Positions 1 through 64,000 of a stretch of DNA of 64,000 nucleotides are shown piece after piece. Source of the stretch: Halorientalis sp. (GTDB lineage Archaea > Halobacteriota > Halobacteria > Halobacteriales > Haloarculaceae); contig NZ_JAQCNH010000092.1 of the NCBI RefSeq assembly GCF_028275115.1, forward strand, positions 1 to 64,000, read 5' to 3'. A program made the position numbers and the translations under genes. Numbering within the stretch: position 1 is the stretch's first letter; every line of letters begins with the position of its first letter. The notes beneath the pieces are model-generated. The model had not been told where the DNA came from. It did no database searches and saw only the letters and a list, made by a program, of their open reading frames with translations.

Positions 1-1
1 C

Positions 2-1265
2 CTGCCCGATGACGTGGCAAGCGAAGCGTGGCACCAAATCGACATTCTCCGACAGATTCGCAACCACGCTGTCCGTGACTACTACGGCAGTAACTACAAC
101 GACAAGCCATCTGACTACGACCAACACAGCAAACTCAAGAACTGGACAGGCCAGTGGCCGACCTTTGCCGAACCCTCTCAACACACCGCACAACAGGCTA
201 TCAGCCAGCTTCACAGCGACCTAGAGACGCTGCAAGAACGCCAAAACGAAGGCTACGATGTTGGCCGGTTGCAGTGGCAAGGCAACGGTGAATTTCGCTC
301 GGTATCGTACAATCAACCCCGTCGCTGGAACGTGGATAACAACACGGGCGACGACCGATCTGTGCGACTTCGACTCGAAAAGATTGGCTGGTTCAGCATC
401 CGTGCAGACCGCGACGTACCACCAGCAGAGGACATTGATGAGGTAATCCTGAAAAAAGAGACGACTGGTGAATGGTACGTCTCACTCGTCACCACTGTCG
501 AAGACACACCCGAGAAACCGCCACTTAGTGAGATTGAGCCGGAGGATTGCGTGGGCGTTGACCTTGGTATCACCAGCTACACCCACACTTCGGAGAATCT
601 GTCTGTTGATACACTCGACCTGTCCGATGGGTACGACCGATATGCACGCGAACAGCGGAAACTCGACCGGAAAGAACACGCGTCTGCTAACCGGGAGAAG
701 CAACGGCGAAAGGTAGCCCAAGCAAAACGGGCAATCAAGCGGAAGGTGCGAGACTACCAGCACAAACTCACGACGTGGCTGGTCACAGAGTACGATGTTG
801 TCGCTGTTGAAGACTTGGATGTGAAGCCGATGTTAGAGGGCAGCCAGAGCGCGAAAAAAGCAAGACGCCGCGTGGTCACGGTTTCTTGACCTGCTGGAAT
901 ACAAGGCTGACCTCCACGGCACACACGTCGAAAAAGTAGAGCCAGCAGGAACGGCCAAAGAGTGCGCTGTGTGTAGTGTTGAGACGGCCAAGCCAATATG
1001 GGTACGCGAACATTCGTGTCCAGCGTGCGGCCATACGGAAGACCGCGACCTCAACGCGGCGAAGAATATTCTCAATCGCGGTTTGAAGCAGTTAGGAGCG
1101 GGACGCTCCGAATCAACGTCCCCAGAAATCGAAGATTTCTGGTGTGCGAACGAATCGCTCCGCGATTCGTCAACGCCTGTGCAGACTGCGCTCCCTACGC
1201 TCACGCCTCACCGGGAGGAAGTGAGTGCAAAGCGGGTCATTGAACCAGGAAGCCCCGGGGCTTGA
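2..1265 (+). pseudogene. tnpB: TnpB (IS1341/IS605-type RNA-guided nuclease), frameshifted and cut by window start
   Basis: The first ORF (from base 14, open further upstream in the same frame to base 2) carries the TnpB core: the first RuvC aspartate in VGVDLGITSY and the glutamate in VAVEDLDV. It then runs into a premature stop at 889. The continuation lies in another frame from about base 861 (QDAAWSRFLDLLEYKADLHG), followed by the zinc-finger CAVC..CPAC and the last RuvC aspartate in DRDLNAAKNI. The switch falls in an A-rich run (gcgaaaaaagcaag, 851-864) and fits a 2-nt deletion relative to the usual AKNKQD sequence. No tnpA is visible. The true start lies left of the window. The protein would bind an omega RNA made from the right end of the element and cut DNA; as read here it is inactive unless frameshifting occurs. 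Confidence 0.85.
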
Positions 1266-1280
1266 CCCCGGGGTGAGTTC
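1090..1280 (+). ncRNA. Candidate omega RNA / right end of the TnpB element
   Basis: TnpB elements make a guide RNA from the 3' end of tnpB and the right end of the element, with the guide taken from the flanking DNA. Here the tnpB stop codon sits in the loop of a perfect hairpin, CCCCGGGG-cttga-CCCCGGGG (1253-1273), followed by gtgagttc. Coding sequence of the interrupted HAD gene resumes at about 1281, so I place the element end near 1280. The guide would then begin with acacgatggtcgcc. The 5' boundary of the RNA is a guess; the existence of the RNA is inferred from the family, not seen directly. Confidence 0.4.
1113..1175 (+). repeat. 57-nt double-hairpin module inserted in frame in the tnpB 3' end
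   Basis: Two perfect 9-bp hairpins with 3-nt loops lie side by side: CCAGAAATC-gaa-GATTTCTGG (1122-1142) and ACGAATCGC-tcc-GCGATTCGT (1050+100, i.e. 1150-1170). The block is bounded by direct copies of TCAACG (1113-1118 and 1170-1175), 57 nt apart, so it adds 19 codons without changing frame. The residues it encodes (SPEIEDFWCANESLRDSST) interrupt the usual TnpB tail, which otherwise reads GRSEST then PVQTALP. It falls in the part of the element expected to form the omega RNA scaffold. Confidence 0.6.
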
Positions 1281-1816
1281 ACACGATGGTCGCCAACTAC
1301 GTCGACGCCTACCAGCCGTTCTACGAGATGAATCGGGACGCTCTGACCCACGCGCTGGACGTCTTCGGCGTCGAGTACACCACCGCGGAACGCGACGACG
1401 TCCTCGCCGTCTACCACGAACTCGACGTGTTCGCCGACGTGCGCGACGGGATGGAGCGGCTCGCAGAGGCCGGCTACGATCTCTATATCGTCTCGAACGG
1501 GAACCCCGAGATGCTCGATTCCATGGTCGCCCACGCCGGCGTCGACGACCTGCTGGAAGACAGGATCAGCGCCGACGAAGTGGAGGCGTTCAAACCCGAT
1601 TCGGCGCTCCACCGTCACGCCGCCGCCCGGACCGGGACACCCATCGCGGAGATCGCCCACGCCACTGCGGGCTGGTTCGACGTACAGGGCGCGTCCCACG
1701 CCGGTATGCAGGGCGTCTGGGTCGACCGCAGGGACGACCCCTAGGTGACCTTCGACGGCGACCCCGACCTGACGGTGGCGGACTTCCACGGCCTCGCGGA
1801 CGCGCTGGACGCCTGA
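1281..1816 (+). pseudogene. HAD-superfamily haloacid dehalogenase-like gene, 5' truncated by the TnpB element and with an internal amber codon
   Basis: From 1286 the translation (MVANYVDAYQPFYEMN, then YIVSNGNPEMLDSM, FKPDSALHRHAA and GWFDVQGASHAGMQGVWVDR) matches the middle and C-terminal part of haloarchaeal type II haloacid dehalogenase-like hydrolases: the Ser/Asn motif SNG and the Lys motif FKPD are present. The N-terminal DxDGT-type nucleophile region is absent and must lie beyond the insertion, left of the window. A TAG at 1742-1744 stops the ORF, yet the same frame continues as VTFDGDPDLTVADFHGLADALDA to a TGA at 1814-1816, so TAG probably replaces a TGG tryptophan codon. Non-functional on two counts. 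Confidence 0.8.
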
Positions 1817-1865
1817 GCCGACGACCGAGCGCGGCCCTTTTGCTCGCCGCGCCACAGGTTCAAAC

Positions 1866-2834
1866 GTGTCCGAGTTCGCCTTCGAGGTCGCGCTGTGTGC
1901 CCACGTGGAGCGCGAGCGCGAGGCCGTCGTCGCCCGACAGCTGGGCACCGCCTGCCACGGCAACCGGGTGATGGACACGGTCCTCATCGAACCCGGCCCT
2001 GGATTTGACGACCGGGCCGCCATCACGCCCGAGCGGATTCCTGCGTCCGCAATCGAGAGCGCGGCCGGGCCGGGCCAGGCCCGCTACTGGAAAAACGCGT
2101 TCGACATCAGTCCCGACCGCGCCGAGACGGTCGTCAAGCGGGCGGTCGAACTCGGCTTCTTCGAGCGGGAACGCCGCAACGGCCGCACCTACGTCCGCCA
2201 GACTGCGCGGTATCCCGACGACTGGTACGATTCCCTCGTGGGCATCGAGAACAAGCCCGACCTCGGCCGGCCCGGCGACCTCGAAACGCAACTCCGCAAG
2301 GACGTGAGCCTCGGTCTGCTCGACGGCGTCGTCCTCGCGACCGAGTCACACGTCACCGGCGCGCACCTCAATCGCATTCCGGACGAAGTGGGCGTCTGGC
2401 GATTCCACCCCGACAGCGGCGAGCGTGAGGTGATTCGACCGCCCGACCCGCTCGCGCCGGCCGAGGCCGGAATCGACGTGCTCGACAGACGGACTGCCCG
2501 GACGGACGTGGCGGTGGTCACTGCCGCCGAGAAGCGACAGCAGCGCCGCCGCGTGGCCGAACGCGCTTACGGGAAGGGGTGGCGGACGTACGACTTTCCC
2601 GGCTGTGCCGAAGTCGAACCGGCCGAGCGGTTCGACCGCGGTGGTCTCCCATACTGCGCCTGGAAAGGTCGTTTCGTGAACCCGGCCCGCGAGTGTGGCC
2701 CGGACTGTGGCGGGTACGACCCGGCGGATGCGCCCGCGGTGGACGCGGCCGCCGAGCGTGCCGACGGCCAGCCGTGGGACCCCGACCCCGAGGGCCGGAA
2801 GCGCCGCCAGTCCGGGCTGGACCGGTTCACGTGA
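1866..2834 (+). CDS. DUF5787 family protein
   Basis: A 322-aa protein with a GTG start that gives the typical haloarchaeal opening MSEFAFEVALCAHVERERE. Conserved-looking blocks are GIENKPDLGRPGDLETQLR, ATESHVTGAHLNRIPDEVG and, at the C-terminus, a cysteine cluster around WKGRFVNPARECGPDCGGYD that could bind a metal. I recognise the family (DUF5787) but no function is established; the N-terminal half with E-N-K-P-D resembles restriction-endonuclease-like cores, which is speculation. It stands 49 bp after the HAD remnant and its 3' end overlaps the end of the opposite small membrane gene by 8 bp. No signal peptide or membrane segment. Confidence 0.85.
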   Translation: MSEFAFEVALCAHVEREREAVVARQLGTACHGNRVMDTVLIEPGPGFDDRAAITPERIPASAIESAAGPGQARYWKNAFDISPDRAETVVKRAVELGFFERERRNGRTYVRQTARYPDDWYDSLVGIENKPDLGRPGDLETQLRKDVSLGLLDGVVLATESHVTGAHLNRIPDEVGVWRFHPDSGEREVIRPPDPLAPAEAGIDVLDRRTARTDVAVVTAAEKRQQRRRVAERAYGKGWRTYDFPGCAEVEPAERFDRGGLPYCAWKGRFVNPARECGPDCGGYDPADAPAVDAAAERADGQPWDPDPEGRKRRQSGLDRFT

Positions 2835-3030
2835 GACCCAGCCGTCGAGACACGACGACTGCACCCATGTAACACGCGGTGAAGGCTACGACGAACGCCA
2901 CGACGGGCACCGGTTCGACGGGCCGCCCGAACAGCGCGGTCGAGACGGCGTAGCCTACTGCACCGACCGCAGCGATAATCGCAGTCGCGGCCAGCGGGTG
3001 GTCCGTCGCGAACGTCTCTGCGTTGTTCAT
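2827..3030 (-). CDS. Small membrane protein, two predicted transmembrane helices
   Basis: A 67-aa protein starting MNNAETFATDHPLAATA; the longer ORF in the track starts upstream at 3192 within the MBL gene, so I use the internal ATG at 3030. Two hydrophobic stretches (about residues 14-34 and 40-60) predict a hairpin in the membrane with a short RRLGLT tail. It lies 49 bp downstream of the MBL hydrolase on the same strand and is probably cotranscribed. Family not identified; small two-helix proteins of this type are common in haloarchaea and uncharacterised. Confidence 0.65.
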   Translation of the reverse strand: MNNAETFATDHPLAATAIIAAVGAVGYAVSTALFGRPVEPVPVVAFVVAFTACYMGAVVVSRRLGLT

Positions 3031-3079
3031 CACCGGTTCCAGGCACGTCTGCGGCAAAAATCTCCGGTCAGGTTCACGC

Positions 3080-3904
3080 TCAGAGGTCGTATCGCTCGCC
3101 GTCGATGGCCAGGTCCTCCCCGAAGGCTTCGTCGGCCGGAATGAAGTGTGAGAGGTGGACGATTCGTGTCTGGTCGGCACCGAGTTCCGCACCGAGTTCT
3201 CGTGCGCCCTCCATCGTCATGTGTTTGGTCCCGAACGTCCGGAAGACGCCGTCGTCGTTCTCGTGTTTGCCGCCGAGGGGATGGTGTTCACAGAGGTGAG
3301 CTGGGACGATTCCGTCGGCCAGCAACAGGTCGGGGTCGGCCAGCACTGCACGGGACTCGTCGGGAACCCCGTAGCTGGTGTCGCCCGACAGCGAGAGTTT
3401 CGCGCCCGTCTCGGTGTCCTCGACGGCGAGGCCGTAACACACCAGCGGCGGGTGGTCGACGGGCACGAGCGTCACCTCGAACCCGCAGGTCTCGAACGGT
3501 TCGAACGGCGTCTCGGCCGAGACCGTGATGGTGTCGAGGTAGTGGTAGTCGTTTCGGACCGTCTCGGCGACGCTCTCGCCGGTCTTCGGGTCGGTCTCGT
3601 TGGCGGCGTAGACGGGGAGTTCCGAGAACAGCCGGTAGGCGTTGCCCAGTCCGTCGAGGTGGTCGAAGTGGACGTGGCTGATGACCGCCGCGTCGGGCAG
3701 GGACACGTCGCGTTCGAGGAACTGGTGGCGAAAGTCCGGGCTGGCGTCGACGAGCAACGACTCGTCGGTTCGCTCGTTGCGGACGTGGACGGAGTAGCGG
3801 GTGCGCTCGACGCCGCGCTCGCGCGCCCGCTCGCAGGTGTCACAGGAACAACCGGGCGTCGGTGTGCCGGTCGTGTCGCCGGTTCCAAGCAGCGTGACCT
3901 CCAT
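3080..3904 (-). CDS. MBL-fold metallohydrolase, PhnP-like
   Basis: A 274-aa metallo-beta-lactamase-fold protein. It opens MEVTLLGTGDTTGTPTPG followed by CSCDTC, the extra cysteine cluster found in PhnP-type phosphodiesterases, and has the metal-binding motif SHVHFDHLDGLG, a later DHPP and SLSGDTSYG, and a final HLSHF. These ligands fit a two-zinc hydrolase acting on phosphodiesters (PhnP cleaves a cyclic ribosyl phosphate); no phn genes are nearby, so the substrate is open. Full length for the family, soluble, ATG start 14 bp from the edge of the gap upstream. Confidence 0.85.
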   Translation of the reverse strand: MEVTLLGTGDTTGTPTPGCSCDTCERARERGVERTRYSVHVRNERTDESLLVDASPDFRHQFLERDVSLPDAAVISHVHFDHLDGLGNAYRLFSELPVYAANETDPKTGESVAETVRNDYHYLDTITVSAETPFEPFETCGFEVTLVPVDHPPLVCYGLAVEDTETGAKLSLSGDTSYGVPDESRAVLADPDLLLADGIVPAHLCEHHPLGGKHENDDGVFRTFGTKHMTMEGARELGAELGADQTRIVHLSHFIPADEAFGEDLAIDGERYDL

Positions 3905-4342
3905 TCGTCTCTTATGAGGTGTCCCGAGCGCCTAAACCCCTCGGCTTCGGGGCTGCCCGAGATCACCACTATCCAGCCGATGCGGGAACGTCTCGCCTTA
4001 CTGGGCCGACACATCCAGCTCGGTCAGCCGTTCGGTCACCTACCGTTTGGTGGTGGTCGCGTCCAGCTCGGGCGTCCGCTGACGCAGCCCGTTTTGTGAC
4101 GCGGACGGCCGCACGGGCGGCGACGGCTTCGGTACGGCCGACGGTAGTGGCCCGGACCCCACCGGCTGCGTCGAGGGCCCTCGTGCCGACGCCGCCTCTG
4201 GCCCCGACGGCATTGTGCCGCTAAAACCGTCCTTCGAGCCGACGACGGTCTGGACTTCTATCTGGGATAGGCGGTGGTCAGTCGCGCCCGAGTCACACGG
4301 CGAATGCCCGGTCGCAGAACTACCGGTGACCGACCCTGCCGT
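3905..4342. other. Gene-free stretch, possibly a decayed gene
   Basis: No ORF with coding character fills these 438 bases. On the minus strand around 3955-4090 a coding-like translation with two stop codons is seen (ELDATTTKR*VTERLTELDVSAQ*GETFPHRLDSGDLG), which may be the trace of a dead gene; I cannot name its family. The rest shows nothing I can support. Confidence 0.35.
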
Positions 4343-5710
4343 TCAGTCGTCCGCGTGATCGTGGTCGTGATCGTGGCCGTGCCCGTCGGCGGCGGTCTCT
4401 TCCTCGTCGGTGCCCGAGATGTCGCCCCCGGCGACCAGCGCGTCGGCGTCGCCGTCGATCATGTCGAGGTTCTTGAGGTTGTCTCGCTCCTCGAAGTCGG
4501 CGACGGCGTCTTCGAGGTCCTGCTGTGTGAGGGTGGTCCGTTCCTCGGTCAGGGCGTCCAGCACGGCCTCTCGGAGGACCAGTCGAAGATCACTCCCCGT
4601 GAGGCCCTCGGTCATCTCCGCGAGCGTCACGGGGTCGAAGTCGTCGACGTCCATCTCTCGCGTGACGATCTGCAGGATGTCCGAGCGCATGGTCCGGTCG
4701 GGCTTGGGGAAGTTGACGATCTCGTCGAAGCGTCGCCAGGCCGCGGCGTCGAGTTGGTCGGGGTGGTTGGTCGCCCCGATCAGCAACACGTCGTCGTCGA
4801 TGAGGCTGATGTCGTCGATGCTCTTGAGGAGGGTGTTGACGGCGCGTTTGATCGCGGCGTGTTCGTCCGACGAACGGGTCTTGGCCACGAAGTCGAACTC
4901 GTCCATGAAGAAGATACACGGCGAGAGTCGCCGCGCGACTTCGAAGGACTTCTCGACGTTCTTGGCCGTCTCGCCGAGGTACTGGCTGGTGATCATCGAG
5001 AGCTTCACCTCGACGAACGGCAGGTCGAGTTCGCGGGCCAGCGCCCGGGCGACCGACGTCTTGCCGGTGCCTGGCGGGCCGACGAACAGCAACTTGCCGA
5101 TCTCCCGCAGGCCGATATCCGCGAGGTAATCGCGGTGTTCGATCGCCTTGACGATCTTGTGGATTTCACCCTCCTGATTTTCGGTGAGAACCAGATCGTT
5201 CATGCTTATCTCGACTTCCTCCGGGGCGCGGATATCCACGAGGTCCAGCATCTCCTCCTCCTCCTCGTCGTCGAAGTACTCGTCGAGCAGGCTGTCGATC
5301 CAGGCCCGGTCGGCCCGGGCCGGCCGGTTCAGTTCGTGAGCCTGCTCGTAGTCCACGTCGAACTCGTCGCCGTAAGTGGCGGCCAGCGTCGGGTTCGCGC
5401 GGATCCGGCTGTCGTCCACGCGGTCGAGAAACCACTCCTCGGCCATCCCACGGTCGGTGAACTCGATATCCCCCGAAAAGTCGTCGCGATCTGTGAACAT
5501 CAGACCGGAGACGGCGTCCCAGGCCCGCTCGACGTCGGTCGCATCCGCGGCCGTCGTCGCGGTCACCGAGAGCGGTCGCTCGATACGGCCCTCGCTCCAG
5601 AACACACCCCTGTATGCCGGCGGAAGGTCGTCCGGCTCTAACTCGCGGTCGTCGTTGTACGCTGTCGCTGTCAGCAGGAACTCGACGACATCCAGCTCCG
5701 GGTCACTCAT
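4343..5710 (-). CDS. AAA-family ATPase with His/Asp-rich tail
   Basis: A 455-aa protein. Residues 1-180 are a specific N-terminal region (MSDPELDVVEFLLTATAYND), followed by a single AAA module: Walker A GPPGTGKT, Walker B IFFMDEFDFV, sensor GATNHPDQLDAAAWRRFDE and a C-terminal helical lid. The C-terminus ends in alternating His and Asp (HGHDHDHDHADD), a possible metal-binding tail. The ATG at 5710 is preferred over the ORF-track start because a TATA-like box (cttatatta on the minus strand, 5733-5742) lies about 27 nt upstream, fitting a leaderless message. Related to FtsH/Cdc48/proteasome-activating AAA proteins but lacking their partner domains; substrate unknown. Confidence 0.85.
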   Translation of the reverse strand: MSDPELDVVEFLLTATAYNDDRELEPDDLPPAYRGVFWSEGRIERPLSVTATTAADATDVERAWDAVSGLMFTDRDDFSGDIEFTDRGMAEEWFLDRVDDSRIRANPTLAATYGDEFDVDYEQAHELNRPARADRAWIDSLLDEYFDDEEEEEMLDLVDIRAPEEVEISMNDLVLTENQEGEIHKIVKAIEHRDYLADIGLREIGKLLFVGPPGTGKTSVARALARELDLPFVEVKLSMITSQYLGETAKNVEKSFEVARRLSPCIFFMDEFDFVAKTRSSDEHAAIKRAVNTLLKSIDDISLIDDDVLLIGATNHPDQLDAAAWRRFDEIVNFPKPDRTMRSDILQIVTREMDVDDFDPVTLAEMTEGLTGSDLRLVLREAVLDALTEERTTLTQQDLEDAVADFEERDNLKNLDMIDGDADALVAGGDISGTDEEETAADGHGHDHDHDHADD

Positions 5711-5800
5711 TCCCACTGTGATTCGACCGCGACTAATATAAGCCCCCCGGACTCCGCTCGCGACCGCCGTTTCCCCCCGCCGGACCTCCCCCACCGCTAT

Positions 5801-5813
5801 GTGAACTGTTCAC
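5801..5813. promoter_or_regulatory. 13-bp palindrome between divergent AAA ATPase and thiolase genes
   Basis: GTGAACTGTTCAC is a perfect palindrome around a central T. It lies in the 248-bp divergent intergenic region, 58 bp upstream of the AAA gene TATA box and about 115 bp upstream of the thiolase TATA-like gatttaaca (5928-5937). Its position suits an operator, but no protein is known to bind it. Confidence 0.4.
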
Positions 5814-5958
5814 AACAAATCGAACAACATTTCAACTGTAAGCCCTCTATACGAGGCAGTTAACATCGGAACATGAGGCCGTGCCACCGGCGACAACTGG
5901 TAGTGCCGGCGCTGGCAGTTCGACGGGATTTAACACCAACGACCCTGATGAGTTACAC

Positions 5959-7113
5959 ATGGCAGATAACACGCCAGTTGTCGTCAAAGCGTACCGGACA
6001 CCGCAGGGGAAAGAAGACGGCGTCTACTCGGATGTCCGAAGCGAGGACCTCTCGATTCCGCTGATCAACCAGATGCTTGAGGAGACCGGCCTCTCGGGCG
6101 CGGACGTCGACGACCTGATTTGGGGCTGTGCACAACAGCGCGGCGAACAGGGAAACAACATGGCCCGCGTCATCTCGTTGCTCTCCGACCTCGGCGAGAG
6201 CGTGCCCGCGACGACGGTCAACCGCTGGTGTGCCTCCTCGGCACAGGCGATTATCTCCGCGGCCGACGCCATCCGCGCCGGCCAGCGTGACGTGCTCATC
6301 GCCGGTGGTGTCGAGAGCATGTCCCGCGTCGAGATGGGCGAAAACACCGCCAACGTCCACCCGCGTCTGAACGACCACTACAACGTGATGAACCTGCAGA
6401 TGGGGATGACCGCGGAGAAGGTCGCCGACGAGCACGGCATCTCCCGGAACACCCAGGACGAGTACGCCGCTCGCTCCCAGCAACGCGCCGTCGAGGCCAC
6501 CGAAGAGGGTCGCTTCGACGACGAACTCGTTCCGATCGAAGGAACGGACGACGACGGCAACGACGTCACCGTCGAGAAAGACGAGGGACTGCGCCCGGGG
6601 ACCACCGCCGAGAAGCTCGAAGGCCTCCCGACCGTATTCAAGGCCGACGGGAGCGTCACGCCCGGGAACTCCAGCCAGATTTCCGACGGCGCGGCCGCCA
6701 CCATGCTCACGAGCAAAACGCTCGCCGAGGACCAGGGTCTGGAAATCCTCGCCGAGGTCGGCGGCAACAACGTCGCCGGTGTCGACCCCACCGTGATGGG
6801 CATCGGCCCAATCCCCGCGGTCGAGGGCCTGTGTGAGCGCACCGGTCGCGACCCCGAGGACTACGACCTGGTCGAACTCAACGAGGCCTTTGCCTCCCAG
6901 TGTTACTACTGCCAGCAGGAACTGGGCTTCGACGACGACAGCTACAACGTCAACGGCGGTGCCATCGCCATCGGCCACCCGCTCGGTGCCTCCGGTGCCC
7001 GCCTGCCCGTGACGCTCATCCACGAGATGAACAAGCGCGACGCCGAACTCGGCCTCGCGACCGAGTGTGTCGGCTTCGGACAGGGCGCAGCCATCGAGTT
7101 CGAGCTGTCCTGA
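5959..7113 (+). CDS. Thiolase (acetyl-CoA C-acyltransferase)
   Basis: A 384-aa thiolase of normal length. It would cleave 3-ketoacyl-CoA with CoA (beta-oxidation) or condense two acetyl-CoA. The acyl-accepting cysteine is C91 in NRWCASSAQA; the catalytic His is in GHPLGASGAR (about H340) and the second Cys in ECVGFGQGAA (about C370). I choose the ATG at 5959 (MADNTPVVVKAYRTP) because the 26 upstream residues in the ORF track are not thiolase-like and a TATA-like gatttaaca lies about 25 nt before it. A T-rich run (ccgacccttttttgc) follows the gene. The acyl-CoA synthetase nearby supports a fatty-acid role. Confidence 0.92.
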   Translation: MADNTPVVVKAYRTPQGKEDGVYSDVRSEDLSIPLINQMLEETGLSGADVDDLIWGCAQQRGEQGNNMARVISLLSDLGESVPATTVNRWCASSAQAIISAADAIRAGQRDVLIAGGVESMSRVEMGENTANVHPRLNDHYNVMNLQMGMTAEKVADEHGISRNTQDEYAARSQQRAVEATEEGRFDDELVPIEGTDDDGNDVTVEKDEGLRPGTTAEKLEGLPTVFKADGSVTPGNSSQISDGAAATMLTSKTLAEDQGLEILAEVGGNNVAGVDPTVMGIGPIPAVEGLCERTGRDPEDYDLVELNEAFASQCYYCQQELGFDDDSYNVNGGAIAIGHPLGASGARLPVTLIHEMNKRDAELGLATECVGFGQGAAIEFELS

Positions 7114-7224
7114 GCTTGATTTAATTACGCCGACCCTTTTTGCAACTGCAGTCGCACAATAGCGGTCCCCCACACTGTAGACGGCTCGTAGCAACCGCTT
7201 ACATGCCGAATCAGAAGGTCGGCG

Positions 7225-7893
7225 GTGACGAGCGAGACACCGACCACTGCGTTCCGGACCGAGTTCACCGATGTCTCCGACCGCTACTCCGACGCACTCG
7301 CCGACTGCGTCGAGTATTACGAACACGACGAGAGAGCGTTCTGTGGTGAACTCGAACGCGCCAGACGAGTTGAATCGGACTGTGACGACCTCCTCGCGAC
7401 AGTGCGGCGGACGGTCGGGCAGTCGATGAGTCCCAACTTCACCCGCGTCTACTTCCAGCCCGGCGGCGTTCTCGAACTGTTCGCTCGCACAGACGAGACC
7501 GCCAACCACGTCGAGACGTTCCTCGGCGAACTGGCTGCGATGGAGTCGACGCTCTCGGCGGCCGCCACTGCGGATTTCGCCAGAATGGGTGATATCGTCG
7601 TTGAGGCGGTTGGCGTGCTGTCCGCGGCCGTCAGTGACCTGTTTTCCGCCCCCGCTCACCGGAAAGTCGACGCCGTCCACGACGCCAGGGCAGCGATCAC
7701 GGATCTGGAGTCCCGGTGTGACGCGGTCAGACAAAAACTGGTCTCGGAGGTGTTCGCGACCGACGACACCGCTGCCGCACTGATGATCCGGGAACTCGCG
7801 TTGTGGCTCGACCGGGCGATGGACGCCGTCGAGCAGGCGGTCTCCCTCGACAGCACGGCCGTCTCGACGACCGACCGCAACGGGCCGAACTAG
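7225..7893 (+). CDS. DUF47/PhoU-like protein
   Basis: A 222-aa all-helical protein with GTG start (MTSETPTTAFRTEFTD). Heptad-like helices throughout, an internal VEAVGVLSAAVSDLF block and a final RELALWLDRAMDAVEQA match the DUF47/PhoU-like fold, whose members often act next to phosphate permeases as regulators or chaperones. No phosphate transporter is seen here: neighbours are thiolase upstream and the convergent acyl-CoA synthetase 10 bp downstream. Assignment to the family is moderate; the role is unknown. Confidence 0.6.
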   Translation: MTSETPTTAFRTEFTDVSDRYSDALADCVEYYEHDERAFCGELERARRVESDCDDLLATVRRTVGQSMSPNFTRVYFQPGGVLELFARTDETANHVETFLGELAAMESTLSAAATADFARMGDIVVEAVGVLSAAVSDLFSAPAHRKVDAVHDARAAITDLESRCDAVRQKLVSEVFATDDTAAALMIRELALWLDRAMDAVEQAVSLDSTAVSTTDRNGPN

Positions 7894-7903
7894 CCGTCGC
7901 GAC

Positions 7904-9886
7904 TCAGTCCGCGAGCCGTGCTTTGCTGTCCCCGTAGATTCGGTCGACTTTCCTCGCGTGCTCGGCCAGGATGTTCCGGCGTTTCTTTTTTAACGAGGGG
8001 GTGAGCAGGTCGTTCTCCGGCGTCCACTCCTCGGGGACGAGCTCGACCTCTTTGATTCTCTCGTGTTTCTCGAGGGTCCGGTTGACGAGGTTCACGTCCT
8101 GGGCGACCCACTCCCTGACGCGGTCGTCCTCACAGATGGCGTTTCGGCCCGTCGGGAGGTCGAGATTCCGGTTGTCGGCCCACCGCCTGATGCCGTCGAA
8201 GTTCGGCACGACCAGGGCGCTGACGAACTTTCTATCGTCGCCCATGACCATGACCTGTGCGACCCGTGACGAGGTCGAGAACTCGCCTTCGATGGGCTCC
8301 GGGGCGACGTTTTTCCCCGTGTCGAGCACGATCAGGTTCTTCAGCCGGTCGTGGTAGATGAGGTAGTCGTCGTCGATACGCTCCACGATGTCGCCGGTCT
8401 GGAACCAGCCGTCGGCAGTGAACGCCTCCTCGGTCTTCTCGGGCATCTCCCAGTAGCCGTCCGTGACGTTCGGCCCCTTGACCAGTAACTCCCCGACGTA
8501 CCCCTCGGCGTCCGCAAACTGCTCGTCGGACACCTTCGACGGGTCGACCCGAATATCGATGTCGGGGAGCGGCGGGCCGAGCGTTCCGGTTCGGTGGTCT
8601 TCCGGCGGATTCGCCGTCACCACCGGCGCCGCTTCGGTCAGCCCGTACCCCTCGAAGATGGGGATTCCCATACCGTCGAACAGCTCCGCGAGACGGTCAC
8701 TCAGGCTGCCGCCGCCGCTGACCATCAGGATGATATTTCCGCCGAGTTCCTCCTTGATTTTGTCGTAGACCAACCGCTCGGAGATTCCGCGTTTGAGTCT
8801 GAGGCCGAACCCGGGGTCGTCGGCGCGGCTGTACTGGCGGGCCACGTCGACGGCCCACTCGAAGACCCGCTTTTTCACGTCCGAACCGCTGGCCTGCTCG
8901 CGAGCCTGTGCGAAGATGCGCTCGTACACTCGCGGCACGCTCGCACCGCCGTGTGGCTGGATCTTCTTGAGGTCCTCGTCGACCGTGTCGGTACTCTGTG
9001 CGTACCCCACGGTCGCGCCGGCGGCGAACATCAGGAAGTGACCGACCGTCCGCTCGAAGACGTGCGCCAGCGGGAGGATCGAGATGGCCCGCTTGTCCGA
9101 ATCGAGCACCGGCATGTCGTCGTCCTTGTCCGGTCTCGGACCGACGCGCCTCCAGATCTGATTGACGTTCGACCGGACGTTGTGGTGGCTCAGCTTCACC
9201 CCCTTCGGCCTGCCCGTCGTCCCGGAGGTGTAGACGAGACTCGCCAGATCGTGACTCCCCCGTTCGTCCAGCCATTCGCGGAACGCACCGTCGTCGTAGT
9301 GGTCTACGCCTGTATCGTAGACCTCCCTGAGCGTGCGGATCTGGTCGACGTGGTCGTACCTGTCGAGTTCGTCGATGACGACCACGAAGTCGAGAGTGAG
9401 GTCGTCCTGCACTCTGACGAGGCGGTCGAGCAGATACTCGTTTTCGACGATTACACCGGCCGCGTCGGGGTTGTTGAGCAGGTACTTGATCTGTTTTGGC
9501 GACGACTCCGTGTATATCGTCGTGACCACACCGCCGGCCGACATGGTGGCGAAGTCGGACAGCGCCCACTCCATGCGGGAGTCGGACATGATCCCGACGC
9601 GGTCTCCCGACGTAACGCCCAATTCACGGAACCCTGCAGCCAGATACCGAACGATCTCACCCATCTTCTCGTATGTAATCGACGTGTACGTCCCAGCCTC
9701 GGGTTCGTCGACGACCTCGGGCGTCAGTGAACGCGGATAGATCCCGCCCTTGTACATCTGTGCCTCGCCGTCGGCGTTGCGTTCGACGCTCTCCGCGAAC
9801 ATCTCGGGAACGGTACCGTCTCCGGTCACCTCGTCTGTGTACTCCCGTTCCGAATCGAGCCACCCCTGTTCCCCGGATTTAATCAT
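7904..9886 (-). CDS. Long-chain acyl-CoA synthetase (AMP-forming)
   Basis: A 660-aa adenylate-forming enzyme that would activate fatty acids to acyl-CoA. Motifs: YTSGTTGRPKGVKLSHHN (ATP binding), YGLTEAAPVV, and GWFQTGDIVERIDDDYLIYHDR with the DRLKNLI region and a C-terminal PSLKKKR lysine-rich end. The start MIKSGEQGWL at 9886 is chosen because everything upstream in the ORF track lacks family similarity and a TATA box (tttatattt on the minus strand) is centred 27 nt before it. That TATA box sits in the loop of a palindrome listed separately. Probably works with the thiolase in fatty-acid degradation. Confidence 0.92.
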   Translation of the reverse strand: MIKSGEQGWLDSEREYTDEVTGDGTVPEMFAESVERNADGEAQMYKGGIYPRSLTPEVVDEPEAGTYTSITYEKMGEIVRYLAAGFRELGVTSGDRVGIMSDSRMEWALSDFATMSAGGVVTTIYTESSPKQIKYLLNNPDAAGVIVENEYLLDRLVRVQDDLTLDFVVVIDELDRYDHVDQIRTLREVYDTGVDHYDDGAFREWLDERGSHDLASLVYTSGTTGRPKGVKLSHHNVRSNVNQIWRRVGPRPDKDDDMPVLDSDKRAISILPLAHVFERTVGHFLMFAAGATVGYAQSTDTVDEDLKKIQPHGGASVPRVYERIFAQAREQASGSDVKKRVFEWAVDVARQYSRADDPGFGLRLKRGISERLVYDKIKEELGGNIILMVSGGGSLSDRLAELFDGMGIPIFEGYGLTEAAPVVTANPPEDHRTGTLGPPLPDIDIRVDPSKVSDEQFADAEGYVGELLVKGPNVTDGYWEMPEKTEEAFTADGWFQTGDIVERIDDDYLIYHDRLKNLIVLDTGKNVAPEPIEGEFSTSSRVAQVMVMGDDRKFVSALVVPNFDGIRRWADNRNLDLPTGRNAICEDDRVREWVAQDVNLVNRTLEKHERIKEVELVPEEWTPENDLLTPSLKKKRRNILAEHARKVDRIYGDSKARLAD

Positions 9887-9898
9887 AACATCAACTCT

Positions 9899-9927
9899 CA
9901 ACTGGAAGAAATATAAATCTTCAGTTG
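9899..9927 (-). promoter_or_regulatory. Palindromic operator around the TATA box of the acyl-CoA synthetase gene
   Basis: CAACT(G)GAAGA - aatataaa - TCTTCAGTTG: ten paired bases on each side with one bulged G, and the AT-rich TATA element exactly in the loop. A protein bound here would block TBP, so repression is the simple reading, for example by a fatty-acid responsive regulator. The regulator is not identified. Confidence 0.6.
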
Positions 9928-10124
9928 CGACTCGCGACGGTGGCGGCCCAGGCGCGTTGGGGACGGCGTGGGCGATTCGACCGCCGAAGCCACGCGAACC
10001 GACCACCGAATGGCCGCCCCGTGCCGGACTGCCGATTCCGGCCCGTTTCGGCTCTCTGCCCCGGCCGACAGAACAGCGACTACCCGTACTGCCACCGGCA
10101 AAAAACAAGTCGGTTGGTGTCGCT

Positions 10125-12098
10125 TCAGTCGTCGGCGGGCGTCGCACCGCTCCCGCTGTCGGCCTTCTTTTTGGTGTGGGAGAGCTTCCCACCGTCGGCG
10201 AGGATTTCGCGCTCGCGCTCGGAGGCGTCCAGCGTGGCGGTGAGTTCCCAGTCGTCGTTGACGCGGACGGTGAACTCTTCCTGGCCCGTCCGGACGGCCT
10301 CGGCGACGTCGTCGACGACCTCGATGTCGTCGCCCTGCTCGATCTGCTCGTAGTCTTCGGCGTCGATCTCCAGGGGTAGGAGGCCGAAGTTGAACAGGTT
10401 CGCCTTGTGGATGCGGGCGAAACTCTGTGCGAGAACGCCCTCGACGCCGAGGTACATCGGACAGAGCGCCGCGTGTTCGCGCGAGGAGCCCTGACCGTAG
10501 TTCTCGCCGGCGACGAGGAAGCCGCCGTCGCTGCCGAGTGCGCGCTGGGCGAACTCGTCGTCGACACGGCTTAGAGTAAACTCGCTCAGTTTGGGAATGT
10601 TCGACCGGTACATCAGGATGTCCTGGGTCGCAGGGATGATGTGGTCGGTCGTGATGTTATCCTCCATCTTCAGGAGAGCCGGCCCTTCGAGTTCGGCGTC
10701 GAGTTCGTCCTTCAGCGGGACGTCGCCGATGTTCGGCCCCTTGACGAGGTCGTCGTCGACGGGGTCGTCGGGCGTGATGATGTCGTTCTCTGCACCCTCG
10801 TACTGGTCGGGGAGTTCGAGGCCCGGCGCTTCCATGTCGTCGAGCTCGTCGGCGAGGTCGCGCGGGTCGACGATTTCGCCCTTGATCGCCGCCGCGGTGG
10901 CGACCTCCGGCGAACAGAGGTAGACGTTGTCGTCCTCGATGCCCGAGCGGCCCTCGAAGTTGCGGTTGAACGTCCGCAGCGAGACCGAGTCGGACCCGGG
11001 AACGTGGCCGATGCCGATACAGGCACCACACGTCGCCTCGGAGTAGTTGACGCCGGCCGCCATCATCTCGGCGGTCCAGCCCTCACGGGCGAGCATCTCG
11101 CTCGCCTTCTTCGAACCGGGCGCGACGATCATCTCGCTCGCACGGTCGATCGTCCGGCCCTCCAGCATCTTTGCGGCGGGGAGGATGTCCTCGTACCCAC
11201 CGTTCGTACAGGAGCCGATGATGACCTGGTTGACCTCGACGCCCTCGACTTCGCTGACGGGGACGACGTTGTCGGGCATCGACGGCTCGGCGATCAGCGG
11301 TTCCAGGTCCGAGAGGTCGATGGTGAGCTGGTCGTCGTACTCGGCATCCTCGTCGGGCTGGAGCTCGACGTGCTTGTCCTCGCGGCCCTGTCGCGCGAGG
11401 TAGTCCTCGGTCTTCTCGTCGGTCGGGAAAATCGAGGAGGTCGCGCCCAGTTCCGTCCCCATGTTGGTGATGGTCGTCCGCTCGGGGACGCTGAGACTCT
11501 CGACACCGGGCCCGGTGTACTCGAAGATCTTGCTGACTCCGCCCTTCACGCTGAGGCGGCGCAGCATCTCGAGGATGACGTCCTTAGCGGTGGCCCACTC
11601 GGGCAGTTCGCCTTCCAGACGGACCTCGACGACTTCGGGCATCTCGATGTAGTAGGCACCGCCGCCCATCGCGACGGCCACGTCGAGTCCACCCGAGCCG
11701 ATGGCCAGCTGACCGAGACCGCCGGGGGTCGGCGTGTGAGAGTCACTGCCCAAGAGCGTCTTGCCGGGTGCGGCGAAGTTCTCCTTGTGGACGTTGTGAC
11801 AGATACCGTTGCCCGGACGCGAGAAGTACGCGCCGAACGTGCCAGCTGCCGAACGCAGGAAACGGTGGTCGTCGGTGTTCTTGAAGTCGAACTGGTAGGT
11901 CTGGTGGTCGCAGTACTGCGCGGCCAGTTCCGTCTGAACCTCGTCGAGGCCCAGCGCCTCGAACTGCAGCCACACCAGCGTGCCAGTCGTGTCCTGTGTC
12001 AGGACCTGATCGATCTCGATACCGATCTCCTCGCCGGTCTCCAATTCGCCTTCGACGAGGTGATCGTCGAGAATTTTTTCAGTAAGCGTCTGTCCCAT
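10125..12098 (-). CDS. acnA: Aconitate hydratase
   Basis: A 657-aa aconitase that interconverts citrate and isocitrate in the TCA cycle. Iron-sulfur cysteines are in IGSCTNGG and in CGACIGIG; substrate-binding blocks include LLGSDSHTPTPGG, YGQGSSREHAALCP and DHIIPATQDILMYRS in the swivelling C-terminal domain. The single-chain layout and length match haloarchaeal aconitases, which resemble mitochondrial/homoaconitase types more than bacterial AcnA. The start MGQTLTEKILDDHLVEG is used; ten extra residues upstream overlap a TATA-like atttatg. Cytoplasmic, monocistronic. Confidence 0.95.
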   Translation of the reverse strand: MGQTLTEKILDDHLVEGELETGEEIGIEIDQVLTQDTTGTLVWLQFEALGLDEVQTELAAQYCDHQTYQFDFKNTDDHRFLRSAAGTFGAYFSRPGNGICHNVHKENFAAPGKTLLGSDSHTPTPGGLGQLAIGSGGLDVAVAMGGGAYYIEMPEVVEVRLEGELPEWATAKDVILEMLRRLSVKGGVSKIFEYTGPGVESLSVPERTTITNMGTELGATSSIFPTDEKTEDYLARQGREDKHVELQPDEDAEYDDQLTIDLSDLEPLIAEPSMPDNVVPVSEVEGVEVNQVIIGSCTNGGYEDILPAAKMLEGRTIDRASEMIVAPGSKKASEMLAREGWTAEMMAAGVNYSEATCGACIGIGHVPGSDSVSLRTFNRNFEGRSGIEDDNVYLCSPEVATAAAIKGEIVDPRDLADELDDMEAPGLELPDQYEGAENDIITPDDPVDDDLVKGPNIGDVPLKDELDAELEGPALLKMEDNITTDHIIPATQDILMYRSNIPKLSEFTLSRVDDEFAQRALGSDGGFLVAGENYGQGSSREHAALCPMYLGVEGVLAQSFARIHKANLFNFGLLPLEIDAEDYEQIEQGDDIEVVDDVAEAVRTGQEEFTVRVNDDWELTATLDASEREREILADGGKLSHTKKKADSGSGATPADD

Positions 12099-12298
12099 AA
12101 CGTCTGTTGGTCGATTGTCCGCGGACATAAATCATGCGAGTCTCCGATATCAGGTCCTCTGTATCCCTAGTACCCCTTTGATGTCACCCGTTGTCGTGCG
12201 GAACCGCAGATGGCACCGTCGCGGCCGACCCCCGACGACCGCCGGGGACCCGCGTCTAAACCGCCAGCGTTTTGCACGCGCTCGCCGGCCACTCCCGC

Positions 12299-12778
12299 AT
12301 GTTCAGAAGCGGCGCGTTCCTTGCCGACCACCTCGACGACCTGCGCGAGTCACAGGTCCAGCCAAACGGCGTCGACCTCACACTCGGGACCGTCTTCGAG
12401 CAGGAGCGTCCGGGACGGATCGAGCGGGGTGACAAGACCGTCGGGGACCGCCGGGAACTCGACCCAAACCCCGACGGCGACGACGGCAACGGCGTCTACC
12501 GTCTCGAACCGGGCGGGTACATCGTCCGGTACGCCGAGCGTATCCGGATTCCGGAGGAACACGTCGGCTTCCTCTACCCCCGGTCCTCACTGCTTCGCAA
12601 CTCCTGTATGCTCGACACGGCGGTCTGGGACGCCGGCTACGAGGGCCGCGGCGAGGGCCTGCTGGAGGTTCACCACGAGATCGAACTCCAGACAGGTGCC
12701 CGTATCGCACAGCTGACGCTCGCGGCCGCAGACCACGAGGGAATCTACGATGGCTCCTACCAGCGCGAGAATCTCTAA
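12299..12778 (+). CDS. Deoxyuridine triphosphate nucleotidohydrolase / dCTP deaminase family
   Basis: A 159-aa protein of the trimeric dUTPase/dCTP-deaminase fold, keeping dUTP out of DNA. Motifs seen: VQPNGVDLTLGTVF near the N-terminus, GFLYPRSSLLRN (the PRSS phosphate motif), DTAVWDAGYEGRGEG (motif with the catalytic Asp/Glu region) and a C-terminal GSYQRENL. Close relatives in haloarchaea are annotated as dUTPase; the sequence alone does not separate hydrolase from deaminase. ATG at 12299 chosen because conservation begins at MFRSGAF. Overlaps the end of the convergent PH-domain gene by 4 bp. Confidence 0.88.
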   Translation: MFRSGAFLADHLDDLRESQVQPNGVDLTLGTVFEQERPGRIERGDKTVGDRRELDPNPDGDDGNGVYRLEPGGYIVRYAERIRIPEEHVGFLYPRSSLLRNSCMLDTAVWDAGYEGRGEGLLEVHHEIELQTGARIAQLTLAAADHEGIYDGSYQRENL

Positions 12779-13431
12779 GAGCGCCGGCGCTCGACCGCTC
12801 GACGGAGCGCGACAACTTCCTCGCGGACGGCCGCCCACTGCTCGGCCGTGCCGGGGCGCGCTCCGTCGCCACCGGTCTCGGTCACACCACCGAACTCGTC
12901 CCCGCCGCCGTATCGAGTGCGCTGGCTCTCGACCAACTGCTGGACGACACTCGGGTCGTCGACGTTGCTGAACGCCAGTTCGGTCCCCGACCCACCCGCC
13001 GTGTCGAAGGCCACTGTCCCGTAGTCGAACAGGGTCCCGGTGATTCCCCGCGCGTAGGCGACGTTCTGGACCGTCTCGTGCCCGACAGTCGTGACCCGCT
13101 GCCCGAGAACTCCGTTCTTTCGGTAGAGGTGGCTGTCGGTCACGACGTACTCGGTGTGTCTGACACGGATGAGCGTCCAGATCGGCATCACGACACCGGT
13201 CAGGACGGCCAGCACGCTCAGCGCTACCAGCACGACGCTTCCCACCTGGGTCGCGGCGTACCACAGAGCGCCCAGTCCGACGAGGACGAACGCCAGACCG
13301 ACGACGAGGGACCGAATGACCGTCTGGATACGCGGACTGCCCCGCCACTGGACGGTCTCGTCACTCGCCAGCGGGAGCCACGCCGGCGGGGGACCGTTCG
13401 CGCCGGTCCCGCCGTCAGTTCCGTCGGTCAT
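12775..13431 (-). CDS. Membrane protein with bacterial PH domain (first of a tandem pair)
   Basis: A 218-aa protein: short acidic N-terminus with WLPLASDETVQWRGSPRI, two transmembrane helices (about residues 40-85), then a bacterial PH domain with TEYVVTDSHLYRKNGVLGQ and NVAYARGITGTLFDYGTVAFDT, and a charged C-terminal helix. The same architecture is repeated in the neighbouring gene upstream on the same strand, which it overlaps by 17 bp, so the pair arose by duplication and is one operon. Bacterial YdbS/YdbT-like proteins share the fold; function is unknown. Start chosen at MTDGTDGGTG. Confidence 0.8.
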   Translation of the reverse strand: MTDGTDGGTGANGPPPAWLPLASDETVQWRGSPRIQTVIRSLVVGLAFVLVGLGALWYAATQVGSVVLVALSVLAVLTGVVMPIWTLIRVRHTEYVVTDSHLYRKNGVLGQRVTTVGHETVQNVAYARGITGTLFDYGTVAFDTAGGSGTELAFSNVDDPSVVQQLVESQRTRYGGGDEFGGVTETGGDGARPGTAEQWAAVREEVVALRRAVERRRS

Positions 13432-14121
13432 CTCGGCCCTCCGGGTCGCTCGGTGTACTGTCGTTGCTGTCGGCCTCGACGGCGGTGCGGATCGCACGCA
13501 ACTCGGTGAGGATCTCGTCCAGCACCTCGTCGGGGCCGCGACTCGTCGGTCCGTCCTCGCCGCGTTTGCCCCGGGACCGCCGGCTCTGTTCGTCGATGCG
13601 CCGCTGGACCGACTTCGGACTCGGGACGGCACGGAACGTCATCTCGACGCCGGTCCCACCGGCCGTGGAGATGTCGACGGTGCCGTAGCCGAAGTAGTTC
13701 CCCAGCGCCCCCTGCGAGTAGGAGATGTTCTGGACCTTCTCGAACTCGATTTTCTGGACGTCCCGCGACAGGATGCCGCTTTTCCGGTAGAGCGCCTCGT
13801 TCGTCAGCAGATACACCGTGTTCTCGCGGTTTAGCTGAATTGAGGCGCTAAGCCCCCTTCCTCAGCGAGCGCCGACGAACGGGGGGTGCGAGCAGGGAGG
13901 GGATACAGCGCCGAACAGTTCTCATACACGATTCGGTACGCGCCGACGACGATGGGAATCCCGATCAGCAAGAGCGCCAGCGGGAGTCCGACGATCAGCG
14001 CGGGGACGATACTGTAGACGTGAGGGTTACCGGACCACTGTCTCTGTTCGCCGTCGTCGAGGGTGAGCCAGTCGAACTCGCTCGCCGTGGCGTCGGAGGA
14101 CTCGGGCGGTTCGGTCGTCAT
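13415..14121 (-). pseudogene. Second PH-domain membrane protein, split by a 98-bp insertion
   Basis: The N-terminal part (14121-13924, MTTEPPESSDATASEFDW, two membrane helices) and the PH domain (13819-13415, VYLLTNEALYRKSGILSRD, ISYSQGALGNYFGYGTVDIST) are in different frames. Between them are 98 bases bounded by the hexamer GTTCTC at 13820-13825 and again at 13918-13923. Removing one hexamer plus the insert joins ...AYRIVYEN to TVYLLTNEALYRKSG in frame and yields a 202-aa protein parallel to the downstream copy. I therefore read this as an intact ancestral gene broken by a recent insertion. Confidence 0.85.
13820..13923 (+). mobile_element. 92-bp palindromic MITE-like insertion with 6-bp flanking repeats
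   Basis: The insert folds into one long hairpin: outer GGCGCT (13844-13849) with AGCGCC (13907-13912), then CCCCTTCCT (13854-13862) with AGGGAGGGG (13894-13902, one G-U pair). It shares the pattern AGCCCC..CCTCA.CGA.CG ... GCGAG(T/C)AGG..GGGG with two hairpins flanking the TnpB gene at 39.3-40.6 kb. GTTCTC is present on both sides, either a target duplication or the shared cleavage site expected of an IS200/IS605-type transfer. No coding capacity. Confidence 0.7.
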
Positions 14122-14284
14122 ACGCGCCGATTGTTCGTGGCCCTACATAATCGGTGCTGTCGACGCGTCCATCGCCGGCGGACTGCTCGACCGCAGAGCG
14201 GCGAGGCTGTACCGCTGGTCTCGCGTCACGGCCCTCCACCCGTCCATCAGGCTGATATGTCCGCTCGTGGAACGGGCGTGGTAG

Positions 14285-15703
14285 ATGTCCCGACGTCGGA
14301 CGGCGGTGGCGACGGTGCTAACGCTGCTCGCGCTCATCGCGGGCACGGGCGTTGTGAACGCGTCACCGACTGCCGACGCGGCACAGACTGACGGCGCCAA
14401 TTTGACGACGTTCGTCGCGCCGGGCGACACGCTCGAAGCCCTCCGGGACGGGACGGCCACTGACGTACTCACACGACGACAGCGAGTGGCACTCTCGGAC
14501 GCACTCGTGGTGCGTGTGTCGAGTCCCGACCTGGGGACGACGGTGGCCGACCAGCCCGGCAACACCACGACTGCACGCTTCCGGGCGCTACTGTCGAGCC
14601 CCGACGCGTCCCTGACCGGTGTCGAGATTACGTCGGGCGACGACCCGCCGCGAACCGCCGACCTGCGGGCCGAGCAACTCGTCGTCCGTCGCGCCGGTCA
14701 GAACACGTTCGATCTGATCTACGACACCGGCCAGTTGCGCGCGACGGACGACACGAACGGCAACGGCCGCCCAGACGAGGACGGCGGCACGGCCGTCGTG
14801 CCCGTCAGGGTGTTCGAAGTTGCGTTCACCCACGACGGCGCCGCCGCGGCGTCGCCGGTGGGTTTCTTTCCCGCGGCCGTCACCTTCTCGACGCCGTCGA
14901 ACGACGGTGTGGTGTTGTACCCGTTGCCCGGCCAGCGACTGATCGGGCAAACCCCGCTGGCGCCCGGGACGACGCTCACCGTCTCGCTCGACGGGGTCGG
15001 ACGTCCCTTCGCGGCCGAGCGGACCACGACCGTCACCGGCAGACAGCAGTCGTTCGCCAACCTCTCGCTGAACCTGACAGGCGCGCACGCGGGCACCCCG
15101 CTCACGGTCACGGCCAGGTTCGACGGAGAGTCCATCACCGAGACACGGGGGCGGCTGGCCGAACTGAACGCCACGTTTATGACGGCCGGGACGAACGACC
15201 CGCGGACCCGACTTCGACTCCGAAACGTCTCCTTTGCCACCGACGGCTTCCTCGTGGTCAGGGACGGTGCGGACGGGCCACTCGTTGCGAACCGATACGT
15301 CGAGGCCGGCGAGTACGACTCGCTGACGGTCCGGTACCGGCAGGTAGCGGCGGCTGACTCGGCGGTCGTGACCGCCTACGTCGACGTCGACGGTGACCGC
15401 TTCCTCGTGCGCGGTGGCCCAGACCGGCCCTTCCGTCAAGACGGCGAGCGCGTCTCGACGGTCGTCGACCTCGACCAGTCCACACCCGCCACGCCACAGC
15501 CAACCGACACGCCGGCGACCACACCACCGACCACTGTACCGCCGACCGACACGCCGACGACTGCCCCGATATCACCGGACACCGTCGAGGCGCGGCCGCA
15601 GTCGGGAGATCGGCTCACCGACGCCAGCGGTGACGGGTTCGGACCCGTCATCGCGCTCGTGGTGCTCGTCCTCGTCCTCGCCGGGGCCGCTCGGTGCGAC
15701 TAA
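14285..15703 (+). CDS. Secreted surface protein with Thr/Pro linker and PGF-CTERM-like anchor
   Basis: A 472-aa exported protein: signal peptide (MSRRRTAVATVLTLLALIAGTGVVNA), a large beta-rich extracellular part, a low-complexity Thr/Pro region (about residues 400-430, TPPTTVPPTDTPTTAP) and a C-terminal GDGFGPVIALVVLVLVLAG helix ending AARCD. The GFGP-helix pattern resembles the PGF-CTERM tag processed by archaeosortase A, which anchors proteins to lipid; the usual Arg pair at the end is reduced. A DGADGPLVANRYVEAGEYDSL stretch resembles the domain repeated in haloarchaeal surface glycoproteins (DUF7282-like). Ligand unknown. Confidence 0.75.
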   Translation: MSRRRTAVATVLTLLALIAGTGVVNASPTADAAQTDGANLTTFVAPGDTLEALRDGTATDVLTRRQRVALSDALVVRVSSPDLGTTVADQPGNTTTARFRALLSSPDASLTGVEITSGDDPPRTADLRAEQLVVRRAGQNTFDLIYDTGQLRATDDTNGNGRPDEDGGTAVVPVRVFEVAFTHDGAAAASPVGFFPAAVTFSTPSNDGVVLYPLPGQRLIGQTPLAPGTTLTVSLDGVGRPFAAERTTTVTGRQQSFANLSLNLTGAHAGTPLTVTARFDGESITETRGRLAELNATFMTAGTNDPRTRLRLRNVSFATDGFLVVRDGADGPLVANRYVEAGEYDSLTVRYRQVAAADSAVVTAYVDVDGDRFLVRGGPDRPFRQDGERVSTVVDLDQSTPATPQPTDTPATTPPTTVPPTDTPTTAPISPDTVEARPQSGDRLTDASGDGFGPVIALVVLVLVLAGAARCD

Positions 15704-15749
15704 TCCGCGTGTGCGAACACGCGGGCGCGACTCGTATCGCCGTCCCGTG

Positions 15750-16277
15750 TCAGTCGGCGAACTTCTCGCGGACCTTCTGGACCTTCGGTCGGACGTTGGC
15801 CGCGCAGTAGGGTTTGTTCGGGTTCTTCTCGAAGTAGTCCTGATGATACGACTCTGCCTCCCAGAACCGTTCCAGTGACTCGACTTCGGTCACGATGGCG
15901 TCGTCGTAGACGCCGTCGGCTTCGAGCTCCTCGACGAACCGCTCGACGGCCTCGCGCTGAGCGTCGTCGTGGTAGTAGACGGCCGAACGGTACTGCGTTC
16001 CCACGTCCGGTCCCTCGCGGTCTTCCGTCGTCGGGTTGTGGACGCTGAAAAACACTTCGAGCAGGTCCTCGTATGCCAACGCGTCGGGGTCGTAGGTCAC
16101 CTGCACCGCCTCGGCGTGACCGGTCTCGCCGCGACAGACGGCCTCGTAAGCCGGGTCGTCCACGTGGCCGCCACAGTAGCCCGAGACGGCCGACTCGACG
16201 CCGTCGAGTTGCTTGAACGCAGCCTCGATACACCAGAAACAGCCGCCCGCCAGGGTCGCCCGTTCGCTCTCACTCAT
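15750..16277 (-). CDS. msrA: Peptide-methionine (S)-S-oxide reductase
   Basis: A 175-aa MsrA that repairs oxidised methionine. The catalytic cysteine is in GGCFWCIEAAF; also present are SGYCGGHVDDPAYEAVCRGETGHAEAV (resolving-cysteine region), YRSAVYYHDD and YHQDYFEKNPNKPYC. The start MSESERATLAGGCFWC at 16277 gives the family's normal N-terminus; the 36 upstream codons in the ORF track are not conserved. Convergent with the secreted-protein gene. No msrB next to it. Confidence 0.93.
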   Translation of the reverse strand: MSESERATLAGGCFWCIEAAFKQLDGVESAVSGYCGGHVDDPAYEAVCRGETGHAEAVQVTYDPDALAYEDLLEVFFSVHNPTTEDREGPDVGTQYRSAVYYHDDAQREAVERFVEELEADGVYDDAIVTEVESLERFWEAESYHQDYFEKNPNKPYCAANVRPKVQKVREKFAD

Positions 16278-16673
16278 CGTCAGCGATAGGGACTCCAGCG
16301 TCGTAAGTTCCTCGCCGCGGGCGATTCCGTCCGACTCGGTGTGACAGTCGCCCTGCTGGCAGCCAGGAGCGAAGTCCCGGCTCAACCCACTCTCCTCGCC
16401 GGTCGACCCCGCTCTGCCCGGACCCGCGGTCCTGGCTCGACTGCGTCACATACCGAACCACAACGTGACAGTACCACATATTCGTGTCTACGAAATGAAT
16501 CCGGGGCCGTCACGGGAACCCGTCTCTCTCTGGTTGCACGACGCGTGCCTGCACGGTCCCCGTGAGGGGGGGAAAACCTCCCTCACGAATCGGTTGCCCC
16601 CGTCAGCTACCCCGGACTCGACACCGACAAACCGCAAGCCACGTGAGCGTCGGCGTAGTATCGGCGACCCGCC

Positions 16674-16973
16674 ATGACAGAGGACGATTCGTCAACGGAC
16701 GCCGACGATCGCACGCTCATCCGCAGCGGCCGCGAATTCGAACAGGAGTACCGTCTCGACGCGGCCGAGGCGGGCCAGTTCCTGATCGACCTCGGCGAAC
16801 AGCTCCGCAGCGGCGACGAACTGACAGTCACGACCGACGAGTGGAAACTCCCGTTCGGCTTCGGCGAACCCGTCGAACTGGAGATCGACTTCGAGGGCAT
16901 GGGCGACCCCGAACTGGAGATCGAACTGGAACTCCCGGGCCGCACCGACGAGCGCGCGCCTGACGTGGAGTAG
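16674..16973 (+). CDS. Amphi-Trp domain-containing protein
   Basis: A 99-aa acidic protein matching the small amphi-Trp domain: EFEQEYRLDAAEAGQFLIDLGEQLRSG, then a beta-rich TVTTDEWKLPFGFGEPVELEIDFEG with alternating charged and hydrophobic residues and the single central tryptophan (W61). The domain is frequent in haloarchaea; its function is not established. Stands alone, preceded by 288 bp of non-coding DNA and followed by a gene-free region. Confidence 0.8.
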   Translation: MTEDDSSTDADDRTLIRSGREFEQEYRLDAAEAGQFLIDLGEQLRSGDELTVTTDEWKLPFGFGEPVELEIDFEGMGDPELEIELELPGRTDERAPDVE

Positions 16974-17395
16974 CGGTCCCGGGCAGGCCTGGGCGTCATC
17001 GCCCGGCGCACCCGTCCTGGTGACGACGGTGACCGTCACGAGGAGAGCGCCGACCAGAAGCGATTCGCGGTCCTAAACCCGAGCAGTGTGCTCCGCTACC
17101 GTCTCGGGGCACAGGTGCCGCCGAACACACAGCCACCCGGCGTCGTCTGCGGCACGGCGTGATCGTCGGCGAGGACGAGCCACAGAAGGGAGTCGGAGCG
17201 GGGGCCGAGTCGGCCGGATGGAAGCGGACCCGCCGGTGGTGGTTGAGTACAGCCTCATCGAGAGGGGCGTGGAACCCTCCGACGTGCTGGCGGACTTGGG
17301 TGTGTGGGCGAGACGGTGGGGCGGGGACGTCTCCGGTAGGTTCGACAGCCGGCTCTCGCCCGCGGCGTCGCTGCCGCGGGCTGTGCTCGACGGTC
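16974..17395. other. Gene-poor stretch
   Basis: These 422 bases hold no intact gene; the only recognisable item is the HxlR-like remnant listed separately. Long overlapping ORFs in several frames are GC-driven shadows. Confidence 0.5.
17218..17325 (+). pseudogene. Remnant of an HxlR-type winged-helix regulator
   Basis: MEADPPVVVEYSLIERGVEPSDVLADLGVWARRWG resembles the C-terminal wing and last helix of HxlR proteins (usual pattern PPRVEYSLTERG ... LDALGEWA). Nothing upstream in this frame looks like the rest of the domain, so it is at most a fragment. Compare the intact HxlR domain in the regulator at 29.9 kb. Confidence 0.4.
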
Positions 17396-18145
17396 TCACC
17401 GCTCGACCGACCCGTGGTTCGTGATGGTTTCGAGAAACAATAGCAGCGGACTCTCGTCGGTCCGGACGTACTCGTAGTCGACGGCGTCGAGTCCGTCCAG
17501 AATCTCGACGCGGACGTGGGCGCGGATTCGCTCCGGATCGGCCGTGTCGGCCCCGATGTCGTCGACCAGCGCGGTGTCGTGGGTCAGGAACCCGAACCGC
17601 TCGATGTCGATGTCGGGGAGGCTCTCGTGGAGTCGGAGCGCGTTCTCCACGTCCCGCTCGGTGTACTCCGCAGTCGTCCGGTACGCGTAACCCTCGGTCA
17701 CGGGGTTGTCGACCGCCAGCACGACTACGCTATCCCCGTCTCGGGCCCGAACGTCGAGATACGACTGGTCCAGGCCCGAACCGCTGGTCTCGACAGTCAC
17801 TGTGTACGGCTCTCCCCCTGCGAGCTCGGTGACGGCGTCGTGGTGGAAGGCCGACAGACGCTCCCGGGCCGTTCGCTGGTCGCTGGCCAGCTCGCGGTAG
17901 GCGTCTTCCCACTCCGGAAAGAGCCTGACTGGTCCCGTGGTCTCCCGCCTGACTGCCCGTTTTTCCGGCCTGCTGAGGGGGTACTCCCGCTCGGCTGCGT
18001 CGTGGAGCGTGTCGGCGTTGGCCCGCCTGAACGCGGCCGTCAGTTCCGTCCGAAGCTCGCTCCGCTGGTCGTTCAGCTCCCGCTCGACGGCCCGCAACTC
18101 CCGTTCGAGTTCGAACACCTCCTCGAAGTCCAGGTCTGTGTCCAT
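17396..18145 (-). CDS. Hypothetical protein with N-terminal coiled coil
   Basis: A 249-aa soluble acidic protein I do not recognise. Residues 1-55 are a charged helix likely to form a coiled coil (FEEVFELERELRAVERELNDQ). The middle carries a beta-rich part (TVTVETSGSGLDQSYLDVRARDGDSVVVLAVDN) and the C-terminus ends VRTDESPLLLFLETITNHGSVER. The ATG at 18145 directly follows a leader without an obvious ribosome site. It is divergent from the Lrp regulator. Coding character is supported by strong codon-position GC bias and lack of a better frame. Confidence 0.7.
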   Translation of the reverse strand: MDTDLDFEEVFELERELRAVERELNDQRSELRTELTAAFRRANADTLHDAAEREYPLSRPEKRAVRRETTGPVRLFPEWEDAYRELASDQRTARERLSAFHHDAVTELAGGEPYTVTVETSGSGLDQSYLDVRARDGDSVVVLAVDNPVTEGYAYRTTAEYTERDVENALRLHESLPDIDIERFGFLTHDTALVDDIGADTADPERIRAHVRVEILDGLDAVDYEYVRTDESPLLLFLETITNHGSVER

Positions 18146-18320
18146 GGGTCGGGGCCGGGCGGCTCGCCGGCTCGGACGTCACTACCAGTCGCCAGGACTT
18201 GTGCGTTCGGGCGAGTTCGCGCCGGGCCGATACCCGAAGGCTGCGTTTTCGTTGCCCGTCACCACTCGTCGTCACGTTCACAGCCGAAAACCTTTCACAG
18301 AGACGAATCAAGCCCGTGGC

Positions 18321-18794
18321 ATGGCCAGCGAGGATATCGACGACGTGGACAGGGCGATCCTCCACGCGCTCCAGGAGGACGCGCGGAACATGTCCTCGGG
18401 CGACATCGCGGAACGGACCGAGACGTCTGACAGTACGGTCCGCAAGCGGATCCAGCGACTGGAGTCCGACGGCATCGTCAAGGGGTACAGCGCCGACGTC
18501 GACTACGGAGCGTCGGGGTTCCCGCTCCGGATGCTGCTCTTCTGTACCGCCTCGATTCCCGAACGGGGGGAACTCGTCTCCGACGTCCTCGCTATCGACG
18601 GCGTCATCTCCGTCCAGGAACTGGTTACCGGCGAGCAGAACCTGCTCGTGACCGCTGTGGGGGAGTCCGACAGCGACATCACGCCGGTCGCACAGGAACT
18701 GCTCGACATGGGGCTGACCGTCGCCGACGAGGTACTCGTTCGGAGCCACGAGACGACGCCGTTCGGCGGGTTCGTCTCCGGGGAGCAGTCCTGA
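18321..18794 (+). CDS. Lrp/AsnC-family transcriptional regulator
   Basis: A 157-aa protein: an N-terminal winged helix-turn-helix (DDVDRAILHALQEDARNMSS then SDSTVRKRIQRLESDGIVKGY) and a C-terminal AsnC/RAM-like effector domain (GVISVQELVTGEQNLLVTAVG). Lrp proteins form dimers or octamers that sense amino acids or other small molecules. Start ATG at 18321 taken because the domain begins right there. Convergent with the amidohydrolase gene, one base apart, so its target is not obvious from position. Confidence 0.9.
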   Translation: MASEDIDDVDRAILHALQEDARNMSSGDIAERTETSDSTVRKRIQRLESDGIVKGYSADVDYGASGFPLRMLLFCTASIPERGELVSDVLAIDGVISVQELVTGEQNLLVTAVGESDSDITPVAQELLDMGLTVADEVLVRSHETTPFGGFVSGEQS

Positions 18795-18795
18795 C

Positions 18796-19812
18796 TCAGC
18801 GGACCACACGTTTCACGTCGAGTGGCGTCGCCCGGCGGACCACGGCCCGAATCGGGTCCACCGTGGCGGCCAGGTTGTTCGACTCGCCGTCGAGCACCAG
18901 TAGTGCCGCGTCCCGACCTGCTTCAATGACGCCGCAGTTCAGTCCCACCGCGTCGGCACCGGCTACCGTCGCCATCCGGAGAACCTCCTGTGCGGTCACG
19001 TCGAAGTGCTTTGCAGTGTACGCCATCTCGCGGAACATCGACGGCGGATTGAGCATGACGTTGTCCGTGCCGAGTGCGACCGACGTGTGGTCGAGCAGGG
19101 CACGGACCGGCGGGCGACCCACGTCAAGGACCTGGTTCGCACGTGGGCACACGGCGACTGGGACGGCCTGGTCGGCGACCCGTTCGAGGTGGGCCTCCGC
19201 CGCGTGGACCATGTGGACGAGCAGGTCCGGTTCGAGGTCCAGTGCGGGGTGGATATCGGTCGCATCCGGTTCGCCAGCGTGGATGGCGAACGGAACGTTC
19301 CCGTCCCGGGCGGCTGCCCGTTCGGTCGTGAAATCGTCGTCGTTCGCACCGCTCGCGCCGTACCCGTCCGCCACGTCGAGGACGTCCGCCGGACCGCTCC
19401 CGAAGACGAACGGAGCGACGTACTCGCCGTCCGCGGCGGCCCGGAGCGCGCGGGTACCCGACGGACCCGATTCGCGGAAATCGAGGCACGCGGCCGTTCC
19501 CGTCTGCTGCATAAACCGGAGTGTGCGTTGGATTTCGGCGACGAGTGTCTCTCTGTCGGCGGCCGCCAGCCGCTGGTGTTTCTGGCTGTCCGGCGGTGCG
19601 ACAGCCGCTTCGAGCCCGAGGCCGACGGCAGCCTCCTTGGCCACCGAGTCTCCGACGTGGGTGTGGGCGTTGACGAACGCCGGCACGACGATGTCGGTGG
19701 AGTCGGTGCCGTCCCGCTCGACGGCCGTTATTCGCCCGTCTTCGACGACGACCGTCCCCTCTATGGGCTCCAGCGACGACCCGGCCACGACCGTCCCCTC
19801 AAGCTCCTCCAT
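18796..19812 (-). CDS. Amidohydrolase-family protein (metal-dependent deaminase-like)
   Basis: A 338-aa member of the amidohydrolase superfamily, with the beta-strand N-terminal part (GTVVVEDGRITAVERDG), the metal motif NAHTHVGD, a later HAGE histidine and a final TDN aspartate motif (VALGTDNVMLNPPSM), followed by ADAVGLNCGVIEAGRDAALLVLD. Related enzymes deaminate adenosine-type or cytosine-type compounds or hydrolyse cyclic amides; the substrate cannot be told. Start MEELEGTVVAG at 19812, 83 codons inside the ORF track entry. Confidence 0.82.
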   Translation of the reverse strand: MEELEGTVVAGSSLEPIEGTVVVEDGRITAVERDGTDSTDIVVPAFVNAHTHVGDSVAKEAAVGLGLEAAVAPPDSQKHQRLAAADRETLVAEIQRTLRFMQQTGTAACLDFRESGPSGTRALRAAADGEYVAPFVFGSGPADVLDVADGYGASGANDDDFTTERAAARDGNVPFAIHAGEPDATDIHPALDLEPDLLVHMVHAAEAHLERVADQAVPVAVCPRANQVLDVGRPPVRALLDHTSVALGTDNVMLNPPSMFREMAYTAKHFDVTAQEVLRMATVAGADAVGLNCGVIEAGRDAALLVLDGESNNLAATVDPIRAVVRRATPLDVKRVVR

Positions 19813-20076
19813 ACAGTTCTCTTCCGCTGAATAACAATATGGGTTTCTGATGGATATTGAACGGACGAGCAAGCGAAACAACACCTCGAAGCGGGCGCGT
19901 CCACTACGACGGTCCGTACGGCTCCCCCGCGACGGCACTCCTCTGTGACCGTCGACGGGGAAATCGACCCGGAGACACCACACTCCCGACTCTCCGACGG
20001 CGTACTCGGTCGCATCGCGAGCGACGTACCCCGTGTGAACCGTCCCCAATATTAAGACCATAATGTTCTATAATTA

Positions 20077-20117
20077 CTTCTATAGAGAACAGTTTGTTAG
20101 TATAGAAGATTTTAATA
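20077..20117 (+). promoter_or_regulatory. Control region of the dab operon: inverted repeat beside the TATA box
   Basis: CTTCTATA (20077-20084) and TATAGAAG (20101-20108) form a perfect 8-bp inverted repeat with a 16-bp spacer. An overlapping imperfect repeat TGTTCTATA / TATAGAGAACA lies at 20064-20091. The TATA-like attttaata (20109-20117) starts right after the second arm, so a bound protein would contact TBP/TFB. Expected transcription start is near 20140, which excludes the ATG at 20136 as the start of the first gene. Confidence 0.6.
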
Positions 20118-20216
20118 CACAGTTCGTTCGTACTAATGGGTGAAGACAACCGACACCAGTCCGCTGGAGTGGTCGTCGAAGCTCCGAGGTGGGGTGGCGT
20201 CAGGACGAGCCAACCG

Positions 20217-21701
20217 ATGACAGACCAGACAGAGACCGAGACCGTGGGACAGTTCCCGAACACGTCGCCGTCGACTCCGCTCGCGCCGGTGGTGCTCACA
20301 CGACTCGTGTGGGCGCTGTTCGTTGCGAGTCTCGGTGCACTCGTGGCGCGACTCTGGACCGAGGGCGGGTGGACGGTCGCCGGGTTGGTGGCTGTCGACG
20401 GCCTGACTGTCCTACTGTGGGTCGTGGTCTCCTTCTTCAGTGGCATCGTCCACAGCTACTCGCGGCGCTACATGGCGGGCAGCGAACACCTCACTCGCTT
20501 TTTCGCCCGGCTGTCCGTCTTCACCTTGGTCGTGATGGGTCTCGTCGCCGCCGACCACGTCGCGCTGTTCGGGGCCGCGTGGCTGGCGATGGGGCTGGTG
20601 ATGGCGGACCTGATCGGAACCGTCCGCGGCTGGCCACAGGCACGAACCGCCGCGACCCTCGCCCGCCGGTACTTCCTCGCCAGTAGCGCGTTGCTGGGTG
20701 CCGCACTCGTGACGCTGTCCTGGGCGACGGGTGCGACGACGATTTCGGCTATCCTGGCGAACGTCGCGGCCGCCCCGGAGTGGGTTTCGCTCGTGGCGGC
20801 CGGCCTGCTCGTCCTGGCGGCGATGGTCCAGTCCGCGCTCGTCCCCTTCCACACCTGGTTGCTCTCCTCGATGACCGCGCCGACGCCGGCGTCGGCGCTG
20901 ATGCACGCCGGGTTCGTCAACGCGGGCGGGATTCTCCTGCTCCGATTTGCCCCCGTCGTCACCGTCGACTCGACGTTCATGCTCCTGGTCGTGGCCGTCG
21001 GCGCGGCCAGCGCACTGCTGGGAAAACTCCTGAAAGCCGTCCAGTCCGACGTGAAGCGCAAACTCGGCTGTTCGACGACCGGGCAGATGGGATTCATGAT
21101 CGCACAGGCCGGTCTCGGCTTCTTCGGGGCCGCCATCACCCACCTGATCCTCCACGGGTTCTACAAGGCCTACCTGTTCCTCTCGACGGGGAGCCAGGTC
21201 GAACACACCAGCCCGAAGAAGTCGGCGACCGGGACGACGACGCTCCTCGGCGGCGTCGTGACGCTACTCACCGCGGTCGCCGGTGGTGTTCTGTTCGCGC
21301 TCGTCACCGGCAAGGGAACGCACGTCGACAGCGGCCTCCTGCTGACGGGTCTGATCTCGCTGACGACGCTGCACGCGACCTGGACCACCGTCCGGAACAC
21401 CGACCTCCAGGCAACCGTCCGATACGGCGTCGTCCCGTTGATTTTCCTGCCCGCCGTCGCCGTCTACGCAGGAGTCTACACCGCGGTCACGACCGTCCTG
21501 GCCGGCGTCCCGCTCGTGACCGTGCCGACCGACCTGACACCGGTCCACGGTGTCGTCGCGGTGGCGTTTCTCGCCGCGTACGTCGCCATCGAGACCGGCC
21601 TCTACCGGCGGAGCCACCGCCTGTACGTGGCGCTGGTGAACGCCTCACAGCCCGCGACCGGAACCGTGCTGACTTCGACGGAGGAGTACAATGAACACTG
21701 A
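20217..21701 (+). CDS. dabB: DabB: proton-conducting membrane subunit of inorganic carbon transporter
   Basis: A 494-aa polytopic membrane protein of the NuoL/MrpA (complex I antiporter-like) family with about 13 hydrophobic segments; conserved parts include LLSSMTAPTPASALMHAGFVNAGG and KRKLGCSTTGQMGFM with the membrane lysines. Next to DabA it forms the DAB pump that takes up inorganic carbon using a cation gradient. Start at 20217 (MTDQTETETVG) is preferred over 20136, as the promoter geometry puts the message start after 20136. It overlaps dabA by 11 bp, so translation is coupled. Confidence 0.88.
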   Translation: MTDQTETETVGQFPNTSPSTPLAPVVLTRLVWALFVASLGALVARLWTEGGWTVAGLVAVDGLTVLLWVVVSFFSGIVHSYSRRYMAGSEHLTRFFARLSVFTLVVMGLVAADHVALFGAAWLAMGLVMADLIGTVRGWPQARTAATLARRYFLASSALLGAALVTLSWATGATTISAILANVAAAPEWVSLVAAGLLVLAAMVQSALVPFHTWLLSSMTAPTPASALMHAGFVNAGGILLLRFAPVVTVDSTFMLLVVAVGAASALLGKLLKAVQSDVKRKLGCSTTGQMGFMIAQAGLGFFGAAITHLILHGFYKAYLFLSTGSQVEHTSPKKSATGTTTLLGGVVTLLTAVAGGVLFALVTGKGTHVDSGLLLTGLISLTTLHATWTTVRNTDLQATVRYGVVPLIFLPAVAVYAGVYTAVTTVLAGVPLVTVPTDLTPVHGVVAVAFLAAYVAIETGLYRRSHRLYVALVNASQPATGTVLTSTEEYNEH

Positions 21702-24117
21702 ATCCGCGGTAACCGAGAGTGTCGAACTGGCAGCAAACAGCGTCGGTCCCGTCTGGCCGCTCCACTCGTTCGTGACGGCCAACCCGCTCGCCGGGTTCGA
21801 GGACCAGCCGTTCCACGAGGCCGTCCAGCAGGCCGAACGCCTGTTCGGCGGTGACGGCTACCCGAGCCCCGACCTGTTCCGCCGGGCCTGGGAGACGGGC
21901 CGCATCGACCCGCACGTCCTGGCCGAGGAACTCGACGCTCACGGCTACGACGACGACCCCGAGGCACTACTCGACCGGATGGACGCGACCGCCGACCAGA
22001 CGCCGGACGCCGACACGGCCGAAACGCCCGCGGAACGCGTCGACGCCGTCCTGACGAAGTGGCTCGCGGCCTTCCTCGATCAGGGGACGGCCACCTGGCC
22101 GATGCCTAACCGCGAGCAGGGATTCTACGCCGCCGTCCGGTCGGTGGCCTCCCACGACGGCGACATCCCGGACGGGGCTGCCGACGCGTGGCCCGCGGAC
22201 CCGGAGGACGCCATCGAGCGCGTCCTCGACGAGCACCCCAAAGACGAGTGGCCGACGATACTCGAGCAGCAACTGACCGCGCTTCCCGGCTGGGCTGGGT
22301 TCATCAAGCAACGCGCCGCCGACGACGACGCGTGGCAGTCGACGTACCCGATCACACTGGCCGAGTACCTCGCGGTTCGGCTCACACTTTCGGAACTGTT
22401 CGACGCGCCGATCACGCCACCAGAGCAGGCGACCGAGTCCAGCGTGACCGGCGACGGGGCCGTTCCGCTCGAAGAGGTCTGGCTCTCCGCGTGGGAGGCC
22501 AGCTACCGCTCGGAACTGGTCGACGCCGTGACCGATGCCGGCGCGTTGGCCGCCGAAGCCGACGGTGGCCGGCCCGACGCACAGTTCGTGTTCTGTATCG
22601 ACACGCGGTCGGAGATCATCCGCCGCCACATCGAGGCCACGGGCGACTACGACACACACGGCTACGCTGGCTTCTTCGGCATCCCGATGCGGTACGAGGG
22701 GTACGACGTCGACGTGACGGTCGACGCGTGCCCGCCTATCCTCGACGCTCAGCACCGCATCACGGACCGCCCGACGACCGACCCCGAGGACAAGGCGGCG
22801 TACGACCGCTGGTCGAACGTCCGCGACGCGGGCGGCAAGCTGGTGAAGTCGCTCAAAGAAAACGCCGCGACCGCGTTCAGCTACGTCGAGAGCGCGGGCA
22901 GCGGCTACGGGCTGGCGCTGGCCGCACGGACGCTCCTGCCGACCCGCGTCCGCGACGTTCTCGACGCCACCGACGAGCGCGTCCCCGACGCCCACGAGTT
23001 CTGTGAGCCGTCGGTCGACTACAACCCCGACGCCGTTACCGAACTCCGGGAGGGACTCACCGTGGCGGAGCGGGCCGACTACGCCGCGACCGCCTTCGAG
23101 CTGATGGGGTGGGAGCAGTTCGCTCGTGTCGTCGTCTTCGCCGGCCACGCCAGCCAGACCGCGAACAACCCGTTCGATTCGAGTCTCGACTGCGGTGCCT
23201 GTGCGGGCAACCCCGGTGGCCCGAACGCCCGCGTCCTCGCCGCCATCTGTAACGACGCGGACGTCCAGGCCGAACTCCGCGAGCGCGGCATCGAGATTCC
23301 CGACGACACCGTCTTCCTCGCCGGCGAACACAACACCACCACCGACGAGGTGGAACTGTACGACGGACCGGTTCCCGAGAGTCACGCCGACGACATCGCG
23401 CAACTCCGTGCCGACCTCGAAACCGCTCGTGCCGGCGCGGCCGCCGAGCGCACCGAGTCGATGGGTTCGGGGGGCGCTGGCGGCGTCCGCGAGACGGAGC
23501 GCCGTGCGGCCGACTGGGCCGAGACGCGTCCGGAGTGGGGGCTGGCCGGCAACGCCGGTTTCGTCGTCGGCCCGCGCGCCCTCACCGACGACCTGGACCT
23601 CGGCGGTCGGTCGTTCCTCCACTCTTACGACTGGACGACCGACGACGGCGGTGACGCGCTCGAAGCTATCGTGACCGGCCCCATGGTCGTCACGCAGTGG
23701 ATCAACACACAGTACTACTTCGCCACCGTCGACAACGACGTCTACGGCAGCGGGTCGAAGGTCACACATAACCCCGTCGGTAACGTCGGCGTCTACCAGG
23801 GCAACGGCGGCGACCTGATGACCGGCCTCCCGCTCCAGTCGCTCATGGCCGCCGACGACGAGCCCTACCACCAACCCCTCCGGCTCTCGACTGTCATCCA
23901 CGCGCCGGTCGAGCGTGTGACCGACATCCTCGCCGACCACGAGAACGTGACGGAACTGCTGGACAACCACTGGCTCTCGCTGACGGTCGTCGACCCCGAG
24001 CAGGACCACTGTGCGTTCCACTACGACGGCGACCTGACGTGGGTACCGGCCGACCAGTCCGACCACCGGCCCACCGCGACGACGTCGACCGTGGAAACCG
24101 GCACCACCGGCGACTAG
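21691..24117 (+). CDS. dabA: DabA: carbonic-anhydrase-like subunit of inorganic carbon transporter (DUF2309)
   Basis: An 808-aa protein of the DUF2309/UPF0753 family. The predicted zinc site resembling a beta-carbonic anhydrase is complete: C302 and D304 in FCIDTRSEIIRRHIE, H486 in FAGHASQT and C501 in SLDCGACAGNPGGPNARV. It should hydrate CO2 vectorially on the cytoplasmic side while bound to DabB. N-terminus WPLHSFVTANPLAGFEDQPF is typical. Unlike autotroph operons no RuBisCO or carbon-fixation gene is nearby, so the pump may feed anaplerotic carboxylases. Confidence 0.9.
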   Translation: MNTESAVTESVELAANSVGPVWPLHSFVTANPLAGFEDQPFHEAVQQAERLFGGDGYPSPDLFRRAWETGRIDPHVLAEELDAHGYDDDPEALLDRMDATADQTPDADTAETPAERVDAVLTKWLAAFLDQGTATWPMPNREQGFYAAVRSVASHDGDIPDGAADAWPADPEDAIERVLDEHPKDEWPTILEQQLTALPGWAGFIKQRAADDDAWQSTYPITLAEYLAVRLTLSELFDAPITPPEQATESSVTGDGAVPLEEVWLSAWEASYRSELVDAVTDAGALAAEADGGRPDAQFVFCIDTRSEIIRRHIEATGDYDTHGYAGFFGIPMRYEGYDVDVTVDACPPILDAQHRITDRPTTDPEDKAAYDRWSNVRDAGGKLVKSLKENAATAFSYVESAGSGYGLALAARTLLPTRVRDVLDATDERVPDAHEFCEPSVDYNPDAVTELREGLTVAERADYAATAFELMGWEQFARVVVFAGHASQTANNPFDSSLDCGACAGNPGGPNARVLAAICNDADVQAELRERGIEIPDDTVFLAGEHNTTTDEVELYDGPVPESHADDIAQLRADLETARAGAAAERTESMGSGGAGGVRETERRAADWAETRPEWGLAGNAGFVVGPRALTDDLDLGGRSFLHSYDWTTDDGGDALEAIVTGPMVVTQWINTQYYFATVDNDVYGSGSKVTHNPVGNVGVYQGNGGDLMTGLPLQSLMAADDEPYHQPLRLSTVIHAPVERVTDILADHENVTELLDNHWLSLTVVDPEQDHCAFHYDGDLTWVPADQSDHRPTATTSTVETGTTGD

Positions 24118-24347
24118 CCAGCACGGACGGTATCGGACGACTCACGACTCGGGACGCCGTCACCGCTCGCGGGTCGTTCGACACAGTGACGCGCCGCGGT
24201 CTCCGGAACACCGGTCGACGGGACGCCGGGAAAAGGTGCCTGGCTGGTTACCGGAGCGTACGTGATTTACGCCCGGCGTGAACGGCTGGGTTCTCTCACC
24301 GCGTCCAGGTGGCAAACCATCGAGTTCGCTGCCAGCTAACGGCGGGG

Positions 24348-25532
24348 TCAGTCCCTCCAAGACTCGGTCGGCTCACCCTCCTCGCCGTTCGATGCGGCGG
24401 CCTCTGCCTCCTGTAGCTCCTGTTCTAGCGTCGCGGTCGTCTCGTCGATTGGGGCGAGGCCGAACTCGTACATCCGTCCCGACGTCTCGACGTCCCGGAA
24501 CTCGTACATCACGCCGTCGTCGACGACGGCGTAGACGTCCTGTGCCTGGTCGTGAATGACCCGTTTCTCCGAGTCGATGGCGACGTCGACGAGGTCGAGC
24601 AGCGTCTCGACGGGGACGCGGGCGTACTCCCCCGAGTCCGGGAGCTTGCCGCGAGAGATCCAGTCGGCGTACCGCACACTCTCGTAGTACTTCTCGAACG
24701 TCTCGAAATCCTCGATGCGTCGGTCGACCGTCCTGACGAACACCGCGAGCACCAACGCGCCGATACCGGCGACGACCCACCACAGGGACCGACTGGGCAG
24801 ACTCGCTTCGGTCCCGGGGAACTCGACGGCGGCGGTGGCGACAGATGCGTTGACCGGCCGAGCCACGGTCGTCGAGTGGTTCCGCTCGACGACCTGTGGC
24901 GTGTCGAACTCGTAGGCGCGGCCGGAGACCGAAACCGGGGAGCTCAGGTTCACCTGCCCGGCGTAGGTTCCCGTGTCGTAACTCGCGTTGACGAGGATCC
25001 GGACTCGAACGATGCCGACCTCGTCCGCGGCGGCCTTGACCGCTGCCAGTCGCTCGCGTGCGAGGCGTCGGACGTCGAGTGTCACCGTGGTCCGGGAACG
25101 TCCGTCTGTCACCCGGCGGGTGGTCGATGCCAACTCTCGTCGTTCGGACCAGAACACCGCTTCGTCGCGTGCGGCCGAGAGTTCCAGCACGACGTCCTGG
25201 GTGACGACCACATCCTGGTCGGTTGGCACGTTAGTCCCCACGCGAAGCGTCAGATTCGGCGCCGCCGACAGCAGGTAGACCGGACGGTCGGACACCGTCT
25301 CCCCCTGGTCGTAGAGCGTGGTGTTCCCGGTCACGGTCGCCGTCGCAGTGAGCGAGGTACTGACGGCCTGCTGGTCGGTCTGGACCGTCGTCCGCTGTGG
25401 GTCGGGTGTGTCGGTTGCCCCGGCCGCCGCGCCGGCGAAGGCGAACGCGCTGGCGACGACGAGTGCTGCCACCAGCACTCGACCGTACTGCCCGCAGACG
25501 TATTTCAGTCTGAGCGGTAATCCCGCGCTCAT
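24348..25532 (-). CDS. DUF5305 membrane protein
   Basis: A 394-aa protein: N-terminal membrane helix (LVAALVVASAFAFAGAAAGA), an extracellular beta-rich part (about 45-250), a second helix (SLWWVVAGIGALVLAVFVRTV) and a cytoplasmic tail with YADWISRGKLPD and MYEFRDVETSGRMYEF, as in the DUF5305 family usually found beside SipW-type signal peptidases. Its own TATA box (cattatattatg on the minus strand, 25564-25575) lies about 35 nt upstream, so it can be expressed apart from the rest of the cluster. Possibly an assembly or anchoring factor for the surface fibre. Confidence 0.8.
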   Translation of the reverse strand: MSAGLPLRLKYVCGQYGRVLVAALVVASAFAFAGAAAGATDTPDPQRTTVQTDQQAVSTSLTATATVTGNTTLYDQGETVSDRPVYLLSAAPNLTLRVGTNVPTDQDVVVTQDVVLELSAARDEAVFWSERRELASTTRRVTDGRSRTTVTLDVRRLARERLAAVKAAADEVGIVRVRILVNASYDTGTYAGQVNLSSPVSVSGRAYEFDTPQVVERNHSTTVARPVNASVATAAVEFPGTEASLPSRSLWWVVAGIGALVLAVFVRTVDRRIEDFETFEKYYESVRYADWISRGKLPDSGEYARVPVETLLDLVDVAIDSEKRVIHDQAQDVYAVVDDGVMYEFRDVETSGRMYEFGLAPIDETTATLEQELQEAEAAASNGEEGEPTESWRD

Positions 25533-25607
25533 GTCGCACGCCTCTGGAACCCGACGAACTCGCTCATAATATAATGTTCACCGGTCGAACACTAATGTGC
25601 GCGCTAA

Positions 25608-25636
25608 CCCCCTGGTTGGCGGGGCACTTACCCGAG
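25608..25636 (-). promoter_or_regulatory. GGTAAG-type motif upstream of DUF5305 gene
   Basis: On the minus strand GGGTAAGTGCCCCGCC followed by an AGGGGGTTAG tract. It resembles the palindromic site at 28434-28451 (GAGGTAAGCACCTC plus CCCCCTAACGG), upstream of another gene in the same cluster. It lies about 45 bp upstream of the TATA box. Proposed shared regulatory site. Confidence 0.4.
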
Positions 25637-25779
25637 CGAAAGCGACGGTTCGAGCGGTGACGGTGTCCGTCTGGCCGTCGGTGGCCCCGTTCCGGTCTCG
25701 CTGGCTGGTGGGTTCGCGCCTACCACCGTGGAGCGAGCGCGTCCAGCCGCCCCGAAACGAGGCTGGGCGAGTCGGCCGC

Positions 25780-26625
25780 TCAGCGCCGGGGGTCGCTTCC
25801 CGTGTACGTCTCGTTGAGCACCTCGCGTCCGCCCGCCGTTTCGACCACGACAGTGTCTTTCCCGTTGTTCCAGATCGGCCTGCCCGAGTCCTGATACAGG
25901 TCGATTCGAGCGCTGGTCTCGCTGTCGGTCCCCGTGCCAGTTATTAGCTTCACTTTCTGGTCGGGCGCGACGGTCGTTCCCTGGGGAACGACGTACGGTG
26001 CCTGCGCCTCGTCCCGAACACTCCAGCCGGAGATATCGAGTGTCGTGCTCCCGGTGTTGGTGAACACGAGGAACTCGTCGTCGAGATTGTCGAACTCACT
26101 GCCGCGGGCGTTGGCGTTGATATCGGTGAGACGGAACCCGTCGGTGTTCTGTGCACAGCCGCTCGCATCGACCGTCGTCGACCGCGTCGCCGTCCCGGTG
26201 AACCGGGACCCGCTGGTCGTGGTGACGGTGAACGCGACAGTCTCCGGTGGTGACTCACAGCCGACAGTTACGGATGTCGTCGCCGACTCCCCCGGCGCGA
26301 GCGTCGTCTGTGCGTTCGACAGCGACCCCGAGGCGGTTTCGAGCGTGACCGCTGCGTTCACCGTCCGGTCCAGCCCGTTCGTCACGGTGACGAGCCGGCT
26401 CCTGTCACCGGCGGTCACACTGCCGGCGACCTCGAGACCGACGAGGCCGTTCGCATCGTCGGCCACAGCTGCCGTGGCTCCCCGCTCGAGGGTCCCCGAA
26501 CTGAACGCGGCAGTCGGACCGATGGTGAGGATTCCGAGAATAGCCACGAGAACGGTCACCGCGAGTAGCGAGGTGTACACCCGCCCCTTCCCGCCGCGCG
26601 AGCGCGACCGGCGACCGCGTCTCAT
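25780..26625 (-). CDS. Secreted TasA/DUF1102-like protein with C-terminal lamin-tail domain
   Basis: A 281-aa exported protein. An Arg-rich N-terminus (MRRGRRSRSRGGKGR) and one hydrophobic helix lead to TAAFSSGTLERGATAAVADDANGLVGLE, the pattern of SipW-dependent signal peptides and camelysin/TasA/DUF1102 subunits. The C-terminal half (about 165-275) is a lamin-tail-like Ig domain: FRLTDINANARG, DDEFLVFTNTGSTTLDISGW and YVVPQGTTVAPDQKV. Its ATG overlaps the stop of the signal peptidase gene (ATGA), so the two are translated together and the peptidase is likely its processing enzyme. Confidence 0.78.
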   Translation of the reverse strand: MRRGRRSRSRGGKGRVYTSLLAVTVLVAILGILTIGPTAAFSSGTLERGATAAVADDANGLVGLEVAGSVTAGDRSRLVTVTNGLDRTVNAAVTLETASGSLSNAQTTLAPGESATTSVTVGCESPPETVAFTVTTTSGSRFTGTATRSTTVDASGCAQNTDGFRLTDINANARGSEFDNLDDEFLVFTNTGSTTLDISGWSVRDEAQAPYVVPQGTTVAPDQKVKLITGTGTDSETSARIDLYQDSGRPIWNNGKDTVVVETAGGREVLNETYTGSDPRR

Positions 26626-27695
26626 CGCTCACCACCCAGTCGGCGAGACACCCGACGACGGGTGCCCCGGAGCGGAGCGAACGGGTCGACGAGCGCCCAG
26701 TAACACAGGTACAGCGGTCCGACTCCGGTGAGGACGGTCGCCAGTGCTGCCAGGAGCGGGTGCACACTGTGTAGTGCCGTCACGACGCCACGCGGTAGCG
26801 TCGCCGGATACGGATACATGTGGAGCGTGGCCGCGTGGACGCCGGACGTTTCCTGTGCCGGAACGGTGACCGTGACGTTCTGTTCCGAGGTGTCGAGGAG
26901 TCGCTGCCGGACCCGGTCGAGTCCGTCACCCCGCTCGGCGACAGTGCCGTTCGGACCAGCCGCGACCGGTGTGGTCTCGTCGATTCGCATCCCGTCGGCC
27001 CGAGTCACGAGGTGGGTGAACGGCGTCGACGCCGATCGGACGGTGAGTGACTCCGTTCGTTCCTCGCCGACGGACAGCACCCCGAGGTCCTTCGAGTCCT
27101 CGGCCGTGACTCGGTAGGTCTGCGTCTGATGGACGGCCGCCATCGACACGAGGACGACACCGACGAGGACCGCGACGACGAGTGCCGGCAAGATTACCTC
27201 ACGGCCACGAAGGACCGCAGGCCGGACACGCCGTCGAGACGACCGAGCGGCACTGATTGCCAACGCGCCGCCCAGTACTGTCACGACGGCGTACCAGTAC
27301 GTCCGGAGCAGCGAGAGCCCCGTTCCGACGTGCGGAACGACGAGCGGCCCGCCGCCGAGCGTCAGCACCTGTCCCGACACCGCAGACCGCTCGACGAGCG
27401 GATAGCCAGCCGCCTGGTCGGTGCTTGGGTTATTGTCGCCTTTCGTCACGATACCGTCGTCCGTCACCCTCATCGCACGGTGGGTGACGTAACTCCCGCG
27501 CTCGGCGGAGTAGAACGTAATCACGTCACCGGCCTCGACAGCCCCCGCGGGCACGAGGACGTACCCGCCATCCGGCTCGATGGTCGGTGCCATACTGTCG
27601 GACGTGACGTACGAAATCTGGACCGGTGAGGCCGCTGGCGCGACCAGCAGGGCGACCACGAGGACGACCGCGAGACCGACGAGCGTGCGCATCAT
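26622..27695 (-). CDS. Signal peptidase I, SipW/archaeal type, with large C-terminal extension
   Basis: A 357-aa membrane peptidase. Catalytic Ser34 lies in YVTSDSMAPT and the general-base position is His72 (YVTHRAM), the Ser-His arrangement of archaeal and ER peptidases rather than Ser-Lys; GDNNPSTD is the conserved D-box. The peptidase part ends near residue 130; then follow membrane helices and an extracytoplasmic part absent from housekeeping signal peptidases (TYRVTAEDSKDLGVLS), so this is a dedicated enzyme. Flanked by two secreted proteins with SipW-type N-termini, its probable substrates. Confidence 0.88.
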   Translation of the reverse strand: MMRTLVGLAVVLVVALLVAPAASPVQISYVTSDSMAPTIEPDGGYVLVPAGAVEAGDVITFYSAERGSYVTHRAMRVTDDGIVTKGDNNPSTDQAAGYPLVERSAVSGQVLTLGGGPLVVPHVGTGLSLLRTYWYAVVTVLGGALAISAARSSRRRVRPAVLRGREVILPALVVAVLVGVVLVSMAAVHQTQTYRVTAEDSKDLGVLSVGEERTESLTVRSASTPFTHLVTRADGMRIDETTPVAAGPNGTVAERGDGLDRVRQRLLDTSEQNVTVTVPAQETSGVHAATLHMYPYPATLPRGVVTALHSVHPLLAALATVLTGVGPLYLCYWALVDPFAPLRGTRRRVSRRLGGER

Positions 27696-27770
27696 GTACT
27701 GAAATGGTGGGTTTGGTGAGAATCGAAACAGCAGGGGGGCTGTCGGTTAGCGACGGCCGATAGCCGGTGA

Positions 27771-28379
27771 TCAGGTCCCGTCGGAGACCGAGCCACCTTC
27801 GTCGACGTCGTCGATGGTGAACGCGAGGGTGCCCGAGAGGTCGTCCGTTGAGGTCACCGTCGCAGCGCCGTTGTGGCCAGTATCGACGACGACCACGACA
27901 TCGTAGGCGTCAGTGGCGGCCGCGTCGAGGGACGCTGTCTGGCCTTCCTCGGTGACGGTGCCGACCTGTGAACCGTCCTTGTAAATCTGGAACTTGAGGT
28001 TGGCGTCACTGTTACCATCGTCCACGTTGTGTGTGTATGCGACGTTGATAACGTGCGCCTCGTCGTCGTTGTTCTTGACCTGGAACGCGTGTGAGGTACC
28101 CGGATTCGCAGGGTCGCCGAGTTCGAAGAGCGCGTCGGTGTTCGCACCGGTTGCCGACCCGTTCTCGAAGTCGATCTTGAGTTGCTCCGTCGAAGGGTCC
28201 TGGAAGACGAGGTTCCCGGAATTGCCGTCGATCAGCGCCAGCAGACCGTTCTCGTCGGCCACGACGTCCGCGTTCGCCTGTCGCTCGACCGTCGCCGCGG
28301 TGAACGCACTCGCACCGACCGCCGTCGCTGCAACGAGGACGAGTCCGGCCACGAGTAACGTCTGTGTGATTCGTGCCAT
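27771..28379 (-). CDS. SipW-dependent secreted protein, TasA/camelysin-like fibre subunit
   Basis: A 202-aa exported acidic protein: MARITQTLLVAGLVLVAATAVGASAFTAATVERQ is a short signal peptide ending like SipW substrates, followed by ANADVVADENGLLALIDG and a beta-sandwich body with KNNDDEAHVINVAY. Such subunits polymerise by donor-strand exchange in TasA and archaeal bundling pili. I take the ATG at 28379; the ORF-track ATG at 28415 is only about 15 nt from the TATA-like caaataagtt and would lie before the message start. First gene of the cluster, 75 bp before the peptidase gene. Confidence 0.75.
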   Translation of the reverse strand: MARITQTLLVAGLVLVAATAVGASAFTAATVERQANADVVADENGLLALIDGNSGNLVFQDPSTEQLKIDFENGSATGANTDALFELGDPANPGTSHAFQVKNNDDEAHVINVAYTHNVDDGNSDANLKFQIYKDGSQVGTVTEEGQTASLDAAATDAYDVVVVVDTGHNGAATVTSTDDLSGTLAFTIDDVDEGGSVSDGT

Positions 28380-28433
28380 TGCATTCGAACAGAGTCGACG
28401 ACGCCGGATAACCATCAGCTAACTTATTTGTTT

Positions 28434-28451
28434 GCGAGGTGCTTACCTCGC
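28434..28451 (-). promoter_or_regulatory. Perfect palindrome just upstream of the TATA box of the fibre subunit gene
   Basis: GCGAGGT-gctt-ACCTCGC (7-bp arms) directly abuts the TATA-like caaataagtt (28422-28432) on its upstream side, the position of an activator site in archaeal promoters. A CCCCCTAACGG tract lies next to it (28452-28463). A related arrangement is seen at 25608-25636. Confidence 0.6.
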
Positions 28452-28463
28452 CGTTAGGGGGCC

Positions 28464-28863
28464 CACGCACCTCGCGGTCAGTGGCAGGCTTTCTTTCAAG
28501 TAAGCGAACGGATTTGTGTATTCACTTGTCCATCTCTGTTGTGGATCGGACTGCAGAGTGGACACGACTCGTAGTGCCGGACGTCGCCGTTCGTTGCGTT
28601 CCTCGTCGCCGTCGGCTGGTCGCAGACTCGAGAGTCGAACACGGTCGATGGGCTCCCCCGAACCCCCCCACGGCGGCCGGGCGAGGCCAGCGAGAGTGTC
28701 GTCGTGACGGACGACCGGGCGGGGACCGCAGACAGGACAGACCGGACGCTCACGGCCGGAACCGAGACTCCGAACCCGCACGGACCCGGACACAAACGCC
28801 GGCGAGCCGACCGGGACGACAGCACCGGCGACCGTTCCGGAGTCCGAGGGTGATACTCCACCG
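28464..28863. other. Gene-free stretch
   Basis: About 400 bases between the surface-fibre cluster and the small zinc-ribbon gene. The ORFs of the track here lack any recognisable motif and alternate between frames. I see no RNA gene or repeat. Confidence 0.4.
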
Positions 28864-29007
28864 ATGATCGGGCGTCTCCGGACGATTCTGTCTGGTTGCG
28901 GACGCGAAGCCGTTCACGAGTGTCGGCAGTGCGGGACGACGGTCGAGGAGACCGACAGTCGGTGTCCGACCTGCCGGTCGGACGAAATCGCGACCTACAG
29001 ACTCTAG
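28864..29007 (+). CDS. Small zinc-ribbon protein
   Basis: A 47-aa ORF below the track's length limit: MIGRLRTILSGCGREAVHE, then a complete zinc ribbon CRQCGTTVEETDSRCPTC and a RSDEIATYRL tail. Stand-alone zinc ribbons of this size are frequent in haloarchaea; many are regulators or adaptors of unknown target. The stop is followed 36 bp later by another small ORF on the same strand. Confidence 0.65.
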   Translation: MIGRLRTILSGCGREAVHECRQCGTTVEETDSRCPTCRSDEIATYRL

Positions 29008-29043
29008 CGAACGGTCACGCGTCACACGAACTCGGATATACCG

Positions 29044-29283
29044 ATGCCGAACGTCCCGATGCTTCCACGCTGGATTCGAGGCGCGGACCACTGTCTCGAT
29101 TCCGTGCCTGCGGGGCGTCCCGACGGACTCGCCCGTGAGCGTGCCTGCGGAATTCTCGTCGTGGAGGTTGCGCCGGTACACGGCGTCGCCGACGCGACGA
29201 CAGCCCTGCGCCGTCTGCTCGATAGCGGTTGGCTCCACGCGGTCGACGGGACGGTCTATCGCACCGGGAGTCGGGCCGACTGA
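29044..29283 (+). CDS. Small hypothetical protein
   Basis: A 79-aa ORF beginning MPNVPMLPRWIRGADHCLD. Its C-terminal half, ATTALRRLLDSGWLHAVDGTVYRTG, resembles the end of a small helix-turn-helix or wing; the N-terminal part shows no motif. It follows the zinc-ribbon gene, and such pairs recur in haloarchaea. Existence as a gene is uncertain. Confidence 0.4.
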   Translation: MPNVPMLPRWIRGADHCLDSVPAGRPDGLARERACGILVVEVAPVHGVADATTALRRLLDSGWLHAVDGTVYRTGSRAD

Positions 29284-29321
29284 CCGACACCGTCGAGTGG
29301 CGCTACGGCGCCGAAGTCCGG

Positions 29322-29337
29322 CTTACCAGCCGGTAAG
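29322..29337 (+). promoter_or_regulatory. CTTACC-N4-GGTAAG palindrome upstream of the phosphorelay operon
   Basis: CTTACCAGCCGGTAAG has 6-bp arms and lies about 100 bp before the first gene of the five-gene signalling operon; TATA-like sequences (ttcttattcg, accaaataac) follow at 29365-29388. The half-site GGTAAG recurs in the two motifs of the surface-fibre cluster, which may be coincidence. Confidence 0.4.
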
Positions 29338-29438
29338 TCGGCGGCTATCGGCCTCGTTAGCGAGTCTTCTTATTCGATACCAAATAACGAGCGTAGCATG
29401 GACCACGACAGAGTGTATCCGCCGTGCTGGGGGAGAGA

Positions 29439-29933
29439 ATGGGTGTGACAGACGACGACGGCGGCGGCCGACAGGACTGGGCGGATGTCCTGCTCGTCGA
29501 AGCGGACCCGGCCGACGCCCGACTGATTTCGTGTGGGTTCCAACGACAGTCCGTGACCACAGATGTCGCCCCGGATGGGCGAACGGCAATCGAGCGACTC
29601 TCGACCGCGAGCGACGAGCGAACCGACGACCGACTCCCACGTCTCATCGTCCTCGACCTCGCCATCGGACCCCTCGACGCCGAGACGATTCTCCACGCGG
29701 TCAAATCGAGTCCGCGACTTGGATTGGTCCCAGTCGTCACGCTGAGTGACAGCGACGAGCACACTGCGGCCACGGACACCGACGCCGAACGGGCCTACGA
29801 CCTGGGCGCGAACGCCCATTTCAGCAAACCGGACGACGTCGAGCGGTACGTCGACGGCATCGAGCGGTTGGCGGCCTTCTGGTTCGAGTGGGCGACGTTT
29901 CCGCCAGAACTGTTATCTGTCGATGGAGCGTGA
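29439..29933 (+). CDS. Response regulator, receiver domain only
   Basis: A 164-aa single receiver domain: acidic start VLLVEADPADARL, phosphoacceptor aspartate in LPRLIVLDLAIGPLDAE, Thr in VPVVTLSDSD and the lysine in NAHFSKPDD. A loop of about 10 residues is inserted after the Thr strand (DEHTAATDTDAERAYD). Like Rcp1-type regulators it has no output domain and probably shuttles phosphate. First gene of the operon; the next starts 7 bp after its stop. ATG at 29439 taken as domain-proximal. Confidence 0.82.
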   Translation: MGVTDDDGGGRQDWADVLLVEADPADARLISCGFQRQSVTTDVAPDGRTAIERLSTASDERTDDRLPRLIVLDLAIGPLDAETILHAVKSSPRLGLVPVVTLSDSDEHTAATDTDAERAYDLGANAHFSKPDDVERYVDGIERLAAFWFEWATFPPELLSVDGA

Positions 29934-29940
29934 GATTGTT

Positions 29941-30837
29941 ATGAATTCGTTCGACAGTTCTGCCGACAGTTCCGGTGTGCCGGACTATCTGGTCGAGAGC
30001 GCGGCGCTCCTGTCGAAGAAGTGGCATCCGGCGATCGTGCGATGTGTCGCTGCCGGGGACGGTCTCGGGTTCAGTGACCTCGAAAACAGACTCAACGGCA
30101 TCTCGGCGAAAGTACTGACCGACGCACTGGAGGAACTGCGAGACCACCAGATTCTCGACCGCACGGAGGTGCGCCAGGAGCCGCTCCGCGTCGACTACAC
30201 GCTGACCGAGCGGGGGCAGGACTTCGCAGCTGTCATCGACTCGCTGGCCGACTGGGGCGAACAGTATCTCGCGCCCGACGACGAGGAACAGGTGGTGCTG
30301 GTCGCAGAGGACGACCGACGCATCGCGGAGATGCACACGGTCTGGCTCGAAGACGAGTACACCGTCCACACCGCACACGACGGCGAAGAGGCGCTTCGGG
30401 AACTCGATACGGGCGTCGACGTCGTCGTCCTCGACCGGCGAATGCCGGGGCTCTCCGGCGACGAGGTGCTCGACTGGATTCGGTCGCAGGGGTACGACTG
30501 CCGGGTCGCCCTCGTCACCTCCGAGGAGCCGGACCTGGACGCCGTCGCCCTCGGGTTCGACGAGTACGTCGCCAAGCCAATCCTCAAAGACGACCTCCGT
30601 GCGGTGGTCTCGGACCTCTTCGACCGGGCTGAGTACGACCGCGAGGTGAGACAGTTCCTCGCACTGCAGGCGAAACTCGCGGTGCTCGAAGCCGAGAATC
30701 CGGAGCCGGAACTCGCGGCGAGCGAGGAGTACAGCCGACTCGAAGCGCGGCTCGAAGACGCCCGCGAGCAGGTCGACGAGGACGACGACATCGAAGCACC
30801 AACACTGGACCGGCTGGGGGTGGACCCGTCCCGATGA
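29941..30837 (+). CDS. HxlR winged-helix - receiver - HalX response regulator
   Basis: A 298-aa regulator with an unusual order. Residues 15-110 are a full HxlR-type winged helix (SKKWHPAIVRCVAAGD, FSDLENRLNGISAKVLTDALEEL, RVDYTLTERG). Residues 115-230 are a receiver domain with phosphoacceptor Asp in VVVLDRRMPGLSG and Lys in EYVAKPI. The C-terminus (about 230-290) is HalX-like, ending in a coiled segment. DNA binding at the N-terminus of a receiver protein suggests that phosphorylation controls transcription directly. The ORF track's 65 upstream codons overlap the previous gene. Ends in ATGA overlap with the kinase gene. Confidence 0.85.
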   Translation: MNSFDSSADSSGVPDYLVESAALLSKKWHPAIVRCVAAGDGLGFSDLENRLNGISAKVLTDALEELRDHQILDRTEVRQEPLRVDYTLTERGQDFAAVIDSLADWGEQYLAPDDEEQVVLVAEDDRRIAEMHTVWLEDEYTVHTAHDGEEALRELDTGVDVVVLDRRMPGLSGDEVLDWIRSQGYDCRVALVTSEEPDLDAVALGFDEYVAKPILKDDLRAVVSDLFDRAEYDREVRQFLALQAKLAVLEAENPEPELAASEEYSRLEARLEDAREQVDEDDDIEAPTLDRLGVDPSR

Positions 30838-33800
30838 GCTCCGAATTGGACACCGGCGCGATACGGAACAGTTCGCCGGCAGCGGTACTGGACCGGGTCG
30901 ACGAGGCTATCTACGCACTCGACACCGACTGGCAGTTCGAGTACATCAACGACCGGGCAGCCGAGATACTCGAACGTGACCCCGACAGCCTGCTCGGCGA
31001 GACGATTTGGGACGCGTTCCCAGCCGTCGCCGACACCGAGGCGTACGAGACGTTCCGCGACGCGATGGACACCGGTGAGCCAGCGCGATTCGACATGCAG
31101 TACGAACCGTGGGACGCGTGGTACTCCGTTCGGGCCTATCCCGACGCGGACGGGATTACGATCTGCTTCTACGACGTCACCGACGAACGGGGTCAACAGC
31201 TCGAGTTGCAGCGCAAACAACGACTGTTCGAGACCGTCTTCGAGGACACCGACGACGCGCTCGTCATCGCCGACCCGGACGGTCGGCTCACCGAGCTCAA
31301 CCCCGCTGCGGAACGATTGTTCGGCTACGACGACGTCGACACCCAGGACGAGAGTCTGTCACTCCTGTACGCCGACGAGAACGAGTACGAGCGCCGGGGC
31401 GAACGGCGCGACAGCCACGTCGCCGAGTACCAGCGCGCGGACGGTACGACCTTCGAGGGTGAGACAGTCGCCACGCCGCTGGACGGACCCAACGGCGAGG
31501 CGCTCGCGTTCCTGACCTCGATCAGAGACGTGAGCGCCCGTATCGAATACGAGGAACGGATGCAGCAGCGCAACGCGGCACTCCGGTCGTTCCACGAGAT
31601 TACGACCGACTCCGGGCGGTCCTTCGAGCGACGACTGACGGCGGTGCTGGAACTCTGCTGTGACCACCTGGACCTCGACGTCGGTCGTCTCGTCGCCGTC
31701 GACGACGACGAGTACACCGTCGAGGCGTCCGTCTCGTCGGGCGATTCGTCCGCGCCTGGTGACGCGGTCACGCTCGACGAGACGTTCTGTGAGTTCGTCG
31801 TCGACGCAGACCGTGTCGTCAGTTTCGACGGTGTGACTACTGGCGAGGTCACGGACCACACCGCGTGCCAGGACCGAGGCGTCGAGTCGTATCTGGGTGC
31901 GCCCGTGGTCGTGGACGGTGACCGCTACGGGACACTGAGCTTTTCTCGGCCGACGCCACGCGGTGAACCGTTCACCGAAAGCGACGAGACGTTCGCCCGC
32001 GTGCTGGCACAGTGGGTCGGCAAAGAGTTGAGTCGTCGCCGCCAGCGAGAGCGGGCCCGTGCGAGTCGCCGCCGGTTGCGCCAGATTATCGACATGCTGC
32101 CACAGTTGGTGTTCGCAAAGAAGGAGACCGGCGAGTTCCTGCTGGCGAACGAAGCCGTCGCCGAGGCCTACGGCACGACGGTCGCCGACCTCGAGGGGAG
32201 CACGGACGCCGACTTCGCCGACTCCCAGACGGAGGCCGACCAGTTCCGTCGAGACGACCGTGCGGTCATCGAGTCCGGGGAGCCAAAACACATTCCAGCG
32301 GAATCGCTGACCACCGCCGACGGCGAGCGGCGTGTTCTGGAGACGACGAAGATTCCCTACGACCCCGTCGATGCGGACGGTCACGCCGTACTGGGCGTCT
32401 CGACGGACATTACCGAACGCGAAGCACGTGAGGTCGAACTCGAGGTCCAGTCGGCGGCGATGGAGGCGTCGATGGACGGCATCTCGATCCTGAACACCGA
32501 CGGGGAGTACATCTCCATGAACGAGGCCCACGCCGCCGTGTTCGACTACGACCCGGCGGCCCTCATCGGCAGCTCCTGGCGACGGCTCTACGACGCCGAC
32601 GAGGTCGAGCGGATCGAGGAGACGGCGTTCCCGACGCTCGAACGTGCGGGCGAGTGGCGCGGCGAGACCGTCGGGATGCGACGGGACGGCAGCCCAGTCT
32701 ACCAGGAGATCACACTCTCGCTGCTCGACGACGGCAAACTGATCTGTACGAACCGGGACATCACCGCGCGCAAACAGCGTGAGCAGGAACTCGAACGGTA
32801 CGAGGCACTCGTCGAGAGCATGGACGAGGCCGCACTCGTCGTCGACAGCGATGGTCGCATCGAGTACGCAAACAAGGCATCGGCCTCGTACACGGGAGCG
32901 ACAGTCGACGACCTCGCCGGTCGGTCGATAGAGACGCTCGCCGAGGAGATGACGACGAACGACGAGGACCCGGACCGACTCGTCGGGGCAGTCGAGGCGA
33001 CTCTGGACGGAGGGACAGCGCCGGACCGATTGGAGGTGGCGCTAGATCTCCCGACGAGGACGGCGGTTATGGAGTACCAGCCGTCGTCGTTCCGTTCTGA
33101 CGGCAGGCGGAAGGCGGTCGTCGTCGCCCGGGAGGTCACGGAACGTAGAGCGCGCGAACGGAAACTCGAGCGCCAGCGGAGCAGAACCCGGGCACTGTTC
33201 GACGACTCGCCCGACAGCATCATCGTTCACGACGCCGACGGTGCCATCGTCGACGCGAACGAGACACAGGTCGAGATGCTGGGCTACGACCGGGAAACGC
33301 TGCTCTCGATGAACGTGTCGGAGTTCGAGGTCGGCCTGAGTCGAGCGGACCTCCGTGACGTGTGGGCCGACATGAGTATTGGCGAGACACTCAAAACAGA
33401 GGGAAAACATCGTCAATCGAACGGCCTCGTCTGTCCGGTCGAGGTCTGGATTGCCAAGACCGAGGTCGACGACGAGCCGCGATTCGTCGCGGTCTCCCGC
33501 GACATCAGTGAGCGGAAGACTCGCGAACTGGAACTCGAACGCAACCGTGAGTTCCTCGAAAAGACCCAAGAAAGCGCCGCAATCGGCGGGTGGGAGATCG
33601 AATTCGGAACGGGTGACCTGCAGTGGACCGACGAGGTCTACCGCATCCACGACCTGCCACTCGACGCCGACCCCACGCTAGCCGACGGGTTCGAGTACGT
33701 CCATCACGAGGACAGACCCACGGTCACTACGGCGTTCGAGCAACTGCGGACCGAGGGCGAGTCGTACGACCTCGAGGTTCGAGTCGTCACTGCCGACGAC

Positions 33801-36365
33801 GACGTGCGCTGGGTGCGAACGATCGGTGACCCACAGTTCGACGGAGCCGGCGAGGTCGTCGGCGCTCTCGGCACGTTTCAGGACATCACCGAGCGCAAAG
33901 AACGTGAGCAGGACCTGCGAGAACTCACGGAGCGACTCGACTTGGCCGTCGAGGGTGCGAACCTCGGTGTCTGGGACTGGAACGTCGAGACCGACGCCAT
34001 CGTTTTCAACGAGCAGTGGGCGCGGATGCTCGAGCTCTCGCCGGACGACATCGAACCGACGTTCGAGACGTGGAAACAGCGGGTCCACCCGGCCGACACG
34101 GACCGCGTCGAGGCGGCACTCGAGGCACATGTGGCCGGTGAGACGGAGCTGTATGATTGCGAACACCGGATGCAGACTGCAAGCGGGGACTGGAAGTGGA
34201 TCAGAGACGTCGGCAGGGTCGTCGAACGGGACGCAGACGATGAGCCAGTCCGTGCGGTCGGTATCCACCTCGACGTCACGGACCAGAAGGAGACAGAGAC
34301 CTCCCTCGAAGAGGAGCGAGACATGTTCGCACAGGGGCCGGCTGTCGTCTTCAAGTGGCAGAATGCAGACGGGTGGCCCATCGAGTACGTCTCGGACAAC
34401 GTCACCGAGACGTTCGGCTACACGCCGGCCCAACTCGAATCGGGCGACGTACCGTACATGAATTTAGTCCACGACGACGACCTCGAGCGGGTCGCCGCTA
34501 AAGTCGAGGGACACAGCGACGAGACGACAGAACGGTTCGGTCACGACCCTTACCGGATGGTCACCGCCGAAGGAGCGGTAAGGTGGGTGAAAGACCACAC
34601 CAAGATCATCCGCAACGACGGGGAGGTCACACACTATCTCGGCTATCTCATCGACATTACCGAACGGAAAGAACTCGAACAGTCGCTCCGCGACAGCGAA
34701 CGGTCGCTCCGCGAGGTTACGGAAATCGCCTCGGACACGGAGCGTGCGTTCCAGCCGAAACTGGAGGCGATCCTCGAACTCGGCTGTGAGCGACTCGACC
34801 TCTCGTACGGATTTCTGAACCGGATCGACGAGGACACCCAGCACGTCGTCGAAGCGACGGGAACACACCCACGGCTCCAGCCCGGCGAATCGGCTCCGCT
34901 CTCGGAGACGTACTGCCGGAATACGATCGAGCAGGACACGGTGCTCGACATCGCCGACGCCGCCGCTGGGGGCTGGGAGGACGACCCTGCCCACGGTGCG
35001 TTCGAGCTTGGCTGCTACATCGGGGGCAAAATCATCGTTGAAGGCGACGTGTACGGGACACTCTGTTTCGCGGACGACGATAGCCGTGCCAAGACCTTCG
35101 ACGAGACAGAGCGAGCCTTCGTCGAGTTACTCGTCCAGTGGCTCAGTTACGAACTCGAGAGCAACGCCGTCGAGACGAAACTCCGGGAACTCAACGAGAC
35201 CGCACAGCGACTGCTGGCGACCGGTGACGCCGACGAGGTCGGGTCGGCCGCGACCGAGAGCGCGAGTGCGGTACTCGACCTGCCGATAACGGGCGTCTGG
35301 TGGTACGAGGAATCGGCCGACGCGCTCGTCCCCGCAGGCATGACCGACGAGGCCGCGGCGGTAATCGACACCCAGCCGACGTTCGACGGTGGTGGCTCAC
35401 TGGCCTGGGAGGCGTTCGCCGACGGCGAGACACGACTGTACAACGACGTACACGCCGCCGACGAGGTGTACAACGAGGAGACGCCCATGCGATCCGAGGT
35501 CATCGTCCCCCTCGGTGAACACGGGGTGTTGATCAGCGGCTCCAGACAACAGCGGGCGTTCTCCGAGACCGACCGGGAACTGCTCGAAATCCTCTCGGCG
35601 ACCGTTGAGGACGCGCTGAACAGAGCCGAGCGCGAGCAGGTGTTACGGGAAACCCGTGAACGTCTCACCCAGTCGAACCAGGATCTGGAACAGTTTGCGT
35701 ACGCGGCGTCCCACGACCTCCAGGAGCCCCTGCGGACGATTTCGAGTTATCTCACACTGCTGGAACGACGCCATCGGGACGACCTCTCCGGGGACGCGCT
35801 GGAGTTCATCGACATCGCCGTCGACGGTGCCGACCGGATGCGGGAGATGATACAGGCACTCCTGGCGTACTCACGTGTCGGGACGCGCGGCGACGCGTTC
35901 GAGCCGACGGACATGGCTACCGTCTTCGAGGCGGTGACGCGGAACCTGTCGGTGACTATCGAGGAGGCCGACGCGACCGTCGACGTTCCAGAGGACGAGG
36001 CCGCAGGGACCGTCGTCGGCGACCAGAGCCAACTCGTCCAGTTGTTCCAGAACCTCGTCGAGAACGGTATCAAGTACAGCGAGGACGACCCGCGGGTCGA
36101 AGTATCGGTCGAACGCAACGACGAGGCGCTCGAGTTCGCCGTCACGGACAACGGCATTGGCATCGCGCCCGACCAGGTTGAGGACATCTTCGAGGTGTTC
36201 CAGCGACTCCACACCCGTGCGGAGTTCGAGGGCACCGGCATCGGCCTCTCGCTCTGTCAAAAGATCGTCGACCGTCACGGCGGCGACATCCGGGTCGAAT
36301 CGTCGCTCGACACGGGCTCAATCTTCTTCATCACGTTGCCCGTAGAGGTGGACACACGTGACTGA
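30834..36365 (+). CDS. Giant cytoplasmic sensor histidine kinase with about nine PAS and three GAF domains
   Basis: An 1843-aa kinase without membrane segments. By eye the order is PAS (13-125), PAS (126-248), GAF (250-405), PAS (412-538), PAS (539-654), PAS (655-780), PAS (781-903), PAS (904-1035), PAS (1036-1161), PAS (1162-1290), GAF (1295-1440), GAF (1450-1602), HisKA (1610-1680, phospho-His in FAYAASHDLQEPLR) and HATPase (1720-1835, N box NLVENGIKY, G boxes TDNGIGIAPD and GTGIGLSLCQ). PAS units end with the usual DITERK-type linkers. Ligands are unknown; several PAS-GAF inputs suggest redox, light or small-molecule sensing. It overlaps both neighbours by a few bases. Confidence 0.92.
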   Translation: MSSELDTGAIRNSSPAAVLDRVDEAIYALDTDWQFEYINDRAAEILERDPDSLLGETIWDAFPAVADTEAYETFRDAMDTGEPARFDMQYEPWDAWYSVRAYPDADGITICFYDVTDERGQQLELQRKQRLFETVFEDTDDALVIADPDGRLTELNPAAERLFGYDDVDTQDESLSLLYADENEYERRGERRDSHVAEYQRADGTTFEGETVATPLDGPNGEALAFLTSIRDVSARIEYEERMQQRNAALRSFHEITTDSGRSFERRLTAVLELCCDHLDLDVGRLVAVDDDEYTVEASVSSGDSSAPGDAVTLDETFCEFVVDADRVVSFDGVTTGEVTDHTACQDRGVESYLGAPVVVDGDRYGTLSFSRPTPRGEPFTESDETFARVLAQWVGKELSRRRQRERARASRRRLRQIIDMLPQLVFAKKETGEFLLANEAVAEAYGTTVADLEGSTDADFADSQTEADQFRRDDRAVIESGEPKHIPAESLTTADGERRVLETTKIPYDPVDADGHAVLGVSTDITEREAREVELEVQSAAMEASMDGISILNTDGEYISMNEAHAAVFDYDPAALIGSSWRRLYDADEVERIEETAFPTLERAGEWRGETVGMRRDGSPVYQEITLSLLDDGKLICTNRDITARKQREQELERYEALVESMDEAALVVDSDGRIEYANKASASYTGATVDDLAGRSIETLAEEMTTNDEDPDRLVGAVEATLDGGTAPDRLEVALDLPTRTAVMEYQPSSFRSDGRRKAVVVAREVTERRARERKLERQRSRTRALFDDSPDSIIVHDADGAIVDANETQVEMLGYDRETLLSMNVSEFEVGLSRADLRDVWADMSIGETLKTEGKHRQSNGLVCPVEVWIAKTEVDDEPRFVAVSRDISERKTRELELERNREFLEKTQESAAIGGWEIEFGTGDLQWTDEVYRIHDLPLDADPTLADGFEYVHHEDRPTVTTAFEQLRTEGESYDLEVRVVTADDDVRWVRTIGDPQFDGAGEVVGALGTFQDITERKEREQDLRELTERLDLAVEGANLGVWDWNVETDAIVFNEQWARMLELSPDDIEPTFETWKQRVHPADTDRVEAALEAHVAGETELYDCEHRMQTASGDWKWIRDVGRVVERDADDEPVRAVGIHLDVTDQKETETSLEEERDMFAQGPAVVFKWQNADGWPIEYVSDNVTETFGYTPAQLESGDVPYMNLVHDDDLERVAAKVEGHSDETTERFGHDPYRMVTAEGAVRWVKDHTKIIRNDGEVTHYLGYLIDITERKELEQSLRDSERSLREVTEIASDTERAFQPKLEAILELGCERLDLSYGFLNRIDEDTQHVVEATGTHPRLQPGESAPLSETYCRNTIEQDTVLDIADAAAGGWEDDPAHGAFELGCYIGGKIIVEGDVYGTLCFADDDSRAKTFDETERAFVELLVQWLSYELESNAVETKLRELNETAQRLLATGDADEVGSAATESASAVLDLPITGVWWYEESADALVPAGMTDEAAAVIDTQPTFDGGGSLAWEAFADGETRLYNDVHAADEVYNEETPMRSEVIVPLGEHGVLISGSRQQRAFSETDRELLEILSATVEDALNRAEREQVLRETRERLTQSNQDLEQFAYAASHDLQEPLRTISSYLTLLERRHRDDLSGDALEFIDIAVDGADRMREMIQALLAYSRVGTRGDAFEPTDMATVFEAVTRNLSVTIEEADATVDVPEDEAAGTVVGDQSQLVQLFQNLVENGIKYSEDDPRVEVSVERNDEALEFAVTDNGIGIAPDQVEDIFEVFQRLHTRAEFEGTGIGLSLCQKIVDRHGGDIRVESSLDTGSIFFITLPVEVDTRD

Positions 36366-36804
36366 CGGGACCCACCAGGCGTCCGCCGCACAGGTGCTAG
36401 CCGTCGAAGACAATCCTGGCGACGTCCGACTCCTGGAAGAAGGTGTCGGAGCCGCCGACGCGAGCCTCGAGCTACACGTGTGTAACAACGGCAGACTGGC
36501 TATCGAGCGGCTCACCGGCGACGGCGGACCTGCACCCGACCATCCCGATCTAGTGCTACTCGATCTGAACCTGCCGGGAAAGTCCGGACTGGAGGTCCTC
36601 CAGGCGATTCGAGACGACACGCAGTTCGACACCGTGCCGGTCATCGTCGTGTCGAGTTCCGAGAATCCCGACGACGTCCGGGGCGTCTACGAGCACGCCG
36701 CGAACGCGTACGTCACGAAACCGGCCGACCCCGACGAGTACATCGAGGCCGTCGCCGCCGCCGTGCAGTTCTGGATTCCCGGGGTGACCGAGACGGATGA
36801 CTGA
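36358..36804 (+). CDS. Response regulator, Rcp1-like receiver only
   Basis: A 148-aa receiver with GTG start overlapping the kinase stop by 8 bp. VLAVEDNPGDVRLLEEG, phosphoacceptor in LVLLDLNLPGKSGLEVL, VPVIVVSSSENPDD and the lysine NAYVTKPADPDEY are complete, so it should accept phosphate from the kinase. The C-terminal FWIPGV is typical of Rcp1-type regulators that pair with phytochrome-like kinases. It overlaps the next gene by 8 bp. Confidence 0.9.
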   Translation: MTDGTHQASAAQVLAVEDNPGDVRLLEEGVGAADASLELHVCNNGRLAIERLTGDGGPAPDHPDLVLLDLNLPGKSGLEVLQAIRDDTQFDTVPVIVVSSSENPDDVRGVYEHAANAYVTKPADPDEYIEAVAAAVQFWIPGVTETDD

Positions 36805-37891
36805 AACCCCGCCCGAACGGTTCCTGCTCGTCGAGGACAACCCAGCCGACGTGCGCCTGATCGAAGAGTACGTCGACGAACAGTCATGGCCGGAACTGGA
36901 CGGGAAGCCGACGATTACCCAAGTAGACCGACTGGTCGACGCCATCGAGGCACGAACCGACGACACAGACCTCGTGCTGCTCGACCTGGGACTCCCGGAC
37001 AGCACCGGGTTCGACACGCTCGAGCGGATGCTCTCGGCCGCCGTCGACGAACCCGTCGTCGTACTCACGGGTCTCGACGACGAACGCGTCGGTGTCGATG
37101 CCGTCGAGCGCGGTGCGCAGGACTATCTCGTCAAGGACGACCTCACGCCGAAACTCCTCCAGCGGACGGTCCGGTACGCCGTCGAGCGCGAGCGCCAGCA
37201 GCGACGACTGAAGCGGCGTAACGAGGAACTGGCGCTTCTCAACCAGATCGTGCGTCACGATATCAAAAACGACGTGACGGTCATCCTCGGCTGGGGCGAC
37301 GGCCTCCGGGAGCACGTCGACCCGGCCGGCGAACCGTACCTCGAGCGGATGATGAGTGCCGGCGACCACATCACCGGCATCGCCGAGACGGTCGGGGACT
37401 TCCTCGAGATTCTCGAAGGCGACAAGCAACCCGAGTTACAGCCTATCGGCCTCGGACGACTCCTCGAGACCGAAATCGAAAAGACCCGGTCCGCACACGA
37501 GTCGGCGACTGTCTCGGTGACCGGCGACCTGCCGCACGGCCTGAACGTCGCTGCGACCGAACTGCTCTCGTCGGTCTTTCGCAACCTCCTGAACAACGCC
37601 GTCATACACAACGACTCGAACCAGCCCGTGGTCACGGTCACCGTCGAAGTCGAACCGGAGACAGTCACCGTCGGCATCGCTGACAACGGTCCGGGCATTC
37701 CCGAGAGCCAGCGCGACGAGGTCTTCGGTCGCGGTGAGATGGGGCTCCAGAGCCCCGGGTCGGGAATCGGACTGTACCTCGTCGACACCCTCGTCGACAT
37801 GTACGATGGCGACGTTCACCTCGAGGACGACGACCCGGAGGGCAGCGTGTTCACCGTCACTCTCCACCGAGCGCGCCACGGTACCGACTGA
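36797..37891 (+). CDS. Receiver - histidine kinase hybrid
   Basis: A 364-aa protein: N-terminal receiver (FLLVEDNPADVRLIEEY, Asp in LVLLDLGLPDSTGFD, lysine in DYLVKDDL), then a HisKA-like helix with NQIVRHDIKNDVTVILGWGD (phospho-His H152 region, HDIKND type) and HATPase with NLLNNAVIHND, IADNGPGIPES and GSGIGLYLVDTL. The receiver-before-kinase order and lack of sensor domain suggest it reads phosphorylation from the upstream kinase and passes it on. Last gene of the operon. Confidence 0.88.
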   Translation: MTETPPERFLLVEDNPADVRLIEEYVDEQSWPELDGKPTITQVDRLVDAIEARTDDTDLVLLDLGLPDSTGFDTLERMLSAAVDEPVVVLTGLDDERVGVDAVERGAQDYLVKDDLTPKLLQRTVRYAVERERQQRRLKRRNEELALLNQIVRHDIKNDVTVILGWGDGLREHVDPAGEPYLERMMSAGDHITGIAETVGDFLEILEGDKQPELQPIGLGRLLETEIEKTRSAHESATVSVTGDLPHGLNVAATELLSSVFRNLLNNAVIHNDSNQPVVTVTVEVEPETVTVGIADNGPGIPESQRDEVFGRGEMGLQSPGSGIGLYLVDTLVDMYDGDVHLEDDDPEGSVFTVTLHRARHGTD

Positions 37892-38196
37892 AACCGGGAT
37901 GTCCGCACCCGCCGACCACGACCCGTCGTCGAACCAGTACACGCGAACGCGTGGCCGCAGTCGACCGAGCCGAAATGACATTACGAGACGGCCTCCGCCC
38001 CCCACTCACGAGCCCTCTGCCAGTCGAACCGTCTGGGTGCAATCGTGAACGAGAGGCGTCCCGTGGACGCCACTCTGGACACCGACTCCACCCCCGCCTG
38101 GACGACTCGGACGCGGACCCCGGTAGGCGTCACTCTCAGGCCGAGTCCCGCGGCGAGACGAAATCGGGTATATACGAGGAGCCCTAACAGAAGGCT
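37892..38196. other. Intergenic region with promoter of the Get3 gene
   Basis: 305 bases without a gene. The only supported element is a TATA box gtatatacga (about 38168-38177), 20-29 nt before the ATG at 38197, fitting a leaderless transcript. Confidence 0.5.
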
Positions 38197-39138
38197 ATGA
38201 CGGAGTTCGTGCTGTACGGGGGGAAAGGTGGGGTTGGAAAAACAACGCTGGCGGCGGCGACGGGGATGCGGGCCGCTCGCGAGGGCGCACGGACGCTCGT
38301 CGTCAGCACCGACCCGGCACACAGCATCGCCGATGCCTACGAGTCGCCGGTCGAGGAGACGCCGACACGGGTAGTCGAGGAGTCCCCCCTCTCCGCGATG
38401 GAGATCGACCCGCGAGAACGGTTCGAGCGCCGCTACGGCGACGTGTTCGAGCGGATGCTCGACGACGTGGAATCACTGGGCGTGAACCTCGGAGAGGCGG
38501 GCGTCGAGTCGGTGACGGAACAGGGGTTGGTCCCCGGGGCCGACGAGATCGCGGTCGTGGATCTCTTCGCGGAGTACGACGACCACCCCGACTGGGACGT
38601 GGTCGTCTTCGACACGGCACCGACGGGCCACACGCTCCGCCTGCTCGAACTTCCGAACGTGATGGATTCGACCATGGGCACGCTCCTCAATATGCGGGAG
38701 CAGTTGCGCTCGGTGACGGACTCTATCACCAGCATGCTCGGCCGCGACGACGACGAGGCCGACACCTCCTACTCCGAGCAGATGGATACGCTCCAGACCC
38801 GGATGGAAGACGTTGCCGACCGCCTGCGTGACGGCTCTCGAACGGGCTTTCGGGTCGTGACGATACCCGAACCGATGGCCATCACCGAGACCGAACGCTT
38901 GGTAGACGAACTCGGGTCGTCGGGAATCACGGTGGACCACGTCCTCGCCAACAAGGTGCTGCAGGACCCCTCTGAAGACTGTCCGACCTGCTGGCCGCGC
39001 CACCAGAACCAGCAGGCGGCCCTCGACGAAGCGCGGGGGTCGCTGGAGCCAGCGGTGCGAGAGGTGCCGCTCGTCCCGGGAGCAGAGGGCATCGACCGCG
39101 TCGAGACCGTCACCGAGTACGTCGACCCAATCGTGTGA
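38197..39138 (+). CDS. ArsA/Get3-family ATPase
   Basis: A 313-aa ATPase with the deviant P-loop YGGKGGVGKTTLAAATGM, switch motifs STDPAHSIAD and VVFDTAPTGHTLRLL, and the zinc-linked cysteine pair CPTC (residues near 268-271) that holds the Get3 dimer. The length and single ATPase domain fit Get3 (tail-anchored protein targeting) rather than the double-domain bacterial ArsA; no ars genes are near. Leaderless promoter. The TnpB element begins within 200 bp after its stop. Confidence 0.92.
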   Translation: MTEFVLYGGKGGVGKTTLAAATGMRAAREGARTLVVSTDPAHSIADAYESPVEETPTRVVEESPLSAMEIDPRERFERRYGDVFERMLDDVESLGVNLGEAGVESVTEQGLVPGADEIAVVDLFAEYDDHPDWDVVVFDTAPTGHTLRLLELPNVMDSTMGTLLNMREQLRSVTDSITSMLGRDDDEADTSYSEQMDTLQTRMEDVADRLRDGSRTGFRVVTIPEPMAITETERLVDELGSSGITVDHVLANKVLQDPSEDCPTCWPRHQNQQAALDEARGSLEPAVREVPLVPGAEGIDRVETVTEYVDPIV

Positions 39139-39177
39139 ACACGCGTGCCGAGTGCCTCAGCAGTTTCGAGGCGGAGC

Positions 39178-39238
39178 CCCCGGCCTCAAGGAGCGAGGGC
39201 TTCCGACTGGTCGGAAGCACGACGCGAGTAGGCCGGGG
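39178..39238 (+). repeat. Hairpin module copy 2, upstream of tnpB
   Basis: CCCCGGCCT (39178-39186) pairs perfectly with AGGCCGGGG (39230-39238), and inside lies CTTCCGAC-tg-GTCGGAAG (39200-39217), a perfect 8-bp hairpin. The outline AGCCCC..CCTCAAGGAGCGAG ... GCGAGTAGG..GGGG is shared with 13844-13912 and 40606-40655. It may mark the left end of the TnpB element or an older insertion. Confidence 0.65.
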
Positions 39239-39326
39239 AGGAAGCCGACACAGTGTGACGCAAACCACGAGACAGTAGTCGACCGACTCTCAAGTTTTTA
39301 AGTACCGCTGGAACCACACCTGAAAT

Positions 39327-40583
39327 ATGGAGGTTAGGCGTACCGCGCCGGTCAAACTCGTTGTTCCCGACGAATACCACGACGACCTCCACGAAACTGC
39401 CGACCAGTTCCTCTATTGTGCAAATGAGGCGAGTGACTACTGCTGGGACAACGCCGACTACGAAGACTGCGTCACCTCGAACGTGACAGCCAGAGATGCG
39501 TTGTACGACCGACTCCGCGAGGAAACAGACCTGACAGCGAATCTCGTTCAAGAAGCCATTCGGCGTGCCGTCCACGCCGTCGATAGTGGTGTTGACCGCT
39601 GGAAAAAAGGCAAACGGACGAACAAACCAGAGTTCACCTCGTGGAGTATGGTCTACGACAAGCGGAGTGCGACGTTCTACCGGAACAAGATCTCGCTTTC
39701 GACGGTGAACGGGCGCATCGAGTGTGAGTTTGAGTTGCCAGCGGACAGTCCAACACCATACGAGGAGTACGTGCTTTCCGACGACTACGAGCTTCGGACG
39801 AGTACACTCCAGTACGACCAAGCGACTGACGAGTTCTACTTCCACGTCAAAACGCGGCAAGTAGACGACGAAGGCGAGGCTGTTGAACTTGAGGGTTCGG
39901 ACGATACCGGGCATCAAACTGTCCTCGGGATCGACCTCGGCGTGAACAGCCTTGCTGTTTCGTCAACAGGCACGTTCTGGAGTGGTGACGAGTACGACCA
40001 CTGGATACAGGAGTTTGAGAAGCGCCGCGCAGAGATGCAACAGCGTGGGACACAAGCTGCTCACAACGCCTTGTTGCGGCTTGGAAAGCGAGAGCGAGCA
40101 TGGCGGAAACAGTATATCCACACAGTCGCCAACGAGATTGTTGCCGAAGCGGTTGCCCACGAGTGCGACGTGATCGTATTCGAGGACTTGATTGATATTC
40201 GAGAGCGGCTGCCCCACGCTAACTGGCATCACGTCTGGGCATTCCGTCGCCTGTACGAATACGTCGAGTACAAGGCTCCTGAACAGGGTGTGGCGGTTGA
40301 GGAGGTCGAGCCAGAGCATACGAGCCAGCGGTGCTCGCACACCGATTGTGGCTTCACCCATGAAGATAACCGCGACGGCGAGCAGTTCCAGTGTCTGAAG
40401 TGTGGATACGAGATCAACGCGGACTACAACGGCGCGAAAAACGTCGGATTGCGGTACATGCGGAAGCGACAACACGGACTGCGTTCCTCGCCCACGTCGG
40501 GGAGCGCAGACGCACCAGTAGACGTGCGTATAAATAGTGGGATGTTGAACAGCGACGGCTATCGGCCAACTGCCGACAGTTGA
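39327..40583 (+). CDS. tnpB: TnpB, RNA-guided nuclease of a solo IS1341/IS605-type element
   Basis: A 418-aa intact TnpB. RuvC catalytic residues are all present: Asp in GIDLGVNSLAVSS, Glu in VIVFEDLIDIRERL and Asp in NADYNGAKNVGLR; the zinc finger is CSHTDCGF ... CLKCGYE. It starts MEVRRTAPVKLVVPDEYHDD. TATA-like tttttaag lies about 30 nt upstream. No tnpA is adjacent, so movement would need a transposase in trans. It sits between Get3 and aIF2-beta, without disrupting either. Of the three TnpB loci in the window this is the only one able to encode protein. Confidence 0.93.
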   Translation: MEVRRTAPVKLVVPDEYHDDLHETADQFLYCANEASDYCWDNADYEDCVTSNVTARDALYDRLREETDLTANLVQEAIRRAVHAVDSGVDRWKKGKRTNKPEFTSWSMVYDKRSATFYRNKISLSTVNGRIECEFELPADSPTPYEEYVLSDDYELRTSTLQYDQATDEFYFHVKTRQVDDEGEAVELEGSDDTGHQTVLGIDLGVNSLAVSSTGTFWSGDEYDHWIQEFEKRRAEMQQRGTQAAHNALLRLGKRERAWRKQYIHTVANEIVAEAVAHECDVIVFEDLIDIRERLPHANWHHVWAFRRLYEYVEYKAPEQGVAVEEVEPEHTSQRCSHTDCGFTHEDNRDGEQFQCLKCGYEINADYNGAKNVGLRYMRKRQHGLRSSPTSGSADAPVDVRINSGMLNSDGYRPTADS

Positions 40584-40765
40584 TCGCCGGGAGTCCACAT
40601 CAAAGCCCCTCCCTCAAGGACCGAGGCGCGTATGCGCCGAGGGAGTAGGGAGGGGTAGTTTACAGAGCGGATGCTTCACACCGCGAGAACAGGCTACGTC
40701 CTAAACCACACTATCCCAACGGCAATCGGGAATCCTCGCCCCTCAGCGCGGGGAGGATGTCGAGC
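40584..40765 (+). ncRNA. Candidate omega RNA / right end of the intact TnpB element
   Basis: The region between the tnpB stop and aIF2-beta contains the module hairpin (40606-40655) and ends in gggaatcctcgcccctcagcg followed by cggggaggatgtc, an ATCCTC...GAGGAT hairpin (40732-40758) that I recognise as a common right end of haloarchaeal TnpB elements. The element end is placed near 40761; the guide would start gagccatggttcagc. RNA ends are inferred from the family. Confidence 0.45.
40606..40655 (+). repeat. Hairpin module copy 3, downstream of tnpB
   Basis: CCCCTCCCT (40606-40614) pairs perfectly with AGGGAGGGG (40647-40655); inside is GGCGC-gtat-GCGCC (40625-40638). Outline AGCCCC..CCTCAAGGACCGAG ... 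GGGAGTAGG..GGGG as in the other two copies, same orientation. Confidence 0.65.
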
Positions 40766-40813
40766 CATGGTTCAGCACGGAACGCTTTTCGGTGTCGGCT
40801 GATTCCGGTATGT

Positions 40814-41428
40814 ATGGACTACGACGTCGCGCTCGACCGTGCCTACGAGGCCCTGCCCGAGCGAACAGCGAGCCAGCAGCGACTCCAGATTCCCGACCCC
40901 GCCGCCCAGGAAGACGGTGCTTTCACCCGGTTGACGAATCTCAAATCCATCGCGGACGCCCTGTCCCGCGACCCCGAACACGTCCACCGCTACGTCCAGC
41001 GGGAGTTCGGGACAAACGGGCAGTTCGACGGCGACCGGAGCCGCTACAACGGAACCTTCTCCGCCGCGGACTTCGAGGCCGTGTTGGATGCTTACTCCGA
41101 GGAGTACGTCGTCTGCTCGGAGTGTGGCCTCCCGGACACGAAACTCACTACAGAGGACCGGACCCAGATGCTCCGGTGTGAGGCCTGCGGTGCCTTCCGC
41201 CCGGTCGACAACCGTTCGACGAAAACTAACACGGAAACCAGCACCGCCACGCTGGAAGAGGGCGAGACGTACCAGGTCAAAATTACCGGCATGGGCCGCA
41301 AGGGCGACGGCGTCGCAGAGAAGGGCAAGTACCGCATCTTCGTCCCCGGTACCAGCGAGGGCGACGTAGTGCAGGTCTACATCGACAACATCAGTGGGAC
41401 GCTGGCTTTCGCTCGACCGGTGCAGTAA
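40814..41428 (+). CDS. Translation initiation factor aIF2 subunit beta with C-terminal TRAM domain
   Basis: A 204-aa protein. Residues 1-135 are aIF2-beta: TRLTNLKSIADALSRDPEHVHRYVQREFGTNGQ and the C4 zinc ribbon CSECGLPDTKL..LRCEACGA; the subunit helps deliver initiator tRNA. Residues 145-204 form a TRAM RNA-binding domain (YQVKITGMGRKGDGVAEKGKYRIFVPG), a fusion seen in haloarchaea. Start ATG at 40814 agrees with the domain start. The TnpB element ends about 50 bp upstream, so it may have displaced the native promoter. Confidence 0.92.
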   Translation: MDYDVALDRAYEALPERTASQQRLQIPDPAAQEDGAFTRLTNLKSIADALSRDPEHVHRYVQREFGTNGQFDGDRSRYNGTFSAADFEAVLDAYSEEYVVCSECGLPDTKLTTEDRTQMLRCEACGAFRPVDNRSTKTNTETSTATLEEGETYQVKITGMGRKGDGVAEKGKYRIFVPGTSEGDVVQVYIDNISGTLAFARPVQ

Positions 41429-41547
41429 TCCCCCGACGGGTCACGAGCCGTCGTTTCTCGGCCGCCCTCTCGAGCAGAATTAATTACCTGATTGAGGGGT
41501 AGCGAACCGCATCTTACTTACTCGCGCCGTCGCTGATGTATACTCGA

Positions 41548-42327
41548 ATGAACGACCCGGTTTTGCTCACGGGTGCTGGCGGACGCGTCGGCGAGGCTAT
41601 CCTGCAGGGCCTCGGCGAGCGGTACGACTGGCGGCTCCTTTATCACAATCCGCCGGGCGAAGAACCCGACTACGAGTATCTCGTCGGCGACGTCATCGAC
41701 GAGGAGACGGTCCGGGCGGCCGTCGGCGGCGTCGGGGCGATCATCCATCTCGCCGGCGACCCGCGGCCATCCGCACCTTGGAAGAGCGTCCTCTCGAACA
41801 ACATCGACGGGACCAAGAAGATGTACGAGGCCGCGGTCGAGGCCGGCGTTGAGCGGTTCGTCTACGCCTCCTCGAACCACGCCGTCGGTGCGTTCGAGAC
41901 CGACGAGCGTACCCCCGAGATGTACCGCGCCGACGACGGCCACCGACTCGACGGGACCGAGTTGCCGCGTCCGGGGAACCTCTACGGCGTGTCGAAGGCC
42001 AGCGGCGAGGTCATCGGCCGGTACTACCACGACGAACACGGGATCGACGTCTGTAACGTCCGGATCGGCAATCTCACCGAGGGCCACCCGCCAGTCGACT
42101 ACGAGCGCGGGCAGGCGATGTGGCTCTCCTACCCCGACTGTGCCCACCTTCACGAGCGGACGCTGGAGGCCGAGTACGAGTACGAGACCGTCTACGGTAT
42201 CTCGGACAACGACCGGAAGTACTACTCCATCGAACGCGCCGAGGAGGCGCTGGGCTACGACCCGCAGGACAACTCCGCCGAGTGGGACGGCGACGAACAC
42301 GTCGCCGACTACGAACGTACCGTTTAG
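41548..42327 (+). CDS. NAD-dependent extended-SDR dehydrogenase, probable archaeal glucose-6-phosphate dehydrogenase (Azf-like)
   Basis: A 259-aa Rossmann enzyme: VLLTGAGGRVGEAIL (NAD-binding glycines), HLAGDPRPSAPWKSVL, YASSNHAVGAFETDERTPE and the catalytic YGVSK (Tyr-x3-Lys). This pattern fits the uronate-dehydrogenase-like SDR group that includes the Haloferax enzyme Azf, which oxidises glucose-6-phosphate with NAD to feed the pentose phosphate route. Without assay it could also be a uronate dehydrogenase. ATG at 41548 is chosen since cttactta lies about 30 nt upstream. Convergent with the DUF309 gene, 4-bp overlap. Confidence 0.8.
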   Translation: MNDPVLLTGAGGRVGEAILQGLGERYDWRLLYHNPPGEEPDYEYLVGDVIDEETVRAAVGGVGAIIHLAGDPRPSAPWKSVLSNNIDGTKKMYEAAVEAGVERFVYASSNHAVGAFETDERTPEMYRADDGHRLDGTELPRPGNLYGVSKASGEVIGRYYHDEHGIDVCNVRIGNLTEGHPPVDYERGQAMWLSYPDCAHLHERTLEAEYEYETVYGISDNDRKYYSIERAEEALGYDPQDNSAEWDGDEHVADYERTV

Positions 42328-42938
42328 AAGAGGCCGTCGACGTCCGACTCTCGCCGCTGTCGTCGTTGGATGTGCTCCGAGAGTCGCTGGTAGATGATAC
42401 CACGGTGGGCCGGGTCCCGAGCGAAGTCCATGACGAACGTGACGAACGGGCTGGTTCCTGCACCGTCGTCGAGGGCGTCGCGGGCGTACTCGATTCCCTG
42501 CTCGACGACCACCTCGTCGAACTGGCCGTCCTCGGCGTAGACCGCGGCGGCGGCGGCGCTCTCCGCGAAGTCCAGCTCCGAGAGGGCGAGCGCCTCGCCC
42601 TCGTGGGTCAGTTCGAGCGGCCGCGCGCGTTCGATCCGTTCCGGGTCGGCGGCCAGCGCCTGCAGGTACGCTCGGACGCCGGCCAGGTCGACGCCGCGGT
42701 AGTCGGCCGGTAGTCCGGCGAGGTAGTCGCGGGCACTCTCGGTCAGCCCCGTCACACCGGGCCAGTTGCGCTCGCTGGCGTGGTGAACGGCGGCGGTAAA
42801 CTGGATGAGACCGTGGAGAAACCGCTCGTCGTCGGTCCCGCTGTCGAGAGCGAGCCAGTGGTCTTCCCAAGCGTCGTGAGCCTCGTGGTAATCGCCCGCG
42901 TTGAAAATCGCGACGCCGGCACGGAGCGCCGTCTCCAT
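42324..42938 (-). CDS. DUF309 family protein
   Basis: A 204-aa helical protein with the DUF309 signature near the N-terminus: FNAGDYHEAHDAWEDHW, followed by DERFLHGLIQFTAAVHHA. The two histidines and acidic residues in the signature look like a metal or active site, but no function is established. A strong TATA box (aaatatttatacg on the minus strand, about 42988-43000) lies about 55 nt before the ATG. Confidence 0.85.
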   Translation of the reverse strand: METALRAGVAIFNAGDYHEAHDAWEDHWLALDSGTDDERFLHGLIQFTAAVHHASERNWPGVTGLTESARDYLAGLPADYRGVDLAGVRAYLQALAADPERIERARPLELTHEGEALALSELDFAESAAAAAVYAEDGQFDEVVVEQGIEYARDALDDGAGTSPFVTFVMDFARDPAHRGIIYQRLSEHIQRRQRRESDVDGLF

Positions 42939-43350
42939 ACGTCGCCGTGGATTTCGTCTCTGGTAAGCGTTTGGCTTATCTTCGCTCGTATAAATATTTT
43001 TAAAACTATTTTACTCTTTTCTACGACCGTCCACCGATATATCCGGGCGTTCGCACAAACAAAAAAAGGGTATTTCGGTTCCGCCTGCGCGCCGGTGTGA
43101 AGCCGGTCAGACCTATCAATACACGAGAACATCGGTGCGTACGTGCTGTACCGACCGGCCGAGTTCGGCGACGGGGCACTGGGCGTCGACGGGGCGTGTG
43201 GACCGACTGCCGACAGCTACAGCGACCACGACGTTGCCGGCCGGGTCGCGAACCACTACAGTTACTCACAGGACGAGAAGGTTGTCTCGACCGGGTCGTC
43301 GACGACTTCGACTGAGTCGGGGGGCCCGACCGCTAGCGGGGAGGCGCCGG
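42939..43350. other. Intergenic stretch with DUF309 promoter; possible coding trace
   Basis: 412 bases. The left part is AT-rich and holds the DUF309 promoter. From about 43125 on the plus strand a coding-like translation (ENIGAYVLYRPAEFGDGALG) runs without a good start and reads into the opposite gene; I do not assign it. Confidence 0.35.
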
Positions 43351-44034
43351 TCAGTCGGCCTCCTCGGTGTCCCGCGGGAGGCGGTCGCGGACGGCCTCGA
43401 GTGCCGACAACACCGGATCCTCGACCTCGATGTCGGTGTACAGGTCTGCCGGGAGCGCCGGCGCGTCGGTCTCTGCCCGGTTCGCGAGCGTCGCTCGTCG
43501 CCTGGCGGCGTGGCGACGACAGCGCCGGTCGAGCGACGCGAGTCGAGCCTCGTCGGTGCTGGATTCGACCGCGAGCAGGTCACGAGCGACGGCTTCCGTC
43601 CGGTCCAGCGTCGCCAGCTCCGCGTCGATGGCTTCGATTCGGTCGACGCGGTGCTCGTGGGCCGTGGTCGCGGCGTCGAGGACCGCCGATTGTAGCGCGG
43701 GCGTGAGGCGGGCCGCCCACCGGATTTCGGCCCGGGTCGGCCGGGGGAGCAGGTCGTCGAAGGCGGGGACCGACGCGTCGTCTTCCTCGGCGTGTGGAAC
43801 TGTCATGACGGTTCCGTCGTAGGCGGCGCGGAGCGCCGGCGGTCCGGGTTCGGTTCGGGCCGTCATCGACAGGACGGAGCCGGGCGCGTCGGTGGCTTCG
43901 ACGGTCGGCAGCGTCTCGACGCGCCGACAGAACTGGTCGAAGGCGTCGCGTTCGTCGACCAGGTGACGACGGCGGACCCGGAGCCGGTGCCGAGCATCGT
44001 CGAGCGGTTCGAGCGGGTGGGTCGTCCCCGACAT
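43351..44034 (-). CDS. DUF7260-like hypothetical protein
   Basis: A 227-aa mostly helical, Arg/Asp/Glu-rich protein: RHRLRVRRRHLVDERDAFDQFCRRVETL at the N-terminus and long helices with LDRRCRRHAARRRATLANR near the end. The pattern matches a haloarchaeal family I recall as DUF7260, function unknown. Lies one base after the metallophosphoesterase stop on the same strand, so it belongs to its operon. No membrane segment. Confidence 0.65.
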   Translation of the reverse strand: MSGTTHPLEPLDDARHRLRVRRRHLVDERDAFDQFCRRVETLPTVEATDAPGSVLSMTARTEPGPPALRAAYDGTVMTVPHAEEDDASVPAFDDLLPRPTRAEIRWAARLTPALQSAVLDAATTAHEHRVDRIEAIDAELATLDRTEAVARDLLAVESSTDEARLASLDRRCRRHAARRRATLANRAETDAPALPADLYTDIEVEDPVLSALEAVRDRLPRDTEEAD

Positions 44035-44035
44035 C

Positions 44036-44989
44036 TCACTGGTTGGGGGACGCTCGTTCGCCGGTGGCAGCGGTCGTACTGGACCGGTCGTCGACGAGCG
44101 GAAAGCGACTCAACGCGCCGCGATCGGCGCGGTCGGCGACCCACTGCCCTTTGCTGTCACCGTCGTTGGCGGAGGCGTAAGCCTCCTCGAATCCAGTGCG
44201 GTCCGCCAGTGGGACCAAGTCGACGGTCGTGCCGCTGGCGCCGACCCGGACGTGCAGGAACGCCTGTGGGAGCGAACAGACCGCAGGGGCTATTACCTCA
44301 CGGACCCCACTCAGTGCGCCGGTCCCTGGCCAGTGGCGTGAACCCGACACGACCAGTTCGACACCGCCCGCCTCGAGAACGCGTGCCAACTCTTGAGCGT
44401 TCCCGGTCGGCCTGGCCACGGGCGGGTCGTCGCCCGGAGCGGGAGTCAGCGCATGGTGACAGAGGACGACCGGCCGTTCGAGCGCGGGGAGGATTGATTC
44501 GAGCCAGTCGAGCTGCGTCGGGGAGACGAAGCCGCGGTCGGCCCCAGCTGTCACGGTGTCGATACCCACGAGGTCGACCCCGCTCACACGCTCGACGAAC
44601 GGGTATCGACTGTTGGCGAAGCGGTCGGCAAACGTCCCGACCGGCGGCGTTCGGTGTCCGTCCTCGGGTCGTGGCAAATCGTGCGTACCCGGGACCGCCA
44701 GGACCGGTGCGTTCGCCTCGTCGAGCAGCGCCGCGGCTCGGTCGAACTCCTGCGGTGCCCCATCTTTGGTCAGATCGCCTGCGACAGCGACCGCGTCCAC
44801 GTCCAGCCGGTTGGCCGCCGTGAGAGCCGTCCGGAGTCGCTCGACGGTCCGATGGAAGACCTTCCACGTCCCCGTCGCCCACGGCGTCACGTGCGGATCC
44901 GCCAACACCGCGAGACTCGTCGGTTTCGCGGCTGTCGGCCCGTCGAGTCGTGCCAGGGTCGGCCCCGGAGCGCTCCGGTAGAGCATCAC
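44036..44989 (-). CDS. Metallophosphoesterase
   Basis: A 317-aa calcineurin-like phosphoesterase: LAVLADPHVTP (D-x-H), VAVAGDLTKDG (GD), VPGTHDLPRPED (GTHD in place of GNHD) and LCHHALTP, with SGSRHWPG near the end in place of the usual GHxH. The dinuclear metal site is therefore mostly kept. Substrate unknown. First of a two-gene operon with the DUF7260 protein; AT-rich promoter DNA lies upstream. Confidence 0.8.
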   Translation of the reverse strand: MMLYRSAPGPTLARLDGPTAAKPTSLAVLADPHVTPWATGTWKVFHRTVERLRTALTAANRLDVDAVAVAGDLTKDGAPQEFDRAAALLDEANAPVLAVPGTHDLPRPEDGHRTPPVGTFADRFANSRYPFVERVSGVDLVGIDTVTAGADRGFVSPTQLDWLESILPALERPVVLCHHALTPAPGDDPPVARPTGNAQELARVLEAGGVELVVSGSRHWPGTGALSGVREVIAPAVCSLPQAFLHVRVGASGTTVDLVPLADRTGFEEAYASANDGDSKGQWVADRADRGALSRFPLVDDRSSTTAATGERASPNQ

Positions 44990-45192
44990 CGTATCCTGAT
45001 TTCTGATTCCAGATAAACATATTGTAATTCTTATATTTTAGACTACGTTTGGCACTCCGAAGTATAGAGCGATACATACTACACTGCATCAAAACTGTCC
45101 TGAGGGGGTCTCCGCAAACGTAGCGGGCGGGGCCCGTCAGTACGTAAACAACGGAACGAGCGCTCACCGGGTGAGTAATCGCGAGGAGTGAA

Positions 45193-45265
45193 CGTCCTGA
45201 CGGAGATTTGAACTCCGGTCCCTGGCTCCGCAAGCCAAGAGGATAGTCCACTACCCTACCAGGAC
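45193..45265 (-). tRNA. tRNA-Arg (GCG)
   Basis: The minus strand folds into a full cloverleaf: acceptor GTCCTGG with TCAGGAC (one G-U), D arm, anticodon stem TTGGC/GCCAG with loop TTGCGGA (anticodon GCG), and T arm CGGAGTTCAAATCTCCG, discriminator G. No intron and no encoded CCA. A TATA-like attaaaaag lies just upstream of the 5' end. Confidence 0.95.
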
Positions 45266-45415
45266 TCACTTTTTAATATCGTAGTTGTGAATAAATGGGT
45301 TACGGTTCACCCATCGTCCGGTTCGTCGCGGACTCGGGTTCACACGGTGGCCGTGAGAAGGTGCATTTCTTCTGGAAATCAGCATTCTTATGAAACTAGA
45401 AGTTGGAACTCTGAT

Positions 45416-46030
45416 ATGACCAGACAGGTCGCGGGGCAGGGTGTAACGTCGGTCACCGAACGGCTGGCCGACGCGTCGAACATCTTGGTGATGGCGCCGT
45501 CGTTTCCGGACGGCGCGGCCGGCGTTTGCGTCGATTTTCTCGGCGGTGACGACCCAGCAGCGACGTCGGTACTCGGGCTAACGTACACGCAGTCGCCGGG
45601 AAAGTGGGCGGCCGACTACGAGCGGGACAGGGGGACGCCGCCCGCCGACGGAACAGTCATCAGCGTCGGCGACTGGGGTGCCGAGACCGAGGCGGAGGCG
45701 AGTCAGTGGACGTTGGAGGCCGTCGAGCATGCCGGCGACCTGACCGCACTCGGCGTCACGCTCAGCCAACACCTCACGACGGACGAGCAGTCGAGGCGCC
45801 AGCGGCTCTGTTTCGATTCGCTGACCGCCCTCCTGCAGTTCGTGGAGTTGGAGCGTGCCTTCCAGTTCCTCCACGTCGTGACGGGCCGGGTGAGGTCCGC
45901 CGGCGCCGTCGGACACTACCACCTCGACCCCGAGGCGCACGACGAGCAGACGCTGGAGACGGTCCGCGGGTTGTTCGACGCCGTCGTCGAGGTCGACGGG
46001 AACGGCGACTGGACGGTCACCAGCCAGTGA
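45416..46030 (+). CDS. DUF7504-like protein (RecA/KaiC-like fold)
   Basis: A 204-aa soluble protein starting MTRQVAGQGVTSVTERLADA. Strands such as ASNILVMAPSFPDGAAGVCVDFLGG and the later RRQRLCFDSLTALLQFVELERAFQFLHVVTGRV resemble the haloarchaeal KaiC/RecA-like family (DUF7504) in which the P-loop has decayed. Function unknown; relatives are often linked with signalling genes. The ORF-track extension overlaps the promoter side of the tRNA gene; ATG at 45416 is preferred. Confidence 0.65.
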   Translation: MTRQVAGQGVTSVTERLADASNILVMAPSFPDGAAGVCVDFLGGDDPAATSVLGLTYTQSPGKWAADYERDRGTPPADGTVISVGDWGAETEAEASQWTLEAVEHAGDLTALGVTLSQHLTTDEQSRRQRLCFDSLTALLQFVELERAFQFLHVVTGRVRSAGAVGHYHLDPEAHDEQTLETVRGLFDAVVEVDGNGDWTVTSQ

Positions 46031-46089
46031 CACAAACGCGCGTTTGAGCCTCCACAATACCCTTTTTCTGGGCGAGCGACGGGACAGCT

Positions 46090-46734
46090 ATGCACCGACG
46101 CAGATTTCTCGCAGTGACCGCGTCCACAACCGCACTCGGTCTCGCCGGCTGTACACAGGAGTCCGGTGACAGAGGCGGGAACGCCGGCACGGAGACGGGT
46201 CCCGGTGACGGCGGGCCGGGGAGCCAACCGGAGGGGACGGACAGCGGAACCGAGACGGACACGCCCGAAACGAAAACGTCGGGCGGCGAGGGCGACGGCG
46301 CCGGGGGTGCGAGCGAGCAGGCCTGGGGGGGCGGTGGCCGCAGAGACGGCGTCACCTACGGTTTCAGTTCACGGAGTCCGGCGGTCGGCGAGAATCGAGA
46401 CGTGGCCGAGGTCACTTTCGACACGGACGCCGGCGAGGTGCTCGTCGACGGGACGGTCAGTGGGAACAACAGCTGCAGGCGGGCGGCTCTCGGCTCGCTC
46501 GAATACGACGAGTCGGCGGGAGAGCTCACGGTCAGCGTCGAGACCACGGACATCGAGGGCTGTGAGGCGGGCGCACAGGCCCTCGTCGGTATCGACTACG
46601 ACGGACGTTTCGAGGTCGACGGCGAACTCCCGTCGGAGGTGACGGTCAGCCACGACGGGCAGGTCGTCGCGGGTGCGGCCCACGAGAGTTCGAGCGTGTC
46701 GGCGACCGTCCAGCCGACGACTACCACGGAGTGA
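46090..46734 (+). CDS. Exported lipoprotein
   Basis: A 214-aa protein with a twin-arginine-style N-terminus (MHRRRFLAVTASTTALGLAGC) and lipobox LAGC, so it is lipid-anchored outside the cell. A Gly/Thr/Glu-rich spacer (about 25-85) precedes a beta-rich domain (GFSSRSPAVGENRDVAEVTF, CEAGAQALVGIDYDG) with two cysteines that could form a disulfide. Family not recognised. Confidence 0.75.
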   Translation: MHRRRFLAVTASTTALGLAGCTQESGDRGGNAGTETGPGDGGPGSQPEGTDSGTETDTPETKTSGGEGDGAGGASEQAWGGGGRRDGVTYGFSSRSPAVGENRDVAEVTFDTDAGEVLVDGTVSGNNSCRRAALGSLEYDESAGELTVSVETTDIEGCEAGAQALVGIDYDGRFEVDGELPSEVTVSHDGQVVAGAAHESSSVSATVQPTTTTE

Positions 46735-46880
46735 CCGCGCGGTGCCAGACGTAGATTTAAATCCGAACGCGAGGCAGTCTTCGATATGGCTCGGAGCATG
46801 TCGAAACCGCCGGAGGGAGACGGGTCGAGACGCCGACGGCAACGCTTAAACGGAGTCCAGCCGTGCACTGGGACAGACAG

Positions 46881-48329
46881 ATGGGCGCGCTAGAGGACAT
46901 CTACGCGGATCTGGAGACCGACGAGGTATCCGAGGAGGAGTTCCGGGAGGCCGTCGAGCAGAAGATCGAACAGATGGGGGGCCTCGCGGACGAGGAGACC
47001 GCGGCCATGCTCATCGCTCACGAGCTCGCGGACGGAGAGGTAAACGGGGTCGCGGACATCGAACCCGGGATGGACGAGGTGAAGTTTATCGCGAAGGTGA
47101 TGGCCGTCGGCGACCTCCGGACGTTCGAGCGCGACGGTGAGGACGAGGACGGTCGCGTTATCAACGTCGAGGTCGCGGACGAGACCGGTTCGATCACCCT
47201 CTCGTTCTGGGATGCGGAGGCCGTCTCTGTCGACGAGGGCCAGCTCGAAGTCGGTTCGGTCCTCCGGATCAAAGGCCGACCGACGGACGGCTACAACGGG
47301 CTGGAAGTCAGCGTCGACAAGGCCGAACCGGACCAGGACGAGGAAATCGACGTCCAGCCGGGGGGAACGACGAATATCGAGGCGCTGACACTGGGCCAGT
47401 CCGACGTGAACGTTCGTGGTCTCGTCCTCGATACGGAGTCTGTCCGTACCTTCGACCGCGACGACGGCACGGAGGGTCGGGTCGCGAACCTGTCGCTGGG
47501 TGACGAGGCCGGGCGAATCCGCGTGACGCTGTGGGACGAGCGAGCCGACCGTGCCGAGGAGCTATCGGCCGGAACGGCCGTCGAGGTCGTCGACGGCTAC
47601 GTCCGCGAGCGTGACGGGGACCTCGAACTGCACGTCGGCGAGCGTGGCGCGGTCGAGGTAGTCGAGGAGACCGTCGAGTTCACGCCCGAGACGGCACCTA
47701 TCGACAGCATCGAGATCGGACAGTCCGTCGATATCGGCGGCGTGATTCGGAGTGCCGACCCCAAGCGGACCTTCGACCGCGACGACGGCTCGGAGGGGCA
47801 GGTTCGCAACGTCCGCGTGCAGGACGAGACAGGCGACATCCGCGTGGCGCTGTGGGGCGACAAGGCCGACAAGGAGATTCAGCCCGGCGACGAGGTCTTC
47901 TTCGCAGACGTGGAAATCGACGACGGCTGGCAGGACGACCTCGAGGCCTCCGCGAACTGGCGGTCGACGGTGGTCGTCCTCGAAGACGGGGCGACGACCA
48001 AGCCAAGCGGTAGCGGTGCCGCAGCCGAACAGGGCGCTGCCGAGACCGGCTTGGACGCGTTCGCCGACGGAGAGTCGGCCGAGAGCGACGGCGGGACGGC
48101 GGCGACCACACTCGAGGCAGCAGGGAGCGACGCGGGCGACGACACGAGCGACGCCGGAGAGGTCGTCGAGTTCACCGGGACGGTCGTCCAGACGGGTGAG
48201 CCGGTCGTACTCGACGACGGTGAGCAGACGATGAGCGTCGAGACGGGCGCGACGCTTCAGCTCGGACAGGAAGTGACCGCGCGCGGCCAGCTATCGGACG
48301 GACGACTGGACGCCGACGACGTGTTCTAG
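46881..48329 (+). CDS. rpaC: Single-stranded DNA-binding protein, replication protein A (RpaC-like)
   Basis: A 482-aa RPA with three OB folds: about 65-150 (AVGDLRTFERDGEDEDGRVINVEVAD), 165-250 (VRTFDRDDGTEGRVANLSLGDE) and 285-375 (RTFDRDDGSEGQVRNVRVQDE), then an acidic linker and a short C-terminal OB-like piece. It coats single-stranded DNA in replication and repair. Its place directly before a histone and a deacetylase gene matches the order I recall around rpaC in Haloferax. ATG at 46881, 18 bp inside the track ORF. Confidence 0.88.
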   Translation: MGALEDIYADLETDEVSEEEFREAVEQKIEQMGGLADEETAAMLIAHELADGEVNGVADIEPGMDEVKFIAKVMAVGDLRTFERDGEDEDGRVINVEVADETGSITLSFWDAEAVSVDEGQLEVGSVLRIKGRPTDGYNGLEVSVDKAEPDQDEEIDVQPGGTTNIEALTLGQSDVNVRGLVLDTESVRTFDRDDGTEGRVANLSLGDEAGRIRVTLWDERADRAEELSAGTAVEVVDGYVRERDGDLELHVGERGAVEVVEETVEFTPETAPIDSIEIGQSVDIGGVIRSADPKRTFDRDDGSEGQVRNVRVQDETGDIRVALWGDKADKEIQPGDEVFFADVEIDDGWQDDLEASANWRSTVVVLEDGATTKPSGSGAAAEQGAAETGLDAFADGESAESDGGTAATTLEAAGSDAGDDTSDAGEVVEFTGTVVQTGEPVVLDDGEQTMSVETGATLQLGQEVTARGQLSDGRLDADDVF

Positions 48330-48393
48330 TGGCTGAGCGGGCGCGAACTGACTCACGGAAAGTCTTAAGACTGCGACAGTCCCGGTATGCGGT

Positions 48394-48834
48394 ATGAGCG
48401 TCGAGCTCCCGTTCGCGCCGGTCGATACGGTCATCCGACGGAACGCAGGGACGCTTCGGGTCAGCGCCGAGGCGGCCGAGGAACTGGCGCGGCGGATCCA
48501 GCAACGGGGTGCACGCCTCGCCATCGACGCCGCCGAGCGAGCGACCGCCGACGGGCGGAAGACGTTGATGGCGTCGGATTTCGGCGTTTCGTCTGTGCCA
48601 GACAAGAATGCGCTCGAGCTCCCTATCGCACCGGTCGACCGGATTGCGCGGCTCGACATCGACGACTCCTATCGGGTATCGATGGACGCCCGGATCGCGC
48701 TGGCCGATCGACTGGAGTCGTTCGCCGACGACGTGGCCGCCGCCGCGACCGCGTTGGCTCGCCACGCCGAACGTCGAACCGTCAAGGCCGACGACGTCGA
48801 GACGTACTTCGAGCTCGCACAGTATTTCGGATGA
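48394..48834 (+). CDS. Archaeal histone, fused doublet
   Basis: A 146-aa protein with two histone folds in one chain: first ELPFAPVDTVIRRNAGTLRVSAEAAEELARRIQ, second ELPIAPVDRIARLDIDDSYRVSMDARIALADRL. The lysines and arginines that touch DNA in methanogen histones are largely replaced by acidic or neutral residues, as known for haloarchaeal histones, so its role may be regulatory rather than packaging. Its stop overlaps the start of the deacetylase gene (ATGA). Confidence 0.93.
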   Translation: MSVELPFAPVDTVIRRNAGTLRVSAEAAEELARRIQQRGARLAIDAAERATADGRKTLMASDFGVSSVPDKNALELPIAPVDRIARLDIDDSYRVSMDARIALADRLESFADDVAAAATALARHAERRTVKADDVETYFELAQYFG

Positions 48835-49841
48835 ACTTCGGCTATCACGAGGACTGTCTCGAACATCAGACCGGTTACCGCCACCCGGAGAGCCCCGACC
48901 GTCTCCGGGCGATCCGGCGGTCGCTCTCACGCGAGCACGGCGTCGAGTACGTCGCCGCCGATCCCGCTCCCGAGTCGGCCGTCACCGCCGTCCACGATGC
49001 CGGCTACGTCAGCGCAATCAAGGAATTCTGCGAGGACGGGGGCGGCGACTGGGACGACGACACCGTCGCCGTCGAGGCGACCTGGGACGCCGCGCTGGCC
49101 GCGGCCGGCCAGGCGGTGTGGGCCGGAGAGCGCGCACTGGCCGGCGACGACGGCCGAGACACGCCCTTCGCGCTGGGCCGCCCGCCGGGTCACCACGCCG
49201 TCGAAACCGATGCTATGGGCTTTTGTTTCGTGAACAACACTGCCGTCGCCGCGCGGGCGGCCACCGACGACGGCGACGCCGACCGCGTCGCCATCCTCGA
49301 CTGGGACGTCCACCACGGCAACGGTATCCACGACATCTTCTACGACGTCGACGACGTGTACTACGCTTCGATCCACGAGGACGGGCTCTACCCCGGCAGC
49401 GGCGACGTGGACGAGACCGGCGAGGGCGACGGTGACGGAACGATACTGAACGTGCCGCTCCTGCCGGGCTGTGGCGACGCCGACTACTGCACCGCCATCG
49501 ACGAGTTCGTCGGCCCGGAGTTCGTCGCGTTCGACCCGGACCTGATCCTGGTGAGCGCCGGTTTCGACGCCCATCGTCACGACCCAATCTCGCGGATGCG
49601 CGTCTCGACGGAGGGGTATGGCGCGTTCACTGCCCGGATGCGCGACATCGCCGACGAGGCCGGCGCCGGCCTCGGGTTCGTGCTGGAGGGGGGCTACGGC
49701 CTCGATACGCTCGCTGAGAGCGTCACGATGGTCCACGAGGTGTTCGACGGACGCGAACCGGTCACGACCGACGAGGAGGTCAAAGACCGCGCGAAAACGG
49801 TGTTTGCGGACCTGCGTTATCAGGGTTTCGGCGAGAAGTAA
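48831..49841 (+). CDS. Histone deacetylase-family protein
   Basis: A 336-aa class II-like deacetylase or acetylpolyamine amidohydrolase. Seen are RPPGHHAVETDAMGFCFVNN (catalytic His pair), ILDWDVHHGNGIHDIFY (zinc ligands Asp and His) and LILVSAGFDAHRHDP. Full length. Cotranscribed with the histone gene, which supports protein deacetylation of chromatin, though these enzymes also act on acetylated small molecules. Its 3' end overlaps the convergent cca gene by 22 bp. Confidence 0.92.
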   Translation: MNFGYHEDCLEHQTGYRHPESPDRLRAIRRSLSREHGVEYVAADPAPESAVTAVHDAGYVSAIKEFCEDGGGDWDDDTVAVEATWDAALAAAGQAVWAGERALAGDDGRDTPFALGRPPGHHAVETDAMGFCFVNNTAVAARAATDDGDADRVAILDWDVHHGNGIHDIFYDVDDVYYASIHEDGLYPGSGDVDETGEGDGDGTILNVPLLPGCGDADYCTAIDEFVGPEFVAFDPDLILVSAGFDAHRHDPISRMRVSTEGYGAFTARMRDIADEAGAGLGFVLEGGYGLDTLAESVTMVHEVFDGREPVTTDEEVKDRAKTVFADLRYQGFGEK

Positions 49842-51226
49842 CGGGCGAGTTCCGTCCCGAAGTCGGTGGCCAGTGTCGCGACGTCGTCACCGACCAGCAC
49901 CTCGTAGCCGTCCGCCAGCGCGTTCCCGATGCGTGCGCCAAGCGCGACCTCGAAGACCGCATCACTCGTCAAGAAGTCACGGGCGCTGGTGAACGCTCGT
50001 TCTCGTTCGACGACGTACCGGTCGTCGGCGACGAACGGACCGTACGGCGGTTCCTCGTGCGTCCCGTTCGGCGGCGTCCGGTTGCTGTCGTCCGTCTCGG
50101 CGCCGGCCGCGGCGTACTTCCCGTAGAACTCGCGAGCGTGGTCGCGAACGTGGACTGGCGGGCCGTCGTGGCGCTCGACTGTGGGCCGTTCGGCGACGGC
50201 GAGTTCCAGAAAGAGGACTGCCCGGTCGTCGGCGAAGGCGGCGCTACGGAACACGTCGAACCCGCGTCGGTCGAGTTCGGCGACGACGCCCCGGCGGGAC
50301 TTTCGGAGCTGTGGCCAGAGCTGGTCGTCGACGAGGGCTGGTGCGTCGAAGGCGACGGCGACCGGCGTCGTCCCGCGGGCGGTGACGGCCTCGCGGACAG
50401 CAGCGGCATCGAGTGGGGCAGGCTCGTCGGGTTCGAACAGGTCCTCGCGAGGGTCGGCCAGCAGCTCGCGGGCGTAATGCTGGAGACGGGCGACGTTCGC
50501 GGGAGAGAGCGCGGCGGCGACATTGCGCTCGGGGTCGGTGGGGTCGATGACGACGAGAGGGTCCTCGAACGTCGCCTCCCCGTGGGCTGCCGGGTCGAGT
50601 TCGACCGGCGGGTGCCAGTCGGCGGCGGCTTTTAATATGGAGTGGAGTCCGCCGTACTCCAGCACGAGCAGTTCCGTCAGGTAGCCAGAGAGCCCGCGGG
50701 TCCTCAGGTCGGCGCCGTAGACGCCAACCCCCTTCAGGAAGGCTTTCGCGACGCGCACGTCGGCAGCGGTATCGTCGTCCAGTCGCTCCTCAAGATAGGC
50801 AGTGTGGAAGGGGGTGCGGTCCACGGCCGACTGGATGGCGGTGGCGTTGGCCACATCGTAACAGGGCACCAGGTCGACAGAGAAGCCCTCGAACTCGCCG
50901 ACGATGTAGGGGTGTTCGGCGTACTCCTCGCGGCCCTCGGGGAGGGCTTGGCGGCCGATCCGGAGGCCGTACTCCTCGAGGCGTTCACGTTCTAGGTCGG
51001 CGGGGAAGCGGACGAAAAGGTCCACGTCGCGGTCGCCGGCCAGCCAGGTGCCACGGGCGGTGGAGCCGACCAGCACCACGTCGGTCTCGACGGACAGTTC
51101 GGCGGCGGCGGCCTCGGTGCGCTCGGTGAGGCGTTCGGTGACCGCCTCGAGTCGCGCGCGCTCGTCGTCGTCGGGTGTGACGCGGTCGTGGACGGCGGCG
51201 ACGACCGCGTCGAACTCCGCACTCAT
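49820..51226 (-). CDS. cca: CCA tRNA nucleotidyltransferase, class I (archaeal)
   Basis: A 468-aa enzyme that adds CCA to tRNA 3' ends, needed because the tRNA genes here lack encoded CCA. The nucleotidyltransferase motif GSTARGTWLAGDRDVDLFV carries the two metal-binding Asp; AVDRTPFHTAYLEE and KAFLKGVGVYGADLRTRGLSGYLTELL follow as in archaeal class I enzymes, with a body/tail domain to the C-terminus. Divergent from the tRNA-Asn gene. Confidence 0.94.
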   Translation of the reverse strand: MSAEFDAVVAAVHDRVTPDDDERARLEAVTERLTERTEAAAAELSVETDVVLVGSTARGTWLAGDRDVDLFVRFPADLERERLEEYGLRIGRQALPEGREEYAEHPYIVGEFEGFSVDLVPCYDVANATAIQSAVDRTPFHTAYLEERLDDDTAADVRVAKAFLKGVGVYGADLRTRGLSGYLTELLVLEYGGLHSILKAAADWHPPVELDPAAHGEATFEDPLVVIDPTDPERNVAAALSPANVARLQHYARELLADPREDLFEPDEPAPLDAAAVREAVTARGTTPVAVAFDAPALVDDQLWPQLRKSRRGVVAELDRRGFDVFRSAAFADDRAVLFLELAVAERPTVERHDGPPVHVRDHAREFYGKYAAAGAETDDSNRTPPNGTHEEPPYGPFVADDRYVVERERAFTSARDFLTSDAVFEVALGARIGNALADGYEVLVGDDVATLATDFGTELARYFSPKP

Positions 51227-51326
51227 GCAGGGCCGTATCCGGCGACCCCGTGAAAGCGTGTCGATGCTGCCCGAAAGCGAAAGCCCTATTAAATAACTCC
51301 GGCTACTCAGGAGTGCTTGCGAACGT

Positions 51327-51431
51327 GCCGCCGTAGCTCAGTTGGTAGAGCACCTCGCTGTTACGGTGTGGAGGTCACGCCTGTTCACCGCAGAAACGAG
51401 GTTGTCCCAGGTTCGAACCCTGGCGGTGGCG
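51327..51431 (+). tRNA. tRNA-Asn (GTT) with intron
   Basis: Acceptor GCCGCCG pairs with CGGTGGC; D stem GCTC/GAGC; anticodon stem CCTCG/CGAGG with loop CTGTTA-intron-A (anticodon GTT); T arm CCAGGTTCGAACCCTGG; discriminator G. The intron, about 51364-51395 (32 nt), follows the base 3' of the anticodon, the canonical archaeal position cut by the splicing endonuclease. A gcttttctct tract follows. Confidence 0.93.
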
Positions 51432-51886
51432 CTTTTCTCTCGACACCGGTCCACGAGTCACGGCCTTCGGGAACGCTCGAACGAGCGTGCAGAGGTGCTG
51501 CGTCGAGCGCAGAGCGGTCGGCGGCGAGCCGGTCGCGATGAGCGGCGCGGACCCGTCACGCCGGTCGTGGGGAGAGCCGTGCTCTGCGGCGTCTCCGGGG
51601 CCGTGACCGGGGGCTCGTTAAGCCGTGCTCGACGGTGTTCCCGAGAGAGAGCGGTGAGTCGGCGGTTCGGGGCGTCCCGACCCCCGACCCACCCGCGTCA
51701 GCGGTGGGCGGCCGTGCATGCCGTCGCTGTGTCAACGTCACCCGGCATGCACGCACAGCTACCCGGGCCCGGGTATTAGCTACTGGCCGGCTACTACTCG
51801 TACGAACAATAGTATCGATACTCTCATTACTTTCTGTACTGACGACACGAACGACCGACGGCTCGCCGCCGGCGGTCGGTGAGTCC
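51432..51886. other. Gene-free region rich in perfect inverted repeats
   Basis: 455 bases with no supported ORF but several perfect palindromes: ACGCTCG-aa-CGAGCGT (51473-51488), GTGCATGCCG-N19-CGGCATGCAC (51714-51752), TACCCGGGCCCGGGTA (51760-51775) and AGTATCGATACT (51811-51822). The last two lie 60-130 bp before the CARF-like regulator and could be operators; the others suggest a structured RNA or DNA. It does not resemble RNase P RNA or SRP RNA. Confidence 0.45.
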
Positions 51887-52645
51887 ATGCGCGAGATACG
51901 GGAGATTCACATCGCACCGCTGGGGTACGAGCATGACCGGATACTGGAGCCGATTCGGACATACGACGCCGACGAGGTGTACCTGCTGGCCGCCGAGAAC
52001 GCCGCCGACCACGCCAGCTACCACGAGGCGTTGATCGAGCAACTTGAAGGCCAGGGCGTCGACGTGACCCGACGGTCGGTCGACCTGGACGACGTATACG
52101 CGGTACTAGGAATCGTCACGACGATCGCCGCCGACCACGACGACGACATCGTCCGTGTCAACGTCGCCAGCGGGGCCAAGCTCGCCGACATCGGCTGTGC
52201 CATCGCCTGCATGGCGACCGACGCCACCGCCTACTACGTCCATCCCGAATCACACGTCCCGCCGCTCGAACGCGAACCCTTGACCGAAGGTGTCGCCGAC
52301 GTGGAAGTGCTCCCCTCCTATCCCGTCGAGACGCCGACGACCGACCAGGTCGCCATCCTCGACCACATCCAGCGAATCACGACCGAGGCCTACACCCCGA
52401 AAAAATCCGACCTCATCGAGTTTTCCGAAGCGGAACAGCTGTCCTATATGACCGAAGCCGACCCCGCCAACGACAAGGCCAAGTTCGCACTACTGAACGC
52501 CAACATCATTGAACCGCTCGTCGAACGATCGTACGTCCGCGTGGAGTCCGTCGGCCGCCAGAAGCAGACCACCCTCACCGAGACCGGTGAGAACGCATTG
52601 AAAGCCTTCCGACACAAACTCCAGGAGCGTGATTCCGAAAGCTAA
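51887..52645 (+). CDS. HFX_2341-family (DUF6293) regulator: CARF-like domain plus winged helix
   Basis: A 252-aa protein. Residues 1-150 form a Rossmann-like sensor (IREIHIAPLGYEHDRILEPI, DEVYLLAAENA, VRVNVASGAKLADIGCAIACMA) of the CARF-like type that in other proteins binds nucleotides such as cyclic oligoadenylate. Residues 165-245 are a winged helix (TTDQVAILDHIQRITTEAYTPKKSDLIEF, TTLTETGENALKAFR). No CRISPR genes are near, so its ligand is open. The ATG at 51887 is chosen because similarity begins at MREIREIH. Palindromes upstream may allow autoregulation. Confidence 0.82.
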   Translation: MREIREIHIAPLGYEHDRILEPIRTYDADEVYLLAAENAADHASYHEALIEQLEGQGVDVTRRSVDLDDVYAVLGIVTTIAADHDDDIVRVNVASGAKLADIGCAIACMATDATAYYVHPESHVPPLEREPLTEGVADVEVLPSYPVETPTTDQVAILDHIQRITTEAYTPKKSDLIEFSEAEQLSYMTEADPANDKAKFALLNANIIEPLVERSYVRVESVGRQKQTTLTETGENALKAFRHKLQERDSES

Positions 52646-52674
52646 AGACGAGGCGCGAGAAATCACCGGATACA

Positions 52675-52782
52675 GGGCCCTTAGCTTAGTCTGGTTAGAG
52701 CACCCGGCTCATACCAACCAACTGATTTCGGTCAGGGTTGTGAGACACCGGGCGGCCGGTGGTTCAAATCCGCCAGGGCCCA
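52675..52782 (+). tRNA. Elongator tRNA-Met (CAT) with intron
   Basis: Acceptor GGGCCCT pairs with AGGGCCC; anticodon stem CCCGG/CCGGG with loop CTCATA-intron-A (anticodon CAT); T arm GGTGGTTCAAATCCGCC (imperfect stem), discriminator A. The intron is about 52714-52746 (33 nt) at the canonical position. An island of accessory DNA starts right after the gene. Confidence 0.92.
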
Positions 52783-53136
52783 TGACAGAATTATTAACTC
52801 CATTGAGTCAGGCCAAGCAAGGGCACTCGTGCGTTTCTCATACGTGATTTGATTTGATACCGGCTCGTCGGCGTGCCTCCAGCTTGTGGGCGCGAGCCAC
52901 CGTCTTCGTGCCTTCGCTGCCGACCGACGCCGGGGAAAGAGGTAATCAATCACCGATTGTTCCGAATCTGCTGGCGTCGGACCAGAGTGTGGTTCCGTCC
53001 GCGAATATCTCTCAGCTACGATGGATGTAGAGTGAGGTTCGCTGCATACATCGCGCGTATCGGTCACTGTGAGGTGCCGAAATCAGTGCTGCTCGAGTCG
53101 ATCGACAGCGGGAGAATAGTGCAAGGAAGTTTGACA
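52783..53136. other. Start of accessory island, no supported gene
   Basis: 354 bases after tRNA-Met with lower GC than the core. The track ORF at 52873-53160 has no recognisable motif and poor codon bias. No second copy of the tRNA 3' end was noticed further right, so an integrase-made attachment pair is not shown. Confidence 0.4.
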
Positions 53137-53250
53137 TCACCTCCGCCACTCACTGCTTAGGCCATCGTTTCCGTTCAGGAACCACAACAAAATGAAACAA
53201 CCCACTCCAAAATAAAACAGCGTGGCTACAATCGTTCCGAATGTGCTCAT
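53137..53250 (-). CDS. Tiny membrane protein (37 aa)
   Basis: MSTFGTIVATLFYFGVGCFI continues to a LLWFLNGNDG end with one hydrophobic helix (residues 6-25) and a charged SSEWRR tail. It is too short for the track. A good TATA box (attaatata on the minus strand, 53271-53279) lies 25 nt before the ATG, exactly the spacing of a leaderless archaeal promoter, which is the main support. Function unknown. Confidence 0.5.
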   Translation of the reverse strand: MSTFGTIVATLFYFGVGCFILLWFLNGNDGLSSEWRR

Positions 53251-53457
53251 AACTAATGAGTTGTAGCAGGTATATTAATCCCGATAACCGTGTTTCAGAA
53301 TGAGAAACGGGGGGTACACGGTTCACTAAGCAGGCGTATCTTGCACAACGTGGCTATCATGTACTGCATTTGCTCGTTATATGAGTGGCGGAAACGTCTG
53401 GTGTGTGCTCGGTTTAGTCATCAATGACGGCGATGTAGAAGCCGTCGACTGTCCGGA

Positions 53458-54465
53458 CTATTCGAAATCAATCCTGTGTACGAACCAGTCCCCATCGTCC
53501 ATCACGGTGAGGACGGGGAACCGCTTGACAAATCTATCTCCCTCGGAGACAGTCGAGACGACGACAAACTGACACTCAACGCCGTATCGATCCTGTGCGA
53601 GTAGGCCAGCCATCTCGAGGTCCTCGGGGTCCGAGAACGACGCTGCTTCGGCAGCCCTCTCGACCGACCGCTCTTCGGCCCCGACGAGTGCACGTCGGTC
53701 GGTTTCCTGGACATCGTCGTCGGTGACTTGCTCCTGTGGTGACTCGGGGTACAGGACCTCGTTCACTGCGTCCGCATCGCCAGTGGTGAGCGCGCTGACA
53801 TAGAACTGCTCGACAACGCCGGTCGGGGAGTTCGCGAACGGTGGCGTCGGTTCGTTGATGTCCTCGACTGCAATCTGTTCCGAATTAGATATTGAAGCGT
53901 ACAGGAGCCACTCGGCGTCGACGCGATAGAGGAGATAGACGGCCAGCGAGTCGATTGGGACATCCTGGCCGGCTCGGTACTGTTCTTCCCACCATACAAC
54001 TGCGAACTCGTCTGCACCAATCTCGGTGAGTCGTGTTTCGGCCTGTTGCTGATCGAACGTCTCTCCCGTCCGTGACTCGTAGGTCGATGGGCTAATCTCC
54101 TCTATGGTCAGTTCGATGGACTCTAAGTTCTCTGCCGGATCGAACTCATCCGGCTTGATCGGGTCGAGTGGGCCGTCGCCGTAGATGAGTTGGTTGTACG
54201 TGTCGACGTCTGCCTCGTTGAGTGCGACCCTGGCTTGGTCGACGACAGCAGCTGGTTCTGTCTCACCGACATCGGTATCCCCTGTCTCGTCGTCGGTCGA
54301 CTCCTCTTCGGATTGTGACTCCGTTTTGATGTCCGCCTGCTCACTCGCTGGCGTGTCGGTCACCTCTGCCGTCGTCGTATTGTCGCCCGGTTCCAACTCG
54401 GCGCATCCAGCGACACCGGAGAATGTGACGCCGGCGACTGCAACAAGTAGTCGTCGTCGATCCAT
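53458..54465 (-). CDS. Exported lipoprotein in accessory island
   Basis: A 335-aa protein with lipoprotein signal MDRRRLLVAVAGVTFSGVAGC, a Thr/Glu/Asp-rich spacer (about 25-75) and two similar alpha/beta parts (AAVVDQARVALNEADVDTYNQLIYGDGP and GVVEQFYVSALTTGDADAVNEVLYPESP), each like an NTF2/DUF4878-type domain. Surface anchored, ligand unknown. AT-rich promoter with ttaaatataatt about 25 nt upstream. Island location suggests horizontal gain. Confidence 0.75.
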   Translation of the reverse strand: MDRRRLLVAVAGVTFSGVAGCAELEPGDNTTTAEVTDTPASEQADIKTESQSEEESTDDETGDTDVGETEPAAVVDQARVALNEADVDTYNQLIYGDGPLDPIKPDEFDPAENLESIELTIEEISPSTYESRTGETFDQQQAETRLTEIGADEFAVVWWEEQYRAGQDVPIDSLAVYLLYRVDAEWLLYASISNSEQIAVEDINEPTPPFANSPTGVVEQFYVSALTTGDADAVNEVLYPESPQEQVTDDDVQETDRRALVGAEERSVERAAEAASFSDPEDLEMAGLLAQDRYGVECQFVVVSTVSEGDRFVKRFPVLTVMDDGDWFVHRIDFE

Positions 54466-54505
54466 ACGTTTTATTTGCCCAATTATATTTAAGCTCTGTC
54501 CAGCC

Positions 54506-55200
54506 GGCGGTGTTCACATAAGGATGGATAGCGAGGCGGTGTGTTTTCTGCGTGTCCATGCCCGAAAACACACGTCTCGGCGGTAGTATCGACCAGATCG
54601 ACGTAGAGTTTGTTGAACGCGAGGCGACACCGCGACTGCTGATGAAGCTCGGTACTCAGTTGCATCTCGCCGGACTCTCGCTTTCGAATACCATTTTCGT
54701 TCTTGATATATTCGGTGTCGACCGAGCGCGATCCACCGTGCATAATTGGGTTCACAAAGCAGATCTACAGCCCGAAACTGGATGCAGTCCGGATCACGTT
54801 GGATTAACGAGACCGTGATCCAACTCGACGACGAGCGCTACTGGTTGTACGCTGCGGTCGATCCCGACGCGAACGAATTACTCCATACAAAGCTTGAACC
54901 GGTGAGGACGAACGCGCTCGCTCACGCGTTCTTTGGCGAACTCCGCGAGAAACACGACGTGGACGATGCGATGTTTCTCGTCGATGGCGCAGCACCGGTA
55001 AAAGACGCCTGCCAGCGACACGGCCTCGATTTCAGACACGAACGCCACGGAAATCGGAACAGTGTCGAACGTATTTTTCATAGGGTAAAAAGACGTACCT
55101 CTTCGTTCTCAAACTGTTTCAGCAACGCCGAGCGAGACACAGCCGACGACTGGCTCCAATCGTCCGCCCTCGCATGGAATCAGCTAATCTGAACACTACC
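54506..55200 (+). mobile_element. Degenerate IS6-family insertion sequence
   Basis: Bounded by imperfect terminal inverted repeats: GGCGGTGTTCACATAAG (54506-54522) and the complement of CTAATCTGAACACTACC (55184-55200), 13 of 17 positions matching. It contains one broken transposase. No 8-bp target duplication is visible, so one flank was probably rearranged later. Confidence 0.7.
54558..55192 (+). pseudogene. IS6-family transposase, frameshifted
   Basis: The N-terminal HTH part (MPENTRLGGSIDQIDVEFVE, LHLAGLSLSNTIFVLDIFGV, HNWVHKADLQPETG) is in one frame and the DDE part (NETVIQLDDERYWLYAAVDP, DDAMFLVDGAAP, HGNRNSVERIF, ending ALAWNQLI) in the next. The break lies near 54806-54812 (cacgttggattaacgag), fitting a 1-nt deletion. 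The first catalytic Asp, normally in VDET, reads INET, so even a restored protein would be damaged. Confidence 0.85.
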
Positions 55201-55672
55201 GATCAGGTAGCCTCTGCACAGCTCAGGCAGGATCACGAATCCGATGCAACAGCGACACTGGAAAACACAGCCGACACGTTTCGTGCGAGTGGTATCGACT
55301 TAACCGACATTCTCGTCTTCACACACGACCGGGAGCAGAGTATCGACCGCGTCGCTAAGGAGTATCGCTGTGATGCCATTCTGACGCTATGTGAGGTCGA
55401 GCGTATCGAAACGGCTCTCGTCCCGGTGCGCGATGATACGAATCTCGAACGGATCGTATCGCTGCTTGCGAGTGTCATGCGAGTGAACGACGCGTCGATC
55501 ACGTTCTTTCACTCCGTGGCCGAGGACAGCGACTCGAGTCACGGTGAGTTTCTCGTCCGCGGCGCTGTGGACCGTCTGGATGAAGTTGGAACCGACCGTG
55601 AGCGGATCGACTGGCGACTCTCAGACGAGGATCGCCCCGCGACGAGATTATTGAACTCGCAGAGAATAAACT
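55201..55672 (+). pseudogene. Universal stress protein (UspA-like) fragment
   Basis: Directly after the IS6 end the frame reads SDATATLENTADTFRASGID, SIDRVAKEYRCDAILTLCEV, RVNDASITFFHSVAEDS and the Usp end RDERIDWRLSDEDRP, as in the C-terminal stress domains of haloarchaeal amino-acid permeases. After 55640 the frame slips: another frame continues EIIELAENK. The 5' part was removed by the IS and the 3' part by the TnpB remnant. Confidence 0.65.
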
Positions 55673-56113
55673 CTGACCAGTATTCTTTCAGGTTCGAGTC
55701 TTTGCTGAGTCGGACTCGCTTATACTTAGTGTCGAGTTTGAACCCTTTGTCCTTGCACGTGACCGTTGAACGCGGGTGGTCGTTTCCGTGTTTGCGGTAG
55801 CCGGGCGGGTTCGCCCGTGTGTCTCCGTTGCGTCGTTTATTTACCAGCCGTTGAACGCCTCAGCGAGTTCTTGCAAAACTCGCTGACTCGACTGAGACTG
55901 CAGGTCATCATAACCCTCGTGCGACTCGAGGTAGGCGGTGATTTCGTCGCGTTCGGGGATGTAGTCGATTTCATCTCAAACACGGCTGATTGTCCACCGT
56001 CCGACGTTCCAGAGTTTCGAGGCTGAGAACCCGAGCGAATCGAGGCCGTCAAACACCTGTTGCTGATTCTGTGTGGAAGCAGTGTAGGTGCGTGTGACGA
56101 CCTGTTTCGCCAC
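55673..56113 (-). pseudogene. TnpB N-terminal remnant (third TnpB locus)
   Basis: The minus strand from a GTG at 56113 reads VAKQVVTRTYTASTQNQQQV, GLDSLGFSASKLWNVGRWTI, a TGA in place of Trp, then DEIDYIPERDEITAYLESHE and QSSQRVLQELAEAFNGW. After a frameshift it continues RRNGDTRANPPGYRKHGNDH and KRVRLSKDSNLKEYWS and stops abruptly at the UspA fragment. The RuvC and zinc-finger parts are missing. It belongs to a different TnpB subgroup from the other two loci. Confidence 0.8.
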
Positions 56114-56321
56114 ACGTAACCTATGTAGACAATACGTGAAAGAATGGATTCAAGCGCGGAATATCCGGCTGTGCCATCGAGTGGTGGCTGGCTTCAGAGT
56201 TGTCGGATTCATCCTCATAATAAACGGCGGGGCTTTCTCCTTGGTCCTCCGTAACCGCCGGTTGTGAACCTGCCGGTCGCCTCCCGGAACACACTTCCCT
56301 ACGCCAGCCCCCGATTTGGGT

Positions 56322-56669
56322 ATGGACCCGACCGACGCACAGGCCGCCTGTTTCGAGGCAGGTATCAAGTTCGGCTCCCTATATCATCAGTTCGCGGGCA
56401 CGCCGCTGAGTCCGGAGAGCGCCGACTCGCTCGCCCGCGCTATGGAGGCATCCATCGAGAACCAACCGCACTGTGAGGCGGTGACGGTCGAGATTCTGAC
56501 CGACGAACTCGAACGCACCCTCGCGGACGGCCCGGCCGACTACACCGAACTCACGGGGCGCTTTCTCGACGTAGAGATGCGTATCGACTATGAGGGCCAC
56601 GCCGTCCGGACCCGGATGGAGATGGAAGACGGGTATCCGCTGATGCGACTCGTCGACGTGACGGATTGA
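56322..56669 (+). CDS. mptD: Dihydroneopterin aldolase, archaeal MptD type
   Basis: A 115-aa protein matching MptD (DUF381): DAQAACFEAGIKFGSLYHQFAGTPLSP, IENQPHCEAVTVEI and DYTELTGRFLDVEMRIDYEG. It splits dihydroneopterin to 6-hydroxymethyl-dihydropterin in folate/methanopterin-type cofactor synthesis. ATG at 56322 used. It marks the return to core genome after the accessory island. Confidence 0.85.
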   Translation: MDPTDAQAACFEAGIKFGSLYHQFAGTPLSPESADSLARAMEASIENQPHCEAVTVEILTDELERTLADGPADYTELTGRFLDVEMRIDYEGHAVRTRMEMEDGYPLMRLVDVTD

Positions 56670-56753
56670 GCCGCCAGCGTCGCAGATATCGACCCGTCGA
56701 ACCGTACGTAGCTTTTTGATACTCTGTTCCGTTTTTCTGCCGACAGCTACGCA

Positions 56754-58856
56754 ATGCCGGTGCTCCAGACACTCATCGTCCCCCTTCTTCTGCTCTCGGC
56801 GGCGCTGTCGGTCGGGTTAATTGTCGTCGCCCGACAGAGCCGCCAGGAGAGCAGTGTTCGGGAGTTCACCTTTCTGATGCTGGCGGCCGCCGTCTGGGCG
56901 AGCGCGCACGCGCTCCAGTTCGCGTCGGACGACCTCACGTGGATGTTGCTCTGGCGGACCGTCGGGTACGTCGGTCACAATCTCGTTCCGGTCGGCTTTC
57001 TAGTGTTCATGCTGACGTACACGGGGTACAGCGAGTGGGCCACGCGCCGGACGGTCGCCCTGCTGGCGGCCGAACCGCTGTTCGTGGCCGTCGTCCTCAC
57101 ACCGACGAACTCGCTCCATCACCTGATCTACACCGAAGTCGGCGCCGAACAATTCGGCTCGATCGCCGTCCTCACTCGTTCCTTTGGGCCGTGGTACTGG
57201 GTCAACACGACGTACAACTACGCGTTGATCGTGGCCGGTTTCGTTCTCTGTCTCCGGATGGCGCTGGACTCGCGCCAGCACTACCGTCTACAGGGGACCG
57301 CTCTGCTCGCCGGCGCGGTGCCGGCCTTCATGGCGAACATCGCCTGGGTGCTCGGCTTGACGTCTGTCGACTACACGCCGCTGACGCTGGGCTTTCTCGG
57401 CTTCGTCTGGGGCATCGCGCTCTTTCGCTACCGGTTGCTCGATCTGGTCCCCGTCGCCCGCGACACCGTCCTCGACAACATCAGAGACGGGTACATGATA
57501 CTCGACGACCAACTCCGGATCGTCGACCTGAATCCCGCCGCTCGGGACGTGCTCGACGAGTCCGGCGACGCCCTCGGAATGCACGTCTCCGAGGCGTTCC
57601 CGGCCTGTAGGGACTTTTTGGACCACGCCGATTCGGGCACCGAGACCAGAGACGAACTCGTCGTCGACGACGGTGGCTCGAAGCGCTACTTCGACGCCGA
57701 GTTGACGACACTGCGCGACGCCCGCATTACGGGGCACCTCCTCATCCTGCGCGACATCACCGGCCGTCGGTCGATCGAGCAGTGGTACCGCACCCTCACC
57801 GAACAGTCCACCGACATCGTCACTGTCACCGACGCCGAAGGCCGAATCTCCTACCAGAGCCCCTCGGCCGAGCGGGTGCTGGGCTACGACACCACTGAAC
57901 TCATCGGTACGCCGCTCGTCGAGTTGGTCCACCCCGACGACCGGACGGCCGTTCAACAGCGGTTCCCGGACTGGGGGTCGACCGAGAAGGCGGCCGTCGA
58001 GTACCGTGTCGAGGCCGCCGACGGCACCTGGCGCTGGATCGAGTCCCGGGGCCGGAACCTGCTCGACGACCCGACCGTCGGCGGTATCGTCGTCAACTCC
58101 CGGGAGATCACCGAACGCAAACACCACGAGCAGGACCTCGAACGAAAGAATGACCGACTCGACCGCTTCGCCACGCTCGTGTCTCACGACCTGCGCAACC
58201 CGTTGACCGTCATCGACGGACGTCTCGAATTCGCCGAGGAGACCGGCAACCGCGAACACTTCCGAGCCATCTCCGACGCGGTCGAGCGCATGGAACGACT
58301 CATCGACGACATGCTGACGCTGGCCCGCCAGGGCGCGGTCGTCGGCGACCCCTCGCCCGTCGACCCCGTGCCCGTCGTCCAGGACGCCTGGGCACACACC
58401 GGGAGCGGGGACGCTACGATTCGCCTCGAACCCCTCCCCGACACCGTCGTCGCCGACCCGGACCGGCTCCGGGAACTGTTCGAGAACCTGTTTCGCAATG
58501 CCATCGAACACGGCGGTCCCGACGTCACTGTCGCCGTCGGCTCGGCCGACGAGCGTGCCGACGCCACCGCTACCCCGCCGGACGTCGCTGAGCTGTACGT
58601 CGCCGACGACGGCCCGGGCCTTCCAGCCGACGCCGACGTGTTTGAGCACGGATTCACCACGAGCGATGGCGGCACCGGATTCGGTCTGAGCATCGTCGCC
58701 GACATCGTCGATGCACACGACTGGGCCATCACAGGAACACAGTGCGACGAACTGGGCGGTGCACGCTTCGAGGTCACCGACATCGAGACCGCAACGGACC
58801 CAGCGACCACCGGTGACGCCAGAAACACCGAGTCGGAGCCGTCACACTCCGGCTGA
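56754..58856 (+). CDS. Sensor histidine kinase with N-terminal 7TM domain and two PAS domains
   Basis: A 700-aa membrane kinase. Residues 1-225 contain seven hydrophobic helices of the histidine-kinase 7TM sensor type (VPLLLLSAALSVGLIVVA ... FLVFMLTYTGYSEWA). PAS 1 about 235-340, PAS 2 about 345-460 (SYQSPSAERVLGYDTTELIG, REITERK), HisKA with LVSHDLRNPLTVI and HATPase with NLFRNAIEHGG, VADDGPGLP and GTGFGLSIVADI. No response regulator adjoins it, so its partner is encoded elsewhere. Confidence 0.9.
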   Translation: MPVLQTLIVPLLLLSAALSVGLIVVARQSRQESSVREFTFLMLAAAVWASAHALQFASDDLTWMLLWRTVGYVGHNLVPVGFLVFMLTYTGYSEWATRRTVALLAAEPLFVAVVLTPTNSLHHLIYTEVGAEQFGSIAVLTRSFGPWYWVNTTYNYALIVAGFVLCLRMALDSRQHYRLQGTALLAGAVPAFMANIAWVLGLTSVDYTPLTLGFLGFVWGIALFRYRLLDLVPVARDTVLDNIRDGYMILDDQLRIVDLNPAARDVLDESGDALGMHVSEAFPACRDFLDHADSGTETRDELVVDDGGSKRYFDAELTTLRDARITGHLLILRDITGRRSIEQWYRTLTEQSTDIVTVTDAEGRISYQSPSAERVLGYDTTELIGTPLVELVHPDDRTAVQQRFPDWGSTEKAAVEYRVEAADGTWRWIESRGRNLLDDPTVGGIVVNSREITERKHHEQDLERKNDRLDRFATLVSHDLRNPLTVIDGRLEFAEETGNREHFRAISDAVERMERLIDDMLTLARQGAVVGDPSPVDPVPVVQDAWAHTGSGDATIRLEPLPDTVVADPDRLRELFENLFRNAIEHGGPDVTVAVGSADERADATATPPDVAELYVADDGPGLPADADVFEHGFTTSDGGTGFGLSIVADIVDAHDWAITGTQCDELGGARFEVTDIETATDPATTGDARNTESEPSHSG

Positions 58857-58912
58857 CTGCCGGCAGTGAGAAGCGACGAAACACGGATGTAGCTGGTGGC
58901 TGAAACGCCGAT

Positions 58913-59902
58913 ATGGCCCTCTACGCAGTCGACAACGTCGGTGACGCGATCGACGCGACCAGCGCGTTCCTCTTTCCAATCGACCGGTCCCGATGGCTAC
59001 GTCTCGCCGTCGTCACGTTCTTTGTCGCCGTCGGATTCAGTCTGAACGGCCCCACGAACGCCGGCACGTCGGCATCGAGCTTCAGCGGTGACGTCTCCGA
59101 ACTCCCCGGGCTCATCCCGGGCGACCTACTGGCCGTCCTGTCGCTGATCACCGCCGCCGTCGCCGTGCTCGTCGCAGCCCTTGGACTGGTCGGGTCGGTG
59201 ATGGAGTTCGTCTTCGTCGAATCGGTCCGTCGCGAGGCGGTCCACGTGAGACGGTACGGCCGCCAGCATCTGAGCGCCGGTCTCCGACTGTTCGCCTTTC
59301 GGCTCGGGGTCTTCCTGCTCGCAGCGGGACTGGTCGCCGGTGTCGTCTACGTCGCTGGCCCGACCGGTCCGGTGTTGGCCTGGACCGACGCACAGATTCT
59401 CTCGGCCGCCCTCCTAGCGCTCCCACTTCTCGCGGTCCTGTTCCCGCTCGCCGCCCTGATCGACGGGCTCACCGTCGACTTCGTCGTCCCTGTCGCCGTC
59501 CTGCAGGACCGGTCGATTCTCGACGGCTGGCGGCGCTTCTGGCCGACGCTACGCGCGAACGTCTGGCAGTACGCCGCCTACGTCCTCGTTGCCTTCCTGC
59601 TCAATATCGTCGTGGGCCTGGCTGCGACGGCCGCCGTCGCTATCGCCGCAACCCTGCTCGCGATTCCGTTCGTCGCGGTCGGCGTCGCTACCTTTCTCGC
59701 CGGCGGCGGGACGCTCACTACTGTCGTCGTCGCCGCCCTCGCCGTCCTCGTCACCGTTTACCTCCTCCTCGTGCTCGCCGTGGTTGCCCTCGTGCAGGTC
59801 CCACTCCAGACGTTTCTGCGTCATTACACACTGTTGGTGCTTGGCGACACCGACGACGACCTCGACCTGCTCTCGGAACGGCGAACCGCCGTTCGGGAGT
59901 GA
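58913..59902 (+). CDS. DUF7544-like polytopic membrane protein
   Basis: A 329-aa protein beginning MALYAVDNVGDAIDATSAFLFP, with about six membrane helices and a cytoplasmic FPIDRSRWLRLAVVTFFV entry segment. The pattern matches a haloarchaeal membrane family (DUF7544) related in shape to glycerophosphodiester phosphodiesterase membrane domains (VLQDRSILDGWRRFWP). Function unknown. 57 bp after the kinase gene on the same strand, possibly cotranscribed. Confidence 0.72.
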   Translation: MALYAVDNVGDAIDATSAFLFPIDRSRWLRLAVVTFFVAVGFSLNGPTNAGTSASSFSGDVSELPGLIPGDLLAVLSLITAAVAVLVAALGLVGSVMEFVFVESVRREAVHVRRYGRQHLSAGLRLFAFRLGVFLLAAGLVAGVVYVAGPTGPVLAWTDAQILSAALLALPLLAVLFPLAALIDGLTVDFVVPVAVLQDRSILDGWRRFWPTLRANVWQYAAYVLVAFLLNIVVGLAATAAVAIAATLLAIPFVAVGVATFLAGGGTLTTVVVAALAVLVTVYLLLVLAVVALVQVPLQTFLRHYTLLVLGDTDDDLDLLSERRTAVRE

Positions 59903-60005
59903 CGACCTGCGTCCTCCACCCCTGCTCGACCCCTAACGTCGCTCTCTCGATTACACTTTCACTTCCGGGCGGGTTTTTATACTCTTTCCAGCCGAAGTGG
60001 GTAGT

Positions 60006-60461
60006 ATGGGTCAGACGACTCTCGACGACGACGATCTGTTCGACGAGGCTGCCTCGGAGATGCGCGAGGACGTCGAGGAATCGCTCGCGAACGCCCGCAG
60101 GGCACTGCCCGAGGGCGACGCCATTTGGGACGTGGACGCGGGCAACACCCTCGGTGTACTGAACGGCCTGCGGTCGGCACTGGACCCGGGCGAGGCACGA
60201 GAGCACCTCACCGACGCCAAAAAGTGGTACACGATGGGCGAACGCGCCGACGCTTTCGAGGACGCCGACGACCTCGCCGAGGAGATCGAGACGCTCCAAG
60301 AGATGTTCGAGGACATCGAAACTGCGCACGAGCAGGTGAGCGACCTCGCCAGCACCGTGCCGGAACTGCGTGGTTCGCTGGACGACGCTCACGCGGCAAC
60401 CGAAGACGAGTCCGAGGCCGACGCCGACAGCGACGCCGAGGAAGCCGAAGCCGCCGACTAG
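60006..60461 (+). CDS. DUF5790 family protein
   Basis: A 151-aa acidic helical protein: MGQTTLDDDDLFDEAASEMREDVEESL, DVDAGNTLGVLNGLRSALDPGEAREHLTDAKKWYTMGERADAF, and an acidic tail. The family is haloarchaeal, of unknown role. A TATA-like gtttttatac lies about 27-30 nt before the ATG at 60006, consistent with a leaderless start. Ends 4 bp inside the convergent amidohydrolase gene. Confidence 0.82.
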   Translation: MGQTTLDDDDLFDEAASEMREDVEESLANARRALPEGDAIWDVDAGNTLGVLNGLRSALDPGEAREHLTDAKKWYTMGERADAFEDADDLAEEIETLQEMFEDIETAHEQVSDLASTVPELRGSLDDAHAATEDESEADADSDAEEAEAAD

Positions 60462-61207
60462 CGGTGGTCGGGCAGCCCCGTGTCGCGGTTCGACACTCGT
60501 TCCAGTAGCGCCGACAGTGCCGTCGCCGCCTCCTCGACCAGTTGTTTCCCCAGGTCTGTGTTCCCTCCACGAGGGTCGCCCACCGTCCCGTTCTCGCTGA
60601 ACTCCGCGCTGTCGTGCGCCAGATTCACTCCGCTCTCCCACTCGCCCCAGCCGTCGGCTCCCCCTTCGGCCGCCTCGTCCAGTCGGTCCTCGTTGACCAG
60701 TTCGGGGTGGAGATGCCGGAGTACGCTTGTTTCTAGAGGGCCGCCGTGGCCCATCGTCACCTCCTCGGGGTCGACGGCGTCGAACCAGGTGAACGCGGCC
60801 GCGTAGCCGTCGGAGTGGCGGGTGACGCGAGCGGCGGTCTCTCGGAGCGCGGCGACGTTGCCGCCGTGCCCGTTGACGAGCACGGTCTTGGACCAGCCGT
60901 GAGACCGCAGGCTTCCGACGGTCTCGCGGACGTAGTCCCGGAAGGTGTCCTCGCTCACCCACAGTGTTCCGGTGAACTGGCGGTGTTCCTCGGCGACGCC
61001 GACCGGGATTGGCGGTGCGACCACGACGGACTCGTCGGCATCGTCCTCGTACCGCTCCGCGCCGGCCTCGGCGACGGCCTCGGCGGTGATGTAGTCCGTC
61101 CCGAGCGGGGCGTGGGGGCCGTGCTGTTCGGTACTGCCGACCGGGAGGACGGCCAGGTCGGGGTCGGCGGCGTCGACATCGGTCCAGGTGGCCTCGGCGA
61201 GGTGCAT
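60458..61207 (-). CDS. Creatininase-family amidohydrolase
   Basis: A 249-aa metal-dependent amidohydrolase: VLPVGSTEQHGPHAPLGTDYI (metal ligands Glu, His, Asp), VNGHGGNVAAL and MGHGGPLETSVLRHLHPELV. Family members include creatininase, the formylamide hydrolase ArfB of archaeal riboflavin/F420 synthesis and MftE. ArfB is the most plausible role in an archaeon but the sequence alone does not decide. ATG at 61207 fits the conserved start MHLAEATWTDVDA. Confidence 0.82.
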   Translation of the reverse strand: MHLAEATWTDVDAADPDLAVLPVGSTEQHGPHAPLGTDYITAEAVAEAGAERYEDDADESVVVAPPIPVGVAEEHRQFTGTLWVSEDTFRDYVRETVGSLRSHGWSKTVLVNGHGGNVAALRETAARVTRHSDGYAAAFTWFDAVDPEEVTMGHGGPLETSVLRHLHPELVNEDRLDEAAEGGADGWGEWESGVNLAHDSAEFSENGTVGDPRGGNTDLGKQLVEEAATALSALLERVSNRDTGLPDHR

Positions 61208-61586
61208 CACCTGACTCCTCGGCCGGCGGCCACGTAAGCGCCCCGGCACGGGACAGGACCGCCGAGCGGGACCACTACTATAAGCCACAGTCTCTATTCG
61301 CTGGCGCTCACGAGAGCGCGTACGCCGACCTGTGACCCGACGTTGCCGTCGCGGCCGCGGTCAGTCCCCTCCTGCTGATCGCGCCCCGTCGCTGTAGCCC
61401 GTCCGGAGTTGGGGAGTCGAAACGAGTACGCGAACCCGCGTAGGGTCACGAGTCACCGGTCGAACGCGACGAGATAAAAAGCGGCCGCACTCCACCGGTA
61501 CGGCGTTCGTCGAATAAGCCGGCGTGGTCGGTCGTCGCCGTCGTCCGGACGCCGACCGCGGTTTGGCCCGCTCCGGTCCGGACGGA
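61208..61586. other. Gene-free stretch
   Basis: 379 bases between two minus-strand genes. A TATA-like ttatagtag (minus strand, about 61274-61282) may serve the creatininase gene. Nothing else is seen; the short ORFs here lack motifs. Confidence 0.4.
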
Positions 61587-63530
61587 TTAGTCGTCGTCGG
61601 ACTCCGTCTTCGCCCGTCGCTTCGTCGCCCGCTGGACGAAATCCTCCGGCAACTCCTCAATCTCACCGGCCTGGACCGCCCAGAGGTTGGCGTAGAGCCC
61701 GTTCTCTGCCAACAACTCTCCGTGACTTCCGCGCTCGACGATCTGTCCGTCTTCGAGGACGACGATCCGGTCTGCGTCCCTGATAGTCGAGAGTCGGTGG
61801 GCGATGGCGAAGGTCGTGCGGTCCTCGGCGAGCCGGTCCAGCGAACGCTGGATGAGCATCTCCGTCTCGGTGTCCACGTCGCTGGTCGCCTCGTCCAGCA
61901 CCAGAATCTCGGGGTCTTTGAGAACTGCCCGGGCGATGGCGATACGCTGGCGCTGGCCGCCCGAGAGCTTCACACCACGCTCGCCGACTTCGGTGTCGTA
62001 CCCTTCCGGGAGATTCGTGATGAACTCGTGGGCCTCGGCGCGTTTCGCAGCCTCGATTATCTCCTGTCTGCTGGCGTCGAAGGTACCGTACCTGATGTTC
62101 TCGGCGACCGTCCCGTAGAACAGGAACGTCTCCTGGCTGACGTAGCCGACGGTCTCGCGAAGACTCTGAATCGTCACGTCCCGGACGTCTTGGCCGTCGA
62201 CACGAATCGTCCCCTCGCCCACGTCGTACATCCGCATGAGCAACTTCAGTACGGTGGACTTCCCTGCGCCCGTTGGGCCGACCAGCGCGAACGTCTCGCC
62301 GCCATCGACCTCGAAAGAGATATCCTCGAGAACCGGCTCGTCGTCGCTATCGTACGAGAAACCGACGTTCTCGTACTCGACGCGTCCCTCGTCGAGGACG
62401 AGTTCCTCCGCGTCCGGCTCCTCGGCGATGCGGGCGGGCGTGTCCATCAGACCGAAGATACGCTCGGCGGAGGCCCGTGCCCGCTGGTACATGTTGATGA
62501 TCTGTCCGAACTGTGCCATCGGCCAAATGAACCGCTGTGTCAGGAGAATGAACGTGACGAACTCCCCCGTCGAGAGCGGCAGGGTGAACAGCCACGGCGC
62601 CTGCCCGGTATTCGTGACCGATACCACCCAGAACCCGCCGATGGCGAACGTGAGGACGAACCCGACGCCGGAGATGATCCGCAGGCCCGGGAAGAAGACG
62701 ATCCGGGTCTTGATCGCCCCCCAGTTCGCATCGAAGTAGCCCTGTGACGCGTCTTCGACGCGGTCGGACTCGTATGACTCGGTGTTCGCACTCTTGATGA
62801 CCTGAATCCCGCCGAGATTGTTCTCTAGACGCGAGTTGACCTTCCCGACGGAGGACCGAACGTCGGCGTACTTCGGCTGAATCGTCTTGATGAACCGGTA
62901 GGTGAAGTATGCGATGAGCGGCACCGGAACGAGTGCAACCAGTGCGAGTTGCCAGTTGATCCAAAAGAGGATACCGGCGATCCCCAACACCATGACTGCG
63001 AGCCGGAACGCGGAGTTCATCCCGTCGTTGAGAAAGTTCTCTAGCCTGTTGACATCGTTCGAGAGGATGGACATCATCTCGCCGGTCTGCTTGGCGGCGA
63101 AAAAGTCCATGTTCAGCCGTTGCATCTTGTCGTACGTGTCGGTCCGGATATTGTGTTGGATGCGCTGTGCGAACGCGTTCCACCCCCAGTTTCGCACCCA
63201 GTGGAACCCGGCCCCGAGGAGGAAGGCGACGCCGATGATACCGATTGTTAGGATCAACTGCTCCGTCTGAGTCGTCGGCAGCCACGCCTGCGGAACGCCG
63301 AGCAGGCTGTAGGCTCTCTCACCACGGATGATAGCGTCGATCGCGAGACCGAGAAGGACTGGGGGTAACAAATCGAGCAGGCGAGCGGCGATGCTAGCGG
63401 CCAAGCCAACGCTGAACGCACCCGCGTTCTCCCGGCCATACTCGGCGAACAGTCGCCGCATCGGGTTGTCGGTCCGCTCGCGTGCTTCCTCGAACGGGTC
63501 GTCGTCTGTGTCGGCCGCACCGATATCCAT
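61587..63530 (-). CDS. ABC transporter, fused permease and ATPase (exporter type)
   Basis: A 647-aa half transporter. Six membrane helices (about 45-330) of the type I exporter fold with GEMMSILSNDVNRLENFLNDG, then an ATPase: Walker A GPTGAGKST, Q-loop YVSQETFLFYGTVAENI, signature LSGGQRQRIAIARAVL, Walker B ILVLDEATSDVD and AHRLSTI. It would work as a homodimer and export lipids, drugs or peptides. Start at 63530 (MDIGAADTDDD); the 12 upstream codons of the track are not needed. Confidence 0.93.
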   Translation of the reverse strand: MDIGAADTDDDPFEEARERTDNPMRRLFAEYGRENAGAFSVGLAASIAARLLDLLPPVLLGLAIDAIIRGERAYSLLGVPQAWLPTTQTEQLILTIGIIGVAFLLGAGFHWVRNWGWNAFAQRIQHNIRTDTYDKMQRLNMDFFAAKQTGEMMSILSNDVNRLENFLNDGMNSAFRLAVMVLGIAGILFWINWQLALVALVPVPLIAYFTYRFIKTIQPKYADVRSSVGKVNSRLENNLGGIQVIKSANTESYESDRVEDASQGYFDANWGAIKTRIVFFPGLRIISGVGFVLTFAIGGFWVVSVTNTGQAPWLFTLPLSTGEFVTFILLTQRFIWPMAQFGQIINMYQRARASAERIFGLMDTPARIAEEPDAEELVLDEGRVEYENVGFSYDSDDEPVLEDISFEVDGGETFALVGPTGAGKSTVLKLLMRMYDVGEGTIRVDGQDVRDVTIQSLRETVGYVSQETFLFYGTVAENIRYGTFDASRQEIIEAAKRAEAHEFITNLPEGYDTEVGERGVKLSGGQRQRIAIARAVLKDPEILVLDEATSDVDTETEMLIQRSLDRLAEDRTTFAIAHRLSTIRDADRIVVLEDGQIVERGSHGELLAENGLYANLWAVQAGEIEELPEDFVQRATKRRAKTESDDD

Positions 63531-63590
63531 CACTAGTTGAACGTGCTGAATCCGCAAAAGCCCCACGTTTGAGGACGCTGCCCCGCTGTC

Positions 63591-64000
63591 TCAGCTCACG
63601 CCGCCGGGATTCGGCGTCGCATCTGACGCCGCAACCCGAGCCGGGATTGCCACTGTATCACCCACCGACAACCCAGTCCGGTTGGCGTAGCCGCGATTCA
63701 CCTCAAGCACGTACTGCCCCGACCCCGGGTAGCGGGTGAGGTTCGTCTCGGCCACACCAGGTTCGGTGGGGGCGTGATGGATGGTTGTGACTGTGCCGTT
63801 GGCCGCGACGAAGAGGATGTCTAGCGGAAAGTCCATATCCCGCATAACGTAGGTGCGCGTACCGGAGGACTGGTAGACGAACAGCATCCCCTCACTGTCG
63901 TTCAACGCCTCGGTGTCGCTGAGGCCGGTGTAGCGCTCGCCGACGGTGTCGGCAATCGTCACCGTGACTCGCCCCAGCACGGTGGTGTTCTCGTCCCGGA
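63591..64000 (-). CDS. DUF192 family protein, 5' end outside the window
   Basis: At least 136 aa: GLSDTEALNDSEGMLFVYQSSGTRTYVMRDMDFPLDILFVAANG with the YVMRDMDFPLDILF core typical of DUF192, then YVLEVNRGYANRTGLSVGDTV. The frame stays open to the window edge (RDENTTVLGRVTV), so the real start, probably with a signal peptide, lies beyond. The GTG/ATG at 63980 in the track is only an internal codon. Function of the family is unknown; often exported. Confidence 0.85.
   Translation of the reverse strand, partial: RDENTTVLGRVTVTIADTVGERYTGLSDTEALNDSEGMLFVYQSSGTRTYVMRDMDFPLDILFVAANGTVTTIHHAPTEPGVAETNLTRYPGSGQYVLEVNRGYANRTGLSVGDTVAIPARVAASDATPNPGGVS

What the first reader, a model, noticed from the sequence alone, without database searches (positions are those of the whole stretch)
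29439..37891. Five-gene phosphorelay operon built around an 1843-aa kinase
Receiver, HxlR-receiver-HalX, multi-PAS/GAF kinase, Rcp1-like receiver and receiver-kinase hybrid are packed with overlaps of 4-8 bp or a 7-bp gap. Such a complete set (three stand-alone or fused receivers, two kinases) suggests an integrated sensory relay with both transcriptional and non-transcriptional output. The nine PAS units are unusually many.
Basis: partly seen in the sequence, partly recalled or inferred. Interest (0 to 1): 0.6.

Follow-up and report, generated by a model that had tools for sequence, protein, structure and literature searches.

The report
Relay circuit controlling haloarchaeal matrix pili
Five overlapping genes in a salt-loving archaeon form a conserved signalling relay, and shared DNA control sites suggest that its one job is to switch an adjacent gene cluster for biofilm-type surface fibres, which gives a first testable target for a regulator family of unknown function.

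Summary
Five genes (29439-37891) are packed with a 7-bp gap and overlaps of 4, 8 and 8 bp. They encode a receiver, HxlR-REC-HalX, a 9-PAS/3-GAF kinase, a receiver, and a receiver-kinase. Seven further loci in six other haloarchaeal genomes keep the exact order. The first gene is a degenerating pseudo-receiver. The PAS array is not fixed: orthologous kinases carry 3-10 PAS modules through clean whole-module losses.

The main result lies outside the given coordinates. A tandem palindrome, CTWAC-N6-GTWAG-N7-CTWAC-N6-GTWAG, abuts the promoter of the relay operon. In the whole genome (<=3 mismatches) it occurs at only three other places, all in this window. Two lie upstream of an adjacent divergent cluster: a pilin-like secreted protein (best fold match: Pyrobaculum bundling pili, TasA-like), a SipW-type signal peptidase, an LTD protein and a DUF5305 protein. 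Site, promoter geometry and cluster recur with the relay elsewhere. Distant HxlR-REC relays beside the same cluster carry a variant half-site at the same 23-bp register.

Best reading: a dedicated phosphorelay in which HxlR-REC-HalX controls its own operon and a matrix-pilus cluster. Binding, direction of control, phosphate flow and signal are inferred.

The parts
29439..29933 (+). g1, degenerate (pseudo-)receiver, 164 aa
   Evidence: Pfam Response_reg 26.4 bits, below cut-off; acidic pair EA in place of ED, Asp and Lys kept here but lost in most orthologues
29941..30837 (+). g2, HxlR-REC-HalX response regulator, 298 aa (alternative start 29923); predicted DNA-binding output
   Evidence: HxlR 3.6e-20, Response_reg 2.2e-18, HalX 2.8e-15; phospho-Asp D165 and K212 invariant in 16 relatives
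30834..36365 (+). g3, 1843-aa cytosolic-type histidine kinase: 2 PAS, GAF, 7 PAS, 2 GAF, HisKA, HATPase_c
   Evidence: H-box FAYAASHDLQEPLR conserved in 10 of 11 relatives
36358..36804 (+). g4, stand-alone receiver with intact E-D/D/S/K residues
   Evidence: Response_reg 1.3e-18; residues
36797..37891 (+). g5, receiver-histidine kinase hybrid (REC-HK), 364 aa, no sensor domain
   Evidence: H-box QIVRHDIKNDV and DNGPGI box
29322..29360 (.). Operator 1: tandem palindrome CTTACCAGCCGGTAAG-N7-CTATCGGCCTCGTTAG, 5' of the relay operon
   Evidence: 19/20 positions; whole-genome search; conserved in other class A loci
29367..29374 (+). TATA-like element directly downstream of operator 1
   Evidence: alignment of promoters
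29398..29448 (+). 16-codon leader ORF whose stop overlaps the g1 start
   Evidence: 8/8 loci have a 10-17 codon leader with stop/start overlap
28419..28457 (.). Operator 2, 5' of the pilin-like gene
   Evidence: 1 mismatch; 39 bp from the start codon, as in nearly all relatives
27771..28379 (-). secP: pilin-like secreted protein, SipW-type signal peptide (...GASAFTAAT), 202 aa
   Evidence: profile hit to PDB 9p0a 'Pilin' E 6.4e-4; AlphaFold model best matched by 7ueg (Pyrobaculum bundling pili) and 7pnb (Sulfolobus filament)
26622..27695 (-). SipW/archaeal-type signal peptidase, 357 aa
   Evidence: TIGR02228 sigpep_I_arch 53.6 bits, over cut-off; Bacillus SipW model below its cut-off; invariant H72 and SDSM motif
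25780..26625 (-). secreted protein with lamin-tail domain (LTD)
   Evidence: PF00932 1.2e-14
25604..25642 (.). Operator 3, 5' of the DUF5305 gene
   Evidence: 2 mismatches; same position in relatives
25529..25567 (-). 12-codon leader ORF overlapping the DUF5305 start (ATGA)
   Evidence: 12 codons in 7 of 8 loci, 11 in the other
24348..25532 (-). DUF5305 membrane-anchored protein, beta-sandwich ectodomain in the model
   Evidence: PF17231 9.7e-34; model pLDDT 80.6
24313..24351 (.). weak fourth operator-like site at the 3' end of the cluster, not seen in the congener
   Evidence: 3 mismatches

Best explanation
The five genes form one dedicated phosphorelay. The cytosolic PAS/GAF kinase g3 and the receiver-kinase g5 sense and integrate signals and exchange phosphate through the receivers g4 and g5-REC onto HxlR-REC-HalX (g2). 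g2, as a pair of dimers, binds two adjacent CTWAC-N6-GTWAG palindromes (one per dimer, 23 bp apart) directly upstream of the TATA box. It thereby controls (most likely activates) its own operon and the divergent neighbouring cluster for a SipW-processed, TasA/bundling-pilus-like surface fibre (secP-sipW-LTD, DUF5305). g1 is a pseudo-receiver that probably acts by protein contact rather than phosphorylation. Shown by sequence: gene order and its conservation, residues, operator sites, their confinement to this locus, promoter geometry, co-occurrence. Inferred: that g2 is the binder, direction of control, phosphate route, fibre formation, and the signal. The second GAF from the kinase has three Cys invariant in 11 orthologues, so redox is a guess.
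For: Operon order conserved in 8/8 class A loci of 7 genomes. Operator sites with <=3 mismatches in this genome: 4, all in the window (reversed control 0); same confinement in G255, G310 and G277, the last with two complete copies of the system. Score 17-19 of 20 against at most 15 in 30 random windows. Over 394 genomes, <=2 mismatches: all 7 class A genomes against 12 of 387 others (reversed control 9 genomes); all listed class A sites lie inside relay/target clusters (Fisher 2e-10, no phylogenetic correction). The SipW homologue above 280 bits occurs in 6 of 394 genomes, all class A. Operator abuts the TATA box and the first ATG is about 36-39 bp on in most promoters. Distant HxlR-REC relays (G193, G052) beside the same cluster carry the variant half-site GTWAC at the same 23-bp register and place. 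Natural fusion of g3 sensor modules with the g5 kinase core in Halonotius. A REC-HK gene or its fused form lies beside HxlR-REC in all 25 loci examined.
Against: No binding, transcription or phosphotransfer data. G202 has the relay and its own operator but no pilus cluster at the locus and only a weak SipW homologue. Class B relays mostly lack strong operators. The variant-operator genomes have only few and weaker matches. The fold match of secP is weak (E 2e-3, TM about 0.4, model pLDDT 71). Activation versus repression cannot be told from site position, since the operator probably overlaps the BRE.
Confidence: 0.72

Rival explanations
1. The operator is bound by some other regulator encoded elsewhere; the relay operon is merely another target of it, and g2 acts on other DNA or not on DNA.
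For: No binding data; g2 has not been shown to bind; G202 keeps the g1 operator without the pilus cluster.
Against: No strong operator outside the relay/target clusters in class A genomes, so a separate global regulator would have no other targets; the half-site changes together with the HxlR-REC clade; g2 is the only protein with a recognised DNA-binding domain in the conserved unit.
Confidence: 0.13
2. Two partly separate pathways share an operon: g3-g4 (Cph1/Rcp1-like) gives a non-transcriptional output such as motility, and g5-g2 alone controls the pilus genes.
For: Class B keeps g2 and g5 (and often a g4-like receiver) without g3; g3 has the H-box type seen with Rcp1-like receivers (own knowledge); both Halohasta copies place an operator before a chemotaxis transducer gene.
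Against: Natural fusion of g3 sensor with g5 kinase core; invariant coupling and overlaps of g3, g4 and g5.
Confidence: 0.2
3. Co-conservation reflects transfer of a gene island only, with no functional link between relay and pilus cluster.
For: Patchy distribution: 7 of 394 genomes, in two families, absent from most congeners.
Against: Shared 39-bp operator at identical promoter positions in both halves; in the Halorubrum MAG (G342) the cluster with its operators lies on another contig than the relay, although assembly breaks may explain this.
Confidence: 0.06

Closest known systems
HxlR-REC-HalX response regulators of Halobacteria (Galperin et al. 2018, PMC5847659, Table 2)
   Same: Identical domain order; listed there as a known architecture
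   Different: That census says HalX function and DNA binding are undocumented; no operon, operator or target was described in the passages read
Bacillus subtilis tapA-sipW-tasA matrix operon under SinR (PMC9674648)
   Same: Dedicated SipW-type peptidase next to a fibre protein with Ala-aromatic after the cleavage site
   Different: Control by a phosphorelay instead of SinR; no TapA; LTD and DUF5305 proteins instead; TasA homology only at fold level
[quoted passage not shown]
   Same: Top structural match of secP
   Different: 13% identity, weak score; fibre formation untested
Cph1-Rcp1 type kinase/receiver pair (own knowledge)
   Same: g3 H-box type and stand-alone receiver right downstream
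   Different: No phytochrome domain found; embedded in a five-gene operon with a DNA-binding regulator
HVO_1356-1358 motility-related two-component system of Haloferax volcanii (PMC7824242)
   Same: Haloarchaeal PAS/GAF kinase + receiver + HalX-containing DNA-binding regulator; surface phenotype
   Different: Regulator is Bat-type (HTH_10), no HxlR
Methanosarcina acetivorans hybrid kinase MA4377 with REC-only proteins (PMC11784639)
   Same: Experimental precedent for REC-only proteins in archaeal phosphotransfer
   Different: Membrane-bound, different operon

Membership tests
Two-component phosphorelay | Kinase with phospho-His and ATP site; receivers with acidic pair, Asp and Lys | tested here: met
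   g3 and g5 H-boxes and g5 DNGPGI; g4 residues; g2 D165, K212. Not met for g1
Two-component phosphorelay | Phosphotransfer between the proteins | not testable with these tools
   needs biochemistry
Functional receiver (g1) | Acidic pair, phospho-Asp, Thr/Ser, Lys | tested here: not met
   acidic pair incomplete 8/8, Asp lost 5/8, Lys lost in 6/8
HxlR-REC-HalX response regulator | HxlR, REC and HalX domains in that order | tested here: met
   all above Pfam cut-offs
SipW / ER-type signal peptidase | Ser-His rather than Ser-Lys dyad; family model match | tested here: met
   SDSM motif, invariant THR histidine; TIGR02228 above cut-off; the Bacillus SipW-specific model not reached
TasA / archaeal bundling pilin superfamily | Beta-sandwich fibre subunit, fold match | tested here: inconclusive
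   best PDB match 7ueg, prob 1.00 but E 2e-3 and TM about 0.4; profile hit to pilin 9p0a E 6e-4
TasA / archaeal bundling pilin superfamily | SipW-type cleavage site with aromatic residue at P2' | tested here: met
   A[F/Y]T after the hydrophobic stretch in all 17 homologues, as in TasA TWA-AF
TasA / archaeal bundling pilin superfamily | Donor-strand assembled filament | not testable with these tools
   needs electron microscopy
Cph1/Rcp1 | Bilin-binding GAF/PHY photosensor | tested here: not met
   no PHY domain in Pfam scan

The most novel reading that the evidence does not exclude
HxlR-REC-HalX relays are a haloarchaeal class of single-locus regulators of extracellular matrix, each recognising a double palindrome 5' of the TATA box of an adjacent fibre or polysaccharide cluster; sensor breadth is tuned by clean loss of whole PAS modules, and a pseudo-receiver sets the relay's state without phosphate.
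Probability: 0.35. Interest if true: 0.75.

Novelty: new variant of a known kind. Interest (0 to 1): 0.62.

Why it matters
HalX regulators are abundant in haloarchaea (>550 proteins listed in the 2018 census) and have no documented function. Here a member comes with a predicted operator, a closed set of targets, conserved promoter geometry and a second, diverged regulator/operator pair as a natural specificity control. One gel shift and one deletion would settle it. If true it also ties an archaeal TasA-like fibre to a dedicated phosphorelay, the counterpart of matrix control in Bacillus but with unrelated regulators. The orthologous kinases with 3-10 PAS modules form a ready-made deletion series for asking what multi-PAS arrays do.

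Tried and rejected
Class B flanks (glycosyltransferase, polysaccharide deacetylase, beta-helix proteins) were examined as common targets. Perfect operators (spacing 24) occur only in G326 and Haloarcula amylovorans, so class B control by this operator is not claimed generally. A recent tandem amplification of PAS modules was rejected: within-protein PAS identity is mostly about 20-40% (48% for one pair), while slot-by-slot orthologues are mostly 41-97% identical. DNA repeats in g3 are mainly the coding of the DITER linker. A light-sensing role was considered (photolyase-related gene beside the Halonotius fusion) and left as unsupported. Structure search of DUF5305 gave only generic beta-sandwich matches. 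Bacterial promoter/terminator scan is not informative here.

Full report
Observation. Pfam gives a weak receiver for g1, HxlR + receiver + HalX for g2, PAS/GAF/HisKA/HATPase for g3, a receiver for g4 and receiver + HATPase with a weak HisKA for g5. Profiles built here divide g3 into 2 PAS, GAF, 7 PAS, 2 GAF and the kinase core, so nine PAS is right. There are four receivers, not three.

Conservation. A search of 394 genomes of the order with g2 and inspection of neighbourhoods separates three groups. Class A keeps all five genes in order: G255 (Halorientalis salina), G202, G310 (Halorubrum sp. Boch-26), G277 (Halohasta salina, two copies), G169 (Halonotius aquaticus), G342 (Halorubrum MAG). 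Class B has HxlR-REC-HalX and REC-HK, often with a receiver between, and no large kinase. Class C has more distant HxlR-REC with other kinases. The window's genome falls in the same genus as G255, hence Halorientalis. A REC-HK gene or its kinase core stands beside HxlR-REC in every one of the 25 loci, so g2 + g5 is the core and g3 an addition.

The big kinase. Modules of g3 are orthologous slot by slot between species (mostly 41-97% identity), while modules within one protein are mostly only 20-40% alike. Species differ by whole modules missing with linkers intact: 10 PAS in G202, 9 here, 8 in H. salina, 6 in Halorubrum Boch-26, 3 in Halorubrum LUM.57. The array is an old series that loses units, not a recent expansion. 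The two GAFs next to the kinase are always kept. The first of them (window g3 residues 1292-1445) has three Cys (YCR, GCY, TLCF) invariant in all 11 orthologues; a redox or cofactor role is only a guess. In Halonotius a single protein joins g3-like PAS-PAS-GAF (49% identity) to a g5-like kinase core (56%), which argues that g3 and g5 serve one pathway.

g1. The window copy keeps the phospho-Asp and Lys but has E-A in place of the acidic pair. Across 8 orthologues the pair is never complete, Asp is Gln or Lys in five, and the conserved Lys is kept only here and in H. salina. It is retained as a gene in these operons, so a non-phosphorylated, contact-based role is likely (inference).

Operator. 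Comparison of sequence 5' of g1 showed two palindromes CTWAC-N6-GTWAG in a fixed 23-bp register. In the window the tandem element scores 17-19 of 20 at four places only, while 30 random windows reach at most 15 and other spacings in the real window reach at most 17, mostly at the same places. In the whole 3.5-Mb assembly (92% complete) the same four places are the only matches with up to 3 mismatches, and the reversed control has none. G255, G310 and G277 show the same confinement, with eight sites in G277 for its two systems. In 394 genomes with up to 2 mismatches, all 7 class A genomes have the element against 12 of 387 others; the reversed control occurs in 9 genomes, so the 12 are close to background. 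Fisher p is 2e-10, without correction for relatedness.

Targets. The other sites precede secP (28419) and the DUF5305 gene (25604); a weaker one (24313) lies at the 3' end of the cluster and is not seen in the congener. The cluster is secP, a SipW/archaeal-type signal peptidase (TIGR02228 above cut-off; catalytic His conserved), an LTD protein and a DUF5305 protein. The secP signal peptide ends in SAFT/TAYT-like motifs, with an aromatic residue where TasA has one. Its profile finds PDB 9p0a, 'Pilin' (E 6.4e-4). The AlphaFold model (pLDDT 71) is best matched by Pyrobaculum bundling pili and a Sulfolobus filament. Scores are weak, so 'pilin-like' is the claim. The signal peptidase at more than 280 bits occurs in 6 of 394 genomes, all class A; G202 lacks it.

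Promoter geometry. In relay, secP, DUF5305 and chemotaxis-transducer promoters the element is followed at once by a TATA-like stretch and in most cases by the first ATG about 36-39 bp on. For g1 and DUF5305 that ATG opens a 10-17 codon leader ORF (12 codons in 7 of 8 for DUF5305) whose stop overlaps the real start. This pattern fits leaderless mRNAs with translational coupling (inference). Lying just upstream of TATA, the element may recruit or block TFB; I lean to activation, weakly.

Specificity control from nature. G193 and G052 carry a diverged HxlR-REC relay beside the same cluster. Their secP and DUF5305 promoters have GTWAC in place of CTWAC half-sites, same 23-bp register, same place. 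Other haloarchaea have the cluster next to Bat-type regulators with no such element. This links the operator to the HxlR-REC regulator rather than to the cluster.

Class B. Perfect elements at spacing 24 precede secreted beta-helix proteins in G326 and Haloarcula amylovorans, and flanks carry glycosyltransferases and a polysaccharide deacetylase, but most class B loci show only weak sites. A general matrix role for the family is therefore open.

Known context. HxlR-REC-HalX is listed as an architecture in the 2018 archaeal census, which states that HalX function and DNA binding are undocumented (PMC5847659). The literature searches run here found no paper on this operon or operator; only open-licence papers are held. 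TasA-SipW control in Bacillus uses SinR (PMC9674648). REC-only proteins take part in archaeal phosphotransfer in Methanosarcina (PMC11784639).

Verdict. A real, conserved phosphorelay operon, ordinary in its parts, with a new and testable regulon prediction and three unusual features: a pseudo-receiver, a lossy PAS array, and confinement of all strong operator sites to one locus. The phosphate route, signal, DNA binding and direction of control remain inferred.

Noticed in passing
window 29398-29448 and 25529-25567: Leader micro-ORFs of 10-17 codons overlap the starts of g1 and the DUF5305 gene in 8/8 loci each; peptide sequence is not conserved.
   Followed up: partly
window 39327-40583: TnpB-like / OrfB_IS605 (Cas12f1-like TNB) gene two genes downstream of the relay.
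   Followed up: no
window 20217-24117: Inorganic carbon transporter pair (Proton_antipo_M protein and DabA) next to the pilus cluster.
   Followed up: no
L163:12764-14977 and L161:380-2449: Both Halohasta copies have a chemotaxis transducer gene with the operator in its promoter, divergent from the relay.
   Followed up: partly
L189-L198: The secP-SipW-LTD-DUF5305 cluster recurs in other haloarchaea, in several cases beside Bat-type or other REC-PAS-GAF proteins, suggesting replacement of one regulator type by another.
   Followed up: partly
L040:3459-5568: In G202 a weak operator lies 80 bp before an adjacent 663-aa GAF/PAS kinase gene.
   Followed up: no
L046, L047: Halonotius fused-kinase version lies next to a photolyase-related (DPRP) gene.
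   Followed up: no
window 24313-24351: Fourth, weak operator-like site near the 3' end of the DUF5305 gene, with no obvious promoter.
   Followed up: partly
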